Below are positions 1 to 64,000 of a stretch of 64,000 nt of DNA, piece after piece. The notes below the pieces were generated by a model that had not been told where the DNA came from, did no database searches, and saw nothing but the letters and a program-made list of their open reading frames with translations. Every line of letters begins with the position of its first letter. Position 1 is the first letter of the stretch. Position numbers and translations under genes: made by a program. Location of the stretch: positions 2,666,001-2,730,000 of the forward strand of contig NZ_JQNA01000002.1 in NCBI RefSeq assembly GCF_000745015.1. The letters are read 5' to 3'. This DNA is from Burkholderia sp. 9120. Lineage in GTDB: Bacteria; Pseudomonadota; Gammaproteobacteria; Burkholderiales; Burkholderiaceae.

Positions 1-2263
1 GGTTCGGCAGGAACTGCGCGAGATGCGCGCCGACCGCGACCGGACCGACGCCCGGTCCGCCGCCGCCGTGCGGAATGCAGAAGGTCTTGTGCAGGTTCAG
101 GTGCGAGACGTCGCCGCCGAACTGGCCCGGCGCGGTCAGACCGACCATGGCATTCATGTTCGCGCCGTCCACGTACACCTGGCCGCCGTGCGCATGCACG
201 ATCTCGCAGATTTCGCGAACATTCTGCTCGAACACGCCGTGCGTGGACGGATACGTGATCATGATCGCCGCGAGCTTGTCGGCGTGTTGATCGGCCTTCT
301 TCTTCAGGTCGTCGATATCGACGTTGCCTTGCGCGTCGCACGCCACCACGACCACCTGCATGCCGGCCATTTGCGCCGATGCCGGGTTCGTGCCGTGCGC
401 CGAAGCGGGAATCAGGCAGACGTTGCGATGCGCTTCGCCGCGCGACGCGTGATACGCGTGGATGATCAGCAGACCCGCGTACTCGCCTTGCGAGCCGGCG
501 TTCGGTTGCAGCGAGATTGCCGCATAACCCGTTGCCGCGACCAGCATTGCTTCGAGCTGATCGATCATTTCGCGGTAGCCGACGGTTTGCTCAGCCGGTG
601 CGAACGGATGGATCTGGCCGAATTCAGGCCACGTGACCGGCAGCATTTCCGAGGTCGCGTTCAGCTTCATCGTGCACGAGCCGAGCGGGATCATCGAGCG
701 GTCGAGCGCGAGGTCCTTGTCGGACAGGCTACGCAGATAGCGCAGCATTTCCGTTTCAGAGTGATGACGGTTGAACACGTGGTGCGTGAGATACGCGCTG
801 GTGCGTTCGAGCGCGGCCGGCACCGATGCGGTGTTCGAGGCCGCGAGTTTTTCGTCGAGCGCGTCGATTTGCGGTACATCTTTCGAACCCGCGGCTTCGG
901 CGAACACCGCGAGCAGATCGGCAAGATCGCGACGCGACGTGGTTTCGTCGATCGACAGGCCCACTTGCGTGGCGCTCACGCGGCGCAGGTTAATGCGCCT
1001 CGCGTTCGCCGCGTCGTGCAGTGCTTGCGTGCGCGCGCCGCTGTTGAACGTGAGCGTGTCGAAGAAGTTTTCGTTGGCGAGCGTGTAGCCGAGTTGCTGC
1101 GCGCCTTCGGCGAGCAGCGCGGCGATACGGTTCACGCGCAGCGCGATGGTCTTCAGACCGTGCGGGCCGTGATACACCGCGTACATGCTGGCCATGATCG
1201 CGAGCAGCGCTTGCGCGGTACACACGTTCGAGGTCGCCTTCTCGCGGCGAATATGTTGTTCGCGCGTTTGCAGCGCGAGGCGCAGCGCGGGATTGCCTTG
1301 CGCGTCGACGGTCACGCCGACGAGACGGCCCGGCATTTGACGCTTGAATTCGTCACGCACCGCGAGGTAAGCCGCATGCGGACCGCCGAAACCGACCGGT
1401 ACGCCGAAACGCTGCGTGTTGCCGACGGCCACGTCCGCGCCCCATTCGCCCGGCGGCGTGAGCACGGTCAGCGCGAGCAGGTCGGCGGCGACCACCACAT
1501 GACCGCCCGCGGCGTGGATCGCTTCGGTGAGCGCGCGGTAGTCGCGCACGTCGCCGTTCACACCGGGGTATTGCAGCAGCACGCCGAACGCATTCGCGCT
1601 GGCGGCTTCAGAAGCCGGGCCCACTTTCACTTCAATGCCAACTGGCGTGGCGCGCGTCTTCACCACTTCGATGGTTTGCGGCAGCACGTCGTCGGCGACG
1701 AAGAACACAGTCGACTTCGACTTGCCCACGCGTTGCAGCAGCGTCATCGCTTCGGCGGCGGCGGTGGCTTCGTCGAGCAGCGACGCGTTCGAGATTGCCA
1801 GACCGGTCAGGTCGACGATCATCTGCTGGAAGTTCAGCAGCGCTTCGAGACGGCCTTGCGAGATTTCCGGCTGATACGGCGTGTACGCGGTGTACCACGC
1901 CGGATTTTCCAGCACGTTGCGCAGGATCACCGTCGGGGTGTGCGCGTTGTAATAGCCCTGCCCGATATACGAGCGGAACACCTGGTTCTTGTCCGCGAGT
2001 TCACGCAGCGCGGCGAGCGCTTCGGCTTCGCTCTTCGGTTGCGCGAAGGGGCCGAGCGGCAGCGGTTCGGTGCGGCGGATCGTCTTCGGAATGACGGCGT
2101 CGATCAGCGCGGCGCGCGACGCGAAGCCGAGGGCTTCGAGCATGGCGTGCTGGTCGGCCGTATCCGGGCCGATGTGCCGTTCGGCGAAGGCGTCATGCAC
2201 TTCGAGCGCGGCGAGCGAGAGAGGAGTGCGGTTCATCAGACGATCCGGGTGTTCGAGCTTCAT
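1..2263 (-). CDS. gcvP: Glycine dehydrogenase (decarboxylating), P-protein; 3' end cut by window edge
   Basis: P-protein of the glycine cleavage system. This PLP enzyme decarboxylates glycine and passes the aminomethyl group to lipoyl-GcvH. The minus strand reads [20 protein letters not shown] from an ATG at 2263, and about 754 of the usual ~950-980 residues lie inside the window. The PLP-lysine segment [19 protein letters not shown] is encoded near 30-100, so only the C-terminal domain is missing. It follows gcvH by 81 bp in the gcvT-gcvH-gcvP operon and should share the upstream glycine riboswitch. The long open frame on the opposite strand is a GC-rich shadow of this gene. Confidence 0.97.
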
Positions 2264-2344
2264 GGGTGTTCCTGGCGGTGCGGCTGTCTTTTCGAAGTCT
2301 CGAAAGTGACGGGCCGCACCTGACGGGTTAAACGTAAAGGTGAA

Positions 2345-2725
2345 TCAGGCGCCGATGGCCTTGGCGTACGCGTCGGCATCGATCAGACGATCGTGCGTGG
2401 CGTCGTCGGACGGCTTGATCTTGAAGAGCCAGCTGTCGTACGGCGTGGTGTTAACCGAATCGGGCGTGTCGGCGACGGCGGTGTTCGCTTCGATGATTTC
2501 GCCCGAGACCGGCGCGTAGATGTCGGAAGCGGCTTTCACCGATTCGATCACGGCGACGGTGTCGCCGGCTTCGACGTTCTTGCCGAGTTCCTGGACTTCG
2601 AAGAAGACGATATCGCCGAGCGCTTCCTGCGCATGGTCGGTAATGCCGACCGTCAGCGTGCCGTCCGCTTCAGTGCGGACCCATTCGTGCGATTCGGTAT
2701 ATTTCAGATCGGCCGGGATGCTCAT
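2345..2725 (-). CDS. gcvH: Glycine cleavage system H protein
   Basis: Lipoyl carrier protein of 126 residues, the usual length, that shuttles the aminomethyl intermediate between GcvP, GcvT and the lipoamide dehydrogenase. The N-terminus [16 protein letters not shown] is typical of the family. The lipoylation lysine lies in ESVKAASD at about residue 65, in the centre of the biotinyl/lipoyl hammerhead fold. It is the middle gene of the operon, 64 bp after gcvT and 81 bp before gcvP, and no promoter is evident in either gap. Confidence 0.98.
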
Positions 2726-2789
2726 CGGATGCTCCTATGCGGTGTTCGGATGGTGTTCAATAAAGGGGGAGGCGTACGCGCCGGCCTGC

Positions 2790-3908
2790 TTAAACCGCGA
2801 GCACTTTGCCGTTGCGCACGAACGGCAGTTTTACCACGCTTGCGGGAACGTTTTTGTCACGAATCTGAACGTGAACGGTGTCGCCCGGCTGCACGCCTTT
2901 CGGCACGCGCGCAAAGGCGATCGATTCCTGCATGGTCGGGGAAAACGTGCCGCTGGTGATTTCGCCTTCGCCGTGCGACGTGACGACTTTCTGATGAGCA
3001 CGCAGCACGCCTGCAGCCTTGCCGTTGTCTTTCAGCAGGATCAGGCCGACGAACGCGGCCTGCGAACCGTTCGCTTCCAGCTTGTCCTTGCCGACAAAGG
3101 CGCGCGGCGACGTGAGGTCGACGGTCCACGCGAGACCGGCGTCGAGCGGCGAGACGTTGTCGTCCATATCCTGGCCGTACAGGTTCATGCCGGCTTCGAG
3201 GCGCAGCGTGTCGCGCGCGCCGAGGCCGGCCGGGCGGACGCCTTGCGCCTGCAGCGCGTCCCACAGGGCGGCGACGTGTTCCGCCGGCACGATGATTTCG
3301 AAGCCGTCTTCGCCGGTGTAGCCGGTGCGGGCCACGGTGAGTTCGCCGAACGGCGTACCGTCGATACGGGCGGCGTTGAACGGCTTCAAGGCTTCAGTCG
3401 CGGCGCGCGCAGCCGGCACGGTTTGCCAGACCTTGTCGCGTGCGTTCGGGCCTTGCACGGCGACGATCGCGTAATCGCGACGCGGCGTGATGGTCAGGCC
3501 AAAGCTGCCTTCGGCGTTGAGCTGGCCGAACCAGGCGATGTCTTTGTCGGCGGTGCCGGCGTTCACGACCACGCGGAAGTGATCTTCGCCGAAGTAATAG
3601 ACGATCAGATCGTCGATCACGCCGCCGTTCGGGTTCAGCAGACAGGAGTAGAGCGCACGGCCCGGGGTTTGCAGCTTGCCGACGTTATTGGCCAGCGCGT
3701 AGTCGAAGAAGGCGCGCACGCGCTCGCCGGTGAAATCGACGACGCACATGTGCGAGACGTCGAACATGCCGGCGTCGGTGCGCACGGCGCGGTGTTCGTC
3801 GATCTGCGAGCCGTAGTTGACGGGCATGTCCCAGCCGCCGAAGTCGACCATGCGGGCCTTGAGCGCGCAATGGGTGGCGTGGAGCGGGGTGTGTTTGAGT
3901 TCGGTCAT
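2790..3908 (-). CDS. gcvT: Aminomethyltransferase (glycine cleavage T protein)
   Basis: 372-residue T-protein that transfers the aminomethyl carbon from GcvH to tetrahydrofolate, giving methylene-THF and ammonia. The N-terminus ([20 protein letters not shown]) and the folate-binding motif region around [22 protein letters not shown] are characteristic, and [10 protein letters not shown] in the centre is conserved in the family. It is the first gene of the operon. The ATG at 3908 lies about 90 nt downstream of the tandem glycine riboswitch and its terminator-like hairpin. Confidence 0.97.
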
Positions 3909-3932
3909 GGGGCCTCAGGCGTCTCGCGAAAC

Positions 3933-3995
3933 AAAAAAGGCCATGCGGCGCTACGCCTCACGGCCTGATGGCTGCGAGCGATGCGCTGCATGGCC
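3933..3995 (-). terminator. Terminator-like expression platform of the glycine riboswitch
   Basis: On the minus strand GGCCATGC (3995-3988) pairs perfectly with GCATGGCC (3946-3939) and is followed at once by TTTTTT (3938-3933). This is an intrinsic terminator placed between aptamer 2 and gcvT. Its 5' arm directly follows the closing strand of the second aptamer, so ligand-dependent folding could compete with it. Inference: glycine binding prevents this hairpin and switches gcvTHP on, as is known for other glycine riboswitches. Confidence 0.75.
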
Positions 3996-3996
3996 C

Positions 3997-4260
3997 CTCT
4001 GTCCTCGATACCTGAGAGATTGCGTTGCCGCGAACACGTTGACGTGCCACGGTGGAACGCGCGCCCCTTCGGTGGGCAGCCTGCCGGAATCTGCGTTTGC
4101 AGATGGCTACTGCCGCTCTCCAGAGTGCGAAAAACCGGCGCCTCGATGCTGCAGTGAGGCGGGTTTTTCGACGCGGTCGGTCCTTTTGCCTGAGAGTTTG
4201 CGGGTGTGCCCCTTCGGCGGCGCGGCCTGCGATTTTCAGCGGCCAGCACGCTCTCCCGAC
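3997..4260 (-). promoter_or_regulatory. Tandem glycine riboswitch (gcvT element)
   Basis: Two aptamers are visible on the minus strand. Aptamer 1 (about 4260-4174) starts with GGAGAG, contains CCGAAGGGGC and closes with AAACTCTCAGGCAAAAGGACCG. Aptamer 2 (about 4127-3997) repeats the pattern with CTGGAGAG, CCGAAGGGGC and AATCTCTCAGGTA followed by GAGGACAG. The linker of about 50 nt can itself fold (AAAAACCCGCC against GGCGCCGGTTTTT). Tandem aptamers of this type bind glycine and control gcvTHP. The leader ends in a terminator-like hairpin just before gcvT. Confidence 0.95.
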
Positions 4261-4350
4261 GCGTGCGGCGAATGTACGCGACGCCCCCGAGCTTGTCAAA
4301 TAAAGGCGCGCGAGCGGCGCGGGCATTGGCGCAGCGTGATTGCGCCTGTC

Positions 4351-4387
4351 AAAAAAAAGCGCGGGACGTGATGCCCGCGCTTCTTTT
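4351..4387. terminator. Bidirectional intrinsic terminator
   Basis: The hairpin GCGCGGG...CCCGCGC (4359-4380) is flanked by eight A on the left and TTCTTTT on the right. On the minus strand it ends the small lipoprotein gene (stop at 4414). Confidence 0.85.
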
Positions 4388-4413
4388 GTACCGCATGACC
4401 CGAACTGGCGCGA

Positions 4414-4764
4414 TTATTCGCCGATGGCGTGTGCCGCGTTGTCCAGTTCCTGGTTCAGCACGCGCTGTTCGTCGCCGGACAGCCCGCCGCCGTGTTGCGC
4501 GGCCATGTCGTGCGCTTCCTGACGGATCACGTCGAGGCGATGATGCAGCGCGCCGCCTTGCGGGGGCGGGTAGTAGCCTTGGTTGACGTGAGCGTCGATG
4601 CGGCGGCTCAGGTTGTCGAGACGGCCGTCGACCTGATGCAGGCGCTCATACGCGATCTGCTGCGGGTTGGGGCGCGGGGCCGGCGCCGGTTGGGGCGCCA
4701 CCACGCAAGCGGCGAGCGAACTGAGCAAAGCGCATGCTGCTACTGCGCGAATGATACGGGGCAT
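4414..4764 (-). CDS. Small putative lipoprotein, function unknown
   Basis: 116 residues. A signal peptide ends in a lipobox-like LAAC at about residue 20, followed by a Pro/Ala-rich spacer (VVAPQPAPAPRPNPQQ). The rest is a predicted alpha-helical region (YERLHQVDGRLDNLSRRIDAHV, then RLDVIRQEAHDMAAQHGGG). The Cys after the hydrophobic stretch suggests lipid anchoring in the envelope. It is transcribed alone and ends at a strong terminator. The family is not recognised. Short helical lipoproteins of this kind are common in Burkholderiaceae and no role can be assigned from the sequence. Confidence 0.8.
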   Translation of the reverse strand: MPRIIRAVAACALLSSLAACVVAPQPAPAPRPNPQQIAYERLHQVDGRLDNLSRRIDAHVNQGYYPPPQGGALHHRLDVIRQEAHDMAAQHGGGLSGDEQRVLNQELDNAAHAIGE

Positions 4765-4897
4765 GGACTCTCCGGAAGTCGTTGTCGTTTTCTGGTGCTA
4801 CCCGGGTAGCAACGGATAAGACGGCCTTCACGCTGACCGGAGAGGGGCGCTTATTTGTAACGTTATGTTCCTTTCGGGCTTGTCAGTTTAGGCGGCG

Positions 4898-4942
4898 CGG
4901 CGACGGTTTGTGAGCCAGTTTTGGGTACACAAACCGTCGCCG
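4898..4942 (-). terminator. Strong hairpin downstream of the oxidoreductase gene
   Basis: A perfect 15-bp stem (CGGCGACGGTTTGTG with its complement, loop of 15 nt) starts 17 nt after the stop codon at 4959. It lacks a clear U-tract, so it is either a weak or factor-assisted terminator or an mRNA 3' stabiliser. Confidence 0.55.
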
Positions 4943-4958
4943 GACGCCGGCAAGCCCC

Positions 4959-6008
4959 TTAGCGAATTCGCTCGAACGGCAAGCGGACGCCTTCCTCCGA
5001 ACTGCGCGCGGCCAGTTCGATAATCGTCATGACGTCGACGGCTTCCTGCGCGCTGACCGGGAATTTCACGCCGTTCTGGATCGCATCGGCGAGAGCAATG
5101 TAGAAGCCGGCGTAGTCGCCGTTAAGCGTCGGCAGTTCGCGTTCGACTTCCTGATCGCCTTCCAGCACGCGCAGCACGCCCGCTGTATTACCGGCGGCGA
5201 AGCCCTCGTCACCGGGGCGCAGGCCGGCCTTCAACTGATCTTCCTGGGTGTCGAGCCCGTATTTCACGTAGCTCCCGCGCGTGCCGTGGATCGCGAACCG
5301 CGGCGCGAGCAGCATGGTGAGCGCGCTGGCGTGCAGCACGACTTCGAATTCGCCATAGCCGAGTTGAATGTGCACGTAGTCCGGCGCACTGGCTTCGTCG
5401 CGATGCGTGCGCACGGTTGCCGACACGGTCTGCGGCGCGCCAAACAACGCAAGCGCCTGGTCGATCAGATGCGGTCCGAGGTCGAACAGCAGGCCGCCAC
5501 CGCGCGACGCCTCTTCGCGCCAGCGTTGCCGCACTTCCGGCCGGAAGCGGTCGAAATGCGATTCGAATTGCGTGACGCGCCCCAAGGTGCCGGCGGCGAG
5601 CAGGTCGCGCACGGTCATGAAATCGCCGTCCCAGCGGCGGTTATGGAACGGCACGAAGCGCTTGCCGCGGGCCAGCGCGATGTTGGCGAGCGTATGCGCG
5701 TCGGCGGCGGTGAGCGTGACCGGCTTGTCGACCACCACGTGTTTGCCGGCTTCCAGCGTGCGGCGCGCGAGGTCGAAGTGCGTGTCGTTGGGCGTCGCGA
5801 TCACGACGCAGTCGATTTCCTCGAGCGCGAGCAACGCGTCGAGATCGGCCACCACTTTCGCGTGCGGATAGTCGGCGAGCGCCTGCTCGGGCCGGCCCGT
5901 CGCGATTGCCGCGACGCTCGCGCGCCCGCAGTGGTCGATCACCGGCGCATGAAAGGTGGCGCCAGCAAAACCGTAACCCATCAATCCAATCTTCAGCGAT
6001 GCGGACAT
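4959..6008 (-). CDS. Gfo/Idh/MocA family oxidoreductase
   Basis: 349-residue NAD(P)-dependent sugar or inositol dehydrogenase-type protein. The N-terminal Rossmann fold is clear (KIGLMGYGFAGATFHAPVI, a GxGxxG variant), followed by ATPNDTHFD and the conserved DKPVT (EKP-type) lysine motif at about residue 95. The C-terminal Gfo/Idh/MocA domain contains GGGLLFDLGPHLIDQAL, whose His-containing motif belongs to the active site. The start at 6008 (MSASLKIG) is preferred because upstream in-frame codons encode a non-conserved Arg/Pro-rich stretch. It resembles the YdgJ/YvaA type, but the substrate cannot be read from the sequence. It is monocistronic and divergent from rep. Confidence 0.92.
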   Translation of the reverse strand: MSASLKIGLMGYGFAGATFHAPVIDHCGRASVAAIATGRPEQALADYPHAKVVADLDALLALEEIDCVVIATPNDTHFDLARRTLEAGKHVVVDKPVTLTAADAHTLANIALARGKRFVPFHNRRWDGDFMTVRDLLAAGTLGRVTQFESHFDRFRPEVRQRWREEASRGGGLLFDLGPHLIDQALALFGAPQTVSATVRTHRDEASAPDYVHIQLGYGEFEVVLHASALTMLLAPRFAIHGTRGSYVKYGLDTQEDQLKAGLRPGDEGFAAGNTAGVLRVLEGDQEVERELPTLNGDYAGFYIALADAIQNGVKFPVSAQEAVDVMTIIELAARSSEEGVRLPFERIR

Positions 6009-6401
6009 GCGTGTCTTCCTGCAAAACGGCGCGCCGCCTGGCCACCGTGGCGTCGGCGCGCAACGCTGTAATTGTGGCATGTTCGGCCGGCCGGCCGCGG
6101 GCGTAGCCGTCACGGATTGTCGGGGGCGTGCGGCCGGATTGCCCGGCGTGCCTGTCTGGCGAAGTCAGCCGGCGTGGCGGCACGGAAGGTCGACGAGCGT
6201 CGTCGTCCGTCATATTCATCCGTGTTAACATCGCTCCTCTCGCGCGAACCCAGGCGGGCCGGAACACCCGCACAGTGCGCCGGGCACGCGTTCCAGCCGC
6301 CGGCGCCGCGCAGCATGATCTTGGGCCTCCAGACCGCCGGCCGGCAATGCCGGGCCGCCGCGTCTTCCGCCGCCTTCAACCGCATTACCCATCCACACAC
6401 G

Positions 6402-8492
6402 ATGTCCGCAGGCCTGAACCCCGCCCAGAATGAAGCGGTCCGTTATCTCGACGGCCCGTGTCTCGTGCTCGCCGGCGCCGGCAGCGGCAAGACGCGCGTG
6501 ATCACGCAGAAAATCGCGCACCTGATCGAGGCCAAGGGCTTCGAGCCGCGCCACATCGCCGCCGTCACGTTCACCAACAAGGCCGCGCTGGAAATGCGCG
6601 AGCGCGTGGGCAAGCTGCTCGAAGGCAAGACGCTCACCACGCCCGGCAAGGAAGGTCGCAAAGTGCCCGTCAACCAGTTGACGGTCTGCACCTTCCACTC
6701 GCTCGGCGTGCAGATTCTGCGGCAGGAAGCGGAACACGTCGGGCTGAAGCCGCAGTTCTCGATCATGGATTCGGACGACTGCTTCGGCATGATCCAGGAG
6801 CAGGTGGGGTCCACGGACAAAGGCTTTATCCGCAAGATCCAGTCGATCATCTCGCTGTGGAAGAACGGCATGATCATGCCGGAGCAGGCGATCGCGATCG
6901 CGGCGAACGAGGACGAGCATCAGGCCGCGATCGTCTACCGCAATTACGTGGCGACGCTGCACGCGTATCAGGCGGTCGATTTCGACGATCTGATCCGTCT
7001 GCCCGCCGAGCTGTTCGAGAAGAACGAGCCGGTGCGCGACCGTTGGCAGAACAAGCTGCGCTATCTGCTGATCGACGAGTATCAGGACACCAACGCGTGC
7101 CAGTACGAGCTGGTGAAACAGCTGGCCGGCAAGCGCGCGGCTTTCACCGCAGTGGGCGACGACGATCAGGCGATCTATGGCTGGCGCGGCGCGACGCTCG
7201 AAAATCTCGGCCAGCTCAGCAAGGATTTTCCGAAGCTGCACCTGATCAAGCTCGAGCAGAACTATCGTTCGACGGTGCGCATTCTGACCGCCGCGAACAA
7301 CGTGATCGCGAATAACCCGAAGCTGTTCGAAAAGAAACTGTGGTCCGAACACGGCATGGGCGACACGATCACGGTCACGCCCTGCAACGACGAAGAGCAC
7401 GAAGCCGAGTCCGTGGTGTTTCGCCTCTCCGCGCACAAGTTCGAGCGCCGCGCGAATTTCCGCGACTACGCGATTCTGTATCGCGGCAATTTCCAGGCGC
7501 GGATCTTTGAACAGGTGCTGCGTCGGGAACGGATTCCGTATGTGCTGTCGGGCGGTCAATCGTTTTTCGACAAGGCCGAGATCAAGGACATCTGCGCGTA
7601 TCTGCGCCTGATCGCCAACGCGAACGACGACCCCGCGTTCATCCGCGCGATCACCACGCCGCGCCGAGGCATCGGCAATACGACGCTCGAAGCGCTCGGC
7701 TCGTTCGCGGGCCAGGCGAAGGTGTCGCTGTTCGAAGCGGTGTATATGGGCGGCATCGAAGCGCGCCTGTCGCCGCGCCAGATCGAACCGATGCGCGTGT
7801 TCTGCGACTTCATGCAGCGCCTCACCGATCGCGCGGAGAAAGACGCCGCCGGACCGTTGCTCGATGAACTGATGGACGCGATCCACTACGAGGCCTACTT
7901 GTACGACGCGTTTGACGAGCGTCAGGCGCAGTCCAAGTGGCAGAACGTGCTGGAGTTCATGGAATGGCTGAAGCGCAAGGGCACCAAGGCCGAGCCGGAA
8001 GGCGCCGCGAATAGCGAGGCGACCGGCTACGACACCGCCGACGGTCTCGGCGACACCGGCAAGAATCTGCTCGGCCTGATTCAGACGGTCGCGCTGATGT
8101 CGATGCTCGAAGGCCGCGAGGAAGATCCCGACGCGGTGCGGCTGTCGACGGTGCATGCGTCGAAAGGGCTGGAGTATCCGCACGTGTTTCTGGTGGGCGT
8201 CGAGGAGGGCATCATGCCGCACCGCGGCGGCCCCGACGACGAGCCGATCGACGACGCGCGCATCGAGGAAGAGCGCCGATTGATGTACGTCGCGATTACG
8301 CGTGCGCAACGCAGTCTGCATCTGAACTGGTGCAAGAAGCGCAAGCGCGCGAGAGAGACGGTGGTGTGCGAGCCGTCGCGCTTTATTCCCGAGATGCTGC
8401 TCGATGACGCGCCGCCGCCTACGGCGGATGAGGCGCCGATGTCGCCGAAAGACCGGCTGGCGAGTTTGAAGGCGTTGTTGCAGAAGCCTTGA
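6402..8492 (+). CDS. rep: ATP-dependent DNA helicase Rep (UvrD/Rep superfamily 1)
   Basis: 696-residue SF1A 3'-5' helicase. The motifs appear in order: Q motif LNPAQNEAV, Walker A LAGAGSGKT, motif Ia AAVTFTNKAA, Walker B LLIDEYQDTN, motif III GDDDQAIYGWRGA, motif IV EQNYRS, motif V TVHASKGLEYPHV and motif VI EERRLMYVAITRAQ. Colinearity with E. coli Rep through the whole length supports Rep rather than UvrD or PcrA. The start at 6402 (MSAGLNPAQ) agrees with the family; the longer upstream frame is not conserved in style. Rep helps replication forks through protein roadblocks and restarts stalled forks. Confidence 0.95.
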   Translation: MSAGLNPAQNEAVRYLDGPCLVLAGAGSGKTRVITQKIAHLIEAKGFEPRHIAAVTFTNKAALEMRERVGKLLEGKTLTTPGKEGRKVPVNQLTVCTFHSLGVQILRQEAEHVGLKPQFSIMDSDDCFGMIQEQVGSTDKGFIRKIQSIISLWKNGMIMPEQAIAIAANEDEHQAAIVYRNYVATLHAYQAVDFDDLIRLPAELFEKNEPVRDRWQNKLRYLLIDEYQDTNACQYELVKQLAGKRAAFTAVGDDDQAIYGWRGATLENLGQLSKDFPKLHLIKLEQNYRSTVRILTAANNVIANNPKLFEKKLWSEHGMGDTITVTPCNDEEHEAESVVFRLSAHKFERRANFRDYAILYRGNFQARIFEQVLRRERIPYVLSGGQSFFDKAEIKDICAYLRLIANANDDPAFIRAITTPRRGIGNTTLEALGSFAGQAKVSLFEAVYMGGIEARLSPRQIEPMRVFCDFMQRLTDRAEKDAAGPLLDELMDAIHYEAYLYDAFDERQAQSKWQNVLEFMEWLKRKGTKAEPEGAANSEATGYDTADGLGDTGKNLLGLIQTVALMSMLEGREEDPDAVRLSTVHASKGLEYPHVFLVGVEEGIMPHRGGPDDEPIDDARIEEERRLMYVAITRAQRSLHLNWCKKRKRARETVVCEPSRFIPEMLLDDAPPPTADEAPMSPKDRLASLKALLQKP

Positions 8493-8662
8493 GCTGCGGC
8501 TTCTAGCGGCGTGGTGTCGTGTCGTGTTGCGCGGCGTCGTGATGCGCAAAACCCCGCGAGCGACAGGTGCTTCGGCGGTTTGGCGGCGTGCTCGCGCTAG
8601 AGTGACGCGGCTCGTCGATCGTGAAAGTCGGCGGGCACCGTCGCTCACTGGAGACCGCCCGC

Positions 8663-9241
8663 ATGACCTCGCTGCCGCTCGCACCCTATCGCCGCGCGCT
8701 TGAAACCTACATCGACGCGAAAGACAACACGCGGGCCGAGCGCATCGCCGAGGCCTTCGCTGCCGACGCTGTGCTCACCATGTCGCTCGCGACGTCGAAT
8801 ATCGCGTTTCCGGCGCGCACCGTCGGCGCCAATGCAATCGCCAAAACGCTCGTCACCGATTTCGGCGCGCAGTACACACGGTGCAGGACTTATTACGTGT
8901 GCGACGCGCTCGCCGTGCAAGACGGCGTGATCGACGCGTTGCCCTGGCTGGTGGTGATGCGCGAACCGGCGACGGGCGCCTTGCGCGTCGGCCACGGCGT
9001 GTATCGGTGGACGTTCGACGAGACACCGGTCGTCACGGGCTTTCACATTCATATCGCCCGCATGGACGTCGTGCCCGATGCCGATGGCGTTTTGCTCGAC
9101 GCGCTGCAAGCGGGGCCGGCGTATCCGTGGCTTACGCCGGCTGCTTTGCATGAGCATCTCGCCGCGCTGGCTCGCGACACGCCGGCGTTGGCGTTTGTCG
9201 AAGCCTTCAGCCGGCCGGCGATTGCACCGAAGCACGATTAA
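8663..9241 (+). CDS. NTF2-like / SnoaL-type protein, function unknown
   Basis: 192 residues. The pattern is that of a SnoaL/NTF2-like fold: a helical N-terminus (YRRALETYIDAKDNTRAERIAEAFAADAVLTM), the strand-rich segment TVGANAIAKTLVTDF, and later strands GHGVYRWTFDETPVVTGFHIHIARM. The start at 8663 has GGAG upstream; a start further left adds a non-conserved piece. The assignment rests on fold style only and no ligand or reaction can be named. It stands alone and ends at a bidirectional terminator. Confidence 0.75.
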   Translation: MTSLPLAPYRRALETYIDAKDNTRAERIAEAFAADAVLTMSLATSNIAFPARTVGANAIAKTLVTDFGAQYTRCRTYYVCDALAVQDGVIDALPWLVVMREPATGALRVGHGVYRWTFDETPVVTGFHIHIARMDVVPDADGVLLDALQAGPAYPWLTPAALHEHLAALARDTPALAFVEAFSRPAIAPKHD

Positions 9242-9246
9242 TAAGC

Positions 9247-9290
9247 AAAAATCCCTGCCTCACGTTGCCGTGAGGCAGGGATTTTTCTTT
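9247..9290. terminator. Bidirectional intrinsic terminator
   Basis: The hairpin ATCCCTGCCTCAC / GTGAGGCAGGGAT has a 6-nt loop, with A-rich sequence on the left and TTTTTCTTT on the right. It separates the convergent NTF2-like and cytochrome c genes. Confidence 0.93.
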
Positions 9291-9331
9291 ACGCAACGAC
9301 CGCCGCGAGCGCTCGATATTCGTGGAGTGGG

Positions 9332-10231
9332 TTACTTCACCGCGCTGACCATGTAATCGACTGCAGCCTTCACGTCCGCGTCCGAGGCGTTCGATCCGCC
9401 CTTCGGCGGCATCGCACCCTTGCCATGCAGCGCGTAGTTATAGACCGTGTCGATCGGATCTTTCAGGCGCGGCGCCCAGGCGTCCTTGTCGCCGAATTTC
9501 GGTGCGTTCAGCACGCCGGCCGCGTGGCAGGCCTGGCAGACCTGCGTGTACAAGGCTTTGCCCGCTTGCGACGCATCCGCGCTTTGGGCGCCGGCTGCCG
9601 GCGCGGCGGCTTGCGGCACGCTCGCCATGGCGGCCATGGCCGCGGCGGCTTGGGCCGCGCCTACGTCGGAAGCGCCGGCCGGCGCGGCTGCTGCCGCTGC
9701 GCCAGAAGCCGCTGCCGGCGCACCCGCTGCCGGTTGTGCCGGTTCCGGGAAGCTCGCGCCGGAATTGTTCGCCATATAGACCACGGCGCGGGCAATTTCG
9801 AAGTCGCTGTAGTCGTCGGGGCTAGTGCCGCCGCGCGGCGGCATCGCGCCTTTACCGGCGAGCGCCGTGTGCCACAGCGTGTCGAAGCCCTGTGAAATGC
9901 GCGGAGCCCAGTCGGCGGTATTGGTGAATTTCGGCGCGCCTGCCGCACCCGACGCGTGACATGCGGAGCAAACAGCTTTGTAGACTTCTTCGCCCGTCTT
10001 GTAGACGCGCGGTGCATTGGCGTCGCGAATGTCGACCTGCGCGAACGGCTTGATGCGGGCGGTGACTTCGGCTTCGGAGAGAGAGTCGGTGCCGGCGCCG
10101 GTGCGTGTCGAATTATCGACGTACGCGACCAGCAGAACGATGATGACGATCGGAACAGCAAAGCTGGCGATAATCGCGGCAATGAGCTGTCCTGGGGTTT
10201 TGATCGGGGCTCCGTGTGGTGCTTCGCTCAT
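9332..10231 (-). CDS. Membrane-anchored dihaem cytochrome c (cytochrome c5-like)
   Basis: 299 residues. A single N-terminal membrane anchor (LIAAIIASFAVPIVIIVLLVAYV, about residues 13-35) is followed by two class I cytochrome c domains with haem motifs VCSACH and VCQACH. Each domain has a distal methionine in GKGAMPP. The domains are joined by an Ala/Pro-rich linker of about 70 residues. The start at 10231 (MSEAPHG) gives a sensible cytoplasmic tail; the longer frame adds 23 unlikely residues. It probably carries electrons in the periplasm to a terminal oxidase. The partner is not in the window. Confidence 0.9.
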   Translation of the reverse strand: MSEAPHGAPIKTPGQLIAAIIASFAVPIVIIVLLVAYVDNSTRTGAGTDSLSEAEVTARIKPFAQVDIRDANAPRVYKTGEEVYKAVCSACHASGAAGAPKFTNTADWAPRISQGFDTLWHTALAGKGAMPPRGGTSPDDYSDFEIARAVVYMANNSGASFPEPAQPAAGAPAAASGAAAAAAPAGASDVGAAQAAAAMAAMASVPQAAAPAAGAQSADASQAGKALYTQVCQACHAAGVLNAPKFGDKDAWAPRLKDPIDTVYNYALHGKGAMPPKGGSNASDADVKAAVDYMVSAVK

Positions 10232-10505
10232 GCTTGTCTCGTCTCCGTGGGTATGTGAGCGGTACAGCGTGACGGCAACTTCTTGTTCTATATCAGCCAC
10301 GGACGATTATAGACGCAAGCTTTCGACGACGGCGAGGGGCGCGGCGCGGTGTTCAGCAGGCGTTTACCCGCATCGGCGAGGGCGGGCCGAGGGCGGCCGA
10401 CGGGGCTATCGAGGCCGTCCGGTGGACGCTTGGGCCGAAACCGGGTATTCTCTCGGTCTCGCTTTGGCGTCGCTTCCGCTCTGGTTGCCGCGCTTTTGTG
10501 TTGAA

Positions 10506-10581
10506 GCGCCCGTAGCTCAATGGATAGAGTACTGCCCTCCGAAGGCAGGGGTTGCTGGTTCGATCCCAGCCGGGCGCACCA
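10506..10581 (+). tRNA. tRNA-Arg(CCG)
   Basis: 76 nt including an encoded CCA. The acceptor stem GCGCCCG pairs with CGGGCGC, the D-arm is TAGCTCAATGGATAGAGTA, and the anticodon stem CTGCC/GGCAG encloses the loop CTCCGAA, giving anticodon CCG. The T-arm is GCTGGTTCGATCCCAGC. Its 3' half is duplicated at 24961-25005, so it is the attachment site of the island that starts here. Confidence 0.97.
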
Positions 10582-10583
10582 AT
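10540..10583 (+). repeat. Left attachment repeat (attL), 3' half of tRNA-Arg
   Basis: This segment, from the anticodon to just past CCA (CCGAAGGCAGG... to ...GGGCGCACCAAT), recurs at 24961-25005 with two substitutions. The tyrosine recombinase stop codon lies 75 nt further on, the usual arrangement for tRNA-targeting islands. Confidence 0.85.
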
Positions 10584-10655
10584 CCTGACAAGGGTTTCAG
10601 CGGGTTCTCCGCTCAGTGGTTTCCCTCCAGTACAGTGAAAATACAGTCAGACCTG

Positions 10656-11732
10656 TCAGCCGGCCACGGCTTGCAGGTCCACGACCTGCGTGTGCGGCTG
10701 CACCCAGCGCGCCAGGTGATCGGCGGACAGGTGCGCGTACCGCTGCACCATTTCCAGCGTTTCCCAGCCTCCCAGCTCCTTCAGCACCTGTAACGGCGTG
10801 CCGCGCTGCACATGCCAGCTCGCCCACGTATGGCGCAGATCGTGCCAGCGGAAATCGCGGATGCCGGCGCGTTTGCACGCTTCCCGCCATGCCGCGGTCA
10901 CCGTCTGGTAGACGGGCTTGCCGTGGTAGACGAACACGCTTTCGACGCATTCCGGCTTGCGCTTCTTCGCGCGCTGGCGGCGCAGCACCGCGATCGCCGT
11001 GTCCGACAGCGGCACCGTGATCGCCTTGCGGGCCTTGGCCTGGTCCGGGTGAATCCACGCGACCCGCCGCACCAGATCGACCTGTGACCATTGCAGCCCC
11101 GTCACGTTCGAGCGGCGCAGTCCGGTTTCAAGACTGAACTGCGCCATGTCGGCCAGGTGCACCGGCAGCTCGGCCAGCAGCCGTTCGGCTTCCGCCAGCG
11201 TCAACCAGCGTATCCGGCGCGACACGATCTTCGTCTTTTTCGTCTTTGGCACCCGGTCAAGCCACTCCCATTCCAGCGCCGCGTTCAGCACGGCCTTGAG
11301 TACACCCGTCACGCGATTGACCGTCCCCGCACTGACGTTGCGCCCGAGCTTCTTCTGACCGTTGCGCGTCTGGATGACCCGCGGCTCCATCCGCTTGATA
11401 TGCGCAATGGCGTCGATGCGGTTGCGGTCGATCTCCGCCAGCTGGACGCCGGACAGGTGCTGATCGAGCCACCGCAGGTGCGTCTTGCTGGTTTCCAGAC
11501 TGGCGATGCCTTCGCGTTCGGCGACGTAGCGCACGACCGCATCATTCCAGGTGTAGCGCGGCTTGTGACCGAGCCTGGCCTGATTCCACAGATCCACCTT
11601 CAGGCGGTCGTAGAACTCCTGCGCCTGCTCCCTGTTGCTGGTGCCAGTGCTGCCTTGTAGGACTGGACCGCCATCCGGCGGGGAAAGCCGGTAATACCAG
11701 TTGGGGCTTCTACTTCGTTTATAGAGCGACAT
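10656..11732 (-). CDS. Tyrosine recombinase / tRNA-targeting island integrase
   Basis: 358-residue site-specific integrase. The N-terminal arm-binding and core-binding parts are followed by the catalytic domain with Arg I in ETGLRRSNVTGL, HDLRHTWASW (His-x-x-Arg box), and the C-terminal GGWETLEMVQRYAHLS carrying the nucleophilic Tyr. The start at 11732 (MSLYKRSRSPNWYYRL) is chosen because AGGAGA lies 9 nt upstream. It points towards and ends beside tRNA-Arg, so it very probably inserted this island. A truncated relative at 25057-25191 has nearly the same C-terminus. Confidence 0.93.
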   Translation of the reverse strand: MSLYKRSRSPNWYYRLSPPDGGPVLQGSTGTSNREQAQEFYDRLKVDLWNQARLGHKPRYTWNDAVVRYVAEREGIASLETSKTHLRWLDQHLSGVQLAEIDRNRIDAIAHIKRMEPRVIQTRNGQKKLGRNVSAGTVNRVTGVLKAVLNAALEWEWLDRVPKTKKTKIVSRRIRWLTLAEAERLLAELPVHLADMAQFSLETGLRRSNVTGLQWSQVDLVRRVAWIHPDQAKARKAITVPLSDTAIAVLRRQRAKKRKPECVESVFVYHGKPVYQTVTAAWREACKRAGIRDFRWHDLRHTWASWHVQRGTPLQVLKELGGWETLEMVQRYAHLSADHLARWVQPHTQVVDLQAVAG

Positions 11733-12181
11733 TTTTCTAAATTCTCCTGCTGATCCCATTTGCTGTTGTCTTGTCGCCATTCAGGATCAGATATCGTTGC
11801 ATAGTTTGAGCTGCCGGTTTTACCAATGACTGCGCGGGGCATCATGCTGGTAATCGAGCGATGTCCCGTTTTTGCATCCAGGCTTCGATTGGTGATTTGC
11901 CCACACGCGCGTAGCGAATCCGAGACAATCTGTCTGAATGGACAGTGCAGAGTGAGCGTGCGTGGCTCTATGAGCGGCCGTCGGTCGGAAGCATCAGGCA
12001 CGGCTATCTAATCCTGGGCGATCGGGCTCAGCGCGGGCGACACCGGTGTCGAGAAAAACAGCCGCGCGTGATTGGGAAACGCCATGACCGATTGTTGGTC
12101 GGAGCACCATGCCTCTCGCGAAAAAAGCAATACAGAAATAAGGAAGCCGAGCCGTGCCGCTCTGCGCATGTTCAGTATGCT
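11733..12181. other. Island intergenic stretch without a supported gene
   Basis: Short overlapping frames on both strands show no recognisable domain. The minus-strand frame running on from the recombinase fossil includes a hydrophobic piece (LGFLISVLLF), but nothing supports translation. Confidence 0.5.
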
Positions 12182-12490
12182 CACCTTCACGCCGGCAAAC
12201 GGATTAGCCAGCACATAGTGCTGCTCGATCAGCCAACGAAACGGGGCGCGAAGATCGACAGCGCATGCGCCACGGAACGAAGAAAAGCTGCCGTTAAACG
12301 GTCGCCTGTCAGGCGCGGTGCGTGGCTGCACCGGTGCGCGAACGCGGTGAAGGTGCCGCACGAACACGATACGCGATCGCCGCCGTGAGGGACGACAGCG
12401 CCCGGCCACGCTTCAGGATAGCCCAGAGAATCAGCCGCTCGGCCTTCTTGCGATAGGTGTGCGGCCTGGCGAGTGACAGATTCAGCACGG
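12182..12490 (-). pseudogene. Fossil of a second tyrosine recombinase (N-terminal part)
   Basis: Read on the minus strand, one frame gives HTYRKKAERLILWAILKRG and RALSSLTAAIAYR. After a frame change another gives PFRWLIEQHYVLANPFAGVKV. These are, in order, the core-binding-domain motifs of a Burkholderia phage-type integrase (HTYRKEAERLILWA..., FRWLIEQRYVLANPFAG). The frame breaks in the middle and the catalytic domain is absent, so this is a degraded remnant from a mobile element different from the island integrase. Confidence 0.7.
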
Positions 12491-12518
12491 TCTACGGTTC
12501 GGTTCGAGAAATGAAATA

Positions 12519-13142
12519 CTACTTGCACTTTGTCTCATTGCACTTGAAGAAGGATTTCACGGCGCTCGCGGTCTTGTAGGGAAACAAAGTTTGCTCTCCC
12601 TCCTGATAGCCATCCATTCCGGTCATTGCGCTGTTGTCGACCACGCTCTTATTTTCGATCAGTCGGCCTTGTTCGTCTGTGGTATAGGCATATATTTGGT
12701 AGTATTTGCCGTATGTACCAATTCCGCGAGAATTTACATCCCAGTGAACAATGGTGAAAATATTCTGCTTACCATTGAGATTCATGAAAAAGAGGGAGTC
12801 GACATTCGGCGCTCCGCCTTCTATGGAATATTTTGCGAAGATCGTCTTTTCGCAGCCATTTGAATTCGGTCGGTAAATCGACAAGTTTATCGTGTGATCC
12901 GTATCGTTCTTTTCGATCGATACGACTGAGTCTTTTTGTATTTTTCCTGCGGAAAATACACCAACGGATGGCGATACAGCGGGGCAGATAGCCGGTTCGT
13001 CCGCGTTCGCATAAGCCAACGAAGCGGACGAAAGCAAAACATAGCAAGCAAGGCATTCGAAAAAACGTTTAATTTGTTTCTGGCGGAAGCCCCAAAATCG
13101 GTGCAACTTTGTTGTATGCGATAAGTCTTTCGGCATGTCCAT
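12519..13142 (-). CDS. Secreted protein, candidate immunity partner of the T6SS effector
   Basis: Up to 207 residues. A clear Sec signal (KRFFECLACYVLLSSASLAYA) begins about residue 25 of the longest frame and is followed by a ~160-residue periplasmic domain with four Cys, including a CNETKCK C-terminus. No family is recognised. It follows the effector 3' fragment directly. The effector stop (13069-13071) sits exactly at the beginning of the signal peptide, so the two genes are tightly coupled. A periplasmic protein behind a peptidoglycan-hydrolase effector is the usual position of an immunity protein; the role is inferred. The start is uncertain: ATG at 13142 gives an unusually long N-region, and no ATG, GTG or TTG immediately precedes KRFF. 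Confidence 0.65.
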   Translation of the reverse strand: MDMPKDLSHTTKLHRFWGFRQKQIKRFFECLACYVLLSSASLAYANADEPAICPAVSPSVGVFSAGKIQKDSVVSIEKNDTDHTINLSIYRPNSNGCEKTIFAKYSIEGGAPNVDSLFFMNLNGKQNIFTIVHWDVNSRGIGTYGKYYQIYAYTTDEQGRLIENKSVVDNSAMTGMDGYQEGEQTLFPYKTASAVKSFFKCNETKCK

Positions 13143-13349
13143 TTTGTCCTCCGTTGATCTGTTGTGTCACAGCCGCAACATCTCCCGTGTCTGCCACCGG
13201 ATTCACACTGCGAGTTATGACCCAAAAGACGAATGCAGATTCCACTCCATATTCGAGATTCGAAAGAAGAAGATCAGGGTTATCTAGGAAGTTTTTCTGA
13301 TCATCGGGGAAGCGATGATTGTGCTCCCTGTTGAATACTTCGTAGTTGG
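13069..13349 (-). pseudogene. 3' fragment of a T6SS peptidoglycan hydrolase effector (GH19-like C-terminus)
   Basis: The frame leaving the IS end encodes NYEVFNREHNHRFP, then FLDNPDLLLSNLEYGVESAFVFW and finally VTQQINGGQNGHAERLIAYNKV. This matches the second half of GH19 chitinase/endolysin-like domains (NPDLL, AVESA.FW, INGG.NG..ER). It has no start codon of its own. It is the tail of the gene whose N-terminus lies at 15820-16255 on the other side of the IS21 element. The catalytic first half of the GH19 domain is not found on either side. Confidence 0.75.
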
Positions 13350-13453
13350 TGTTGATTTGCACTGAATTCTGACCCACCTGACACGGTGATTTGCATCGAA
13401 TATTGACCCACGTGGAACACACTGGCCCGCTGTGCAGCTAGCGGGAGAACGGA

Positions 13454-14980
13454 GTGATCGACATGGCAATATTGAGCATCATCCGACGCTGGCATTATCG
13501 CGATCATGTCTCGCTACGCGAGATCGCCAAACGGCTTGGCGTTTCAAGAAACACCGTCAGGCGCTATATACGTGCCGGCACCGTAGTGCCCACCTATCCG
13601 GAACGGCAGAGCCCGAGCAAGCTCGACGGATTTGCGGCCAAGCTCGCCGGCTGGTTAAAGACGGAAGCAAACCGGCCGCGCAAACAGCGCAGAACCCTCA
13701 AGCAGATTTACGCTGACCTCACCGTGTTGGGATTCACAGGGTCCTACGACCGGGTCGCCGCCTTTGCGCGCCGCTGGCGACAGGAGCAGCAGGAGCAGGC
13801 AAGGAGCGCAGCACGTGGCACCTTTGTGCCGCTGACCTTTGCACCCGGAGAAGCATTCCAGTTCGACTGGAGCGAGGACTGGGCCGTGATCAACGGCGAG
13901 CGCACCAAGTTGCAGGTTGCGCAGTTCAAGCTCAGTCACAGCCGGGCGTTCTTCCTGAGGGCCTATCTGCTGCAAACCCACGAGATGCTGTTCGACGCTC
14001 ACTACCACGCGTTCGTGGCGTGGGGCGGCATTCCGCGCCGTGGCATATATGACAACATGAAGACCGCTGTCGACAAGGTTCGTCGTGGCAAGCTGCGGGA
14101 CGTCAACGCGCGCTTCAGCGCCATGGTCAGTCACTATCTGTTTGACGCCGAATTCTGCAATCCGGCCTCAGGCTGGGAGAAGGGGCAGATCGAGAAGAAC
14201 GTTCAGGACAGCCGTCACCGGCTGTGGCAACGCGTGCCGGCGTTCGGTTCGCTCTCTGCATTAAACGACTGGCTGGCCGACCAGTGTGTCCTGCTCTGGC
14301 AGCAGACGCAGCACCCTGAGCAGGACACAACGATCTGGGACGCGTGGTCGGTCGAGCGACCCCATCTGATGCCGGTCGGCCAGGCATTCGACGGCTTTGT
14401 CGAGCACACCAAACTCGTCTCGCCCACGTGTCTGGTGAGTTTCGACCGCAACCGGTATAGCGTGCCGGCGGCATTTGCGAACCGGCCCATCAGCCTGCAC
14501 GTCTACGCGGCCCAGCTCGTCTTCGTCGCCGAAGGGCAGGTCATCGCGGAGCACGTCCGGCGTATCAACCGCAGCCATGATCGCGGAGAAACCATCTACG
14601 ACTGGCGTCATTACCTCGCAGTCCTGCAGCGCAAGCCTGGAGCATTGCGCAACGGCGCGCCGTTCGCAGAGTTTCCTGCCGCCTTCAAGCGGCTGCAGAC
14701 AATCCTGCTGAAGCACGCCGGTGGCGACCGGGAGATGGTCGAGATACTGGCGCTGGTGCTGCTGCACGACGAACAGGCCGTACTCACCGCCGTCGAGCTG
14801 GCACTTGAGGCCGGTGCGCCCTCAAAGCAAACGGTGATGAACGTCCTGAGCCGGCTGCTTGACGGGGCTCCCGTGCCTCCGCTGCAGACGCCCCAGGCCT
14901 TCGCCCTGCGCGTCGAGCCGCAAGCCAACGTCGGCCGTTATGACGACCTGAGAGGCCGGGAGGATCATCATGCAGCCTGA
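13454..14980 (+). CDS. istA: IS21-family transposase IstA
   Basis: 508 residues. The N-terminal helix-turn-helix ([18 protein letters not shown]) is followed by the DDE integrase core with FQFDWSED (first Asp), [10 protein letters not shown] (second Asp) and [14 protein letters not shown] (Glu). The C-terminal Mu-type beta domain includes [11 protein letters not shown]. The frame is intact and overlaps istB by 11 bp, as usual for translational coupling in IS21 elements. The start used here is at 13454; an ATG at 13463 (MAILSII) is an alternative. Confidence 0.95.
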
Positions 14981-15746
14981 CGCCATGATGGAAATGCTCA
15001 AGTCACTGAAGCTGCACGGCATGGCCCAGGCGCTTGGCGAGCTGGCCGCGCAGGATTCCCCCGCGTACAAGTCGGCATCGCTAGTTCTGGCAGGTCTGCT
15101 CAAGGCGGAGATGGCGGCCCGTGAGGTACGTTCACTGGCCTATCAGATGAAGGTCGCCCGCTTCCCGGCGTATCGGGATCTCAACGGCTTTGACTTCGGT
15201 TGCAGCGATGTCAACGAAGCAACCGTGCGTCAGTTGCATCGGTGTGAGTTCATGACATCGGCACACAACGTCGTGCTGGTCGGCGGACCGGGCACGGGCA
15301 AAACGCATCTGGCGACGGCGATTGGCGTGCAGGCGATCGAACATGATCGAAGCCGCGTGCGTTTCTTCTCCACCATTGAACTCGTCAATGCGCTTGAGCA
15401 GGAGAAGCTGACTGGAAAGCCTGGGCAACTGGCTGTGCGTCTAATGTACGCCGACCTCGTCATCCTCGACGAACTGGGTTATCTGCCGTTCAGCCAGACC
15501 GGGGGCGCCTTGCTCTTCCATCTACTGAGCAAACTCTACGAGCGCACGAGCGTCGTCATCACAACCAATCTGAGCTTCTCTGAGTGGGCCAACGTCTTCG
15601 GCGACGCGAAGATGACCACGGCGCTGCTCGACCGGCTCACACACCACTGCCACATTGTAGAAACCGGCAACGATAGCTATCGTTTCAGGAACAGCACGAC
15701 ACAGCCTGAAAAGGAGAGAAAACGAACCCCGAAACACCCAACCTGA
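14970..15746 (+). CDS. istB: IS21-family helper ATPase IstB
   Basis: 258-residue DnaC-like AAA+ ATPase that helps IstA choose a target. It has the N-terminal helical part [20 protein letters not shown], Walker [12 protein letters not shown], Walker [14 protein letters not shown] and the sensor segment [19 protein letters not shown]. It is intact and full length, so the element could still be active if its ends are functional. Confidence 0.95.
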
Positions 15747-15819
15747 ACCCCAAAACTGGATCAAAGGGTGGGTCAGTATTCGATGCAAATCCTGGGTCCG
15801 GATTCAGTGCAAATCAACA

Positions 15820-16255
15820 GCGGGGTGATGTTCTGCGCGGCAGGGGGTGTCGTTGCCGGTGGATTCTGCGGCTGGGCGTTGCCATTCGTCGGCTGCGGGA
15901 GTATCGGCGGGAGAACGAGCCGATGGCGCACCAGCGTAAATCCCTTCGAGTAGCCCGCCTTGATTCCGTCCGGGTAAGCGACTTCCTGGAGCTTTTCATC
16001 CAGACGGAACGCGACGACCTCGCCGTCCGCGATGCATTTCACGCCGCCATCCTGCTGGAACTTGCCAGCGGTCTGCGCGCCGAAATGAATGCCGCCATGC
16101 CAGAGGCCATTGGCGCCGAGCGGATAGAAACCGTCCTCGGCCACCGCGAGCGCCTGGAGATAATCCTCGGGCGCGAGCGTGATGTTTGTGGTCTTCAGAG
16201 GAAAGGGATACGCCCAACTCTCGACTTTCGACGGCTGTTCCTGTTGTTGCGCCAC
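15820..16255 (-). pseudogene. 5' fragment of a T6SS peptidoglycan hydrolase effector (M23-like N-terminus)
   Basis: About 145 residues remain before the IS end. An M23/LytM-like domain is recognisable from LWHGGIHFGA, KCIADGEVVAFR and the strand GFTLVRHRLVLPP. It is followed by a Pro/Asn/Gln-rich linker (PPATTPPAAQNITPL) that would lead into a second catalytic domain. The gene begins 53 bp after vgrG on the same strand, the standard place for a VgrG-delivered effector. The frame is lost at the IS21 end. The matching 3' part is at 13069-13349. The truncated product may still be made but would lack the GH19 part. Confidence 0.75.
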
Positions 16256-16308
16256 ACGCTATCCTTTGTTCAAGTTGCTGTTGCAGACTGTGTCGGCCAC
16301 TGTCGCCG

Positions 16309-18861
16309 TTACCCGGAAAAATCCACCGCGCGGCGCGGCACGCTGTCGTTCCACGACGGAAACTTTTCATCGATCCGGGTCGGGCCGTTGAAGCTGTGCT
16401 GCGCACCCTTCACGTCGATTTTTCCTGGAGCGTGAATCTCGATGTTGCCGTCCTTGATACGGATATAAGCGCCCCCTGAGGTCAACAGGATTTCGCCCTT
16501 GGCGATGGCCTGAATCTGCTCGGTCGCTGAAACGAGCTTGACGCTCTTTTGTGCGGTGAGCTCGACGTTATCGTTGTGCGCCTGGATCTCCACCTTTCCT
16601 TTGGCGGCGAACAGTTTCATTCCGGCATTCTGGACGAAGAGGCTTAGTTTCTGGGTGACGCTCGCAATCAACGATTTGCCAGTTGCGATGTGGGTGCTCT
16701 GTCCGCTCACGAGGTTGGTCTGTACATCGCTGACGATGTGCACGGACTGCTGCGTGGACATGGCGATACCAGAGGGGCTACCGAACAGCATGACGGGTTC
16801 CTTGAACCCATTCGCGTTCCCGGTACCACCGCCCGCCGTGTTTCCCCCTGACGATGAGCCAGACACGCTGTTCTGTGTCGCGTCCGTGTATGACTTCAGC
16901 GAGTCATAGCCATCCTTGAGACTTTCTGCCTGATGCGTCGTGCTGGCGTTCGACATTGCTTCCAGCACGCTTTCCGAATTCACTAACTGCGAGGTCGCTT
17001 GCCGTGCATCCAGCGGCTGGCTGGTCGCCGGATAGGTGGTGACATACAAGCCTTGGCCCGCACGCACTGCACCGTAAGCGTCGGACTTCAGGTCAAAGCC
17101 ACTCCCCAGATAGCTGCCTCGGTTGTTCCCGGCCTGATCAATCAGGTAACCCAGATGCAGATGTGCGTTCGTGCTCGTTGAAAAAAGCTGAACACGGTTC
17201 TGGCCCGTCGAGTCGTCCATCACCATCTGGTTGTAGCCGCTGCCCTGATATTCCTTGGACTTGTAGCCGGATAGCAGACCGTTGGAATGCCAGTGAGGTT
17301 GCGTTGCGCCGTTGTAAACCCGGCCCGTTACAAGAGGTCTATCGCAATCGCCGTCTACCCAGTTGATCAGCACTTCTTCGCCGATTCTCGGGACATGTAC
17401 ACCGCCATACCCACCACCGGTATCAGACATGGCGACACGAACCCAGCACGACGCTTTTTCGTCACCCTCGTTGAGGCGATCCCAGTGAAAACGCACCTTG
17501 ATGCGATTCAGCGGATCGGTATAGACCTCCGCATTTGCAGGGCCGACGACAATCGCGGTCTGCAAATGCATCTTCGGTTTGTGATGGGTAAATGGGCTGC
17601 GAAACGGAACAATCTTGCGCTGAGCTTCGATCTCAACGAGAAAGAATCCTTCGCTGCCATCCGCATGCGCGACCTTCAGGCCGTGATGGTTAGCTTTCGC
17701 AGCAGCGAGCTCGCTCTTAAGGCTGTGCGGGAAATCGGTCGCCTGACTGGACACTGGCAGGTTGTTCTCGATGAACCAGGCGGTTTCGATAATCGCAAAC
17801 TGGCGGTTTTGCTGGCTATCTGGCGCATGGCCGGGATGATCGTCAAGCTGAAACCAGTATCCCGCATCCGCACCCCGCACACCACCCGAGCCATAGAACC
17901 GTTTTGCCCGCGATTCCCATTCTTCCACGCGGATTTTTGACAGTGCGTCGCCCCGGTCCTGCGTCCCATAGGTGTAGGCTCCGGTGTATTCATACACCTC
18001 AGCCTGCTCAGGCAGATTCCCCTGCGTAGGAAGCGTTGGAATGCTTGTGCCCTTGGCAAAGGTGGGGGAAGCGGGTGCCTTGTAATCGAAGGTGCGGGTC
18101 GTGAGTGTCGTGCTTTGCAGTGTTCGCGTGCCCGACCACTGAACCAGCGCATCGGTTTCGCTGTTCGTGCCGGCGCGATAAAACTGAACTGTCTGCGGTG
18201 AAAGAGGCTGGAACGTGTCGAGGCTGTCCGTAACGATGAGCGTATGGGACTTGCCATCGCTCGCCTGCTCGAAGTAGCCGAATAGCCCCTCGTTTTCCAT
18301 CAAACGGTGGACGAAATTCCAGTCGTCCTCGTATTGCATGCAGAACGACCGCGAGGGCAACGGCTTGCTCAATGCAAAGCGAAATGCACCCTGGGCTTGC
18401 GGGTGCATGTTGAAGACATCAGTCAGGATTTCGTCGGCGGGCTTGTCCTGCCAGATTCGAGCATCCTTGCGAAAACGCAGGAAATGCATCCATGACGCAT
18501 AACCGATCTGATAACTCGTGAGCGCGCTGTCCGACCCAAGACGCCGCGCGGTGTGCACATAACCGTGATGCGGCAGATAGGACCTGTCTGTCTGCTGGAC
18601 CCAAAGCGTCACCGGCTGGGCGATCAGCTTCTTGAGTTCGATCGTGCCGGAGGTGGACACGACATCAGCCGTAAATTCGTAGTGGCGGCCGATTCGTGAA
18701 TAACCGGTGACCCGCTGGGGCAGCAGGACGTTACCTCCCAAGGGACTATCCAGCTTAAGCAGGCGATCACTCTGGACGAGTCCGCCAGTGAGTGCCCCGA
18801 TTATGTCTTGCGCTCCCATACCGCCTCTATTCTGTTCCGATTGACCGAGCAACCGCTTCAC
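16309..18861 (-). CDS. Type VI secretion spike protein VgrG with DUF2345 tail
   Basis: 850-residue VgrG/TssI. The N-terminal gp27-like part includes YHFLRFRKDAR-type motifs and MQYEDDWNFVHRLMENEGLF. The gp5 OB-fold segment contains WVRVAMSDTGGGYGGVHVPR and IGEEVLINWVDGDCDRP. It is followed by GYKSKEYQGSGYNQMVMDD and then a long beta-helical DUF2345-type region (IRIKDGNIEIHAPGKIDVKG). MGAQDII at 18819 is an alternative start. No T6SS structural genes are nearby, so this is an orphan vgrG cassette using an apparatus encoded elsewhere. It heads the vgrG-effector-immunity unit. Confidence 0.95.
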   Translation of the reverse strand: MKRLLGQSEQNRGGMGAQDIIGALTGGLVQSDRLLKLDSPLGGNVLLPQRVTGYSRIGRHYEFTADVVSTSGTIELKKLIAQPVTLWVQQTDRSYLPHHGYVHTARRLGSDSALTSYQIGYASWMHFLRFRKDARIWQDKPADEILTDVFNMHPQAQGAFRFALSKPLPSRSFCMQYEDDWNFVHRLMENEGLFGYFEQASDGKSHTLIVTDSLDTFQPLSPQTVQFYRAGTNSETDALVQWSGTRTLQSTTLTTRTFDYKAPASPTFAKGTSIPTLPTQGNLPEQAEVYEYTGAYTYGTQDRGDALSKIRVEEWESRAKRFYGSGGVRGADAGYWFQLDDHPGHAPDSQQNRQFAIIETAWFIENNLPVSSQATDFPHSLKSELAAAKANHHGLKVAHADGSEGFFLVEIEAQRKIVPFRSPFTHHKPKMHLQTAIVVGPANAEVYTDPLNRIKVRFHWDRLNEGDEKASCWVRVAMSDTGGGYGGVHVPRIGEEVLINWVDGDCDRPLVTGRVYNGATQPHWHSNGLLSGYKSKEYQGSGYNQMVMDDSTGQNRVQLFSTSTNAHLHLGYLIDQAGNNRGSYLGSGFDLKSDAYGAVRAGQGLYVTTYPATSQPLDARQATSQLVNSESVLEAMSNASTTHQAESLKDGYDSLKSYTDATQNSVSGSSSGGNTAGGGTGNANGFKEPVMLFGSPSGIAMSTQQSVHIVSDVQTNLVSGQSTHIATGKSLIASVTQKLSLFVQNAGMKLFAAKGKVEIQAHNDNVELTAQKSVKLVSATEQIQAIAKGEILLTSGGAYIRIKDGNIEIHAPGKIDVKGAQHSFNGPTRIDEKFPSWNDSVPRRAVDFSG

Positions 18862-19327
18862 GCGCGATTTTACGAAACTTCACACGAATCGGCCAGCTAT
18901 TCAATGTCAGTAAGTGTGAGGCGGCATGAATTTTTTGGCTAACCAATGCGAGCGGCATATCTGTAAATTCTGTCAAATAACGTTTCGGATATTTCTTTCA
19001 GATTGCGAAATGGATTGCGATGCCCGGCTTTGAGGGCAACAACCAGATAGCCCAATCCATAAGCCATGCAGCAGGCAGAGTGTGACGAGCGTGGTGCGAT
19101 GGGCTCAGATTGACCCGTTGCCGTCCTTCTACACTCTCAAAATCGGCCATTCGTTTATAGCCGGAAGTCGGCTCTATAAGCGAAGTATAGGCTTGTCCAG
19201 CGAATCCCGTCTGTATGCGGGTGCCACGCGGGCTTCGATCTCGTTGATATCCAAACAGCGGAAACTCATATTCAGTTATCGTTCGACAGGAAGGGTCACC
19301 AATCGACACTGCACGTCCGAGAGATAC
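18862..19327. promoter_or_regulatory. Divergent intergenic region between vgrG and the DUF2235 gene
   Basis: 466 bp with no supported gene. It must carry promoters for both directions, but no convincing -35/-10 pair could be fixed. The part next to vgrG is AT-rich. A plus-strand frame runs from 19082 into the DUF2235 gene, but its first 82 codons show no conserved character. Confidence 0.4.
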
Positions 19328-20884
19328 ATGAAAAACATCGTTGTTTTCATTGATGGAACCTGGAATGACGAATCTGTTTCCGACGAGCTGACCAACGTCT
19401 ACAAGTTGTTTTCGCTCTGCATACACGATGCGAATCAGAAGGTTGCGTACATTCGAGGCGTTGGAACCGGAAAGAAGGTAGAAAATGTTGGCCCTCTCGG
19501 TCGGATGAAGCTTCCGGCAGTTCTTCGAATACCTGTCCGACGCGCTCGGAACGCGGTGGATGCTCTCTTAGGCGGCACGCTCGGCGAAGGAGCTACCGAG
19601 CGTATCAAGGAAGCTTACACCTTCATCTCGCAACACTACGATCAAGGCGATCAAGTCTTCCTTTTCGGTTTCAGTCGCGGCGCATTCATTGCCCGTGCTC
19701 TCGCAGGTTTCATTGATCAGGTTGGCGTGCTTCTGCGCAACGTAGCTCTGAGCAAACGACGTCACTACAGGGTTGAAGAGGCGTTTGAGATTTACTGGGC
19801 GGATCCCAGTCCCAGCCGCCTACGTTGGTTTCTGAGGAAGGTGACTGGACACGTGGTACTGGGAGAGAGGTTCCGGTTGCCGATTCACTTCCTGGGGCAG
19901 TGGGACGCGGTGGAGGCCCTGACGCTTCACGGCTACAGTTCCAAAATTGAGCGCCAGTTGCTCAAGATAGCGAATCGAGAGCGTGAACGGCCTGTTCCGC
20001 AGACTCTGTCGAGAACGCGACATGCACTCGCACTGCATGAACTCCGAAGCCTTTTTCTACCATTGCTTTGGAAGGTCGACGTCACGTCTGACAGTCAGCC
20101 AAATCTCGAACAACGATGGTTTGCAGGAGCGCACGCCGATGTGGGCGGAGGTTATGCCAACAGTTCGCTATCCGACGTATCGCTGCGATGGATGTACGAA
20201 GAATCTAAGGCGGCCGGCCTTCGCCTCGTGACTTTCTCGGGAAGTCGATATGACAAGAGTTACAAGTCGACGACTCTCCCTTATAACGTCATCAGTGGAA
20301 AGTACAAATTTTCCAGGATTGCCATCAGAGGCGAGATTGCCACCAACAGACGTCATTCACTTTTTGAATCGATCGACGGAAGCGCGATTCGTAGACTGTT
20401 TTCCGAAGATCTGAGTTACAGGACGAATCGGCCGATTCCAGCCGCAACTGCTCTTGCCCAGATTGATGAGCTTACCTTGAGAATACATAGTGGTTTCGAG
20501 TTCTGGCGCAGAAACGAAGGCAGCACTCCTTTATGGAGCTTTTGGCTACCAGGCTCGCTAGCCGACACTCCGTTCCTCGAGTTCGGAGACAGAATGCGAA
20601 GCTTCATCAAGGGAGATATTGCACTGACCGACGCCGAAATTCGCAACTCCTTGGTGCTCGCGCTGGACGTGGCTGGCAACTTTGCTTTCGACCTCCGAGA
20701 TTTTGCAGAAATGGCGGTCGCCAAAGTTCGGAGCACAATGCCGACCCCTGCGGAGCGGGCCTCGTCAATGACGCGAATTCGAAGACTCTACGATGCGGCC
20801 GACTCTTTGAGCGGCACCCACCCAAGCATGGCGCGGATTCAGATCCTGGTTCTTGCTTTGACTTTGGAGCCAAGGTTTGCATAA
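19328..20884 (+). CDS. DUF2235 domain protein, Tle-like lipase candidate
   Basis: 518 residues. The alpha/beta-hydrolase-like DUF2235 domain starts MKNIVVFIDGTWND, has the nucleophile elbow FLFGFSRGAFIARALAG (GxSxG), and further on GAHADVGGGY, which carries the conserved Asp. This family includes type VI phospholipase effectors (Tle class), and the gene is divergent from an orphan vgrG, which fits. The C-terminal 200 residues have no recognised domain. The start at 19328 is chosen because the conserved domain begins there. Whether it is an effector for this VgrG or an independent cargo gene cannot be decided from the sequence. Confidence 0.8.
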   Translation: MKNIVVFIDGTWNDESVSDELTNVYKLFSLCIHDANQKVAYIRGVGTGKKVENVGPLGRMKLPAVLRIPVRRARNAVDALLGGTLGEGATERIKEAYTFISQHYDQGDQVFLFGFSRGAFIARALAGFIDQVGVLLRNVALSKRRHYRVEEAFEIYWADPSPSRLRWFLRKVTGHVVLGERFRLPIHFLGQWDAVEALTLHGYSSKIERQLLKIANRERERPVPQTLSRTRHALALHELRSLFLPLLWKVDVTSDSQPNLEQRWFAGAHADVGGGYANSSLSDVSLRWMYEESKAAGLRLVTFSGSRYDKSYKSTTLPYNVISGKYKFSRIAIRGEIATNRRHSLFESIDGSAIRRLFSEDLSYRTNRPIPAATALAQIDELTLRIHSGFEFWRRNEGSTPLWSFWLPGSLADTPFLEFGDRMRSFIKGDIALTDAEIRNSLVLALDVAGNFAFDLRDFAEMAVAKVRSTMPTPAERASSMTRIRRLYDAADSLSGTHPSMARIQILVLALTLEPRFA

Positions 20885-21339
20885 GGCCCCTTGTATCGCA
20901 ACAATCCGCCCGACGGCGAAATCGGAGAGATCTGAAATAATAGAACGCGAGAGCAGTTAACATCTCAATCACGCGAAAGCAATGTAAATGGAAATTAATA
21001 GTATGTCGATCGATGTCGACAACCTAACCGACAACCATCTCCGCGCGATAGCGCAAACACCAGGGCCGTCTGGCCGGCGGCTGGCAATGTCCACTGACTC
21101 ACCGCGACGTGTAGCCTGCAGAGCAACTGTTTCGGTAGGTCATGACGGACATTCCTCGACCCGATTAGGTCAGCCGCTATGCCGCAAAGCAGCGTTGGCC
21201 GCTACAGAATGGTGAGTATCCGTGTCAGGGGCGCTGAAGCCATCAAGTCATCGGGAATAGTCTTCAGTATACGGCGTCAAGCACCATGGCCGGTCAGCGA
21301 CAACTATCGTGGCAGGTCAACGGGTGTAGTTTTCGCTGG
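20885..21339. other. Gap with only a short doubtful frame and the outer end of an IS remnant
   Basis: A 75-codon frame at 20988-21215 starts MEINSMSIDVDNLTDNHLRA but turns into low-complexity Arg/Ser sequence and has no recognisable domain. The last ~100 bp up to the istB remnant stop look like the outer end of a degraded IS21-type element. Confidence 0.4.
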
Positions 21340-22010
21340 TTAATCGGTCATAGTTGTCGTTCCTCCTTCGCTATTGTCGTCGGGTAATTGACGTCGGCGG
21401 GCACTCTGCTTGTCGCTGGCCTTACGACGGCGATAGCTTTCGACGTTGAGCCCGAAGATCGTCGAGTGATGCACAAGCCGGTCGATGGCGGCGATCGTCA
21501 TGCCCGGGTCAGGGAGCACATCGTTCCAGCCCGAGAAGGGCTGGTTGGCCGTAATCAGAAGGTTTTTGCGCTCATATCTCTCCGCGATCAGTTCGAACAG
21601 CACGCTGGTTTCGTGCCTGGTCCTTGCGCGCGTATGACAGGTCATCAAGGATGATGAGATCGAAGCGATCGAGCTTCGCGAGCGTGGATGGCAGTTGCAG
21701 GCTCTGGCGAGCGGTCTGGAGCTTCTGGACGAGTTCAGCGGTGCGCGTGAATAGCACGCGGTAGCCGGCGTCAATCAGCGCATGGCCGATGGCTGAGCCT
21801 AAATGACTCTTGCCGCCGCCCGTCGGGCCGAACAGGAGAATTGTGGCGCCTTTCTCCAGCCAGAATTCTCCTGTGTCCAGCGCCGTGACATGCGCCTTCG
21901 AGACCATCGGCACCATGCCGAAGTCGAAGGTAGCAAGCGTCTTGGTCGAGTCCAGACGCGACTCGGTAGGGTGCCGCGCGATGCGTCGCGTCGCGAATGG
22001 TGTGTCTCAA
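21340..22010 (-). pseudogene. Truncated, frameshifted istB of a second IS21-family element
   Basis: Reading leftwards, FATRRIARHPTESRLDS and DFGMVPMVSKAHV lead into Walker A LLFGPTGGGKSHL and Walker B FDLIILDDLSYARKDQ. One extra base near 21614 then shifts the frame, and the protein continues in the next frame with ETSVLFELIAERYERKNLLI and MTIAAIDRLVHHSTIFGLNVESYRRR. The N-terminal ~80 residues and the whole of istA are missing. It belongs to a different IS21 subgroup from the intact element at 13350-15819. Its 5' break lies against the truncated HlyD gene, so it probably marks the deletion that removed the end of that gene. Confidence 0.88.
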
Positions 22011-22020
22011 GGCACAACGG

Positions 22021-23217
22021 TCAGCGAAGTCGATTTGTAAATAACAAGTAGCTCAATGCCATCCCTGCCTGTAGTGCCTGCGGCTTGCCGTAGGCGGTCA
22101 CGGTTTGCGATTTGAGTGCGACCGTGATCCGGTAGAACGTGCCATTGGGGTCGGCGGGACCACCGCTCGTCATGAGTTCCGCGCTGGACAGCGCAGTGCG
22201 CGCGATCGATACGACGGTGGCCGCGTATTGCCCGAACTTCTGATACGGGTACGCCTGGTAGCGGATCAGCACCGGATCGCCGACGTGAACGAAGCCCACT
22301 GCGGCACTCTGCACGAACAGGTATGCCTGCCAGTGTGCGCCATCGGGAACGATGCTCGCGAGCGGGTGGGTCGTATCGACCATCTGCCCCGGTTCAGCGA
22401 TCACGGCAGTCGCAGTGCCGGTTTCGGATGCGGTGATCGCGAGTTCGCGCCTGGCCTCGCTCTCGATCAGGCTCTGATCGACTTCCATCACGCTGCGGCT
22501 GATCTGTGACACCTGGTTCTGCTGTTTGAGCGTGAGTCCGGCAAGTTCGTTGGTGGCTTCCTTCAGCGACTGTGCCCTGCTGGTGCGGTCCCCCAGCAGG
22601 GCATTGAGCTTCGATTGCTGGTCGAGCAGATCGGCCTCGCGCTGTTGGGCCTGGTCCGTCGAAATGTAGTCCTTTGCGAGCAGACCCGCATAGCGCGAGG
22701 CTGCATCAGCGGCAAGCGACGCACGCGTGCGCTGCGCCGTGATCTGGTTGTCGATGCCGGCGAGTTCTGCACGCAGGCTCGCGATCTTCGCCTGCAACGT
22801 GTCACGCTCGTCGCTTTGCAACTGCCGGATCTTGCTGATTTCCTGCTGCAACGATGCCTTGCGCTGGCGGGCCTGATCGATGAGCGCGGCCTGCGTCTGG
22901 CCCTCGACCGCGCTTTGCACGTCATCCGACACGGTGTACAGCACCTGCCCGCGTGTCACTCGCTGGCCCTCGGTCACGCGTCTGTTCAATACGATGCCGC
23001 CCTGCTGCGCGTAGATTTTGACAAGACCAGCATCGGGCGTCAGCACGCCTTCCACAGTTGTGCGTCGCGTGTAGGTGCCGAAGGCGAACAGCAGAATTAC
23101 GGCGAATGCCATGCAGGCGCTGAAGGCCGTCAGGAATGAAAAAGACAGCGGCTGAACCAGGATTACTTCCCCGAGTAGCTGTGTTCCCTGTGCGTTTTGC
23201 GCTTCGCGCCGGAACAA
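22021..23217 (-). CDS. HlyD/CvaA-type secretion adaptor, C-terminally truncated
   Basis: 398 residues of a membrane-fusion (periplasmic adaptor) protein of the kind that works with peptidase-containing ABC exporters. A single TM segment (FSFLTAFSACMAFAVILLFAF) is followed by a beta-barrel/lipoyl half (GLVKIYAQQGGIVLNRRVTEGQRVTRGQVLYTVS), a long coiled-coil hairpin (about residues 100-230), and the second lipoyl and barrel parts (GTATAVIAEPGQMV, DPVLIRYQAYPYQKFGQY). Normal members continue after LQAGM with ~25 more residues; here it ends in LSYLLFTNRLR at the IS remnant. The first usable start is TTG at 23217, with no clear Shine-Dalgarno. It lies downstream of the microcin-like gene on the same strand. 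Confidence 0.85.
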   Translation of the reverse strand: MFRREAQNAQGTQLLGEVILVQPLSFSFLTAFSACMAFAVILLFAFGTYTRRTTVEGVLTPDAGLVKIYAQQGGIVLNRRVTEGQRVTRGQVLYTVSDDVQSAVEGQTQAALIDQARQRKASLQQEISKIRQLQSDERDTLQAKIASLRAELAGIDNQITAQRTRASLAADAASRYAGLLAKDYISTDQAQQREADLLDQQSKLNALLGDRTSRAQSLKEATNELAGLTLKQQNQVSQISRSVMEVDQSLIESEARRELAITASETGTATAVIAEPGQMVDTTHPLASIVPDGAHWQAYLFVQSAAVGFVHVGDPVLIRYQAYPYQKFGQYAATVVSIARTALSSAELMTSGGPADPNGTFYRITVALKSQTVTAYGKPQALQAGMALSYLLFTNRLR

Positions 23218-23570
23218 ATCATTTTTGGAATTAATTTTTATAAAATGAAACTGAAGGATATTAGCTTTCTGAAATATTCCCTAGGAATAGGCTGGGGCGT
23301 TGTCAGAAATCGTTTAAGTGTGTCTGGAGCGTGTTAAGCACACTTATCCGACACTCCGAAAATAGCTTGGGTCGAACAATCGGCCGCGTGTTCCGAGTGA
23401 AAGCGATTCTGAGGTATACAAACCGGGAATAACTCAAAGCGTTCCCGAAACTGGATATTTGGCCGCGAAACGATTTAGCAAACGTTTGCGTGGCCAAGCT
23501 AACGAGCTGACCTGTCAAAGTCAAGAAAGAACGAAAAACAGGCCCGCTTGATGACAACCCTGGCGCTCGC
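23218..23570. other. AT-rich gap between the microcin-like gene and the HlyD gene
   Basis: 353 bp without a supported gene. A small hairpin (GTGTG...CACAC, around 23317-23342) lies in the middle. Upstream of the HlyD frame there is an in-frame TAG and no ATG. Confidence 0.4.
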
Positions 23571-23855
23571 CTAGCCGCCGCCGCCAATTTTCTTCATCCC
23601 GCCTACCACGCCACCGGTAATCATTCCGCCGATGCCTGAGTGCGCCCAATTGAGGCCCGAATACGCACCGGTTAGCGCGCCAGTAATGCCGCCGTAAAAC
23701 GCGCCTGACGCGATGGCGTACACGATGCCGCTCACGCCACCAGCATCCTGATTCGGCTGGTCCTGCTGCTCCATTCCTCCTGATACCACTGCAATTTCGC
23801 TGGCCGTCAATTCATGAATCGAGGGACAAAAACCAATATTTACATGATCAATCAT
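23571..23855 (-). CDS. Class II microcin/bacteriocin-like precursor with double-glycine leader
   Basis: 94 residues. Residues 1-27 form a leader ending IHELTASEIAVVSGG, which fits the double-glycine consensus (hydrophobic and Glu pattern, then V-S-G-G) cut by peptidase-containing ABC transporters. The 67-residue core starts MEQQDQPNQDAGG and is a Gly/Ala-rich, hydrophobic, GxxxG-dense region (YGGITGALTGAYSG, IGGMITGGVVGG) ending KKIGGGG, typical of pore-forming class II bacteriocins. The ATG at 23855 has a GGAAAGAAGG ribosome site, which itself lies inside the end of the candidate immunity gene. A HlyD adaptor follows. It has no Ser-rich siderophore tail and no Cys in the core. Confidence 0.78.
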   Translation of the reverse strand: MIDHVNIGFCPSIHELTASEIAVVSGGMEQQDQPNQDAGGVSGIVYAIASGAFYGGITGALTGAYSGLNWAHSGIGGMITGGVVGGMKKIGGGG

Positions 23856-24045
23856 CACCTTTCTTCCTTCCATTTTCGAAGTTAAAGAAAATCTCAGCTA
23901 ACAGGACAGATGAGGCGCCAACGAGAACATCTTTCCATACAGAGCCATTTAAAATTTCAATTTTTCCGAGGATGACGGCCATTGCGATCCCAATCAGAAA
24001 AATAAGTACGCATTTTGCCAAAATATCCGTAATGGATGTTTTCAT
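23848..24045 (-). CDS. Small two-TM protein, candidate microcin immunity protein
   Basis: 65 residues with two hydrophobic helices (LAKCVLIFLIGIAMAVIL and VWKDVLVGASSVLLAEIFF) and a charged C-terminal tail NFENGRKKGDD. Its last 8 bases (ATGATTGA) overlap the start of the microcin-like gene, so the two are translationally coupled. Very small membrane proteins in this position are the usual immunity proteins of class II microcins; the role is inferred. The start is ATG at 24045; a GTG at 24063 in frame would add six residues. A 15-bp palindrome (AGAATC-TTA-GATTCT, 24070-24084) lies just upstream and could be an operator. Confidence 0.65.
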   Translation of the reverse strand: MKTSITDILAKCVLIFLIGIAMAVILGKIEILNGSVWKDVLVGASSVLLAEIFFNFENGRKKGDD

Positions 24046-24063
24046 GAAAAGTCCGTGTATCAC

Positions 24064-24654
24064 AGCGACAGAATCTTAGATTCTTAACATTTACCTCGTA
24101 AGTATGTCTAGTAAACGTATTTGAACGCTGTTAATTTCTCGGCGTTGCCTCACGCTGAGGTAGTTGATGAAGTGCGCCATCGTCCTGAGCAAACTCGAGG
24201 AGACGACCTTGATGCATTTATTCTTCAAGCGCATCAATATTCAACACACTTTATATGCAGTCACAGTTTGAAACAAGATGTAACGAATACAGTCAAAATA
24301 GTTGGGAGATTGAAATTATTCTCATCTATGTCCGTATTAATTGTGTAATGGTTGTGAAAATAAAGATATGCACATAGCATTGCAAAAACCAAACCCGATC
24401 GTCGCGGATGTGTATAACAATCAGCAGGTTATTGGCATCTCAAATTTACCCTCCAAAATACTTTCTATTTGTAATTTTTTAAAAATATCTTGCATTTAGC
24501 TTTTTATTCTAATTTTGCCCTTGACGCAGGATTGTTACCATTACCAGCGATGGGCTTGATTGCATCGATGCTAGGAGGATCAGTGAGATACGTATCTTTG
24601 CGAAGTGTGTCGTGCGGTAGGGAGCAACGGACAATCGATGCCTACATCGCCTGA
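24064..24654. other. AT-rich island stretch, no supported gene
   Basis: Nearly 600 bp, markedly richer in A+T than the surroundings. A 75-codon plus-strand frame at 24121-24348 starts with TTG and has no recognisable features. The promoter for the microcin cassette should lie at the left edge, but no convincing boxes could be fixed. Confidence 0.45.
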
Positions 24655-24760
24655 AGCTCTAAAACTCAGTCCCCTCCGCGCCTGCGGGCTTCTCTTGTGG
24701 GGCGGGTTTTCATGTAGCGGGCCATCTAGGCGGGAAACCCGCACGGGGTGGGTTCGCCAG
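24655..24760. ncRNA. GC-rich structured element, possible phage C4-type antisense RNA
   Basis: Inside AT-rich island DNA, a compact GC-rich segment contains several complementary pieces: GGGCGGGTTTTCATGTAGCG, GGCGGGAAACCCGC, and CCTCCGCGCCTGCGGG. On the minus strand this reads as nested hairpins. The text around CATGAAAACCCGCC resembles what is often found in phage and P4-like regulatory (C4) leaders. The family assignment is a guess from pattern; the structure itself is visible. Confidence 0.25.
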
Positions 24761-24960
24761 CGTTTGACGACATCAGAAAGCGTTGCAGTTTGATGCAAGA
24801 TGACGCACTTTGATGCGCGTGTAGAGTCACAGGCAGGCGTAGCTAAAGTACACCTTGAACAGCACTGAGTGATCTTGATTAGCCTTGGTTTTGCAATTTG
24901 TAATTTGCAATTTGCGTGAGGCATTGATTCAGCAAGGAATTTGTTGCGTAGATAAAACTG

Positions 24961-25005
24961 CCGAAAGCAGGGGTTGCTGGTTCGACCCCAGCCGGGCGCA
25001 CCAAT
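24961..25005 (+). repeat. Right attachment repeat (attR), imperfect copy of the tRNA-Arg 3' half
   Basis: 45 bp match the tRNA-Arg 3' half (10540-10584) except for GGC to AGC in the anticodon stem and GAT to GAC in the T-loop region. The acceptor 5' strand and D-arm are missing, so it is not a tRNA gene. It closes the 14.4-kb island. The two substitutions mean this copy is old or came from another donor. Confidence 0.88.
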
Positions 25006-25056
25006 AGCCGTAAGGCTTCCAGCGGTTTTTCCGTCTCTCCGTCTCCGTCGCTGCAG

Positions 25057-25191
25057 CTAGATTGCAGCTAGCATCGATTCGGACGGTGCCGTCAGCGGCG
25101 CCACCCAGCGCGCCAGATGATCGGCCGACAAGTCGGCATACCGTCGCACCATTTCCAGCGTTTTCCATCCGCCCAGCTCCTTGAGTACCTG
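25057..25191 (-). pseudogene. C-terminal remnant of a second island integrase
   Basis: The minus strand reads QVLKELGGWKTLEMVRRYAD, then LSADHLARWVAPL, and stops at 25057. This is almost the same as the C-terminus of the intact integrase (QVLKELGGWETLEMVQRYAH, LSADHLARWVQPH), including the catalytic Tyr region. It starts abruptly at a junction near 25191. Its distance to the attachment repeat mirrors the spacing on the left side, so it is the left end of an older island that used the same tRNA. Confidence 0.88.
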
Positions 25192-25212
25192 TGGGGGGCG
25201 TGTCGCGTATCA

Positions 25213-25473
25213 CCGACTGCCTTTCTCGCCTTCAAGCTGCAGAAACTGGACGCTCAGGTGAGTTACGGATACGTGCTGCTGCAGAGAAAGTACTCGAAGG
25301 AAATCTCGTACCAGGATCCGGGGAGAATCGGTCAGATCGATTGGGGACTCAATGTCCGCAACAAATGCACGACGGCGGATTGTCTGTCGAAAGCCGATTC
25401 GTTGCGCATCAACTATATAAAGACGAAGGTGTCCGACAGCTACCCGTCTTATCCGGAAGAAGAGAACGACTGA
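25213..25473 (+). pseudogene. C-terminal fragment resembling LprI/DUF1311 proteins
   Basis: The open frame encodes FKLQKLDAQVSYGYVLLQRK, then IGQIDWGLNVRNKCTTADCL and SKADSLRINYI before the stop. LprI/DUF1311 domains have the same layout (LDxxLNxxY..., W...RNxCxxxxCLxxxYxxRI). There is no N-terminus or signal peptide because the sequence begins at the junction with the integrase remnant. It is probably the stump of a secreted lysozyme-inhibitor-like gene cut by the island rearrangement. Confidence 0.55.
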
Positions 25474-25510
25474 AGCGGACTTCTTCGAAGGAACTGACGG
25501 AAACAGACTG

Positions 25511-25534
25511 GCCGCCGCCCAGGGCGGCCTTTGT
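25511..25534 (+). terminator. Hairpin followed by short T-run
   Basis: GGCCGCC / GGGCGGCC with a 5-6 nt loop is followed by TTTG. It lies between the convergent DUF1311-like fragment and the HAD lipoprotein gene. Confidence 0.6.
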
Positions 25535-25557
25535 CACATTCTCGATCAGTTCACTTT

Positions 25558-26628
25558 TCAATTCACCGGTGCCGCACCCGCCGCCGCATCACTCGCCGCC
25601 CCATCCGCCTTAAAAACCGTCTTCCAGTCCCCCTTCATATCCACAACCAGCCAGCCCTTCGTCCCGGCTTCGTCCAGACCCTTATCGAGTTTGCCGCTCT
25701 TCGATGTGCGGTCGTACGCATACTCCCGCTCCGCATCCGTGTGATGCACAAGCGCAGCAAGCCGCGGCCCATCGCCGGCCGAAGTCCATTCCAGCATCGG
25801 CACGTCGCCATCCGAGTTGCCGAATGCAATCACCGGACGCCGCCCGATTACGCGATCAATCGCAAGCGGCTTGGCCGAACCGTCGACCAGACTGTCGACC
25901 TGCGCGAGACGGGTCAGCGAGACCGCGCCGTTGGTCTGCGTATAGCGGTATTTAACGGTGCTACCAATAACCTGCTCCGGCGGAATGCCATACACGCGCT
26001 GCGCCAGATCCCGCACGAATTCGACGTCGCTGCCGGTCACCAGATAAGTCTTGAAGCCGTTGGCGCGCAGATAGGCGAGCAATTCGAGCATGGGCTGATA
26101 CGCGAGATCCGCATACAGCCGGTTGAAGCGCGGATCGCTCGCGGAATCGAACCATTCGTGCACGAGCGCGGCGAACTGGTCGCTGGTCATGCCGGCGTGG
26201 GCCGCCGCGAGGACGCGCATCGACCCGGTGTCGCCGCTCGCGGCTATGCTTTTCAGATTGCCTCTAAGAATCGAGCGAAACGGTTCCTGGCGCTTCCACT
26301 CCGGATGCTTGCCGGCCACCGTCTTCACGCGTTGCAGCGCGAACACCAGTTGCACCGACGCCGGTTGTTCGGGCCACAGGGTGCCGTCGTTATCGAACAC
26401 GGCGATACGGTCTGCGCGCGGGATGAAGTCCTTGGACTCGGGCGTCGTCACCAGTTGGACGAAATCGACGATCGAGCGCTTGGCCGTGGTGTCGTTCCAT
26501 GACGCCAGCGACGCCGCCGTCGATGCGCCGGCCGGCGCTTCGCTCACGTCATGACGTGGCGTGACGGAGCAGGCTGAAAGGACTACGACGGCGAAGGCAA
26601 TGCAGTATCGGTGCATCGTGCGAATCAT
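25558..26628 (-). CDS. HAD-superfamily phosphatase, putative lipoprotein
   Basis: 356 residues. The N-terminal signal ends in VVVLSAC (lipobox Cys about residue 20), so the enzyme is probably anchored in the envelope. The HAD motifs are motif I AVFDNDGTLWPEQP, motif II YLVTGSD and motif IV AFGNSDGDVPML. The central Lys-containing region KPLAIDRVIGRRPV precedes motif IV. This arrangement resembles haloacid dehalogenase-like phosphoserine phosphatase-type proteins exported by Burkholderia; the substrate is unknown. ATG at 26616 (MHRYC) is an alternative start. Confidence 0.9.
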   Translation of the reverse strand: MIRTMHRYCIAFAVVVLSACSVTPRHDVSEAPAGASTAASLASWNDTTAKRSIVDFVQLVTTPESKDFIPRADRIAVFDNDGTLWPEQPASVQLVFALQRVKTVAGKHPEWKRQEPFRSILRGNLKSIAASGDTGSMRVLAAAHAGMTSDQFAALVHEWFDSASDPRFNRLYADLAYQPMLELLAYLRANGFKTYLVTGSDVEFVRDLAQRVYGIPPEQVIGSTVKYRYTQTNGAVSLTRLAQVDSLVDGSAKPLAIDRVIGRRPVIAFGNSDGDVPMLEWTSAGDGPRLAALVHHTDAEREYAYDRTSKSGKLDKGLDEAGTKGWLVVDMKGDWKTVFKADGAASDAAAGAAPVN

Positions 26629-26928
26629 GAAAGCCTCATCGAAAGCGGTGATCGAACTTTAAGCGAGCGCCAGTCTAATCGTGTGCGTCGCTTATTGCAG
26701 CTTTTATGTTTTTTCGACGAAGCGGTTAGAGTCCGACCGGCGTCCAATAAAAAATGCCGGTTAAGAACTTGATCAGCGCGGGAAACCGGGCCGGGAGGGA
26801 GGCATTGAAAATGCGGAATGGATCGACACAAGGCGAAGCACGTCGTTGTGACGACCGCTTTATAGACTGCCCGAGGCTTCTTACAACCAGGCAGGACACG
26901 AGCCACATTGCGCTCGCGCTATTGAAAA
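26629..26928. other. Intergenic, nothing recognised
   Basis: 300 bp between the HAD lipoprotein start and the terminator of the glycosylation operon. It presumably carries the HAD gene promoter; no conserved element could be fixed. Confidence 0.4.
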
Positions 26929-26966
26929 CGGGTAATGCGATCTGCACCCGCAGATCGCATTACCCG
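26929..26966 (-). terminator. Terminator of the flagellar glycosylation operon
   Basis: The perfect 17-bp stem CGGGTAATGCGATCTGC with its complement and a 4-nt loop is followed on the minus strand by TTTTC. It begins 7 nt after the stop codon of the TylF-type gene. Confidence 0.85.
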
Positions 26967-26973
26967 CCGGAAC

Positions 26974-27732
26974 TCAGACCGCCGCTGCCTGTTTGATAAG
27001 CAACGCATGCCCATTCAGGTTATGAACGAACAGGCCGTTGTGCACGCTGGCCACAATCTCATTGATTGCCTGATTGGCGCCTTCGCAGCCGAATATCGCG
27101 TAGTCGTCGAATACCACCACGCCGTTCGTCTGCACGTTCGGCCAGATCGATTCGAAAGACTGTTTCACGGATTGGTAGGTGTCGACGTCGATGTGCGCGA
27201 TGCAGACTTTCGCGGGCAGCGCGGCCAATGTGTCGTCCGGGAAAATGCCGCGATGAATATGGGCCTTGGCGCCGACTGTCGCGAAAAGATCGGTGACGAT
27301 CCGTTCGTCGGTATCGGCGTGCTCGCCGCCGGAATAAAACGTGTCGAACCGGGCGTCCTGCTTGGCGACGCCGGTGAAGGTATCGAACAGGTGCGCCGCC
27401 TTCTCGGGCAACGCGCGCGCCATCAACGCCGCGGTGCCGCCACGCCAGACGCCGATTTCCACGATGTCGCCCGCCACGTTGCGGCACTGTTGAGCCAGTC
27501 GATAAAGCTCGTAGCAACGATAGATATCGACCATCGTGCAGGCTTTGGCGATTTCATAAACCGTTTTGAATCCTTCGTCGTCCAGCCAGGGCGAATAGGT
27601 CGCGAAAGGAATGATCTGTGAATGGCTGCAGCCCGCTTTGAGCGACTCGAAGCGGGTTTGTCTCATCCGATTGAGAAGGTCCTGTCGCTCGGTGCGTAGT
27701 ACGCGCAGGAAATCCGGTGATGTCTTCTCCAC
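26974..27732 (-). CDS. TylF/MycF-family SAM-dependent O-methyltransferase
   Basis: 252 residues. A class I methyltransferase core with DIVEIGVWRGGTAALMA (SAM motif I), then LFDTFTGVAKQD, HRGIFPDDT, and the metal/acid motif IAHIDVDTYQSVKQSFE followed by GVVVFDDY. This is the signature of macrocin-O-methyltransferase-like enzymes that methylate sugars. It is the last gene of the operon, 12 bp after the ATP-grasp-HAD gene, and is followed by a strong terminator. In this context it probably methylates a sugar destined for flagellin. Confidence 0.88.
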   Translation of the reverse strand: MEKTSPDFLRVLRTERQDLLNRMRQTRFESLKAGCSHSQIIPFATYSPWLDDEGFKTVYEIAKACTMVDIYRCYELYRLAQQCRNVAGDIVEIGVWRGGTAALMARALPEKAAHLFDTFTGVAKQDARFDTFYSGGEHADTDERIVTDLFATVGAKAHIHRGIFPDDTLAALPAKVCIAHIDVDTYQSVKQSFESIWPNVQTNGVVVFDDYAIFGCEGANQAINEIVASVHNGLFVHNLNGHALLIKQAAAV

Positions 27733-27744
27733 GACTGTAACTCC

Positions 27745-29022
27745 CTAGGTAATGAGAAATTCGATCATGTCCACGTCCAGAACCGGAATTGCGTGCCGTC
27801 TTGCGACGTCCATTCGTTCTGGAAAATGGTTGTCGATAAAAATCGAAGTGGGTGTGATGTGATCGGCCTTCGACTCGTCCTCGCCGAGCACGATGATCCG
27901 GTCGAACAGACCCGCATCGATGCGCGCCTTGGCCAGCGTTTGCGCGACGTCGAAGCGGTGTCGGGTAATCAGATGGATCTTCTTGCCCGAGGCCACCGAT
28001 TGGTAAAGAAACGCGATGGTCTGCGGCACGGCGAACCCGTCGAGAATCAGCGTGTCGTCGAGATCGACGCATACGGTGTCGTAGTCGAAGTCCAGCAACG
28101 CACGGGTCGCGATGCTGCGCTCGATCAACCTGACCTGCGAGTTGTCGAGCGTCGTCAGGTCGCGCCCCATGAAGTCCTGCACCGCCATCAGCGGCAGGTT
28201 GATGCCGCGGGCGCGCTGCGCCACCATGGTTCCCGCGACCCGGCATGAAATTTCGAGCAGTTTCCACTTGCCGTTGCGGTCGGCTTTGAGCTGGAAAAAC
28301 CACGGGCCGCGCAGAGTCAGCCGTTCGTTGATGGTGCGGGCAATGGCGTCGATTTCCGGGCTCGGCGGCAACAACCGCGAGCGCATCGTAATCCCCGCCC
28401 TGACACGCTCGCGCGTTCGCGGACCGGTCCAGAGCAGCCGACGCTTCCGGTCGGTGAAACAGTCGACGGTGATTTCCTCGCCGGGCAGATATTCAACGAG
28501 GATCGGTTCCGCCGTATTGCGCAGCACGTCGCGCGCGTGCTCTTCAGTGCGAACCAGCGTGACGCCCTGGCCGCCTTGTCCGAGATCCGGCTTGACGATG
28601 GCGGGCCACGCGGTGACTTCTTCCACGCTGCGAAAAACCGCCGGCACCCACGCGGTGTCCGAGAACAGCTCGTAGGTCGCGCTCTTTCTACGGGCGACGG
28701 TGGCGGCATGTCGATCGCCGTTGACCAGGAAAACACCCATGTCTGCGGCGTGCTTCGACAGGTAATCGAGCACGGTGTCGTGCGTGGCGAACACCATGTC
28801 GATTTCGCACGCTGTCAGCAAGGCGGCGAATTCAGCGTCGAAATTGTCGTCGGTAATTTTGGGCAGGCCGCCCACGTATCGTGCGAAGCGAAACTGTCCA
28901 AAGTCGTCCACGCTGGAGGCGCCGATCAGTTCAACGTGCAGCGAGTAGCGCAGTGCCTGATGGATCTCGCCGGCGTTCTCCGAGCCACAGGGAAACACCA
29001 GCACTTTCACTTTCTTCGTCAT
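27745..29022 (-). CDS. ATP-grasp ligase fused to a HAD-type phosphatase domain
   Basis: 425 residues. The N-terminal part (MTKKVKVLVFPCGSENAGE) is a pre-ATP-grasp Rossmann-like domain. The ATP-grasp core follows with PAIVKPDLGQGGQGVTLV, EYLPGEEITVDCFTD and LEISCRVAGTMV. The last ~120 residues form a HAD domain with motif I CVDLDDTLILDG, LITRH and IFIDNHFPERMDV. An ATP-dependent carboxylate-amine ligase plus phosphatase in one chain suggests attachment of an acyl or amino-acid group to a nucleotide-sugar or phospho-sugar. The reaction is not known from the sequence. The start at 29022 follows from the domain start. Confidence 0.85.
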   Translation of the reverse strand: MTKKVKVLVFPCGSENAGEIHQALRYSLHVELIGASSVDDFGQFRFARYVGGLPKITDDNFDAEFAALLTACEIDMVFATHDTVLDYLSKHAADMGVFLVNGDRHAATVARRKSATYELFSDTAWVPAVFRSVEEVTAWPAIVKPDLGQGGQGVTLVRTEEHARDVLRNTAEPILVEYLPGEEITVDCFTDRKRRLLWTGPRTRERVRAGITMRSRLLPPSPEIDAIARTINERLTLRGPWFFQLKADRNGKWKLLEISCRVAGTMVAQRARGINLPLMAVQDFMGRDLTTLDNSQVRLIERSIATRALLDFDYDTVCVDLDDTLILDGFAVPQTIAFLYQSVASGKKIHLITRHRFDVAQTLAKARIDAGLFDRIIVLGEDESKADHITPTSIFIDNHFPERMDVARRHAIPVLDVDMIEFLIT

Positions 29023-29077
29023 GTCTTCAACATCCAATGGATATACCTGCAATGCACAGGTACGTCGGCGCACGCTT

Positions 29078-30103
29078 TCACGCGTGTGCGGGCCGGGTCC
29101 GTTCGCCTGGCGAGTCGCGCTCCGCCAGCTTCGCGGCCAGAAACCCGGCCATCTGTTCGATCTGATCGGGAGCGAGACGCTGATCGCACGGTATGAACAG
29201 CGTGCGCTTCGCCAACTCGCGCTCGAGGGGCGGCGCGCTGTCGTTTGTGGCGACTTCCGGCCAGTAGCCCGGCGTGTAGATGCGTTCGCCGAATAGCGTT
29301 TCGCGCAACCCGTCGGGCGCGCGGAACAACGGATAGCACAGCGGCACAGAGTCCGGATGACGCGCCAGCGCGGACGGGTTGTACGCGCGCAACCGGCTGT
29401 GCAGCAGGTCATAGTTGGCGCGGCGCCGGCGCTGCACCGATTCATAGTCGATGCCGCTCAGCATGTGCCGCGTGAGCGCCGACATGCGTTGCGGTTCCTG
29501 CCCGCTCAAGCTCTGTTCCGCTGCGGCGTAATCCGCGTAGCCGGTTTCGGCGTCGAAGGCGAGGCGCTTCAGAAGGTGCGCACTGCGATCCAGCGATCCC
29601 GTATCGATCTGCGTGGGCTCGCTGAGCGCGGCGCGCCCGATCAGATAACCCCCATCCGGCACACCGACGAATTTTCGCGGCGAGTACAGGTTGGCGAGAC
29701 AGTCGCGCGGCATGGCGAACAAGGCTTGCGCGTTGTCGATCAGCACCCGTTCGGGGGGGAAGCGGCGCAGCACATCGTCCACCTGCGAATCGCAGAGTCC
29801 GAAGTAATTCACATAGAGCAGCCACTCGTCGGCGGCGACGTCCGCGGCTTGCACGTAAAAATCGCGGTCGATCGAATAGCGCTTGATCGCGACGCCGGCG
29901 GCATGCAGCGGCTCGATCGCGCTGTCGCAGATATACCAGGGCAGCCACACCGCGGCGGGGCGCTGCACTTGCAGCAAAGCAAGCAAGGCCGCACGCGATG
30001 ATTGATAGCGCAACGCGTCCGCGTGTAATTCGGCCCCGTCATAGCGCAGCTCGAACTGCAGATACCCGCCGATCGCCGGGCGGTCCTCCGCCTGGCCGCT
30101 CAT
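29078..30103 (-). CDS. DegT/DnrJ-like PLP aminotransferase-fold protein
   Basis: 341 residues. It is a divergent member of the sugar aminotransferase (DegT/DnrJ/EryC1) fold: PAAVWLPWYICDSAIEPLHAAG at the start, the aspartate region ERVLIDNAQALFA, and LYSPRKFVGVPDGGYLIG, where the Lys corresponds to the PLP Schiff-base position. It is shorter than normal members (~380). The start at 30103 overlaps the WbqC stop by 4 bp (ATGA). It is the fourth gene of the operon and differs strongly from the other DegT protein at 30805-31947, so it may act on a different sugar or be regulatory. Confidence 0.82.
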   Translation of the reverse strand: MSGQAEDRPAIGGYLQFELRYDGAELHADALRYQSSRAALLALLQVQRPAAVWLPWYICDSAIEPLHAAGVAIKRYSIDRDFYVQAADVAADEWLLYVNYFGLCDSQVDDVLRRFPPERVLIDNAQALFAMPRDCLANLYSPRKFVGVPDGGYLIGRAALSEPTQIDTGSLDRSAHLLKRLAFDAETGYADYAAAEQSLSGQEPQRMSALTRHMLSGIDYESVQRRRRANYDLLHSRLRAYNPSALARHPDSVPLCYPLFRAPDGLRETLFGERIYTPGYWPEVATNDSAPPLERELAKRTLFIPCDQRLAPDQIEQMAGFLAAKLAERDSPGERTRPAHA

Positions 30104-30798
30104 GCGGCCTCCCGCGCGCACAGCATGTCCTTGACCTGAGACGGGCCGTTGAACATCAGCACGTCGAGAATGGACAGCGCGGGAATGAACGGTGTGCCGC
30201 CCTGCGGATAGCTTCGCAAGTCCGGCTCGATGAACGCCAGTTCGATGCCGGCCGCCGTGAACGTGTCCGCACTGTAGAGCGCACGGCCGCCGGGCAGATT
30301 CACATAGGCGGTCGCGTGTTCGGCGCGGCAAATGTCGAGCACGCGCTCCACGCTTTTCAGTTGTGCGTTCGCGTAAATCGTCGACGACGGCACGAACTCC
30401 GTACGGATACCCACGTAGTCGCAGATGGCCGTGACACTGCGCGCCGCCAGCTCGCCGATATCGTGTGCCGGCGCCGACAGGATTCGCACAATCAGGTCGC
30501 TGACCGGCGCGTAGTAGGGCGCTCTCGCGTACGCGTGGCGAACCTGTTCGAGCGTCTTGCGCAGCCAGACGCCCGGCGGTTGCACCGCCACCTCGTTGAT
30601 TTTCAGGCTCGGACTCGCGCCGGAAAGCGGCACGGTCAGATAGCGGATCTCGTCGCCGAGCGCAATCCGGTTACGGTTGATCCAACCGTTCTTGATGAAA
30701 TTCACGTCGTCGTAGAAGACGAATCGATCGCTGGCCGCCGCGAGCTGAAAATACCCTATGTACGGAAACAGATAGGGCTGCATGATCGCGAGCTTCAT
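30100..30798 (-). CDS. WbqC family protein
   Basis: 232 residues. The N-terminus MKLAIMQPYLFPYIGYFQLA and the following FYDDVNFIKNGWINRNRI are diagnostic of the WbqC-like family found in O-antigen and glycan clusters. Members are thought to act in transfer of glycine or acyl groups to sugars, but the reaction is not settled. It lies 6 bp after the DegT gene and overlaps the next gene by 4 bp. Together with the ATP-grasp-HAD protein it points to an amino-acid- or acyl-modified sugar. Confidence 0.92.
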   Translation of the reverse strand: MKLAIMQPYLFPYIGYFQLAAASDRFVFYDDVNFIKNGWINRNRIALGDEIRYLTVPLSGASPSLKINEVAVQPPGVWLRKTLEQVRHAYARAPYYAPVSDLIVRILSAPAHDIGELAARSVTAICDYVGIRTEFVPSSTIYANAQLKSVERVLDICRAEHATAYVNLPGGRALYSADTFTAAGIELAFIEPDLRSYPQGGTPFIPALSILDVLMFNGPSQVKDMLCAREAA

Positions 30799-30804
30799 GC
30801 TTTG

Positions 30805-31947
30805 TCAGCCGGCGATCAGACCGACGATCCGTTCGAGCATGTCATCCGTCAGGCCCGGGAAAATCGGCAGACACAGCACTTGCTGCGAGACCCCGTGCGC
30901 GACCGGCAGGTTTTCACGACGCGCCGACGGCAGTCCACGATAGATCGGGAATTCCGAAATCAGCGGATAGAAATATCGCCGTGCGTAGATCTCGTGGTCG
31001 CGCATCTTCTGATACAGCGCGTCGCGGCTGATCGGATAGTCGGGTTCGACGAGGATCGGGAAGTAGGAGTGGTTCGCGACCTTTTCGCCGGTCTTCGGCA
31101 GGCAGCGAATGCCCGGAATGTCGCGCAGCCGTTCGCGGTAGAGCGCGTCGATCTGCGCGCGGCGCGCCAGCGCCTCGTCGATATGCTTGAGTTGCAGCAA
31201 GCCGAACGCCGCGTTGATCTCGCTCATCTTGCCGTTGATGCCCGAGGCCACCACCGTCACTTCATCCACGAAACCGAAGTTCTTCAGATGATCGATGCGC
31301 TGTTTGGTCTTCGCGTCCTGACAGATGATCGCGCCGCCTTCGAACGTGTTGAAGACTTTGGTGGCGTGAAAACTGAGCACCGCGAGGTCGCCATGTTGCA
31401 ACACGCTGCCGCTATCGGTTTGCACGCCGAATGCGTGGGCCGCGTCGTAGATCACCTTCAGGTTGTAGTTGTCGGCGATTTTCTGGATGGCGTCGACATT
31501 GCAGGGCTTGCCGTAGCAATGCACGGGCATGATCGCGGTGGTTTGCGGCGTGATGGCCGCCTCGATCTTGGCCGGGTCGAGATTCAGCGTATCCGGATCG
31601 ATGTCGACGAACACCGGCTTGATGCCGTTCCACACCAGCGAGTGGGCGGTGGCGACGAACGAATAGGGCGTCGTGATCACTTCACCGGTCACGCGCAGCG
31701 CCTGCAACGCGGTGAGCAGCGCGAGCGTGCCGTTGGTAAAGAGCGCGAGATGCTTCACGCCGAGATACTCGCAAAGCGCCGCTTCGAACTGCTGGTGAAA
31801 CGGACCGCCGTTGGTCAATATCTTGCTGTCCCAGATCTGCTGCAGATAGGGAATGAATTCGTCGAGCGGCGCGAGGTGCGGCTGCGTGACATAAATACGC
31901 TCGTCGATTGGCTGCTCGAACGCCTTCAGCGGCAAGGCTGCATTCAT
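30805..31947 (-). CDS. DegT/DnrJ/EryC1 sugar aminotransferase
   Basis: 380 residues, standard length. It has SKILTNGGPFHQQFE, LFTNGTLALLTALQ, TPYSFVATAHSLVW, DAAHAFGV (Asp that contacts the pyridine nitrogen) and SFHATKVFNTFEGG, with the PLP Lys. The C-terminal RYFYPLISEFPIY is also typical. It aminates a keto-deoxy nucleotide-sugar (WecE/RmlB-pathway type); the exact substrate is unknown. The start at 31947 overlaps the stop codon of the upstream glycosyltransferase (ATGA), so translation is coupled. Confidence 0.93.
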   Translation of the reverse strand: MNAALPLKAFEQPIDERIYVTQPHLAPLDEFIPYLQQIWDSKILTNGGPFHQQFEAALCEYLGVKHLALFTNGTLALLTALQALRVTGEVITTPYSFVATAHSLVWNGIKPVFVDIDPDTLNLDPAKIEAAITPQTTAIMPVHCYGKPCNVDAIQKIADNYNLKVIYDAAHAFGVQTDSGSVLQHGDLAVLSFHATKVFNTFEGGAIICQDAKTKQRIDHLKNFGFVDEVTVVASGINGKMSEINAAFGLLQLKHIDEALARRAQIDALYRERLRDIPGIRCLPKTGEKVANHSYFPILVEPDYPISRDALYQKMRDHEIYARRYFYPLISEFPIYRGLPSARRENLPVAHGVSQQVLCLPIFPGLTDDMLERIVGLIAG

Positions 31948-34331
31948 TTCGATTCCCCTGTCTGCGACGGCGCGGAAGTCTCGACGGCGACGCCGTCCAG
32001 TTCCTGCGCGAGTACTTCGAACGCGGCGGCGGGTTCGCCGGCGCACCAGCGTTCCCACATGGTCCGCACGGCGCGCGAGACGCCGGCCGCGACCACATTG
32101 GTGTGAAACGCGGGCGACGCCAGGCAGCGCGCGCGCAAACCGTTGCGGATGGCCGCCAGCGCGGGAATGTCCGCGGCCAGCGCGATGCCCTTTGTGACGA
32201 ATTCGGCTTTGTCGGCGGCCACGAACTGTTCGAGCCCGACTTGCGACAGCCAGCCCATTGCCGCGCGGGCCGGCAGCGTATTGCCGGCGATGGTGAGCGT
32301 CGGCACGCCCATCCACAGCGAGTTCAGCACCGTGGTGGAACCCGTGTAGGGGTACGTATCCAGGCAGATGTCGACGTGGAAATGCTGCTGCAGGTAGACC
32401 GGGATGCTCGAACGCGGCTGGAAGGTCAGCCGGTCGCTCGTAATGCCTTCGCTCGCGAACCAGCCGGTCAGGAGCTGGCGGTCCTCGTCGGTCGCGCTGG
32501 CGCCCAGTTGCATGCGTGAAGACGGCACGGCATGCAGCAATTCAGCCCACAGCGCGATCACGTCGCGGCGCAGCTTGTTGAGCCGGTTGAAGCTGCCGAA
32601 GGTGATATAGCCCTGGTGCATCGCGGGCAGCAGATTGACCGGCGGCGCGTTTTCTTCCGGCAGGAAGGCGGCGCTGGCCGGAATCTGCACGACTTTTTCC
32701 GAGAACTGTTGCTCCATCGGACCGAACGGCAAAGCGAACCGGTCCGCGAGGTAATAGTCCATGGCGCTCAGGCCGGTGGTCGCCGGGTAGCCCATCCAGC
32801 TCACCTGAATCGGCGCGGGCTTGCGCGCGAACGTCAGGAGCCGGTTACGGCCCGTATGGCCGGACAGATCGAACAGAACGTCGATACGATCGTCGCGGAT
32901 CTTGTTGGCGAGCTGAACGTCCGGCATGCCGGTGACCTGATGCCATTCGGCCGCGCACTGACGCATCTTGCGCGTGTAATCGTCTTCGAGGATGTGGTTG
33001 CTGTACACATGCAGAGACAGCGTCGGATCCTGGGCCAAATGCTCCATGATCGGCAGCAGGTAGGACGCTACCGCGTGGCGGAACAGATCGCCCGACACAA
33101 GGCCGATCTTCAGCTTGCGCTCCGGCGCCCGCTTGTTCACGTGACGCGGCCATTGCGACAGCACCGGCGCTTCGTGACGTTGCGCGAACTTGAGATGCTC
33201 CGCGAACAGCACGTCCGGATCGATGTCGGGATTGTGATTGAGCGCGAACAGATAGTTGTCGCCCGCGATCGCGTCCTTCGGGTCTTTCTCCAACGCCATG
33301 CGGAAGCTTTCCTCGGCGTCGCCCACCAGCCCGAGATCGAGCTGCAACACACCGAGCGTGCTGCGCGCGGTGGAACTGTCCGGCGCCAGTTCGATGGCGC
33401 GCCGTGCCGCGGCGAGGCCCTCGGCCACACGGCCCTGATGCACCAGCGACATGCCGAAGATACGCTGTGCTTCGGCATATCCCGGGTTGATCGCGAGAAT
33501 CGCGCGACAGACGGTTTCGCAGTCTTTGTGCAGGCCTTTCAGGCGCAGCGTGTCCGCCAGGACGGTGCGGCTTTCGAGTTCTTCCGGGATCAGTTCTTCC
33601 GCTTTCCTCAGCGGTTCGAGTGCTTCGTCGTAGCGGCCCAGACGGTGCAGCGCGATGCCGAGCCAGCGCCACGCTATGCCGTCAGCCGGAAAACGCTGGG
33701 TCAGCGAGCGGGCCAGTTTGAGCGCCTCGGCGATCTGGCCGCGGTTGTACAACGAGGTGTACCGGTTGGTTTCCTGCTGGCTGACGCGCCGGCCCGAGGC
33801 AATCGTGGACTTGACCGGCGCGGCGGCCGGCTTGCCGGTGTCGCCTTGCGTGTCGGCCACAGCGTCGGTGTCCAGTGCGGGGCTCGGCTCGTTCACGGCA
33901 TACGTGGGAATCACCGAGCCCGGGCTTGCCAGCCGCACGATCAGGCCATCCACGGCAGGGCCCTTCAAGCCTTGTTTCTGCCCCATCTCCAGTGCGAGCC
34001 ACGCGGCGGCGGATTCGCCGGCGTCGATCAACGCGCCGATATAAGCCGTCCAGTATTGGCCGTTGTGCGGTTGCTGACCCAGCGCCAACTCGAGGTGGCT
34101 CAAGGCGTCTTTGGGGCGGCTGGTTTGCACCAGCAGCACGCCCAGATCGTAAAGCGCATCCGCGTGAAGCGGCTTCGCGTCGAGGATCGCCCGATAGAGC
34201 GCTTCGGCGTCGTCGAATTCGGCCTTGTGATGGTGCTCGAGCGCTGTCTGCAAGACGAGCGCGATGTCTTGCTCGAGTTGCTGGTCGGGCGTCAAGGGTT
34301 CGGCGGTCGGCTGCTCGTACAGGTGCGTCAT
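31944..34331 (-). CDS. TPR protein with SPINDLY/O-GlcNAc-transferase (GT41) domain
   Basis: 795 residues. The N-terminal half has tetratricopeptide repeats (for example ALYDLGVLLVQTSRPKDALS, GIALHRLGRYDEALEPLRKA and FGMSLVHQGRVAEGLAAARR). From about residue 410 the catalytic GT41 part begins: KIGLVSGDLFRHAVASYLLP, DVLFDLSGHTGRNRLLTFAR, APIQVSWMGYPATTGLSAMD, YLAD, and the UDP-sugar-binding FNRLNK, DTYPYTGSTT. This is the bacterial O-GlcNAc-transferase-like protein that glycosylates Ser/Thr of flagellin in several bacteria. It heads the glycan operon and lies next to fliT-fliD-fliC, which supports flagellin as the acceptor. The start at 34331 (MTHLYEQP) is preferred over an Arg/Pro-rich upstream extension. 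Confidence 0.93.
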   Translation of the reverse strand: MTHLYEQPTAEPLTPDQQLEQDIALVLQTALEHHHKAEFDDAEALYRAILDAKPLHADALYDLGVLLVQTSRPKDALSHLELALGQQPHNGQYWTAYIGALIDAGESAAAWLALEMGQKQGLKGPAVDGLIVRLASPGSVIPTYAVNEPSPALDTDAVADTQGDTGKPAAAPVKSTIASGRRVSQQETNRYTSLYNRGQIAEALKLARSLTQRFPADGIAWRWLGIALHRLGRYDEALEPLRKAEELIPEELESRTVLADTLRLKGLHKDCETVCRAILAINPGYAEAQRIFGMSLVHQGRVAEGLAAARRAIELAPDSSTARSTLGVLQLDLGLVGDAEESFRMALEKDPKDAIAGDNYLFALNHNPDIDPDVLFAEHLKFAQRHEAPVLSQWPRHVNKRAPERKLKIGLVSGDLFRHAVASYLLPIMEHLAQDPTLSLHVYSNHILEDDYTRKMRQCAAEWHQVTGMPDVQLANKIRDDRIDVLFDLSGHTGRNRLLTFARKPAPIQVSWMGYPATTGLSAMDYYLADRFALPFGPMEQQFSEKVVQIPASAAFLPEENAPPVNLLPAMHQGYITFGSFNRLNKLRRDVIALWAELLHAVPSSRMQLGASATDEDRQLLTGWFASEGITSDRLTFQPRSSIPVYLQQHFHVDICLDTYPYTGSTTVLNSLWMGVPTLTIAGNTLPARAAMGWLSQVGLEQFVAADKAEFVTKGIALAADIPALAAIRNGLRARCLASPAFHTNVVAAGVSRAVRTMWERWCAGEPAAAFEVLAQELDGVAVETSAPSQTGESK

Positions 34332-34459
34332 GGTCTCAGCGCGGAATGGTCTATGAAGGAAATTGTGCGACGGGGACGGGGTTTCCGATGCGCGGAGATG
34401 ACGGTAAAAACGCCGCCTGTTTAGCGTATGGACGGGCGGGCGCGGGCGCCGGATACAAG

Positions 34460-34483
34460 AAAAAAGCCCGCACAAGGCGGGCT
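34460..34483 (-). terminator. Intrinsic terminator after fliT
   Basis: On the minus strand AGCCCGC-CTTGT-GCGGGCT is followed by TTTTTT. It ends the fliD-fliT unit and separates it from the glycosyltransferase operon. Confidence 0.88.
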
Positions 34484-34608
34484 GAGGGAACGAGCGCGTC
34501 TCACTTCGACGCGTAGTTCTTATTGTCGGGTTGTAGGCGGGGACCCGGTGCCGGCGTCCGCTTGCCTCGCGGCAGAACGACGGCTCTCAGGTTCCGCGGT
34601 AAGTCGGC

Positions 34609-34908
34609 TTACATGCGCGCCATGCGCTGGTACTCGCCGGCTGCCTTGGCGCGTCCCATTGCCGCTTCGAACTCGATATGCAGTTCGTTTTGCGTCGTTT
34701 CGGCTTCCACGAGCAGCGCCGCGTCCATGGTCTGGATCTGGCGGATCTTCTGCAGCGCGGCCGGTTCCTGCTCCGCCACCAGCGACATCAGCAGCGGCGA
34801 GCGAGCTTCGATCAGGCGGGCCGCTTCCGGCCAGTCGGCCAGCGACGCCGCCTGGGTGATTTCCTGTGTCATCGACAGCAGGCGGTCGACCAATTCCGTC
34901 TGGTTCAT
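34609..34908 (-). CDS. fliT: FliT-like flagellar export chaperone
   Basis: 99 residues, all predicted helix, starting MNQTELVDRLLSMTQEITQA. Size and position directly after fliD match FliT, the chaperone that keeps FliD unfolded for export and, in enterobacteria, inhibits FlhDC. Sequence motifs are weak, as usual for FliT, so the call depends on context. The gap from the fliD stop is 27 bp. Confidence 0.8.
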   Translation of the reverse strand: MNQTELVDRLLSMTQEITQAASLADWPEAARLIEARSPLLMSLVAEQEPAALQKIRQIQTMDAALLVEAETTQNELHIEFEAAMGRAKAAGEYQRMARM

Positions 34909-34935
34909 GGTGTGCGCGTCCTTTCTGCCCGACCG

Positions 34936-36441
34936 TTACTGGCTGTTGGCGGTGGCCAGCGCACCGGCGCTGTTGGCGCCACCGAACAGGGCGGTCAGGT
35001 ATTGCGAGTTGCTGTTTGCACTCGCCATTAACGTGTTCAGCGCCGTGAACTGCGCCTGATACTGGCTCGTCAACTGCGCCGTGTAGTCGGCGAGCGCGCT
35101 TTGCTGCGAGGCGACGCTCTTCAGATCGGTGTTCAGCCCGGTGTTCTGGGTGTCGATGATGCCGCCGGTCTGCGTGAACGTCGTGATGTCGTTGTTCAAC
35201 TGCGCGGCAATGCCGGTGGTCGAGTTGAACAGCGAGGCGACCGTTGCCGGGTTGGCCGTCAGCGCGGTGGTCAGTGTCGGGCTGTCGACCACCAGGGTGC
35301 CGTCCGCCGGATCGTCTTTCAGCGTGATGCCGATCGACGCCAGCGTCGTGCCGGTGCTGCCCGAGCCGACCGCGCCGCCGACCACCGAGGCCAGTGCGTT
35401 CTGGATTGTCAGCAGCGTCGAGTCGCCCAGCAGCGGGCCTTGCGACGATGACGACGAGTTATACGAGGTGAGCGTGGCCATCGTCGTGACGACGGTGTTG
35501 TACAGGCTCACGAAGTTGTTGATCGCGCTGCTTTCCGCCGTCGTGTCCGGCGTAACGTTCAGCGTCTGCGACGTGCTGACGGCCGCCGCCGACAGATTCA
35601 GCGTGACGCCCGAAATGGCGCTCGTTACCGAGTTGCTTGCGCTGGTCGCGGCGATGCCGTTGATCGAGAACTCCGCGTCCTGCGCGAAGGTGCTTTGCGA
35701 CCAGGCGCTGCTCGTATTCGCCGAGGTAATGGTCGACTGACCGCCCGTCGTGCTGGCCGTCGACGTCACGCCGAGGCTCGACAGCCCGTTGTCGCTCGTG
35801 ACGTTGGTCGTCACGTTGATCACGTTGGCCGCGCCGCTGTTCGCCGAGCGCAGCACGAGGTGAGCGCCGTCCGTGCCGGTCACGACGGTAGCCGTCACGC
35901 CGGGGTTGCCGCTGGCGCCGTTGATCGCGGCCGCAATGCCGGACAGCGTGTTGTTGGTGCTGTCGATGTTGACGTTCACCGTCTGGCTGCCGAGCCCGAT
36001 CGTCAACGTGCCCGTGCCGAGTTGCGTGGTCGCGCCGAACGCCGCCGACGACAACGCCTGCGAACCGGCGATCTGTTGCACGGCAACCGTATAGCTGCCG
36101 GCCACGGCGCCCTTGCCGGCCGTAGCGGTCAGGCCGGTGCCGCTGGCGGTGGCGGTGAACGTGGACAACGTCGAACCGCTCGCCAGCCCGGCGATGCCGG
36201 ATTGGAGTGCGCTCAACGCGGCGCTCAGTGCGCCGTACGCGGAGAGTTTGGTGTTGTCGCTGGTTTGTTGCGCCGTCAACGCCGCGGCTTGTCCCGCGGT
36301 CTTGGCGTTCACGAGTGCCGTGACGAGCGTCGACACGTCCATCGACGAATTGCCTGTCGAGCCGCTGATGATCGACTGAGCGGCCGACTGCAGCGCAGCG
36401 TTAGCGCTCGCTGTAGAAGACGTGGTTGAGATCGAGGACAT
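34936..36441 (-). CDS. fliD: Flagellar filament capping protein FliD (HAP2)
   Basis: 501 residues. It forms the pentameric cap that folds flagellin at the filament tip. The FliD N-domain is visible (SSMDVSTLVTALVNAKTAGQAA, then KLSAYGALSAALSALQSGIA), followed by the Ser/Thr-rich variable domain. The C-terminal domain has NNFVSLYNTVVTTMATL, ASIGITLKDDPADGTLVVD, and a coiled-coil end (SVASQQSALADYTAQLTSQY). Ser and Thr are very abundant, which would suit O-glycosylation by the adjacent operon. It lies downstream of fliC, with fliT after it. Confidence 0.95.
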   Translation of the reverse strand: MSSISTTSSTASANAALQSAAQSIISGSTGNSSMDVSTLVTALVNAKTAGQAAALTAQQTSDNTKLSAYGALSAALSALQSGIAGLASGSTLSTFTATASGTGLTATAGKGAVAGSYTVAVQQIAGSQALSSAAFGATTQLGTGTLTIGLGSQTVNVNIDSTNNTLSGIAAAINGASGNPGVTATVVTGTDGAHLVLRSANSGAANVINVTTNVTSDNGLSSLGVTSTASTTGGQSTITSANTSSAWSQSTFAQDAEFSINGIAATSASNSVTSAISGVTLNLSAAAVSTSQTLNVTPDTTAESSAINNFVSLYNTVVTTMATLTSYNSSSSSQGPLLGDSTLLTIQNALASVVGGAVGSGSTGTTLASIGITLKDDPADGTLVVDSPTLTTALTANPATVASLFNSTTGIAAQLNNDITTFTQTGGIIDTQNTGLNTDLKSVASQQSALADYTAQLTSQYQAQFTALNTLMASANSNSQYLTALFGGANSAGALATANSQ

Positions 36442-36551
36442 GCAGAGGCTCCAGGCGTCTAGGAATCTGAAATTGGGTAGTGCGGGATGCTACAGCATCG
36501 GGTGTTGCAAATGCACATCGGGAGGCGAGCCTCCCGTTGCTTGAAACCCGA

Positions 36552-36584
36552 CTGCGCGCCGTCTCCTGATAGCGCGGCGCGCAG
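36552..36584 (-). terminator. Hairpin after fliC
   Basis: Ten-bp stem CTGCGCGCCG / CGGCGCGCAG with a 13-nt loop, 18 nt after the fliC stop, followed by TCGGGTTTC on the minus strand. The U-tract is poor. Confidence 0.55.
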
Positions 36585-36602
36585 CCGGTATTACGTCAGC
36601 TC

Positions 36603-37751
36603 TTATTGCAGGAGCTTCAGAACTTGCTGCGGGTTCGAGTTAGCTTGCGCCAACACCGAGATACCAGCTTGTTGCAGCACTTGCGCCTTGCTCAGGTTCG
36701 CCGTTTCTTGCGCGAAGTTGGCGTCCGTGATTTGCGACTGTGCCGACGACAGGTCGGTCGACTCAGCTTGCTGCGACGTGGCGATTGCCGTGAAGCGGTT
36801 TTGCGCGGCGCCCAGCGATGCTTGCAGGTTGTTGACCGTTTGCAGAGCGTTGTCGATGGAGACCATCGCTTCGTTCGCGCCGGTCACCGTGCCGATGTTC
36901 AGGCCCGAAACCGTCGGCGGGTTGTTGATCGCGTTGATCTGCGCAACCGATGCCGTTGCCACGCCCGAAGCCGTTGCACCCATTGCCGTCGCCAGCGTGG
37001 TGTTCAGCGTCAGGTTGGTGACCGCCGTGCCCGTACCCGCGGCAGTGCCTGCCGAGAAAATGTTGGAAACCGCGCCCGACGAGATCGCCTGGTTGTTCTG
37101 GTCCGTGAACGTGTAACCACCCTTGCCGTCCGACAGAACGTTCACCGAGGTGATCGTTGCGCCCGTGCTGGTGTACGTACCGGTCGAATCCGTGCTGATC
37201 GCAACCGTGCCGACCGTTTGACCGGTTTGCACCAGGCCGCCGCCGATCTTCGCTGCCGACATCGACTGGCTCAGGTTCAGGCTGATCGTCTGACCGACGT
37301 TCGCGCCGACCTGGAACGTCACGCTACCCGCCGAGCCGTCCAGAATGTTCGTGCCGTTGTACGTCGTTTGCGACGCGATACGGTTCACTTCCTGGATCTG
37401 TGCCGAAACTTCCTGTTGCAGTGCTGCCTGGTCGCTCGACGACAGCGTGCCGGTCGACGCTTGCACGGCCAACTGGCGAATACGTTGCAGGCTGGCGGTC
37501 AGCGATGACAGTGCGCTCGACGCGGTTTGAATCATCGACACGCCGTCGTTGGCGTTCGACACGCCTTGATTCAGACCGTTGATCTGCGTTTGCATACGCG
37601 TCGAGATCGCCAGACCTGCTGCATCGTCGGCCGCGCTGTTGATCCGCTTACCCGACGACAAACGCGTGATGGCTTGCGAGAGGGCGCTTTGCGAGCCATT
37701 AAGGTTTTGCTGTGCAACCAGCGAGTTGATGTTGCTATTGATTCCGAGCAT
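36603..37751 (-). CDS. fliC: Flagellin
   Basis: 382 residues. The conserved D0/D1 N-terminus (MLGINSNINSLVAQQNLNGS, RLSSGKRINSAADDAAGLAI) and C-terminus (DNALQTVNNLQASLGAAQNR, QAGISVLAQANSNPQQVLKL) frame a Ser/Thr/Gly-rich variable region of about 180 residues, the likely glycosylated surface part. It is the filament subunit. The ATG at 37751 is preceded by AGGAG and, about 90 nt upstream, by a near-perfect sigma-28 promoter. Confidence 0.98.
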   Translation of the reverse strand: MLGINSNINSLVAQQNLNGSQSALSQAITRLSSGKRINSAADDAAGLAISTRMQTQINGLNQGVSNANDGVSMIQTASSALSSLTASLQRIRQLAVQASTGTLSSSDQAALQQEVSAQIQEVNRIASQTTYNGTNILDGSAGSVTFQVGANVGQTISLNLSQSMSAAKIGGGLVQTGQTVGTVAISTDSTGTYTSTGATITSVNVLSDGKGGYTFTDQNNQAISSGAVSNIFSAGTAAGTGTAVTNLTLNTTLATAMGATASGVATASVAQINAINNPPTVSGLNIGTVTGANEAMVSIDNALQTVNNLQASLGAAQNRFTAIATSQQAESTDLSSAQSQITDANFAQETANLSKAQVLQQAGISVLAQANSNPQQVLKLLQ

Positions 37752-37838
37752 GAAAATCTCCTAAATAAGCCTTGAGCCCAATACGCCACGTTGGCATCGG
37801 CGGAAGCACTCGTTCATTGCTGGCCGCCTCAGTGAAGG

Positions 37839-37865
37839 TTGACGGCGCGTTAAAAAAAAACTTGA
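37839..37865 (-). promoter_or_regulatory. Sigma-28 (FliA) promoter of fliC
   Basis: The minus strand carries TCAAGTTT, exactly 11 nt, then GCCGTCAA; the sigma-28 consensus is TAAAGTTT-N11-GCCGATAA. The poly-T spacer is AT-rich. The distance of about 90 nt to the fliC start is normal. Confidence 0.88.
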
Positions 37866-38018
37866 GGCAATTTGTTCGAAGTCTTCCCAATTGTTTTACC
37901 GGCGCGACACCGTGCGAAACCGCTGGGAGGCGCTTGCAGCCTTGCTCGGCGCGCTCACTGCAGGTATTGAAAAGAGGGCGTATTCTCGTTTTTTCTTGTA
38001 ACAAACTCGGGAGAAATC

Positions 38019-38960
38019 ATGCAGAAACGCAAGGTTGGAAGATCCGAATTGCAGGTCGCGCCGCTCATGTTTGGCGGCAATGTTTTCGGCTGGACCGCGG
38101 ATGAAGCGACCTCGTTTTCCATTCTGGATGCGTTCGTCGACGCCGGTCTCGACTTCATCGATACCGCCGACGTCTACTCCGCGTGGGTGCCGGGCAACCG
38201 GGGCGGCGAGTCGGAGACCATCATCGGCAAGTGGTTCCGGCAGAGCGGCAAGCGCGACCGGATCGTGCTGGCGACCAAGGTCTCTAAGCATCCGCAGCGT
38301 CTGGGGTTGTCGGCGGCCAACATTCAGGCAGCGGTCGAAGATTCGCTGCGACGCCTGCAAACGGATTACATCGACATCTATTTTTCCCACGACGACGACA
38401 CGGCCACACCGCTCGCCGAAACGCTCGGTGCTTATCAGAAGCTGATCGAGGCCGGCAAGGTGCGGGTGATCGGCGCGTCGAACTATGGCGGCGCGCGGAT
38501 CGAGGCGGCGCTGGCGGTGTCGCGTCAGCACGGACTGCCCGAATATCAGCTGCTGCAGCCGGAGTACAACCTGTATGATCGCGCCGCGTATGAACGCGAC
38601 AACGAACCGGTCGCATTGGCCAATCAGCTCGGGGTGGTCGTGTACTACAGCCTTGCGAGCGGCTTTCTGTCCGGTAAATATCGATCGACGACGGATCTGG
38701 CGAACAAGGTGCGCGGCGGCCGCGTCGAAAAGTATCTGAACGAACGCGGCTTGCGGATTCTCGGCGCGCTCGACCGGGTCGCCGACCAGCATGGCAGCAC
38801 GCCGGCCACCGTCGCCCTGGCCTGGTTGATCGCGCGGCCCAGCGTGACGGCGCCGATTGCCAGCGCGACCTCGGTCGAGCAGCTGAAAAGCCTCGTGGCG
38901 GCCGTCCACCTGATGCTCACTGGCGCCGATATTCGCGAGCTGGACGAGGCGAGTGCGTGA
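38019..38960 (+). CDS. Aldo/keto reductase
   Basis: 313-residue (alpha/beta)8 NADPH-dependent oxidoreductase. It starts MQKRKVGRSELQVAPLMFGG and has the catalytic Asp-Tyr in FIDTADVYSAWVPGN, the Lys in LATKVSKH, and the His in DIYFSHDDDT. The C-terminal NADPH site includes GVVVYYSLASGFLSGKYR and PIASATSVEQLKSLV. It resembles the YajO/YhdN-like AKR subgroup. The physiological substrate is unknown. It is monocistronic and divergent from fliC. Confidence 0.93.
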   Translation: MQKRKVGRSELQVAPLMFGGNVFGWTADEATSFSILDAFVDAGLDFIDTADVYSAWVPGNRGGESETIIGKWFRQSGKRDRIVLATKVSKHPQRLGLSAANIQAAVEDSLRRLQTDYIDIYFSHDDDTATPLAETLGAYQKLIEAGKVRVIGASNYGGARIEAALAVSRQHGLPEYQLLQPEYNLYDRAAYERDNEPVALANQLGVVVYYSLASGFLSGKYRSTTDLANKVRGGRVEKYLNERGLRILGALDRVADQHGSTPATVALAWLIARPSVTAPIASATSVEQLKSLVAAVHLMLTGADIRELDEASA

Positions 38961-39320
38961 CGCTCGGATGGCCTGGCGCAATCGCTAAACCCCTGGTAGG
39001 ATGGAGAGTTTCCTGATATCATCGGGAGTGAATTGAGATCTTTGCCTGTTCCGTCAATGTTTTTCGTTGATGAAAGGTTGGCGAAACGGCAACAGACGCG
39101 GCTTTTTGCATTAACGTCTGTCCGCGTTCGGCGGTGAACTCCCCACCTCTCTTTTCCGGCCTCCGTGGCCGCTTTGCCTCTCGTTTCATTCGTGGTTTGG
39201 CCGGGTTCTGCCCGCGTTTGCCTGTTACTGGCCATGAATCGAAACGACCGGAGGGCCGGCGCGTGAGCGGTTTCCCGCCACGCAAATTAACCCGTATCAA
39301 GTGATTGATTTAGGAATTAC
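38961..39320 (+). promoter_or_regulatory. Long leader in front of rpsU, no other gene seen
   Basis: 360 bp without a supported frame. It must contain the rpsU promoter and possibly a structured leader; no specific element could be assigned. Confidence 0.4.
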
Positions 39321-39533
39321 ATGACGACGATTCTTCTGAAGGAAAACGAGCCGTTCGAAGTGGCGATTCGCCGCTTTCGTCGCGCAATCGAAAAGAATGG
39401 CCTGATCGCTGAACTGCGTGAGCGCCAATCGTACGAAAAGCCGACTACGGCACGTAAGCGCAAGAAGGCTGCTGCTGTGAAGCGCCTGCACAAGCGCCTG
39501 CGCAGCCAGATGCTGCCGAAAAAGCTGCACTAA
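39321..39533 (+). CDS. rpsU: 30S ribosomal protein S21
   Basis: 70 residues starting [20 protein letters not shown] and ending in the Lys/Arg-rich [16 protein letters not shown], diagnostic of S21. It binds the 30S platform near the 3' end of 16S rRNA and supports initiation. AGGAATTAC precedes the start, and a terminator follows the gene. Confidence 0.97.
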
Positions 39534-39555
39534 GCACGCTTTTTTAGCACGGCCG

Positions 39556-39604
39556 AACGGCGGTGTGAGCTTCGAAAGAAGCCACATCGCCGTTTTGCTT
39601 TTGG
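39556..39604 (+). terminator. Terminator after rpsU
   Basis: Long, slightly imperfect stem (AACGGCGGTGTGaGCTTC / GAAGCcACAtCGCCGTT) with GAAA loop, then TTGCTTTTGG. Confidence 0.85.
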
Positions 39605-39642
39605 GGCTTTGAAAGCCTTTTGAGGGCAGTCGTTTTGGGGGA

Positions 39643-40068
39643 TTAAGCGGCGCTTTTCAGTCGCTCGGCTGACAGGCTGAATTGGACGGCGATCGAGCTC
39701 AATCGCTCGCGCCATTCCCAGGTGCCGAACACGTCGTGGACGTTCTGCAGGCAACTGAGCAGGTCGATGGTGGTTGGATCGTAGACATTGAGGCGCGCGC
39801 GCAGCAGCGCCTTCTTCAGCGCCGACACGCCCACGTCCATGTAAGCGGGCACCTGCACGGGCGTTTTGCCGATGTAGCGCACGGGAATGCCTTCCATCGC
39901 GCTCATGTAGTCGAGCGGCTTGATGAAGCTGCCGACCGGACAGCCGCCGCAATAACCGCGGTAGGCGCCACCGCCGCGCGGCAACAGCGCCGCGCGCTTC
40001 TGGCCGAGCAGATGACTCACGGCCTGGTCGAAAATATCCTGATGCGTCAGGAAGCTAAGCGTTTTCAT
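39643..40068 (-). CDS. Conserved hypothetical protein with CGGCPVG motif
   Basis: 141 residues, MKTLSFLTHQDIFDQAVSHL at the start. The middle has a Gly/Cys cluster (GGGAYRGYCGGCPVGSFI), then FIKPLDYMSAMEGIPVRYIG and a C-terminal helical part (TWEWRERLSSIAVQFSLSAE). I do not recognise a family. The CxxC could bind a metal or form a disulphide; there is no signal peptide, so it should be cytoplasmic. It is monocistronic, convergent with rpsU, 139 bp from the tag gene. Confidence 0.75.
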   Translation of the reverse strand: MKTLSFLTHQDIFDQAVSHLLGQKRAALLPRGGGAYRGYCGGCPVGSFIKPLDYMSAMEGIPVRYIGKTPVQVPAYMDVGVSALKKALLRARLNVYDPTTIDLLSCLQNVHDVFGTWEWRERLSSIAVQFSLSAERLKSAA

Positions 40069-40207
40069 GGTTGGTCTCCCACGCGTTCCGCAGCGGTTAT
40101 TCGTTGTTAGTGCGCATGACGATCAGTATCAGGCGCGCACCGATTAACGAAGCCCCGACTAGCGTGACGAAAGACCCTCAATTCGCGGGTTTGGCGCGTC
40201 GGCCGCT

Positions 40208-40804
40208 TCAACTTGCCTTGCGGTTGCGTCCCTTCTTGCCAAGCGCCGCGCATTGCGCGCGGCACATGCAACCCGTCTCGTGGTCGTTCACCATGCCGAC
40301 CGCCTGCATGAACGCATAGCAGATGGTCGATCCGACAAACTTGCAGCCGTAGCGTTTGAGTGCCTTGCTGAGCGCGTCCGAAACTTCAGTCGACGCTGGT
40401 GCCTGCTTATACGAAGCCCAATCGTTCTGGATGGGCGTCTGATCCACGAACGACCATACGAAGTTCGCCAGCGAGCCGTGCTCGCTCTGAATCTGCTGCA
40501 CGGCGCGCGCATTGGTGATCGCCGCTTCGATCTTGCCGCGATGGCGCACGATGCTTTCGTCCGTGACCAGCGCCTCCACGTGTTTCGGCGTAAAGCGGGC
40601 AACCTTGTCGATATCGAAATCGACGAAAGCGCGGCGGTAGCCGGTCCGTTTATTGAGAATCGTCGACCACGACAAGCCCGCCTGCGCGCCTTCCAGCACC
40701 AGCATCTCGAACAGATGCTGGTCGTCGCGCGAGGGCACGCCCCATTCGGTGTCGTGATAGTGTGCGAGCGATTCGCTCGACGCCCAGTTGCATCGCTGTG
40801 TCAC
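40208..40804 (-). CDS. tag: DNA-3-methyladenine glycosylase I
   Basis: 198 residues. It removes 3-methyladenine from alkylated DNA. The zinc-snap ligands are present (C5 in MTQRCNWASS, H17 in YHDTEWGVP, and HETGCMC near the C-terminus). The catalytic Glu lies in LEGAQAGLSWSTILNKR, and the conserved TPIQNDW and SDALSKALKRYGCKFVGSTI also match Tag. Length is normal (~190). Transcribed alone. Confidence 0.96.
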   Translation of the reverse strand: MTQRCNWASSESLAHYHDTEWGVPSRDDQHLFEMLVLEGAQAGLSWSTILNKRTGYRRAFVDFDIDKVARFTPKHVEALVTDESIVRHRGKIEAAITNARAVQQIQSEHGSLANFVWSFVDQTPIQNDWASYKQAPASTEVSDALSKALKRYGCKFVGSTICYAFMQAVGMVNDHETGCMCRAQCAALGKKGRNRKAS

Positions 40805-40944
40805 GGTCGTGCTCCTGCGTTGTCATGTCGCCCGCCAGCATAGCCGAAGCCGCATGCGGCGCAAGCTGGCCATTCGGCCGATTGCGGGATTGAATCGGAC
40901 CTGCCACGCTACGCGTTATTCACCTTCTGAACTCTTTTAATTCG

Positions 40945-41826
40945 ATGAACCAAGACCTCTTTCTGATCGGCGTTGACGGCGGCGGTAGCGGCACGCGAGT
41001 GGTGCTCGGCGACGCGCAGGGCCGCGAACTGGCGCAGGCGGCAAGCGGGCCGTCGGGTTTGGGGCTGGGCGTCGAGCGCGCGTGGCAATCTATCGCGGCC
41101 GGTTGCGGTGACGCATTCGCGAGCGCCGGGATCGCGCTCGACTGGTCGCGCTGCGTGCTGGGCTGTGGTTTGGCAGGGGTCAACAATCGCGAATGGCTCG
41201 CCGCGTTTCGCGCGCAGGCGCCCGCTGTGGCGGGGCTCGCGGTAGAAAGCGACGCCTACACCACGTTACTCGGCGCGCACGGCGGCGCGCATGGCGTGAT
41301 CGTCGCGCTGGGCACCGGCAGCGTGGCGGCTGCGCTCCACAGCGACGGCGAATGCCGCATCATCGGTGGCTTCGGCTATCCGTCGGGCGACGAGGCGAGC
41401 GGTGCGTGGCTCGGCCTGCGCGCCATCGTGCATGCGCAGCAATCGCTCGACGGGCGCGCACCCCGCGACGATCTCGCGCAGGCGCTGCTTGCCCACACCG
41501 GCGCGCATGACCGCGACAGCCTGGTCGTCTGGCTTTGCGAGGCCAATCAGACCGCTTATGCGAGACTCGCGCCGATCGTCATCGCGCATCGCACGCATCC
41601 GTTTGCGGCGCGTCTGCTCGATGAGGCGGGTGTTGAAGTGGGCAAGATGATCGCTGCGCTGGATTCCTCGGCGAGCCTGCCGGTTGCCTTGTGCGGTGGC
41701 CTTGGCGCACCTCTGCGCGAGCATGTGCCGCAGGCTTACCAGGCAAGGTTGCGCGAACCGTTGGCCGACTCAGCGCATGGTGGCTTGCAACTGGCGCAGC
41801 GCGAAGCCCAGCGCATTGCCCGTTGA
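40945..41826 (+). CDS. BadF/BadG/BcrA/BcrD-type ATPase, probable N-acetylglucosamine kinase
   Basis: 293 residues of the ASKHA fold. The phosphate-1 loop is LIGVDGGGSGTRVVLGD, the connect/phosphate-2 region is GVIVALGTGSVAAAL followed by IGGFGYPSGDEASGAWLGLR, and the adenosine loop is LPVALCGGLGAPL. This subgroup includes eukaryote-like GlcNAc kinases and bacterial N-acetylglucosamine/glucosamine kinases, which phosphorylate amino sugars before catabolism. The sugar specificity is inferred. It is not in an operon. Confidence 0.88.
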   Translation: MNQDLFLIGVDGGGSGTRVVLGDAQGRELAQAASGPSGLGLGVERAWQSIAAGCGDAFASAGIALDWSRCVLGCGLAGVNNREWLAAFRAQAPAVAGLAVESDAYTTLLGAHGGAHGVIVALGTGSVAAALHSDGECRIIGGFGYPSGDEASGAWLGLRAIVHAQQSLDGRAPRDDLAQALLAHTGAHDRDSLVVWLCEANQTAYARLAPIVIAHRTHPFAARLLDEAGVEVGKMIAALDSSASLPVALCGGLGAPLREHVPQAYQARLREPLADSAHGGLQLAQREAQRIAR

Positions 41827-41915
41827 ATTCGCCGGTTAAGCGCGCCGGTTAAACTCGCCCGCTGAGTTCGCCCGCTGAGTTCGCCGGCTAAGCCCGCTGG
41901 CTTAAGCTCGCCAGG
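41827..41915 (+). repeat. Degenerate short tandem repeats, unit 13-15 bp
   Basis: About seven imperfect copies of CGCC[GC]G[CG]T[GT]A[AG]... follow the kinase stop codon: variants such as CGCCGGTTAA, CGCCCGCTGAGTT (twice in a row) and CGCCGGCTAAGCC. No open frame is supported across the array. Confidence 0.65.
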
Positions 41916-42059
41916 TGAGTCTACAAGCTGAACGCGCCGGCTACGTTTGCGCGGCAGAATGCGCCTGCTAACTTTGGCCGCCGGCCGTGAAGACCAAAGC
42001 CGCGACTTCGTCAGGCAACGGTAAAATACGCGCTTCGACGCTGCCCGGTTGCTCACACC

Positions 42060-42881
42060 ATGTACAAAGTCATTGCCACGGATCTCGACGGCACTCTGCT
42101 CAACGCGGATCATCAGGTGGACCCGTTCACGGTCGCCACCGTGCGCAAGCTGGAAAGCGACGGGCTGCACTTCGTGATTGCAACGGGCCGTCACTATTGC
42201 GACGTCGCGGGTATTCGCGACGTGCTGGGCATCAGCCCGTATCTGATTACGTCGAACGGCGCGCGCATTCATGCGCCGGACAACACGGTGATCCACGCCG
42301 ACGACCTGCCGCCGGCAATCGTGCAGCGCCTCGTGCAGCCGGAAATCGTCGGCGAGCATGGCCGCGTCATCGTCAACCTGTTCGCCGATCAGGCGTGGTT
42401 GATCGATCGCGATGCGCCGGATCTGTTGAAATTCCATCAGGATTCCGGCTTCACCTACGAGGTGACCGATCTGCCGAAACACAACGGCGCCGACATCGCG
42501 AAGGTTCTCTATATCGGCGACCCCGCCGATCTCGCGCAAGTGGCAACGAACCTCGCGCGCGAATTCGGCGACGCGTTGTACGTCACGTATTCGCTGCCGG
42601 ACTGCCTGGAGGTGATGACGTCGAACGTATCGAAGGGACGTGCGTTGCAGATCGTGCTCGGGCGCCTCGGCGTCAATGCCGCGCAGTGCGTGGCGTTCGG
42701 CGACAACATGAACGACATCGACCTGCTGGAGACGGCGGGCCATCCGTTCATGATGAACAACGCCAATCCGGATCTCATCACGCGCCTGCCGAACGTGCCG
42801 CGTATCGGCAACAATTTCGAGGCGGGCGTTGCGCACCATCTGCGTAAGCTTTTCTCGCTCAACGACGAGTTGATGTCGTGA
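42060..42881 (+). CDS. Cof-type HAD-IIB phosphatase
   Basis: 273 residues. HAD motif I VIATDLDGTLLNADH, motif II FVIATGRHY, a Cof-type cap (LPPAIVQRLVQPEIVGEHGR), then the catalytic Lys VSKGRALQIVL and motif IV CVAFGDNMNDIDLLETAG. This class dephosphorylates sugar phosphates and cofactor phosphates (Cof, YbiV, YidA); specificity cannot be assigned. It ends near a hairpin terminator. Confidence 0.94.
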   Translation: MYKVIATDLDGTLLNADHQVDPFTVATVRKLESDGLHFVIATGRHYCDVAGIRDVLGISPYLITSNGARIHAPDNTVIHADDLPPAIVQRLVQPEIVGEHGRVIVNLFADQAWLIDRDAPDLLKFHQDSGFTYEVTDLPKHNGADIAKVLYIGDPADLAQVATNLAREFGDALYVTYSLPDCLEVMTSNVSKGRALQIVLGRLGVNAAQCVAFGDNMNDIDLLETAGHPFMMNNANPDLITRLPNVPRIGNNFEAGVAHHLRKLFSLNDELMS

Positions 42882-42890
42882 GCTGAAATG

Positions 42891-42930
42891 AAACCGGCCC
42901 GGTTCCAGTTTCATGGAAGCGGGCCGGTTT
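42891..42930 (+). terminator. Hairpin after the Cof-type gene
   Basis: AAACCGGCCCG / CGGGCCGGTTT stem with an 18-nt loop (42891-42930), 10 nt after the stop codon. Weak T-run. Confidence 0.7.
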
Positions 42931-43013
42931 CGGACGCGAGCCGTTTGAAAACCCCGTGCAGCGCGCGCTCAGTGATTCAGCGGCATCGTAGGGCGCGTTA
43001 CCGCGCCGAACCA

Positions 43014-43316
43014 TCAGCCGTGCCATCCACCGCGGTAACCGCCGCGATCGTCATGGCCCCCGCGTCGGTCGTTGTGATCCCAGCCACGCTCATACCGGTG
43101 GTCATGGCGATAGTAATCGCCGCGATCATAGCGATGGTCCCATCCGCCATTGCGGTAGTAGACCGGTTGCGGCGCTGCGTAGACCGGAGCGGGCTGCGCA
43201 TAAACCGGTGCGCCGAGCGACAGGCCGATGTTCAGATCCGTATGCGCTTGCGCGACACCGCATACGCCGACCGCGAGTCCGGCGGCAACCAGCAAGTGAG
43301 TGACGATGCGTTTCAT
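43014..43316 (-). CDS. Small secreted His/Asp/Tyr-rich protein
   Basis: 100 residues. Signal peptide MKRIVTHLLVAAGLAVGVCG ending VAQA, then a Pro/Ala/Tyr stretch (APVYAQPAPVYAAPQPVYY) and a C-terminal part dominated by H, D, R, G and Y (WDHRYDRGDYYRHDHRYERG). Low-complexity exported proteins of this kind are frequent in Burkholderia. The His/Asp composition could bind metals; no function is known. The start at 43316 has CAGGAG upstream; the longer frame lacks a signal peptide at its start. Confidence 0.8.
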   Translation of the reverse strand: MKRIVTHLLVAAGLAVGVCGVAQAHTDLNIGLSLGAPVYAQPAPVYAAPQPVYYRNGGWDHRYDRGDYYRHDHRYERGWDHNDRRGGHDDRGGYRGGWHG

Positions 43317-43601
43317 GTTGTTCTCCTGTGAGGCGACGAGTGTTTGTCGCACAGGACCAATGTACGCATGCCGGCACGCGGTGACTGCGACGAGATGTTA
43401 CGGACTGCAAGCATCTTCACAGGGTTGAAAGCTCACTGAAGCTTGGTCTACAACCCACCTCGCTGCATGATCGCTTCAGTCAACTACCTGTTCCATAAGC
43501 GATTTCAGCACGTCGACGAATGAAGAATCACGTCGGCGCAAAGATTGGCCAGAAACCTGGCCGCCGAGCCCGTAATCGCGACTTACATCTGTATTACCGA
43601 A

Positions 43602-44297
43602 TTAATCCGCCGCGTTCGTGGAAGCCGCCGATGCCGCCGCCGACGCCGCGTCGGGCAACGCCGCACACGGGCAATCGGTAGAACGCCCATCAAGCCCCTG
43701 GCGGTCATGCTTGAAGCTCGCCTGGGCAACGCCGTTCTGCCAGTTGAGGCGAACAATGTAAATACTGTCGAAGTCGTCGCTCTTCCAGTTCGGGACATCG
43801 GCGGGATTGCCGCCATGCGTGCTCAACATTTGCCGCAACAGCTTAACGATCAGCTTGTGCTCCCAGGCGACGACGATCAGCTTGCCGCGATTGTCGGGAT
43901 TCACGAGCGCGGTACTCAACTGGTCGATCTGTGCAAACCCATACGGCGTTTGTACGGGCATCTGGAATTGAATGGCGGTCGGCTCGATCGTGGCGAGCGG
44001 CCGGATGTAGTAGTAAGGGTGGCCGCTGTCGTCTTTCTGCTGGCCGGGATCGGGCGCGTAGATCGCGTCCGGTTTGCCGAACTTGGCTGCGATCACTGCC
44101 GGCAAAGCCAGCGCCCGATTCAACCCCTGGCAATTGAGTTGCCCGTAGCCCGCTGCAGGTTTCTCGCCGTGCCGCACGAACACGAGCGTTTCGGTTTGGC
44201 TGTCGGCTGCATGCGCATTGGGTAGCGCTAGCGCGCCGGCACACAAACCGCCGATCAAGAGTGCGATGGCATGCAGGAATCCGCGGAAACGGTTCAT
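43602..44297 (-). CDS. Histidine phosphatase family protein, exported
   Basis: 231 residues. The signal peptide (AIALLIGGLCAGALALPNAHA) is followed by the histidine-phosphatase RHG box TLVFVRHGEKPAAG. A second catalytic motif VVAWEHKLIV carries the distal His. The C-terminus is Ala/Ser-rich. It is a periplasmic phosphatase of the branch-1 type; the substrate is unknown. The start at 44297 (MNRFRGF) is chosen because it begins a standard signal peptide. Confidence 0.86.
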   Translation of the reverse strand: MNRFRGFLHAIALLIGGLCAGALALPNAHAADSQTETLVFVRHGEKPAAGYGQLNCQGLNRALALPAVIAAKFGKPDAIYAPDPGQQKDDSGHPYYYIRPLATIEPTAIQFQMPVQTPYGFAQIDQLSTALVNPDNRGKLIVVAWEHKLIVKLLRQMLSTHGGNPADVPNWKSDDFDSIYIVRLNWQNGVAQASFKHDRQGLDGRSTDCPCAALPDAASAAASAASTNAAD

Positions 44298-44478
44298 CGG
44301 TCGTACCTGTGCGAGCTTGGGAAGTCGCACGATTCTAGCAGCGGACTTTCAGCGCGGCCTTCGACGAATATCGATCGGCACACAGGGTTGAAACCGCAAC
44401 GAAGCGAACCGAAACGCTAAAAAACGAAATGGGCACCGAGGCGCCCGCTCAACCTGCTCGCTCAACCGCATCTACCTA

Positions 44479-45219
44479 TCAGTCGACCGCCAGCGTCGTC
44501 GAATTGCCGCGCCGGTTTTCGGCGATGACCGGATACAGCACGCCCGCGATCACCGCGCCGAGGATCGGCGCCACCCAGAACAGCCAAAGCTGATCCATTG
44601 CCGCCCCGCCGACGAACAGTGCCGGCCCGGTCGAGCGTGCCGGATTGACCGACGTGTTGGTGACCGGAATCGAGATCAGATGGATCAGCGTCAGACAGAG
44701 GCCGATGGCGATCGGTGCGAAGCCGGCCGGCGCGCGCTTGTCCGTTGCGCCGAGAATGACGAACAGGAAGAAGCCGGTCATGACCACTTCGCAGATAAAC
44801 GCCGCCACGAGCGAATAGTGGCCCGGCGAGCGCTCGCCGTAGCCATTGCTGGCAAAGCCGCTAGCCACGAGGTCGAAACCGGGCTTGCCCGACGCGATTA
44901 GCGACAGCACCAGTGCGCCGAGCACGGCGCCGACCACCTGCGCGACGATATACGACGGCAAGTCACGCGCCGGAAAGCGCCCAGCGACCGTCAAACCAAC
45001 GCTCACCGCCGGATTCAGATGGCAGCCGGAAATGTGGCCGATCGCATAAGCCATGGTCAGCACGGTCAACCCGAATGCGAACGCCACGCCCACGAAGCCA
45101 ATACCGAGGCCATGAACCGGGCCGGCGAAGTTGGCGGCGAGCACCGCGCTCCCGCAGCCTCCGAGCACGAGCCAGAAGGTGCCGAAGAGCTCGGCGGCTA
45201 GGCGTTTTGACAGCGGCAT
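44479..45219 (-). CDS. aqpZ: Aquaporin Z
   Basis: 246 residues, six TM segments plus the two half-helices with NPA motifs ([13 protein letters not shown] and [15 protein letters not shown]). The aromatic/Arg selectivity filter residues are typical for a water channel: the His of the [11 protein letters not shown] segment and the Arg of NPAR. Length is usual (~231-250). The start at 45219 ([20 protein letters not shown]) follows from homologous N-termini. Confidence 0.96.
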
Positions 45220-45511
45220 GGTCGGTAATCCTAAAAAGAATGGCGCTTTACACGGCACAGATGAGACAAGCCGCGGCTAGATGTTTGAGCGCGCAATTCT
45301 AGGGAAGGACAGCCAGAATGGGTGTCAAGAATTGTCAAAAGTGGAGTCTGATTTACCTATTATTACCGGATAAAGATGGCGTTTTACAATTCATCGAAGC
45401 TTAATAATTATCAGAGGATATCTTCCTAAATCGGTATTATTGGCCATTGCGAATTTTTATAATTGCAGTTAGTCTGCGAGCGAATGAGTTCTAGAAAAGG
45501 GGAGAACCGGA

Positions 45512-45814
45512 ATGTCACAATACGCAGATCTCAAGGCGCAGATCGCCAAATTGCAGGCGCAAGCAGAAGAAGCGCGCCGTACTGAAATCGACAATGTTGT
45601 CGCCGACATCCGCCAAAAGATCGCTGAATACGGTCTGAGTGCGCAAGACCTGGGCTTTGCGGTCGCCGCACGGCGCGGACGCCCGCCCAAGAAGGCGCCG
45701 TTGCCGGCGAAATACCAGGATCCCAAATCGGGCAATACGTGGAGCGGCCGCGGCAAACCGCCTAAGTGGATTGCTGGCAAGAATCGTGAGCGTTTTCTGA
45801 TTGGCGCGGCGTGA
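45512..45814 (+). CDS. H-NS family histone-like DNA-binding protein
   Basis: 100 residues. The N-terminal oligomerisation helix is MSQYADLKAQIAKLQAQAEEARR. A basic AT-hook-like RRGRPPKKAP follows, then the C-terminal DNA-binding motif YQDPKSGNTWSGRGKPPKWI. This is the short H-NS type of beta-proteobacteria (BpH3-like), which binds AT-rich DNA and silences horizontally acquired genes. The upstream 150 bp are very AT-rich, which suits autorepression. A terminator follows at 45915-45942. Confidence 0.94.
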   Translation: MSQYADLKAQIAKLQAQAEEARRTEIDNVVADIRQKIAEYGLSAQDLGFAVAARRGRPPKKAPLPAKYQDPKSGNTWSGRGKPPKWIAGKNRERFLIGAA

Positions 45815-45914
45815 GTCTATTTGCGGCCCGACGAAAGCAAACTGAAGGTTAGTCGGCAATCGGACTTATTGGCCGTACACGAATCCGGTATGGGAGCGTA
45901 TCCATACCGGCATT

Positions 45915-45942
45915 AAAAAGCCGCCCGGGGAGGCGGCTTTTT
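45915..45942. terminator. Intrinsic terminator, usable in both directions
   Basis: AAAAAGCCGCC / GGCGGCTTTTT around a CGGGGA loop, ~100 bp after the H-NS-like gene. Confidence 0.9.
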
Positions 45943-46126
45943 CTGCAAAAGAGGTGGGATAACTCTGACTTCCCGACCGCGCAAACGATTCACATGGTGA
46001 ATTGACTGCCAATTTGACCAGAAAATGGGAAAGCGGCGTAAGCGGGCGGGGGCCACGCTTAAACGCCGCTAAGGCATGGGACATAAGCCGCTTGTCCCAC
46101 GCTATTCACCTCATTCAACCTGGCGC

Positions 46127-47191
46127 TCAGCCCACCGCCACCTGGCGCAGCATCGGTCGGCGGGTCGCTTCGATCAGTGCCGAATAGCCATCCACATAGT
46201 TCTGCGCCATCGTTTTCGAACTAAAGCGGCGTTCGAATTGCGCGCGAATCTCAGTACGCGACAACTCGTCCAGACGCTGCAGCGCGGCCACCGCGCCTTG
46301 CACGTCCTCGACGATATAGCCGGTCACGCCGTGGTCGATCACTTCCGGCACCGAACCGCGATTGAACGCGATCACCGGCGTGCCGCAGGCCATCGACTCG
46401 ATCATCACGAGGCCGAACGGCTCCGACCAGTCGATCGGGAACAGCAGCGCCTTGGCGCCGGACAGGAACTCCGGTTTCTGCGCCTCGTTGATCTCGCCGA
46501 CGAACTCCACGTGCGCCATCGACAGCAGCGGCTCGATCTCGCGTTTGAAGTATTCCTGGTCGACCTTGTCCACCTTGGCGGCGATCTTCAGCGGCAAACC
46601 GCTTTGTGCAGCGATCTTGATAGCTGTATCGACGCGCTTCTCCGGGCAAATTCGGCCGAGGAACGCCAGGTATTCCGGCTTCTTGTGCGCCTGCGGCGTC
46701 AGCAACTGATCCGGCAAGCCGTGGTAAATCGTGTTCAGCCAGTTGGCTTGCGGCAACGGCAGGCGCTGCGAATCGGAAATCGACACCACCGGTACGTTGG
46801 AGAACGCGTCGAACACCGGTTGCAGCTCCGGCAAGTCGAGGCGGCCGTGCAGCGTGGTCACGAACGGCGTGTCCATGGTCGTGAACAGCGGGAACGGCAT
46901 GTAGTCGAGGTGAAAGTGCAGCACGTCGAACTCGTGCGCGACCTTACGGACCTTTTCCATCATCAGCACGTGCGGAGCCAACGCGTCCCGGATCGTCGGA
47001 TCGAGACGCAGTGCGCGCGGCCAGCAGGCGTCGAGGTTCGCGGACGTGACCGAGTCGCCGCTCGCAAACAGCGTGACATCGTGACCGAGGTCGACCAGCG
47101 CTTCGGTCAGGTACGACACGACGCGTTCGGTGCCGCCATAGAGTTTCGGCGGGACGGCTTCATACAACGGCGCAATTTGGGCGATTCGCAT
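46127..47191 (-). CDS. Glycosyltransferase family 4
   Basis: 354 residues of GT-B fold. It starts MRIAQIAPLYEAVPPKLYGG and has the nucleotide-binding segment AFLGRICPEKRVDTAIKIAA and the EX7E motif region DWSEPFGLVMIESMACGTPV. The start at 47191 has AGGAG 5 nt upstream. It belongs to the PimB/GlgA-like bacterial GT4 group. It is divergent from flhDC and not obviously in an operon, so the acceptor (exopolysaccharide, LPS or trehalose-like sugar) is unknown. Confidence 0.92.
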   Translation of the reverse strand: MRIAQIAPLYEAVPPKLYGGTERVVSYLTEALVDLGHDVTLFASGDSVTSANLDACWPRALRLDPTIRDALAPHVLMMEKVRKVAHEFDVLHFHLDYMPFPLFTTMDTPFVTTLHGRLDLPELQPVFDAFSNVPVVSISDSQRLPLPQANWLNTIYHGLPDQLLTPQAHKKPEYLAFLGRICPEKRVDTAIKIAAQSGLPLKIAAKVDKVDQEYFKREIEPLLSMAHVEFVGEINEAQKPEFLSGAKALLFPIDWSEPFGLVMIESMACGTPVIAFNRGSVPEVIDHGVTGYIVEDVQGAVAALQRLDELSRTEIRAQFERRFSSKTMAQNYVDGYSALIEATRRPMLRQVAVG

Positions 47192-47909
47192 GCGTTTCTC
47201 CTGTTCATATCGGCTTCGCACAGCAATGCTCGGTTCGAGCGAAGCGCGAATGCCTGTCGGACGGTTGGGCGCGGTAAGCCGCCGCCCGGGGGTGCTCCGA
47301 ACCTGCATCGGGTAATCCCTTAGCGTCCATTATCGGGATCGGCCGAGCGAATTCGAGTTATTTTTCAAACGCTTAATGTTGTTACAGCGCGAAACATGGT
47401 GCGTTACAGGTCGGCTGGACGCTCACCGTGGGCATTCAGCCGATAGTCGCGGCACGTAATGAAACGCTGCGCAGCCTCCAGCAAGGCGCGCGCCTGACGG
47501 CTGGAGGGCAATACCTACGCCCCTGCGTAAGGACGCGTTGCGCTGAAGTGAAATGGTCTTATAATTCTTTTTCACCGCTGCAAAGGTGCGGATTCAGAGT
47601 CGCTCAAGGCTCACCATTCAGTCCGTACCCGTCTCCAGGCGAGTATTCAAAGCGCATTGCAAACCGCAAATTGCGCGCATACCGCGCCAACTCTCTCCCT
47701 CGCGCGCGGCCCTGTGTAGGAATTATTCCTACACGAATGACGGATTAATCCGTCAGACAGGCTGGGTGTCTGTCCGATTTTCGTCCGCCGCCCCTTTCGA
47801 GACAATGTGCGCAAGACCAGAAACGAGCCGATTCGTGCGGTTGGGGTGCGCGCGTTCGAGCAAACGTTTCCGTAACGGCCTGACCAGCCAGATTTACCCC
47901 GGGGGAATC
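47192..47909 (+). promoter_or_regulatory. flhDC regulatory region
   Basis: 718 bp without a supported gene, between the divergent GT4 and flhD genes. The long untranslated leader in front of the flagellar master operon is typical and probably binds several regulators. A sigma-70-like promoter at 47538-47565 is described separately. Confidence 0.6.
47538..47565 (+). promoter_or_regulatory. Candidate sigma-70 promoter of flhDC
   Basis: TTGCGC, 16-bp spacer, TATAAT. The -10 hexamer is perfect. The start codon of flhD lies about 345 bp further on, so the leader would be long. Confidence 0.6.
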
Positions 47910-48230
47910 ATGAGCGCGACAAGCGAAATGCTCAATGAGATCAGAGAAGTCAACCTGTCGTATCTCCTGCTAGCGCAGCGATTGCTGCGCGAAGACAAGC
48001 CGATGGGCATGTTTCGCATGGGGATTTCGGACCAGTTAGCCGATGTGCTCGCCAGTTTGTCTCTGGCGCAGACCGTGAAGCTGGCGGCGTCCAATCAGGT
48101 GTTGTGCCGTTTCCGTTTCGACGACCATGCCGTGCTGTCCGCGCTCGCGGACAAAGGCAAAACCAGCGCCGTGGCTCAGGCGCATTCCGCGATCCTGATG
48201 GCTAGCCAGCCAGTCGAGCAACTCGGCTGA
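47910..48230 (+). CDS. flhD: Flagellar transcriptional activator FlhD
   Basis: 106 residues. The FlhD signature is MLNEIREVNLSYLLLAQRLL, REDKPMGMFRMGIS, then AQTVKLAASNQVLCRFRFDD with the disulphide-region Cys. With FlhC it forms the FlhD4C2 complex that switches on class II flagellar genes. The ATG at 47910 has GGGGGAAT upstream. Confidence 0.97.
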   Translation: MSATSEMLNEIREVNLSYLLLAQRLLREDKPMGMFRMGISDQLADVLASLSLAQTVKLAASNQVLCRFRFDDHAVLSALADKGKTSAVAQAHSAILMASQPVEQLG

Positions 48231-48281
48231 TGGCAGCTCGCATGTCAAACCACGCGATCAGGACGGGAGATTGGCACACGG

Positions 48282-48860
48282 ATGGCCTATAAAAGTGTGG
48301 TGCTCGAAGTCAGGGAAATCACCCTGGCCATCGAACTGATTGAACTGGGCGCGCGCCTGCAATTGCTGGAAGCGGAAACCAGTCTGTCGCGCGACCGGCT
48401 CATCAAGCTGTACAAGGAATTGAAAGGGGTGTCGCCACCCAAGGGCATGTTGCCGTTTTCGACCGACTGGTTCATGACCTGGCAGCCGAACTTTCACTCC
48501 TCGCTGTTCTACAACATCTACCGTTTCATGGCCGGCCACGGCGGTTGCCAGACGATCCAGTCGATCGTGAAAAGCTACCGGCTGTATCTGGAACATGTCC
48601 AGTTGCACGACGACGAGCCGGTGCTCAGCCTCACGCGGGCGTGGACGCTGGTGCGCTTCTTCGATTCCGGCATGCTGCAAATGACCGCCTGCTGCCGTTG
48701 CGGGGGACATTTTGTCGCGCACGCACACGATCCGCAGCATGCGTTCGTCTGCGGGTTGTGCCAGCCGCCGTCGCGGGCCGGTAAGACAAAGAAATTCGCC
48801 GACGCCAAGAAATTCGCCGACGCTCGCGCCCGCGAGAACCTTGCCGAGCTCGAAGCCTGA
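48282..48860 (+). CDS. flhC: Flagellar transcriptional activator FlhC
   Basis: 192 residues. It starts MAYKSVVLEVREITLAIELI, has the DNA-contacting part PPKGMLPFSTDWFMTWQPNF, and a zinc-binding cluster CCRCGGHF...FVCGLC near residue 140-165. FlhD2C2-type complexes bind upstream of flagellar operons. It lies 51 bp after flhD. A short repeat KKFADAKKFADAR lies near the C-terminus. Confidence 0.97.
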   Translation: MAYKSVVLEVREITLAIELIELGARLQLLEAETSLSRDRLIKLYKELKGVSPPKGMLPFSTDWFMTWQPNFHSSLFYNIYRFMAGHGGCQTIQSIVKSYRLYLEHVQLHDDEPVLSLTRAWTLVRFFDSGMLQMTACCRCGGHFVAHAHDPQHAFVCGLCQPPSRAGKTKKFADAKKFADARARENLAELEA

Positions 48861-49049
48861 GTCGTGGCGACTACGGGCGGCCAACACAGCCACCCCGGCC
48901 GCCACAGCCGCCCGCGGCACGCCGACGCACCCCGCGCCGGCCGCTTCCCTATCCGGCGGACCCTCCGGTCCGCCCGTCCCGCGCCGACCCTTGCCGGGTC
49001 TGGCGCACCCGACTCTGGTTTACACCGGAGCGACGAGCCGCTTTTCCAC

Positions 49050-49076
49050 CAAAGTTTTCTGCTCCGTTGCCGTAAA
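49050..49076 (+). promoter_or_regulatory. Sigma-28 (FliA) promoter of motAB-che
   Basis: CAAAGTTT, exactly 11 nt, GCCGTAAA: two mismatches plus one relative to TAAAGTTT-N11-GCCGATAA. It ends 45 nt before the motA start. Confidence 0.88.
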
Positions 49077-49121
49077 CCAGATTAACGACGGTCACCGTCG
49101 CTTCTTTGTGAGGGCTCGGCA

Positions 49122-49982
49122 GTGCTGATTTTCGTGGGAACTCTCGTGACGCTGTTGTCCGTTTTCGGCGGTTACGCGCTGGAAGGCGGCCATCTTGGCG
49201 CGCTGCTGCAGCCTGTTGAAGTGCTGATGATCGTCGGTGCCGGCGTCGGCGCGTTCATTCTCGGCAACGGAATGAAGACGATCAAGGCGACGCTGCGCGT
49301 CATTCCAACCCTGTTCAAGGGCGCGAAGTACAACAAGGACGTCTACATGGAGCTGATGGCGCTCCTCTACGTCCTGCTCGCCAAGGCGCGCAAGGAAGGC
49401 ACGCTGACGCTGGAAGCGGACATCGACGATCCGTCGAAGAGTCCGATCTTCACGCAATACCCGAAGATTCTCGCCGACCATCACATCATCGAATTCCTGA
49501 CCGACTACCTGCGCTTGATGGTGGGCGGCAACATGAATGCGTTCGAGATCGAAAGTCTGATGGACGAGGAAATCGAAACGCATCACCAGGAAGGCGAGGC
49601 GCCCGCGCACGCGCTGAACAAGGTCGGCGACGCCATGCCGGCGTTCGGGATCGTGGCCGCGGTGATGGGCGTGGTGCACACCATGGCCTCGGCCGACAAG
49701 CCGCCCGCGGTGCTTGGCGAGATGATCGCGCAGGCGTTGGTCGGCACCTTCCTCGGGATTCTGCTCTCGTACGGGCTGATCGGACCGCTCGCGAGCGTCG
49801 CCGAACAGCGCGTGACCGAGTCGACCAAGATGTTCCAGTGCATCAAGGTGACGATTCTGGCCAGCCTGAACGGTTACGCCCCGGCAATCGCCGTCGAATT
49901 CGGCCGCAAGGTGCTCTTCTCGACCGAGCGCCCGTCGTTCGCCGAACTCGAAGAGCACGTGCGCCGCGTCAAGGCCAAGTAA
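49122..49982 (+). CDS. motA: Flagellar motor stator protein MotA
   Basis: 286 residues, four TM segments. The GTG start is followed by LIFVGTLVTLLSVFGGYALE. The cytoplasmic loop LLAKARKEGTLTLEADID carries the charged residues that contact FliG. The proton-path prolines are in VGDAMPAFGIVAAVMGVVH and the segment AEQRVTESTKMFQCIKVTIL. It forms the MotA5B2 proton-driven stator. First gene of the motility/chemotaxis operon behind a sigma-28 promoter. Confidence 0.97.
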   Translation: MLIFVGTLVTLLSVFGGYALEGGHLGALLQPVEVLMIVGAGVGAFILGNGMKTIKATLRVIPTLFKGAKYNKDVYMELMALLYVLLAKARKEGTLTLEADIDDPSKSPIFTQYPKILADHHIIEFLTDYLRLMVGGNMNAFEIESLMDEEIETHHQEGEAPAHALNKVGDAMPAFGIVAAVMGVVHTMASADKPPAVLGEMIAQALVGTFLGILLSYGLIGPLASVAEQRVTESTKMFQCIKVTILASLNGYAPAIAVEFGRKVLFSTERPSFAELEEHVRRVKAK

Positions 49983-50003
49983 AGGGCGCCGGGAACCGAA
50001 TCG

Positions 50004-51011
50004 ATGAGCAAGGATAAAGACCGCGCCATTGTCGTCAAGCGCGCAGCGCCGAAGAAGGCCGGCCATCACGGCGGCGCGTGGAAGCTCGCGTATGCCGACT
50101 TCATGACCGCGATGATGGCGTTCTTCCTGCTGATGTGGTTGCTGAGTTCGGCGTCCACGGTGCAGTTGAAGGGGATCGCCGATTACTTCAACCAGCCGTT
50201 GAAGGTCACGTTGTGGGGCGGCGACCGCAGCGCGGAAGACTCCAGCATTCTGAAGGGCGGCGGCCGCGACATTTCGACCGACGCCCAGGGCATTACACGT
50301 ATCACCGACGGCCAGAACAGCCGTGCGCAGCGGACCGTTTCGCACAGTAACGACGATTCGATGAACCAGTCGCAAGGCGAGCTGGAACGCCGCGAGCAGG
50401 TCCGGCTGCACGATCTGCAGGTCAAGCTGATGGCCGCGATCGAAGCGAATCCGGTGCTGCGCCAGTTCAAGCAGCAGATCCGCATCGATTCGACGCTGAC
50501 CGGCCTGCGCATCGAGATCGTCGACTCGCAGAAGCGGCCGATGTTCGCGACCGCGAAAGACCAGGTGGAGCCGTACATGCGCGACATTCTGCGCGAGATC
50601 GGCCACACGCTGAACGACGTGCCGAACCGCATCATCGTGCAGGGACACACCGACGCCGCGCAGTACGCGGGCGGCGAGAAGGGTTACAGCAACTGGGAAC
50701 TGTCCGCGGACCGCGCCAATGCGTCGCGCCGCGAGCTGATCGCCGGCGGCATGGACGAAGCGAAGGTGATGCGCGTGCTCGGTCTCGCGTCGACGCAGAA
50801 CCTGAACAAGGCGGACCCGATGGATCCGGAAAATCGCCGCATCAGCATCATCGTGTTGAACAAGAAGTCGGAGGAGGCGCTCGATCATGACGACTCCACC
50901 ACGACTACCTTGTCGGACGACGCAGCCGGCTCCAAGCCGTTGCTGCAAAAGCTTGCGCAGCCGGTGACGGCTGCACCGAAGTTGCCGGCGGCAGCGCCGG
51001 CGGCCCAGTAA
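50004..51011 (+). CDS. motB: Flagellar motor stator protein MotB
   Basis: 335 residues. The TM segment has the proton-carrying Asp (YADFMTAMMAFFLLMWL, D32). The C-terminal OmpA-like peptidoglycan-binding domain includes NRIIVQGHTDAAQYAGGEKG and LSADRANASRRELIAGGM, then LNKADPMDPENRRISIIVL. The Ala/Pro-rich tail is unusual but frequent in Burkholderia. It lies 21 bp after motA. Confidence 0.97.
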   Translation: MSKDKDRAIVVKRAAPKKAGHHGGAWKLAYADFMTAMMAFFLLMWLLSSASTVQLKGIADYFNQPLKVTLWGGDRSAEDSSILKGGGRDISTDAQGITRITDGQNSRAQRTVSHSNDDSMNQSQGELERREQVRLHDLQVKLMAAIEANPVLRQFKQQIRIDSTLTGLRIEIVDSQKRPMFATAKDQVEPYMRDILREIGHTLNDVPNRIIVQGHTDAAQYAGGEKGYSNWELSADRANASRRELIAGGMDEAKVMRVLGLASTQNLNKADPMDPENRRISIIVLNKKSEEALDHDDSTTTTLSDDAAGSKPLLQKLAQPVTAAPKLPAAAPAAQ

Positions 51012-51094
51012 CAGACAGCGGTCGTCTGGCCGGTCCACGCGCCAACAGGCGCGGACCGCCGGGCGATCCATAGCGTAAGTGCAGCGAGGTTTTC

Positions 51095-51472
51095 ATGATC
51101 AGGCATATCCTGGCAATCGACGATTCGGCATCGATGCGGCAGATTCTCGCCGCGACGCTGACGACGGCCGGCTATGAGGTGACGCTCGCGTCGGATGGCA
51201 TCGAAGGGCTCGAAAACGCGCTCGCCATGTCGTTCGACCTCGTGCTGACCGACCAGCACATGCCGGGCAAGACCGGCCTCGATCTGATCGCCGCGCTGCG
51301 CGGCAACCCGGCCTACCAGGCGACACCCATCCTCGTCCTCACGACGGAATCGGGCGAGCCGTTCAAGGCGGCGGCGCGAGCGGCGGGCGCGACCGGCTGG
51401 ATCGAAAAGCCGCTCGACCCGGACATGCTGACCGAACTGGTGGCGGCGTTGGCCGAACCGGATCAGGCGTAA
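51095..51472 (+). CDS. Single-domain response regulator (CheY-like, first copy)
   Basis: 125 residues, only a receiver domain. Acid pocket D9/D10 (LAIDDSASMRQIL), phospho-acceptor D53 (LVLTDQHMPGKTGLDL), Thr in VLTTES, and the Lys in WIEKPLD. It precedes cheA and differs clearly from the second CheY at 59559; burkholderias often have two. It could be a phosphate sink or a partner of the chemotaxis kinase. Confidence 0.92.
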   Translation: MIRHILAIDDSASMRQILAATLTTAGYEVTLASDGIEGLENALAMSFDLVLTDQHMPGKTGLDLIAALRGNPAYQATPILVLTTESGEPFKAAARAAGATGWIEKPLDPDMLTELVAALAEPDQA

Positions 51473-51560
51473 GCATCACCCTTAGACCAAGTTATAGAAG
51501 CTCTCGACGCGGCGGCACGGTAGCCCAAGCCTAGACAGGAACTCTCGCGGTGACCCAGGC

Positions 51561-53837
51561 ATGACACTCGACATCACTCAGTTCTATCAGACGTTCTTCG
51601 ACGAAGCGGACGAACTGCTCGCGCAGATGGAGCAGTTGCTGCTCAATCTGGACATCGCGCATCCGGACCCGGAAGACCTCGCGGCGATTTTCCGCGCGGC
51701 GCATTCCATCAAGGGCGGCGCGGCGACGTTCGGCTTTACCGCGTTGACGGAAACGACCCACATTCTCGAATCGCTGCTCGACCGCGCACGCAATAACGAA
51801 CTCGTGCTGCGCAAGGACATGATCGACACGTTCCTCGAAACCAAGGACGTGTTGTCCGGCCAGCTCGCCGACTACCGGGCGAGCGCCGAGCCGGACGCCG
51901 CGATTGCCAAGGCGATCTGCGCGAAGCTCGAACAGTTGCACGCGGAAAGCCGCGCAGGCGGCGCGCCGGCAGCGGCAGCCGCCGCACCGGTTGCGGCAGC
52001 AGTCGTTGAAACACAGGCAGTACAAGGCGGTACCCCGCCGGAGCACGTCGTCGAACAGGCGGTGCAAGCGGCGGCGGGTGAATGGATTGACGGCGAACCG
52101 GCTCAGACCGGACAAGCCGCAGGTGCCGGCGCGGACGATAACGCCGGTCCCCATCTGAAAATTACGCTACGGGGCGTTGGGGAGAAGGACCAGGAACTGC
52201 TGGCCGAAGAGCTCGGCAACCTGGGGAACATCGTCGGGCAGGTCAAGAGTGGCGGCGATTTCACGCTGTGGCTCAAGACCGACGTGACCTCCGACGATAT
52301 CATCGCCGTCTGCTGTTTCGTGATCGACGAAAGTCAGATCTCGATCGGCCGCGGCACCGCACCGGCGGACGAAACGCAGCAAGGCGAACCTGGAACGCCC
52401 GACGCTGCCGATTCGGCCCCGGCGCAAGCAGCACAGGCAGCACAAGCGGTGCAGGCAGCGTCGTCGGCCCCGGTGGCCAACACCGCTGCGTCCGCTGCAA
52501 CACACGGCTTGTTCGACGCAGCGGCGGCGCAACCCGCCGCGGCTAGCAGCGCACCGGCGGCCAGTGCGGCGCCGGCGGCGAGCGCTGCCGCGCCTGCCGA
52601 ACACGACCGTAAGGCCGCGGCCCGTCCGGCTGCGGCTGCCGGTGGCGCGGAAGGCAGTTCGATTCGCGTCGGCGTCGAAAAGGTCGATCAGCTGATCAAC
52701 CTGGTCGGCGAACTGGTGATCACGCAAGCCATGCTCGCGGAAACCACCAGCACGTTCGATCCGGCGCTGCACGACCGGCTCTTCAACGGCATGGCGCAGC
52801 TCGAGCGCAACGCGCGCGATCTGCAGGAAGCGGTGATGTCGATCCGCATGATGCCGATGGATTACGTGTTCAGCCGCTTCCCGCGTCTGGTGCGCGATCT
52901 GGCGGCGAAACTCGGCAAGGAAGTGGAGCTCGTCACCTTCGGTCAAGCGACCGAACTCGACAAGAGCCTGATCGAACGGATCATCGATCCGTTGACTCAC
53001 CTCGTGCGCAACAGTCTCGACCACGGTATCGAAACCGTGGAAGCGCGGCGCGCGGCGGGCAAGGATGCGACCGGCCAGCTGGTGCTGTCGGCGGCTCACC
53101 ATGGCGGCAACATCGTCATTGAAGTGAGCGACGACGGCGCGGGTCTGCGGCGCGACAAGATTCTCGCGAAGGCGGCCAAGCAGGGCATGCAGGTCAGCGA
53201 GACGATGAGCGACGAAGAAGTCTGGAACCTGATTTTCCTGCCGGGCTTCTCGACGGCGGAACAGGTCACGGACGTCTCCGGCCGTGGTGTCGGCATGGAC
53301 GTGGTGAAGCGGAACATCCAGTCGATGGGTGGTCACGTGGAAATCACCTCGCACGCCGGCAAGGGCAGCACCACGCGGATCGTTCTGCCGCTCACGCTGG
53401 CGATTCTCGACGGCATGTCGGTGAAAGTAGGCAGCGAGATTTTCATTCTGCCGCTGAACTTCGTGATGGAGTCGCTGCAGCCGCAAGCCGAAGACATTTA
53501 CACGGTGGCCAACGGCGAGCGCGTGGTGCGCGTGCGCGGTGAATACCTGCCGTTGGTCGCGTTGCACGAAGTGTTCAACGTCGACGACGCGAAGCAGGAG
53601 CCGACCCAGGGCATCGTCACCATCATGCAAACCGAAGGGCGCCGCTTTGCGATGCTGATCGATGAACTGGTGGGCCAGCAGCAGGTGGTCGTGAAGAATC
53701 TGGAAACGAATTACCGCAAGGTGCACGGCATTTCCGCGGCGACCATTCTCGGCGACGGCAGCGTCGCGCTGATCGTGGACGTGGCGGCGCTGAACCGCGA
53801 AACGCGCCACGCGCATGGCGCGATGAGCCTCGCATGA
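51561..53837 (+). CDS. cheA: Chemotaxis sensor kinase CheA
   Basis: 758 residues. P1 has the phosphorylated His in FRAAHSIKGGAATFG (H48). Long Ala/Pro-rich linkers flank the P2 region (HLKITLRGVGEKDQELLAEE). P3 dimerisation, the P4 kinase with N-box HLVRNSLDHGIE, G1 EVSDDGAGL and G2 GRGVGMDVV, and the C-terminal CheW-like P5 (EIFILPLNFVMESL, EYLPLVALHEVF) are all present. It phosphorylates CheY and CheB. It lies 89 bp after the CheY-like gene. Confidence 0.97.
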   Translation: MTLDITQFYQTFFDEADELLAQMEQLLLNLDIAHPDPEDLAAIFRAAHSIKGGAATFGFTALTETTHILESLLDRARNNELVLRKDMIDTFLETKDVLSGQLADYRASAEPDAAIAKAICAKLEQLHAESRAGGAPAAAAAAPVAAAVVETQAVQGGTPPEHVVEQAVQAAAGEWIDGEPAQTGQAAGAGADDNAGPHLKITLRGVGEKDQELLAEELGNLGNIVGQVKSGGDFTLWLKTDVTSDDIIAVCCFVIDESQISIGRGTAPADETQQGEPGTPDAADSAPAQAAQAAQAVQAASSAPVANTAASAATHGLFDAAAAQPAAASSAPAASAAPAASAAAPAEHDRKAAARPAAAAGGAEGSSIRVGVEKVDQLINLVGELVITQAMLAETTSTFDPALHDRLFNGMAQLERNARDLQEAVMSIRMMPMDYVFSRFPRLVRDLAAKLGKEVELVTFGQATELDKSLIERIIDPLTHLVRNSLDHGIETVEARRAAGKDATGQLVLSAAHHGGNIVIEVSDDGAGLRRDKILAKAAKQGMQVSETMSDEEVWNLIFLPGFSTAEQVTDVSGRGVGMDVVKRNIQSMGGHVEITSHAGKGSTTRIVLPLTLAILDGMSVKVGSEIFILPLNFVMESLQPQAEDIYTVANGERVVRVRGEYLPLVALHEVFNVDDAKQEPTQGIVTIMQTEGRRFAMLIDELVGQQQVVVKNLETNYRKVHGISAATILGDGSVALIVDVAALNRETRHAHGAMSLA

Positions 53838-53900
53838 TGCCGCTCACACTCGACGTAACACTCACTCAACTTATTTCATCCCAACCGTTTGGGGGCTAAC

Positions 53901-54437
53901 GTGGCAGAAGTCCAATCCATCAATTCGAGCGTCGCGAACGCGAGCGGTACGAATGGCCGCCGCGACGCGCAGCAGGCAGACGCCGGCGGTCAGGAGTTCC
54001 TCGTCTTCACGCTCGGCGCCGAAGAGTACGGCATCGACATTCTCAAGGTGCAGGAAATCCGCGGCTACGACAACGTGACGCGGATCGCCAATGCACCGGA
54101 ATTCATCAAGGGTGTGATCAATCTGCGCGGCATCATCGTGCCGATCGTGGACATGCGCATCAAGTTCCATCTGGGCCGCGTCGAATACGACCACCAGACG
54201 GTGGTGATCATCCTGAACGTCGCGCATCGCGTGGTCGGGATGGTGGTGGACGGCGTGTCGGACGTGCTGACGCTCGCCACCGACCAGATCATGCCGGCGC
54301 CGGAATTCGGCGCGACGCTGACGACCGAGTACCTCACGGGACTGGGCACCGTCGACGGCCGCATGCTGATCCTGATGGACATCGAGAAGCTGATGACCAG
54401 CCGCGAAATGGCGCTGATCGAAGCGCTCGGCGCGTAA
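53901..54437 (+). CDS. cheW: Chemotaxis coupling protein CheW
   Basis: 178 residues, SH3-like coupling domain: [40 protein letters not shown] and [20 protein letters not shown]. It links the MCP and CheA in receptor arrays. GTG at 53901 with GGGGG upstream is the probable start; the frame is open further left without a better site. The N-terminal ~30 residues are a non-conserved Asn/Ser/Gln-rich tail. Confidence 0.95.
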
Positions 54438-54489
54438 CGGCAGCGGCAGCAGCCAGCTTTAACGACAGATTGGGACAGGGAGCATCGAG

Positions 54490-56391
54490 ATGCTGAGCAG
54501 GTGGTCGATTCGCACGTCATTGACGATGGTGGGGATCCTTCTGGCGGCGCTGACCGTGGTGGTCGGCGCCCTCGGGCTAACCGCGCTGAATCGCGCGAGC
54601 CAGTCGCTCGACCGCATTGCGCGCGGCGATCTGGTGGCGATTCACGCACTCGACGATGCTTCCGCGTACCTGTTGCGCTCGCGTCTCGCGATCGACCGCT
54701 TCAACACGCTGTCGGCCGCGGGTAACGCGGACGAAGCGAAGAAGGCGATCGACCGCGCGCAGGAACTGCTGGTCAAGGGCAATCAAAGCTGGCAGGCGTA
54801 TCTCGACGCGCCGAAAGCCGGCATCGACCCGGCGCTGCTCGACGACGTGCTTGCCAGGCGCACGTCGGTGATGCGCGACGGCGTCGATCCGGAGTTCGCG
54901 GCGTTGAACGCGAACGACATGAACGCGTACCACGCGATCGCCGACACCAGGATCAGCCCGATGTTCATCGCCTATGACGGCGCGGCGTCGGCGGTCATCA
55001 AGGCGTTGCAGCAAAGCGCCGTGGATCTGCAGGCCGGCGCGCAGTCGAACATCTCGCTGATGACCACGCTGATCATCGTGTTCACGTTGTTCGCGCTGGT
55101 CGTGGTGGTGGGTATCCGTTTCGCGCTGCGCGGCCTGATCGTGCAACCGCTGAAAGATGCGACCGCGTGCTTCGAGCGGATCGCGGCGGGCGATCTGTCC
55201 GAGTCGATCGACGTGTTCAGCCGCAACGAAATCGGCATTCTGTTCGCCGGCATCAAGCGGATGCAGGACAGCATGTCGACGATGGTGAAAGCGGTACACA
55301 GCAGCACCGAATCGATCGACACCGGCGCGCGCGAAATCGCGATGGGCAACACCGATCTGTCGCAACGTACCGAACAGCAAGCCGCTTCGCTGCAGGAAAC
55401 CGCGTCGAGCATGGAGCAACTGACGGGCACCGTGCGGCAGAACGCCGAGAACGCGCGTCAGGCGAGCCAACTGGCCGTCAACGCGTCGGACATCGCCACG
55501 CGCGGCGGCGACGTGGTGAGCCAGGTCGTCACGACGATGCAGGACATTGCGACCAGCTCGAACAAGGTCGTCGACATCATCGGCGTGATCGAAGGCATTG
55601 CGTTCCAGACCAATATTCTCGCGCTGAACGCGGCGGTCGAAGCCGCCCGCGCCGGCGAGCAGGGCCGCGGTTTCGCGGTGGTGGCCGGCGAAGTGCGCAG
55701 CCTCGCGCAGCGCAGCGCGAGTGCCGCGAAGGAAATCAAGGAATTGATCGGCGACTCGGTCGACAAGGTGCAAAGCGGCTCGGCGCTGGTCGGCCGGGCG
55801 GGCACCACGATGGACGAGATCGTGCAGGCAGTGCGCCGCGTGACCGACATCATGGGCGAAATCAGCGCGGCGTCGGAAGAACAGTCCGGCGGCATCGAAC
55901 AGGTGAATCGCGCGGTCGTGCAGATGGACGAAGTTACGCAGCAGAACGCCGCGCTGGTCGAACAGGCGGCGGCCGCAGCCGCGTCGCTCGAAGATCAGAC
56001 GCGTCAATTGCAAGCGGTGCTGACCGGCTGGAAGGTGGCCGGCGGGCAGACTCGCAGTAGCGCGGCACCGGCGGCGCGTTCGCCAGCGGTGACGCGTAGC
56101 AGCGGCAATTTCAGTAGCAAGGGCAGCAAGAGCAAACCGGCTGCCAAGGCCACGCCGCAAGCCGGCGCGGCTCATGCAACGAATCACGCCACATCGGCAG
56201 CAGGCGCGGCAGCGGCAAGCAACGCGGCAACACACGCAGCACCGGCGGCAACCGCACACGAAGCAGGCGCGGCACGCGTCGAACCGGCGCTGCGGCCGAA
56301 GACGATTCGTCCGGCCGCCGATTCCGCAGCACGTTCGGGCGCGTCGAGCGCGACCGCGGCGGGCTCGGACGCGGACTGGGAAACGTTCTAG
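54490..56391 (+). CDS. Methyl-accepting chemotaxis protein with four-helix sensor and CheR-docking tail
   Basis: 633 residues. TM1 ([20 protein letters not shown]), a periplasmic four-helix bundle (about 40-190), TM2 ([18 protein letters not shown]), HAMP, then the methylated helices and the hairpin tip [40 protein letters not shown]. An Ala/Ser/Thr-rich tail of ~110 residues ends in DWETF, which matches the xWETF pentapeptide that tethers CheR and CheB on Tar/Tsr-type receptors. The ligand is unknown. Confidence 0.95.
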
Positions 56392-56407
56392 GAAGTGGCA
56401 CAAAGAC

Positions 56408-56599
56408 ATGCAGTCATTCGACATCTCGCTCCATGAGGGGCGAATCATCGAAGCACGCTTACAAGGCGTGTCGCGGGCCGACTGCGTGTTGCAGGAACTC
56501 GCGGGCGGGCGCGACCCCGCGAACACAATCCCTTGCTCCCAGAGACACCCTTTGGGCGGCGAGCGGGATGGCTCGTATTGCAGGCAGGAACTTTCATGA
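56408..56599 (+). other. Small open frame coupled to cheR, coding status doubtful
   Basis: 63 codons, MQSFDISLHEGRIIEARLQG at the start. Its TGA (56597-56599) overlaps the cheR start ATG (ATGA), a coupling geometry. The sequence matches no family I know, and codon choice is ordinary. It may be untranslated leader or a small regulatory peptide. Confidence 0.25.
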
Positions 56600-57546
56600 T
56601 GGCAACGCGCGCACAGCAACGACCCGATCGGGCGGAACCGGTTCGATCCGGTGAACAGGGACGGGACTTCGAATTCACGTCGGCGGATTTTGGTCGCATT
56701 CGCGACCTGATCCATCGCAGCGCGGGCATTTCGCTGTCGGATCACAAGCGCGACATGGCGTATAGCCGTCTGGCGCGCCGTCTGCGCGCCCGCGGTCTCG
56801 ACACGTTCAAACAGTATCTCGATCTGCTCGAAGCGGAGAACGATCCGGCTGAGTGGGAAGCCTTCACCAATGCGCTGACCACCAACCTGACCGCGTTCTT
56901 CCGCGAGGCGCATCACTTTCCGATTCTTGCCGAGTTCGTGCCGCGCCGCCCGCAGCCGGTCTCGGTCTGGTGCTCGGCGGCATCCACCGGCGAAGAACCG
57001 TACTCGATCGCGATGACGCTGATCGAAGCGCTCGGCGACAGCGGCGCGCGCCAGGCCTCGGTGCTCGCCACGGACATCGACACCCAGGTGCTCGCGAAAG
57101 CCGAAGCCGGCATGTACCAGTTCGACCAGGTCAAGCATCTGTCGCCCGAGCGGCTCAAGCGCTTCTTCCTGAAGGGCACCGGCGCGCATGTCGGGATGGT
57201 CAAGGTGCGCCCGGAAGTGCGCGCGCTGGTGCGCTTCCAGCAACTGAACCTGACCGACCGCGATTACCAGTTGCGCTCGCAGTTCGACGCGATCTTCTGC
57301 CGCAACGTGATGATCTATTTCGACAAGCCGACCCAGGCTCAGGTGCTCGGCCGCTTCGAACCGCTGATGAAATCGGGCGGCCTGCTGTTCGCCGGTCACT
57401 CGGAAAACTTCACGTACGTCACGCAGGCGTTCAAGCTGCGCGGCCAGACCGTCTACGAACTGACGCGTGACGCCACCGGCGCGCGCGCGCCGGCGCGTGC
57501 ATCGACATCGACGTCGTCTCACACGACGAGCGGGGTGACCGTATGA
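56596..57546 (+). CDS. cheR: Chemotaxis protein methyltransferase CheR
   Basis: 316 residues. The N-terminal helical domain includes [20 protein letters not shown] and [18 protein letters not shown]. The SAM methyltransferase domain has [44 protein letters not shown] and [14 protein letters not shown]. It methylates receptor glutamates. ATG at 56596 or 56599 is the start (CAGGAA upstream). It overlaps the cheD start by 4 bp. Confidence 0.96.
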
Positions 57547-58379
57547 GCAGCCGCCTGCCGATCGCAACCAATCTGTATTACGACAACCACTTCCAGCGCC
57601 CCGGCGTGAAGCTGTTGCCGAACGAGTTCTACACGACGCACGAAGACATGGTGCTGGTCACCGTGCTCGGCTCGTGCGTGGCGGCCTGCATTCAGGACCG
57701 CACCGCGGGCATTGGCGGCATGAATCACTTCATGCTGCCCGACGACGGCGCGGACGTCGCGCAGGCCGCGTCGGATTCGATGCGCTACGGCGCGTACGCC
57801 ATGGAAGTGCTGATCAACGAACTGATCAAGGCCGGCGGCCGGCGCGAGCGCTTCGAAGCCAAGGTGTTCGGCGGCGGCGCGGTGCTCGCCGGCATGACGA
57901 CGATGAACATCGGCGACCGCAATTCGGAATTCGTGCGCCGCTATCTGGCGCTCGAAAAGATCCGGATCGTCGCGGAAGACTTGCAGGGCTCGCACCCGCG
58001 CAAGGTCGCGTTCATGCCGCGCACCGGTCAGGTGATGGTGAAAAAATTACGCCTGCAGCAGGAAGCGGGCGTGGCCGAGCGCGAACAGGCGCTCGTGCGG
58101 CAGGGCGCCGAGGCCCGTGCCGAGCGGCTCGCAGCCGCGCGCAAGCGGGTCGAGCTGTTCTCGACGCCGGCTGCGGCGCGGCCCAAGGTCGAGCTGTTTT
58201 CGTCGACGGGCGCGGCACGCCCCAAGATCGAGCTGTTCAGCTCGAGCGCCGGCGGAGCAGCGGGAACAGCAGGGTCGGCGGCAGGCAGTGCGGGCGCAGC
58301 GAAGCCGCGCATCGAACTGTTCGGCGCCGGCTCGCGCCCGATTAACTCAAACAACGCCAGAACTACAGAGGAGGCGTGA
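57543..58379 (+). CDS. cheD: Chemoreceptor glutamine deamidase CheD with repeated tail
   Basis: 278 residues. The CheD core has the catalytic Cys and His in [20 protein letters not shown] and [11 protein letters not shown], then [31 protein letters not shown] and [10 protein letters not shown]. It deamidates receptor glutamines. The C-terminal ~90 residues are unlike the core: four copies of [RK][VI]ELF separated by Ala/Gly/Ser-rich spacers (58146-58325). It overlaps cheR (ATGA-type) and cheB (GTGA). Confidence 0.95.
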
Positions 58380-59473
58380 GCGCTGTGCAAAAGATCAAAG
58401 TACTGTGCGTCGACGATTCGGCGCTGATCCGCAGCCTGATGACGGAAATCATCAACGGCCAGCCGGACATGACGGTCGTGGCGACCGCACCCGACCCGCT
58501 GGTCGCGCGCGATCTCATCAAGCAGCACAACCCGGACGTGCTGACGCTCGACGTCGAAATGCCCCGCATGGACGGCCTCGACTTCCTCGAGAAGCTGATG
58601 CGCCTGCGACCGATGCCGGTCGTGATGGTGTCGTCGCTGACTGAACGCGGCAACGAAATCACGCTGCGCGCGCTGGAACTGGGCGCGGTCGACTTCGTCA
58701 CCAAGCCGAAAGTCGGGATTCGCGACGGCATGCTCGACTACTCGGAAAAGCTCGCCGACAAGATCCGCGCCGCAGCCCGCGCCCGTGTGCGCCAGGCCGC
58801 GCCGGTCCAGCATGCGGCGGCTCACGCGGCGCATGCGCCGGTGGGCGCCGCGCCGCTGTTCAACAATCCGCTGCTCAGTACCGAGAAGCTGATTATTGTC
58901 GGCGCGTCGACGGGCGGCACCGAAGCGATCCGCGAAGTGCTGGTGCCGCTGCCGCCGGATGCGCCCGCCGTGCTGATCGCGCAGCATATGCCGCCGGGTT
59001 TCACAAAATCTTTTGCGCAACGCCTCAATGGTTTGTGCCGGATTACCGTTAAAGAGGCAGAGCATGGTGAACGCGTGCTGCCGGGACATGCGTACATCGC
59101 ACCGGGCCACGCTCACCTGTTGCTGGCCCGCAGCGGCGCGAACTATATTGCGCATCTGTCGGACGATCCGCCGGTGAACCGGCATCGGCCGTCGGTGGAT
59201 GTGCTGTTCCGTTCGGCCGCGCAGCACGCGGGCAAGAACGCGGTCGGGGTGATTCTGACCGGCATGGGGCGCGACGGCGCCGCCGGACTGCTGGACATGA
59301 AAAAAGCGGGGGCGTATACCCTTGCGCAGGACGAAGCGAGCTGTATCGTGTTCGGCATGCCGCGCGAAGCGATTGCGCTCGGTGCGGCGGACGAGATCGC
59401 ATCGCTGCCGGAAATGAGCCGGCGCGTGATGGCGCGTCTGTCGTCGATGGGCGATCGCGTTCAACGGGTATGA
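58376..59473 (+). CDS. cheB: Chemotaxis methylesterase CheB
   Basis: 365 residues. Receiver domain first ([40 protein letters not shown]), then the methylesterase with catalytic Ser in [17 protein letters not shown], His in [17 protein letters not shown] and Asp in [17 protein letters not shown]. Phosphorylated CheB demethylates receptors for adaptation. The GTG start at 58376 overlaps the cheD stop (GTGA). Confidence 0.97.
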
Positions 59474-59558
59474 TGCTGGCCGGGAGATTGAGGCGTTTAT
59501 TTGATGCGCTGTTTTGACACGGTCAAGCGCCGCACATGGATCAAGCTAAGGGAATGAA

Positions 59559-59954
59559 ATGGATAAGGGAATGAAGATTCTGGTAGTTGACGACTTTCCG
59601 ACGATGCGCCGGATCGTCCGCAACCTCCTCAAGGAGCTGGGCTATTCGAACGTCGACGAGGCGGAAGACGGTCAGGCCGGCCTCGCGCGTTTGCGCGGGG
59701 GCACCTACGACTTCGTGATTTCCGACTGGAACATGCCGAACCTCGACGGTCTGGCCATGCTCAAGGAAATCCGCGCCGACGCGAACCTCACGCACCTGCC
59801 GGTGCTGATGGTGACGGCCGAGTCGAAGAAGGAAAACATCATCGCGGCGGCCCAGGCCGGCGCGAGCGGTTATGTCGTCAAGCCGTTCACGGCCGCGACG
59901 CTCGACGAGAAGCTGAACAAGATTCTCGAGAAGATGGCGAAAGCCGGGAGCTGA
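59559..59954 (+). CDS. cheY: Chemotaxis response regulator CheY
   Basis: 131 residues. Acid pocket D11/D12 ([20 protein letters not shown]), phospho-acceptor D56 ([17 protein letters not shown]), T86 (VTAESKK), and K108 (VKPFTA). The close fit to enterobacterial CheY makes this the one that controls the flagellar switch. It lies 85 bp after cheB and is followed at once by cheZ. Confidence 0.97.
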
Positions 59955-59955
59955 T

Positions 59956-60669
59956 GTGACTCTGCCGACCAATGCGCAAGGCGCCGAAGCGGTGAATGAG
60001 AGCGGCGACTTCGCGTCCGACCGCATCCTCGCCCGCATTGGAGCACTGACCCGCACGCTGCGCGATTCGATGCGCGAGCTCGGGCTCGACAAGCATGTCG
60101 AGCGTGCGGCCGAAGCGGTGCCGGATGCGCGCGACCGCCTCAAGTACATCGCGACCATGACCGAGCAGGCCGCCGAGCGCGTGCTGTCGTCGATCGAAGT
60201 CGCCAAGCCGATCCAGGAGCAGCTGCAGAAAGACGCCGGCGTGCTGGACGCGCGTTGGGAGCAGTGGTACGCGGCGCCGATCGAGCGCGAAGAAGTGCGC
60301 GCGCTGATGAACGACACGCGGACCTTTCTGCGCGGCGTGCCCGAAGCGACCACGGCAACCAATTCGCAGCTCATGGAGATCATGCTCGCGCAGGACTTCC
60401 AGGATCTGACCGGTCAGGTCATCAAGAAGATCACGGATGTGGTGTACCTGATCGAGCAGCAGTTGCTCGGCGTGCTGGTCGAGAACATCGCGCTCGAGCG
60501 GCGCGAACAGTTCGCGGCGAACGCGGCGGCATTGGCCGCGGCGGAGATTTCGCCGACCGGCAGCCCGGAGAGTCTGCTGAACGGTCCGCAGATCAATCCG
60601 GAAGGCAAGACGGACGTGATGCAGGACCAGTCGCAAGTCGACGACCTGCTGGCCAGCCTCGGCTTCTAA
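59956..60669 (+). CDS. cheZ: Protein phosphatase CheZ
   Basis: 237 residues, mostly one long helical hairpin. The catalytic Gln region is AQDFQDLTGQVIKKITDVVY. The C-terminal QVDDLLASLGF is the CheY-binding peptide known from enterobacterial CheZ. It dephosphorylates CheY-P. The GTG start at 59956 lies one base after the cheY stop, so translation is coupled. Confidence 0.96.
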   Translation: MTLPTNAQGAEAVNESGDFASDRILARIGALTRTLRDSMRELGLDKHVERAAEAVPDARDRLKYIATMTEQAAERVLSSIEVAKPIQEQLQKDAGVLDARWEQWYAAPIEREEVRALMNDTRTFLRGVPEATTATNSQLMEIMLAQDFQDLTGQVIKKITDVVYLIEQQLLGVLVENIALERREQFAANAAALAAAEISPTGSPESLLNGPQINPEGKTDVMQDQSQVDDLLASLGF

Positions 60670-60957
60670 GCCTGCAGCGCAACCGGCGGCCCGCCTACCG
60701 GGCCGCCCGCATCGTCTGGACAAACCAGTCCGCATGGCACGGCACGCGCCCGCGTGCGCTTGCTGTCTACCGACACAAACCACAGGCATACTACGAGTTC
60801 AAGCAGCGGCACGGCTAACCGGTGACGACAGTCGCCGGGCGGTGGCAAGGTGAGGAAAACCCCTCCCGTTTGCCAGGTCGGCGGTGCCGTATGATCTGCA
60901 TACATGCAGCCGGTCGCACGTTGTGCGAACCGTGCGCAGCTCGGGAGGAGCCTCGTC

Positions 60958-61494
60958 ATGTGGAGTCGTGTACGCCGCGCCAGGATCGTTACGGCGCTAG
61001 TCTTGCCCAGTTCGCTATTCGCCGTGCCGTCCGCCTATGCGGGATTGGGCGGCGCCCCGATGACGCCGCCCGCGGATGCATCGGTTTCCTCCCGCACCGT
61101 TCAGCCCGCCGCGAGCGCCGCGTTGAGCGTGATGCGTTCCGCATCCGGTGCCGCTTCCTCCAGTGCCGCTTCCGCGTCCTACACCGTGCGTGAGACCACG
61201 CTCGGTAACGGCACGGTAGTTCGCGAATATCTGGCCGCCGACGGCTCGGTGTTCGGCATTGCGTGGCGCGGCCCGCAAATGCCCGATCTGAACGAGATGC
61301 TCGGCAGTTATTTCCCGCAGTACGTCGCTGGCGTGAAGGCTGTGAAGGCCGGGCGCGGCGGTGCCCGTGGGCCCGTCGCGGTCGATCAGAGCGGTCTCGT
61401 GGTCCGTTCCGGCGGCCACATGGGCGGATTCAACGGGCAGGCCTGGTTGCCACCCGCATTGCCGGCTGGTGTCAGCGGCTCCGACATCCAGTAA
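60958..61494 (+). CDS. Exported DUF2844-domain protein
   Basis: 178 residues. The start at 60958 (MWSRVRRARIVTALVLPSSL) has GGGAGGAG upstream and a signal peptide ending PSAYA. The rest is Ala/Ser-rich, then YTVRETTLGNGTVVREYLAA, DGSVFGIAWRGPQMPDLNEM, typical of DUF2844 proteins of Burkholderiaceae. They nearly always sit before a DUF3443 gene, as here (14-bp gap). The function is unknown. Confidence 0.86.
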   Translation: MWSRVRRARIVTALVLPSSLFAVPSAYAGLGGAPMTPPADASVSSRTVQPAASAALSVMRSASGAASSSAASASYTVRETTLGNGTVVREYLAADGSVFGIAWRGPQMPDLNEMLGSYFPQYVAGVKAVKAGRGGARGPVAVDQSGLVVRSGGHMGGFNGQAWLPPALPAGVSGSDIQ

Positions 61495-61508
61495 TAGCGA
61501 GGACGACG

Positions 61509-62825
61509 ATGCGAACCATGCGTATTGCCATGAAGGGGATGACGCCCGGAAGCTGGATCCAGGCCGTTGCGGCCGTGATGCTGATGTCGGTGCTCGTTGC
61601 TTGCGGCGGGGGAGGCGGCAGCGGCGGCAGTAGCAGCAGCGGCGGCTCGAGCGCGCTGAATGGCGGCTCGTTGCCGCCCAGCCCGAACCAGACGCCGATC
61701 GTGCCCGAAGTCTCGAACACTGCGCCGATTGCGGTCGGCCCAGGGTTGAGCAGTGTTGCCAATCTGCCTATGGTCAGCGTGACGATCTGCGTGCCGGGAG
61801 GCACCCCGCATGATTGTCAGGACATCGATAACGTCCAGCTCGATACCGGTTCCTTTGGCTTGCGGCTGGTCGCCGCGAAGATCAATCCGGCGCTTCTTCA
61901 AACTTTCCCGATCAGCACCATCAACGGCACGCAGCTCGCAGAGTGCGCGAACTTCGCGGACGGCTACACGTGGGGCACGGTGCGCACCGCGGTTGTCGCG
62001 ATCGGTGGCGAGGAAACTACCAACGCCATTCCGATTCAGATCATCGGCGATCTGCTCACCAGCTCGACGCCGACGCAAGGTTGCAGCGGCACGGCGGAGA
62101 ACACCGCCGCCGATCTCGGTGCGAGCGGCATTCTCGGCATCGGCCCCGCGCCTGTCGATTGTGGCGCAACCTGCGCGACCCCGTCGACGGCCGCGACTTA
62201 CAGCAACTACTTTGTGTGCCCGGGCGGTGTGGTTCCGTGTAGTCGTGCCACGGTGCCGGTCTCGCAGCAGGTCGCCAATCCGGTGGCGAACTTCCCGACC
62301 AATAACAACGGCGTGATCGTGCAACTGCCGGCGGTGCCTGACACCGGCGCGTCGTCGGTCTCAGGCACGCTGGTGTTCGGCGTCAACACGCAGTCGAACA
62401 ACATCGTGTCCAGTTCCGCGCAGAATTTCATCACAGACCAGTGGGGCAACATGAACCACAGCGTCTACAACGGTGCGACGGTGCAGGCCTTCCTGGACTC
62501 GGGTTCGAACGCTTACTTCTTCTTCGATAACACGCTCACTCAGTGCGGCAGCAACTATGCGGGCTTTTATTGTCCGCCGAACGCGCAAACCCGCTCGGTG
62601 ACGCTGGGCGGCCAGGACATAGGGCGGGGCGATGCCGTCCTCGGCATCCTTTCCGCATCGACGCTATTCGGCAGTAGCAACAACCTGGCGTTCAGGGATC
62701 TCGCCGGTCAGCTCGGCGCCAATGGCGAGTTCGACCTCGGCCTGCCGTTCTTCTTCGGCCGCTACGTGTACTACGGTTTTGACCAGACCGCGACTGGCGG
62801 CCCCGCGCCTTTCGTCGCGTTTTGA
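61509..62825 (+). CDS. DUF3443-family lipoprotein, aspartyl-protease-like motifs
   Basis: 438 residues. The lipobox ...VLVAC is followed by a Gly/Ser-rich spacer. The body has DNVQLDTGSFGLRL (D112) and VQAFLDSGSNAYFFF (D330), plus GASGILGIGP and GANGEFDLGLPFFFGRYVYY. This belongs to the DUF3443 family common in Burkholderia. The two D-[TS]-G-S motifs ~220 residues apart recall the two lobes of pepsin-like proteases. Several Cys suggest disulphides. Catalytic activity is not established. Confidence 0.88.
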   Translation: MRTMRIAMKGMTPGSWIQAVAAVMLMSVLVACGGGGGSGGSSSSGGSSALNGGSLPPSPNQTPIVPEVSNTAPIAVGPGLSSVANLPMVSVTICVPGGTPHDCQDIDNVQLDTGSFGLRLVAAKINPALLQTFPISTINGTQLAECANFADGYTWGTVRTAVVAIGGEETTNAIPIQIIGDLLTSSTPTQGCSGTAENTAADLGASGILGIGPAPVDCGATCATPSTAATYSNYFVCPGGVVPCSRATVPVSQQVANPVANFPTNNNGVIVQLPAVPDTGASSVSGTLVFGVNTQSNNIVSSSAQNFITDQWGNMNHSVYNGATVQAFLDSGSNAYFFFDNTLTQCGSNYAGFYCPPNAQTRSVTLGGQDIGRGDAVLGILSASTLFGSSNNLAFRDLAGQLGANGEFDLGLPFFFGRYVYYGFDQTATGGPAPFVAF

Positions 62826-62850
62826 CACCTGTGCCTGACCGTATGAAAAC

Positions 62851-62887
62851 CGGCCTGCCGACCGCCTGAAAAGCGGGCGGCAGGCCG
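62851..62887 (+). terminator. Hairpin after the DUF3443 gene
   Basis: CGGCCTGCCGacCGC / GCGGGCGGCAGGCCG stem of 14-15 bp, ~25 nt after the stop. It has no T-run, so termination is uncertain. Confidence 0.5.
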
Positions 62888-63038
62888 TGAGCCGGCGCCC
62901 CGGTGCGGTTTGCGCCGCTCCATCTCTCGAAATACCCCCCTTTCTCCGCCCTTATCCCCCGATCAGCGCTTGCGTCGAGCGGGAATAATCGCTCTCACTG
63001 GAAAGAGGCGTCGTGCCTCGGCCGACTGGAGAGCTTTT

Positions 63039-64000
63039 GTGGCAGAGGACAGCGACCTCGAAAAAACCGAATCAGCCACTCCCCGGCGCCTGCAGAAGGC
63101 GCGCGAGGAAGGGCAGATCGTGCGTTCGCGGGAGCTGTCGACGTTTGCGTTGCTGGCGGCGGGGTTCTTCGGCGTGTGGGGCATGTCCAGCAGCATCGGC
63201 GAGCATTTGGAGAGCATGCTGCGTACGGCCTTCACCTTCAATCACGCGACTGTCTTCGAGACCCGGCGCATGATGATCGGTGCCGGCGTGGCGGGTCGCG
63301 AAGGGCTTTACACGCTCCTGCCGGTGCTGGCTTTCACCGGCGCGGCCGCATTGCTCTCGCCGCTCGCACTGGGCGGCTGGCAGTTGTCTTCAAAGGGACT
63401 CGAGCCCAAGTTCAACCGGCTCAATCCGATTGAAGGGCTCGGCAAGATTTTTTCGATCAATGGCCCGGTCCAGCTCGGCATGTCGCTCGCGAAGACGCTG
63501 GTGGTGGGCATTATCGGCGGCACGGCGATCTGGAATCGCCGCGAAGAGATTCTCGCGCTGGCGACCCAGCCGTTGAATCTCGCGCTGGCCAACTCCGCGC
63601 ATCTGATCGCCGTGTGCTGCGGCATGACGGTGGCGGGCATGTTCGTGGTCGCCGCGATGGATGTGCCGTATCAGCTGTGGCAGTTCCACAAGAAACTGCG
63701 CATGACGAAGGAAGAAGTGAAGCGCGAGCACCGCGAAAGCGAAGGCGATCCACATGTGAAAGGCCGGATTCGTCAGCAGCAGCGCGCCATTGCCCGCCGT
63801 CGCATGATGACCAACGTGCCGAAGGCCGACGTGGTGGTGACCAACCCGACGCACTTCGCGGTCGCGCTGCAATACACCGACGGCGAGATGCGCGCGCCGA
63901 AGGTGGTCGCCAAGGGCGTCAACCTGGTGGCCGCGCGGATTCGCGAGATCGCCGCCGAAAACAACGTGCCGCTGCTGGAAGCGCCGCCGCTCGCGCGGGC
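63039..64000 (+). CDS. flhB: Flagellar export apparatus protein FlhB; 3' end cut by window edge
   Basis: 320 codons visible of ~380-400. GTG start at 63039 with CTGGAG upstream (VAEDSDLEKTESATPRRLQK). TM segments include STFALLAAGFFGVWG, LLPVLAFTGAAALLSPLA and VVGIIGGTAIW. The cytoplasmic domain reaches the self-cleavage motif DVVVTNPTHFAVAL (cleaves between N and P), which controls the switch from hook to filament substrates. It is the membrane gate protein of the flagellar type III secretion apparatus. Confidence 0.95.
   Translation, partial: MAEDSDLEKTESATPRRLQKAREEGQIVRSRELSTFALLAAGFFGVWGMSSSIGEHLESMLRTAFTFNHATVFETRRMMIGAGVAGREGLYTLLPVLAFTGAAALLSPLALGGWQLSSKGLEPKFNRLNPIEGLGKIFSINGPVQLGMSLAKTLVVGIIGGTAIWNRREEILALATQPLNLALANSAHLIAVCCGMTVAGMFVVAAMDVPYQLWQFHKKLRMTKEEVKREHRESEGDPHVKGRIRQQQRAIARRRMMTNVPKADVVVTNPTHFAVALQYTDGEMRAPKVVAKGVNLVAARIREIAAENNVPLLEAPPLAR

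Follow-up and report, generated by a model that had tools for sequence, protein, structure and literature searches.

Introduction

Class II microcins are defined, in the available text of one review, by five components: a precursor carrying a leader that ends in GG or GA, a small immunity protein encoded nearby, a C39 peptidase ABC exporter with a Cys/His/Asp active site, a membrane fusion protein, and TolC in the outer membrane (PMC9746304). As outlined in the accessible parts of two reviews, this leader is cleaved by a C39 domain, the peptide is exported and acts on the inner membrane, and a membrane protein blocks it (PMC9746304, PMC10233263). The known immunity proteins measure 51-216 aa, usually with transmembrane helices (PMC9746304), and an overlap of the immunity and peptide genes is ordinary among these systems (PMC10233263). 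The experimentally known representatives covered in these parts come from Enterobacteriaceae, later ones from other groups (PMC10233263, PMC9746304). Among the open-licence literature matches listed, judged by titles and the starts of abstracts, no Paraburkholderia microcin is described, and the word-start 'Burkholder' does not occur in the available portions of PMC9746304, PMC11494933, PMC13174018 and PMC10231218.

Two further systems come close by description. The Cdz system of Caulobacter (CdzC/CdzD/CdzI) comprises small glycine-zipper proteins with a cleaved leader, a T1SS and a small inner-membrane immunity protein; according to the available text, Cdz-like proteins have 60-151 residues, a leader ending in G[G/A/S], an uninterrupted zipper flanked by Pro or charge, and a short charged or polar tail (PMC5380434). 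Moraxella catarrhalis produces a non-enterobacterial double-glycine bacteriocin (McbC/McbI) from mcbABCI, which includes MFP and ABC genes and, in an overlapping ORF, encodes a 74-aa immunity factor; the order as described there is exporter, toxin, immunity (PMC2761928).

Here we analyse a locus within a 64,000-nt stretch of the chromosome of the soil bacterium Burkholderia sp. 9120 (the window), where an initial annotation had proposed a new microcin family member in Paraburkholderia. Like the class IIa microcins (microcin V, with CvaC, Cvi, CvaB, CvaA and TolC; also N, L, PDI and S), it features a double-glycine leader, a Gly-rich core without a Ser-rich siderophore tail (PMC9746304, PMC10233263, available text), a small candidate immunity gene for a membrane protein overlapping the precursor gene (PMC10233263) and, in relatives, an MFP plus C39-ABC exporter. 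Unlike them, its peptide reaches no bacteriocin model and has a core without Cys, and the cassette has a TolC-like gene of its own, is chromosomal, belongs to Burkholderiaceae and has lost its exporter in the window. It shares the general design of the Cdz system but has one peptide instead of two, with the immunity-like gene first and overlapping; the overlap, the type of leader and the MFP and ABC genes are likenesses to mcbABCI, whereas the gene order differs.

Results

A double-glycine peptide gene overlaps a gene for a candidate immunity protein

Reading of the window sequence bore out the 94-codon gene described in the initial annotation, with its 27-residue leader and its 67-residue Gly-rich, Cys-free core of GxxxG repeats ending in GGGG, as well as its 8-bp overlap (23848-23855) with a 65-residue two-TM gene in the order immunity-then-toxin (Table 1). 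The start codon at 23855 was preferred over an in-frame ATG at 23873 because relatives begin at the equivalent codon. The leader ends in LTASEIAVVSGG, i.e., in GG, as class II microcin leaders may, and would be cut after GG according to the leader rule of that class. In six aligned sequences, including that of the window, E-L-T, E and V-S-G-G are invariant in the leader, and so are many Gly positions of the core. Gly accounts for 29.9% of the core residues, and the single Cys of the precursor lies in the leader. Residues 38-87 contain neither Pro nor charge and carry eight GxxxG motifs. The lack of a Ser-rich siderophore tail also held, the peptide ending in KKIGGGG, with no Ser, in contrast to the Ser/Gly-rich siderophore-attachment tail of class IIb. 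AlphaFold placed helices at residues 36-66 and 70-90 of the precursor, predicting with low confidence a helical hairpin in the core (pLDDT ~71-76 in the core and only 60 over the whole model).

Pfam and NCBIfam matches of the window peptide were at chance level, no bacteriocin model being reached, and the peptide of a related Paraburkholderia solitsugae 1N locus (L011) likewise had none above that level. No solved structure matched the peptide profile at E<=1. A plasmid home for the peptide was rejected, as a tblastn search of 72,556 plasmid records remained without a match at E<=0.01.

The 65-codon protein is predicted to form helices at residues 5-32 and 37-63 (AlphaFold, mean pLDDT 69, alignment of three sequences) and reaches no Pfam or NCBIfam cut-off. 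Being small, with two hydrophobic helices, and overlapping and co-occurring with the peptide gene, it is a putative immunity protein of the kind found near class II microcin precursors. Used alone as query, it retrieved one relative besides itself, a 94% identical hypothetical protein of Paraburkholderia sp. BCC1876. The 15-bp palindrome that had been pointed out upstream, AGAATCTTAGATTCT, is present at 24070-24084; since L011 and L035, the two relatives compared, lack an equivalent ahead of the membrane gene, it was for now rejected as a shared operator.

Table 1. Features of the window, of the second cassette of the same genome (L032) and of the related cassette of P. solitsugae 1N (L011)
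Feature	Location	Strand	Remarks
tRNA-Arg(CCG)	10506-10581	+	Likely island insertion site
Phage-type integrase	10656-11780	-	Beside tRNA; PF00589, E 5.9e-34
IS21-type element	13454-15746		In island
160-codon frame	15773-16255		Behind VgrG; no Pfam match
VgrG	16309-18861	-	In island
142-codon frame	18998-19426		In island; no Pfam match
Tle1-like T6SS phospholipase (lipase)	19082-20884	+	In island
IS21-type istB remnant, two frames	21340-21916	-	PF01695 in two separate ORFs; ~140 bp past HlyD break
Foreign C-terminal codons of HlyD frame	22021-22056	-	Replace C-terminal stretch common to nine HlyD proteins
HlyD/CvaA-type membrane fusion protein gene	ORF 23217-22021; homologous part 22057-23217	-	3'-truncated; Pfam HlyD_3 cut-off passed
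Precursor peptide, candidate class II microcin / glycine-zipper bacteriocin	23855-23571	-	ATG, 94 codons, read from sequence
Gly/Ala-rich core, 67 residues	23574-23774	-	Ends GGGG
Double-glycine leader, 27 residues (MIDHVNIGFCPSIHELTASEIAVVSGG)	23775-23855	-	VSGG at residues 24-27
Two-helix membrane protein, candidate immunity protein	24045-23848	-	First of pair; ATG, 65 codons
Direct repeat of tRNA-Arg 3' end + flank, 73 nt	24961-25033	+	Attachment-site-like; 84% identity
Repeat from within integrase 3' part, 103 nt	25090-25192		83%; beyond far tRNA repeat
Second microcin-like cassette, own genome	L032 6394-12168		113-codon glycine-zipper peptide (GA leader), 125-codon membrane protein, HlyD, C39-ABC, TolC-like
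L011 membrane protein	9777-9971		
L011 peptide	9968-10249		4-bp overlap with membrane protein gene
L011 HlyD	10524-11783		Exporter genes directly downstream of pair
L011 C39-ABC	11798-13966		
L011 TolC-like	13963-15405		

Relatives keep the leader and core, and the small frames evolve as coding sequence

Protein and profile searches uncovered homologues with a conserved leader, on which the proposal had been made to depend. A search of 5.8 billion proteins returned three relatives of the peptide besides itself, at 52-70% identity and with leader and core kept. A profile built from seven peptide sequences, with scoring limited to the 7,993 candidates that had the most words in common, recovered 11 proteins at E<=0.01, four of them known before; the new ones include P0008 (Burkholderia sp. 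GAS332), P0012 (Burkholderia guangdongensis) and P0013. The latter, which bears the source name 'lactobin A/cerein 7B family class IIb bacteriocin', is 38% identical to the window peptide (P0001) and represents a distant member of the same peptide family, differing by its GA leader and another core start.

Translation of the frame, the other premise, is supported by its evolution as coding sequence. Between the window and its relatives, dN of the peptide gene was 0.33-0.36 with dS values of 1.8-4.3, near saturation, and dN of the membrane gene was 0.31-0.32, with dS saturated and no value computable. Between L011 and L035 (from genome G123), the peptide gene has a dN of 0.12 and a dS of 0.35, the membrane gene 0.08 and 0.16, and HlyD 0.01 and 0.08. 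In 6/6 comparisons the third codon position was the most changed, and dN was below dS wherever dS was computable. Because relatives keep leader and core and the substitutions follow this pattern, we consider the small frames real genes, more than chance.

Within the genus, the peptide profile matched 19 of 144 genomes at E<=0.01, of which only the own genome (G000), G087 and G123 did so strongly (E<1e-30). The other 16 (E 0.001-0.01) were rejected as family members, and so was one extra weak match in the own genome, because they span model positions 46-88 only, in open frames of 337-612 codons; each reflects either chance similarity of Gly-rich sequence or a different protein family. The membrane-protein profile hit exactly the same three of the 144 genomes, in each case adjoining the peptide. 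Two ends of L036, a locus from G087, fall within L011, so G087 is the P. solitsugae 1N genome or a near-identical one.

In a family-wide sample of 398 genomes, four reached E<=1e-4 with the peptide profile, namely G000, G470, G379 and G346; G087 and G123 are absent among these matches and so evidently lie outside the sample. In G470, which belongs to another genus, the membrane-protein gene adjoins a peptide gene whose frame is broken. G346 and G379 hold distant peptide relatives (the G379 copy is broken) and match neither the 65-codon membrane protein nor, over the 19.9 kb covered, HlyD or TolC. The co-occurrence expected of the pair is thus observed in the same 3/144 genomes and in G470, but does not extend to these two distant cases. 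C39 exporters are encoded elsewhere in both (four matches in G346 and nine in G379), and the G346 peptide (L093 9034-9890) has a GA leader and a 4-bp overlap with an upstream 164-codon frame in which hydrophobic stretches are visible by eye.

Some alleles are broken: the G470 peptide is frame-disrupted (L091 9051-9345), and P0010 looks frame-shifted against P0007. P0011 is identical to the core-only frame of G470 and is on record in 20 contigs, so this disruption is probably no single sequencing error.

Related cassettes carry a C39 exporter behind differing cargo

Complete peptidase-ABC cassettes, with which a comparison had been envisaged, were found in L011, L035 and L091 (G470, peptide frame-broken). 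All three have the gene order of L011, which corresponds to the five-component layout of class II microcins, and a full-length HlyD. The L011 proteins pass the Pfam cut-offs for Peptidase_C39, the ABC membrane and ATPase domains, and OEP, while none of the NCBIfam families listed is matched above its curated cut-off by the HlyD, ABC or TolC-like protein. Among solved structures, the best match of the L011 exporter is the bacteriocin exporter 4ry2 (E 1.7e-97). The C39 active-site motifs (Cys, His and Asp stretches) are readable in this protein and, likewise, in 8/8 further exporters of the same clade; the L011 and L035 exporters both have them.

Of the 18 exporter loci of the genus that we surveyed, 17 are full-length matches to the L011 exporter and one is a fragment. 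At ten of them, the exporter shares ~65% or more with that of L011, and eight of these ten have, by motif, a double-glycine Gly-rich peptide upstream of HlyD. The remaining two, L068 (from G040, with the HlyD nearest to that of the window) and L081 (from G022, the exporter fragment), show no cargo by motif, which may miss it. The G056 exporter is 84% identical to L011 at the DNA level from the HlyD start onward, and upstream only a 130-nt piece located before the pair is common to both, at 74%. Its cargo peptide is unrelated in sequence, yet has leader and zipper, and scores 24 bits (E 6e-5) against the Pfam MccV model PF17508, whose cut-off is 27.

The other eight of the 18 loci encode exporters with 48-52% identity to that of L011, two of them with an in-frame stop. 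A motif-based look at their surroundings revealed Gly-rich leader peptides at two loci (L073, L074) and none at L075, L076, L077 and L079; L078 has a GD-rich protein, and L080 a long Ser-rich one at its side. The protein at L080 (reverse complement, 7879-8745; G028), which lies by the C39 exporter, has 288 codons, a Ser/Thr-rich sequence and a double-glycine leader, and is long for such cargo. As a separate observation, a ~1,030-codon C39-ABC exporter, about 32% identical to that of L011, occurs in most (by eye) of the 107 genomes with matches; in the own genome (L001), it is adjoined by a frame that by eye resembles a parvulin-type isomerase.

For most of the 13 kb aligned, each 250-nt bin shows 92-99% identity between L011 and L035. 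The bin preceding the pair, with 143 aligned columns and otherwise gap, falls to 87%; the membrane gene follows with 90%, the peptide with 83% and the spacer behind it with 80%. The dip in the membrane-gene and peptide bins would be as expected of a diversifying pair; it is not confined to genes, since its minimum falls in the non-coding spacer and gaps make up part of the bins that precede the pair. Both loci have the same cassette neighbours, other than those in the window, among them, downstream, a gene that we take to be riboflavin synthase.

The window cassette is truncated within a tRNA-Arg island

The HlyD adaptor reported to follow the pair exists as a HlyD-family gene, but as the 3'-truncated remnant of a cassette without exporter. 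Its product is 66% identical to the HlyD proteins of L011 and L035 and 82% to that of G040. Homology to L011/L035 stops at about 22057, and the stretch replaced beyond this point is common to nine HlyD proteins, those of eight other genomic loci and of the second cassette of the own genome. Within the 64-kb window, ABC and TolC searches gave no match to the L011 proteins at E<=1e-3. The window copy has a membrane fusion protein gene in 3'-truncated form and no C39-ABC exporter, which the family does have in L011, L035 and L091. Because the exporter is found in relatives only, we file the family as of the class II microcin kind and the window copy as a truncated member.

Elsewhere in the genome, the istB stretch next to the HlyD break is matched once, at G000:C1:1391847 (68% identity); the interval between break and remnant, 21917-22056, is unassigned. 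Probably, the cassette was cut by a deletion near this IS21 remnant, by which the HlyD end and the ABC and TolC genes would be gone. With these missing, dedicated export of the peptide is probably lacking in the window's strain, barring a C39 exporter from elsewhere that works in trans; the strain may still be immune.

The pair sits near one end of a 14.4-kb stretch delimited by tRNA-Arg(CCG) and, on the far side, by 73 nt that repeat the 3' end of this tRNA, and the 103-nt integrase repeat beyond the far end suggests an earlier or second insertion. Among Rfam families, the tRNA alone reaches the gathering score in the interval 10300-25600, and PADLOC identified no defence gene among the four island proteins scanned.

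A second cassette in the same genome

The genome that harbors the window has a second microcin-like cassette (Table 1). Its HlyD gene has an in-frame stop at codon 264, either real or a sequencing error, and intact copies occur in relatives. Given this stop and the truncated window gene, neither HlyD of the cassette kind is whole in the assembly. The second-cassette ABC gene has no stop and its product is 73% identical to the L011 exporter; the TolC-like gene is in open frame. TolC, which for a class II microcin may be encoded anywhere in the genome, thus has a TolC-like counterpart in this second cassette, as in the cassettes of relatives, and none in the window.

Discussion

We read the pair as encoding a double-glycine, glycine-zipper bacteriocin precursor in the layout of class IIa microcins together with an inner-membrane immunity protein, the exporter having been lost in this strain (probability about 0.77). 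This is the best explanation because leader and core are kept, the two genes overlap and co-occur, and C39-ABC, HlyD and TolC-like genes lie downstream in relatives. The conserved-leader homologues, co-occurrence, coding evolution and C39 cassettes of relatives likewise support the microcin family membership originally proposed. Killing, immunity and export are ascribed to the pair by analogy with described systems: the C39 domain of the exporter would cut the leader after Gly-Gly, and the exporter would secrete the 67-residue core, a hairpin-like Gly zipper; this core would then insert into or permeabilise the inner membrane of related bacteria, and the two-helix protein would block it in the producer. 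In the window's genome, a deletion near the IS21 remnant within the tRNA-Arg island would have removed the exporter.

The peptide could instead be a Cdz-like contact-dependent toxin, that is, a T1SS-exported glycine-zipper protein that aggregates on the producer surface and kills touching cells only, a reading that we hold to be unlikely. The window peptide has all four published features of such proteins (94 residues, a GG leader, a zipper at 38-87 flanked by Asp/Lys and a short charged tail), and the available text of the same study mentions potential Cdz-like systems in Burkholderia cepacia and most such systems as having one toxin gene, although in Caulobacter itself the immunity gene lies behind two toxin genes (cdzCDI) rather than ahead of a single one (PMC5380434). 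The Pro- and charge-free stretch is nevertheless shorter in relatives, with 19 residues in P0003, 24 in P0012 and 22 in P0013. Diffusible class IIa microcins have the same leader, exporter and glycine-rich cores, and because these traits are common to both kinds the two are not separable here. A secreted pheromone-like signal, instead of a toxin, is far less plausible still. Double-glycine leaders and C39 exporters serve signal peptides too, and the NCBIfam BlpC pheromone model is weakly listed for the G056 cargo (E 0.013); against this stand the long Gly-zipper core, a membrane gene whose occurrence and divergence go along with those of the peptide, and the absence, by eye, of a sensor kinase or regulator among the ORFs around L011 and L035.

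A bacteriocin-immunity origin leaves room for a different present role. Conceivably, though doubtfully, immunity or stability, and not attack, is what maintains the pair today, as an orphan on a mobile island that guards against kin with intact cassettes. Despite the loss of the exporter both frames are intact, the pair is located within the tRNA-Arg island, and a 94% identical membrane protein is found in strain BCC1876; however, the deletion is perhaps too recent for gene decay, and the peptide may yet have the use of a different C39 exporter. Such export in trans appears improbable in its turn. The five C39 matches over the Pfam cut-off in the own genome leave it some room; four have the Cys-type active-site motif, but the frame of one of these four, with 272 codons, is too short to encode an ABC exporter. 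The second cassette would contribute an ABC gene without stop and an open TolC-like frame, and the MccV exporter is described, in the available text, as highly promiscuous (PMC10231218). On the other side, the HlyD of that cassette is stopped and the window HlyD has no conserved C-terminal stretch, and only two proteins of the genome match the L011 exporter at E<=1e-100, that of the second cassette and one at 31%.

Returning to the bacteriocin-immunity pair, the family is of a known kind, found under no curated name, and the window holds an intact toxin-immunity-like pair in a broken cassette. As a tentative generalisation, which we regard as possible rather than likely, the T1SS glycine-zipper toxins of Burkholderiaceae may be built of interchangeable cargo-immunity modules ahead of a conserved HlyD-ABC-TolC exporter, with some strains keeping an exporter-less pair on a tRNA-Arg island, alongside T6SS effector genes, as pure anti-kin resistance. 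The conserved cassette, whose precursor and immunity sequences are related at several levels of divergence and whose exporter carries different cargo from genome to genome, provides material for tests of exporter-leader and toxin-immunity specificity, and with the exporter-less copy nature offers a way to ask if selection acts on immunity by itself.
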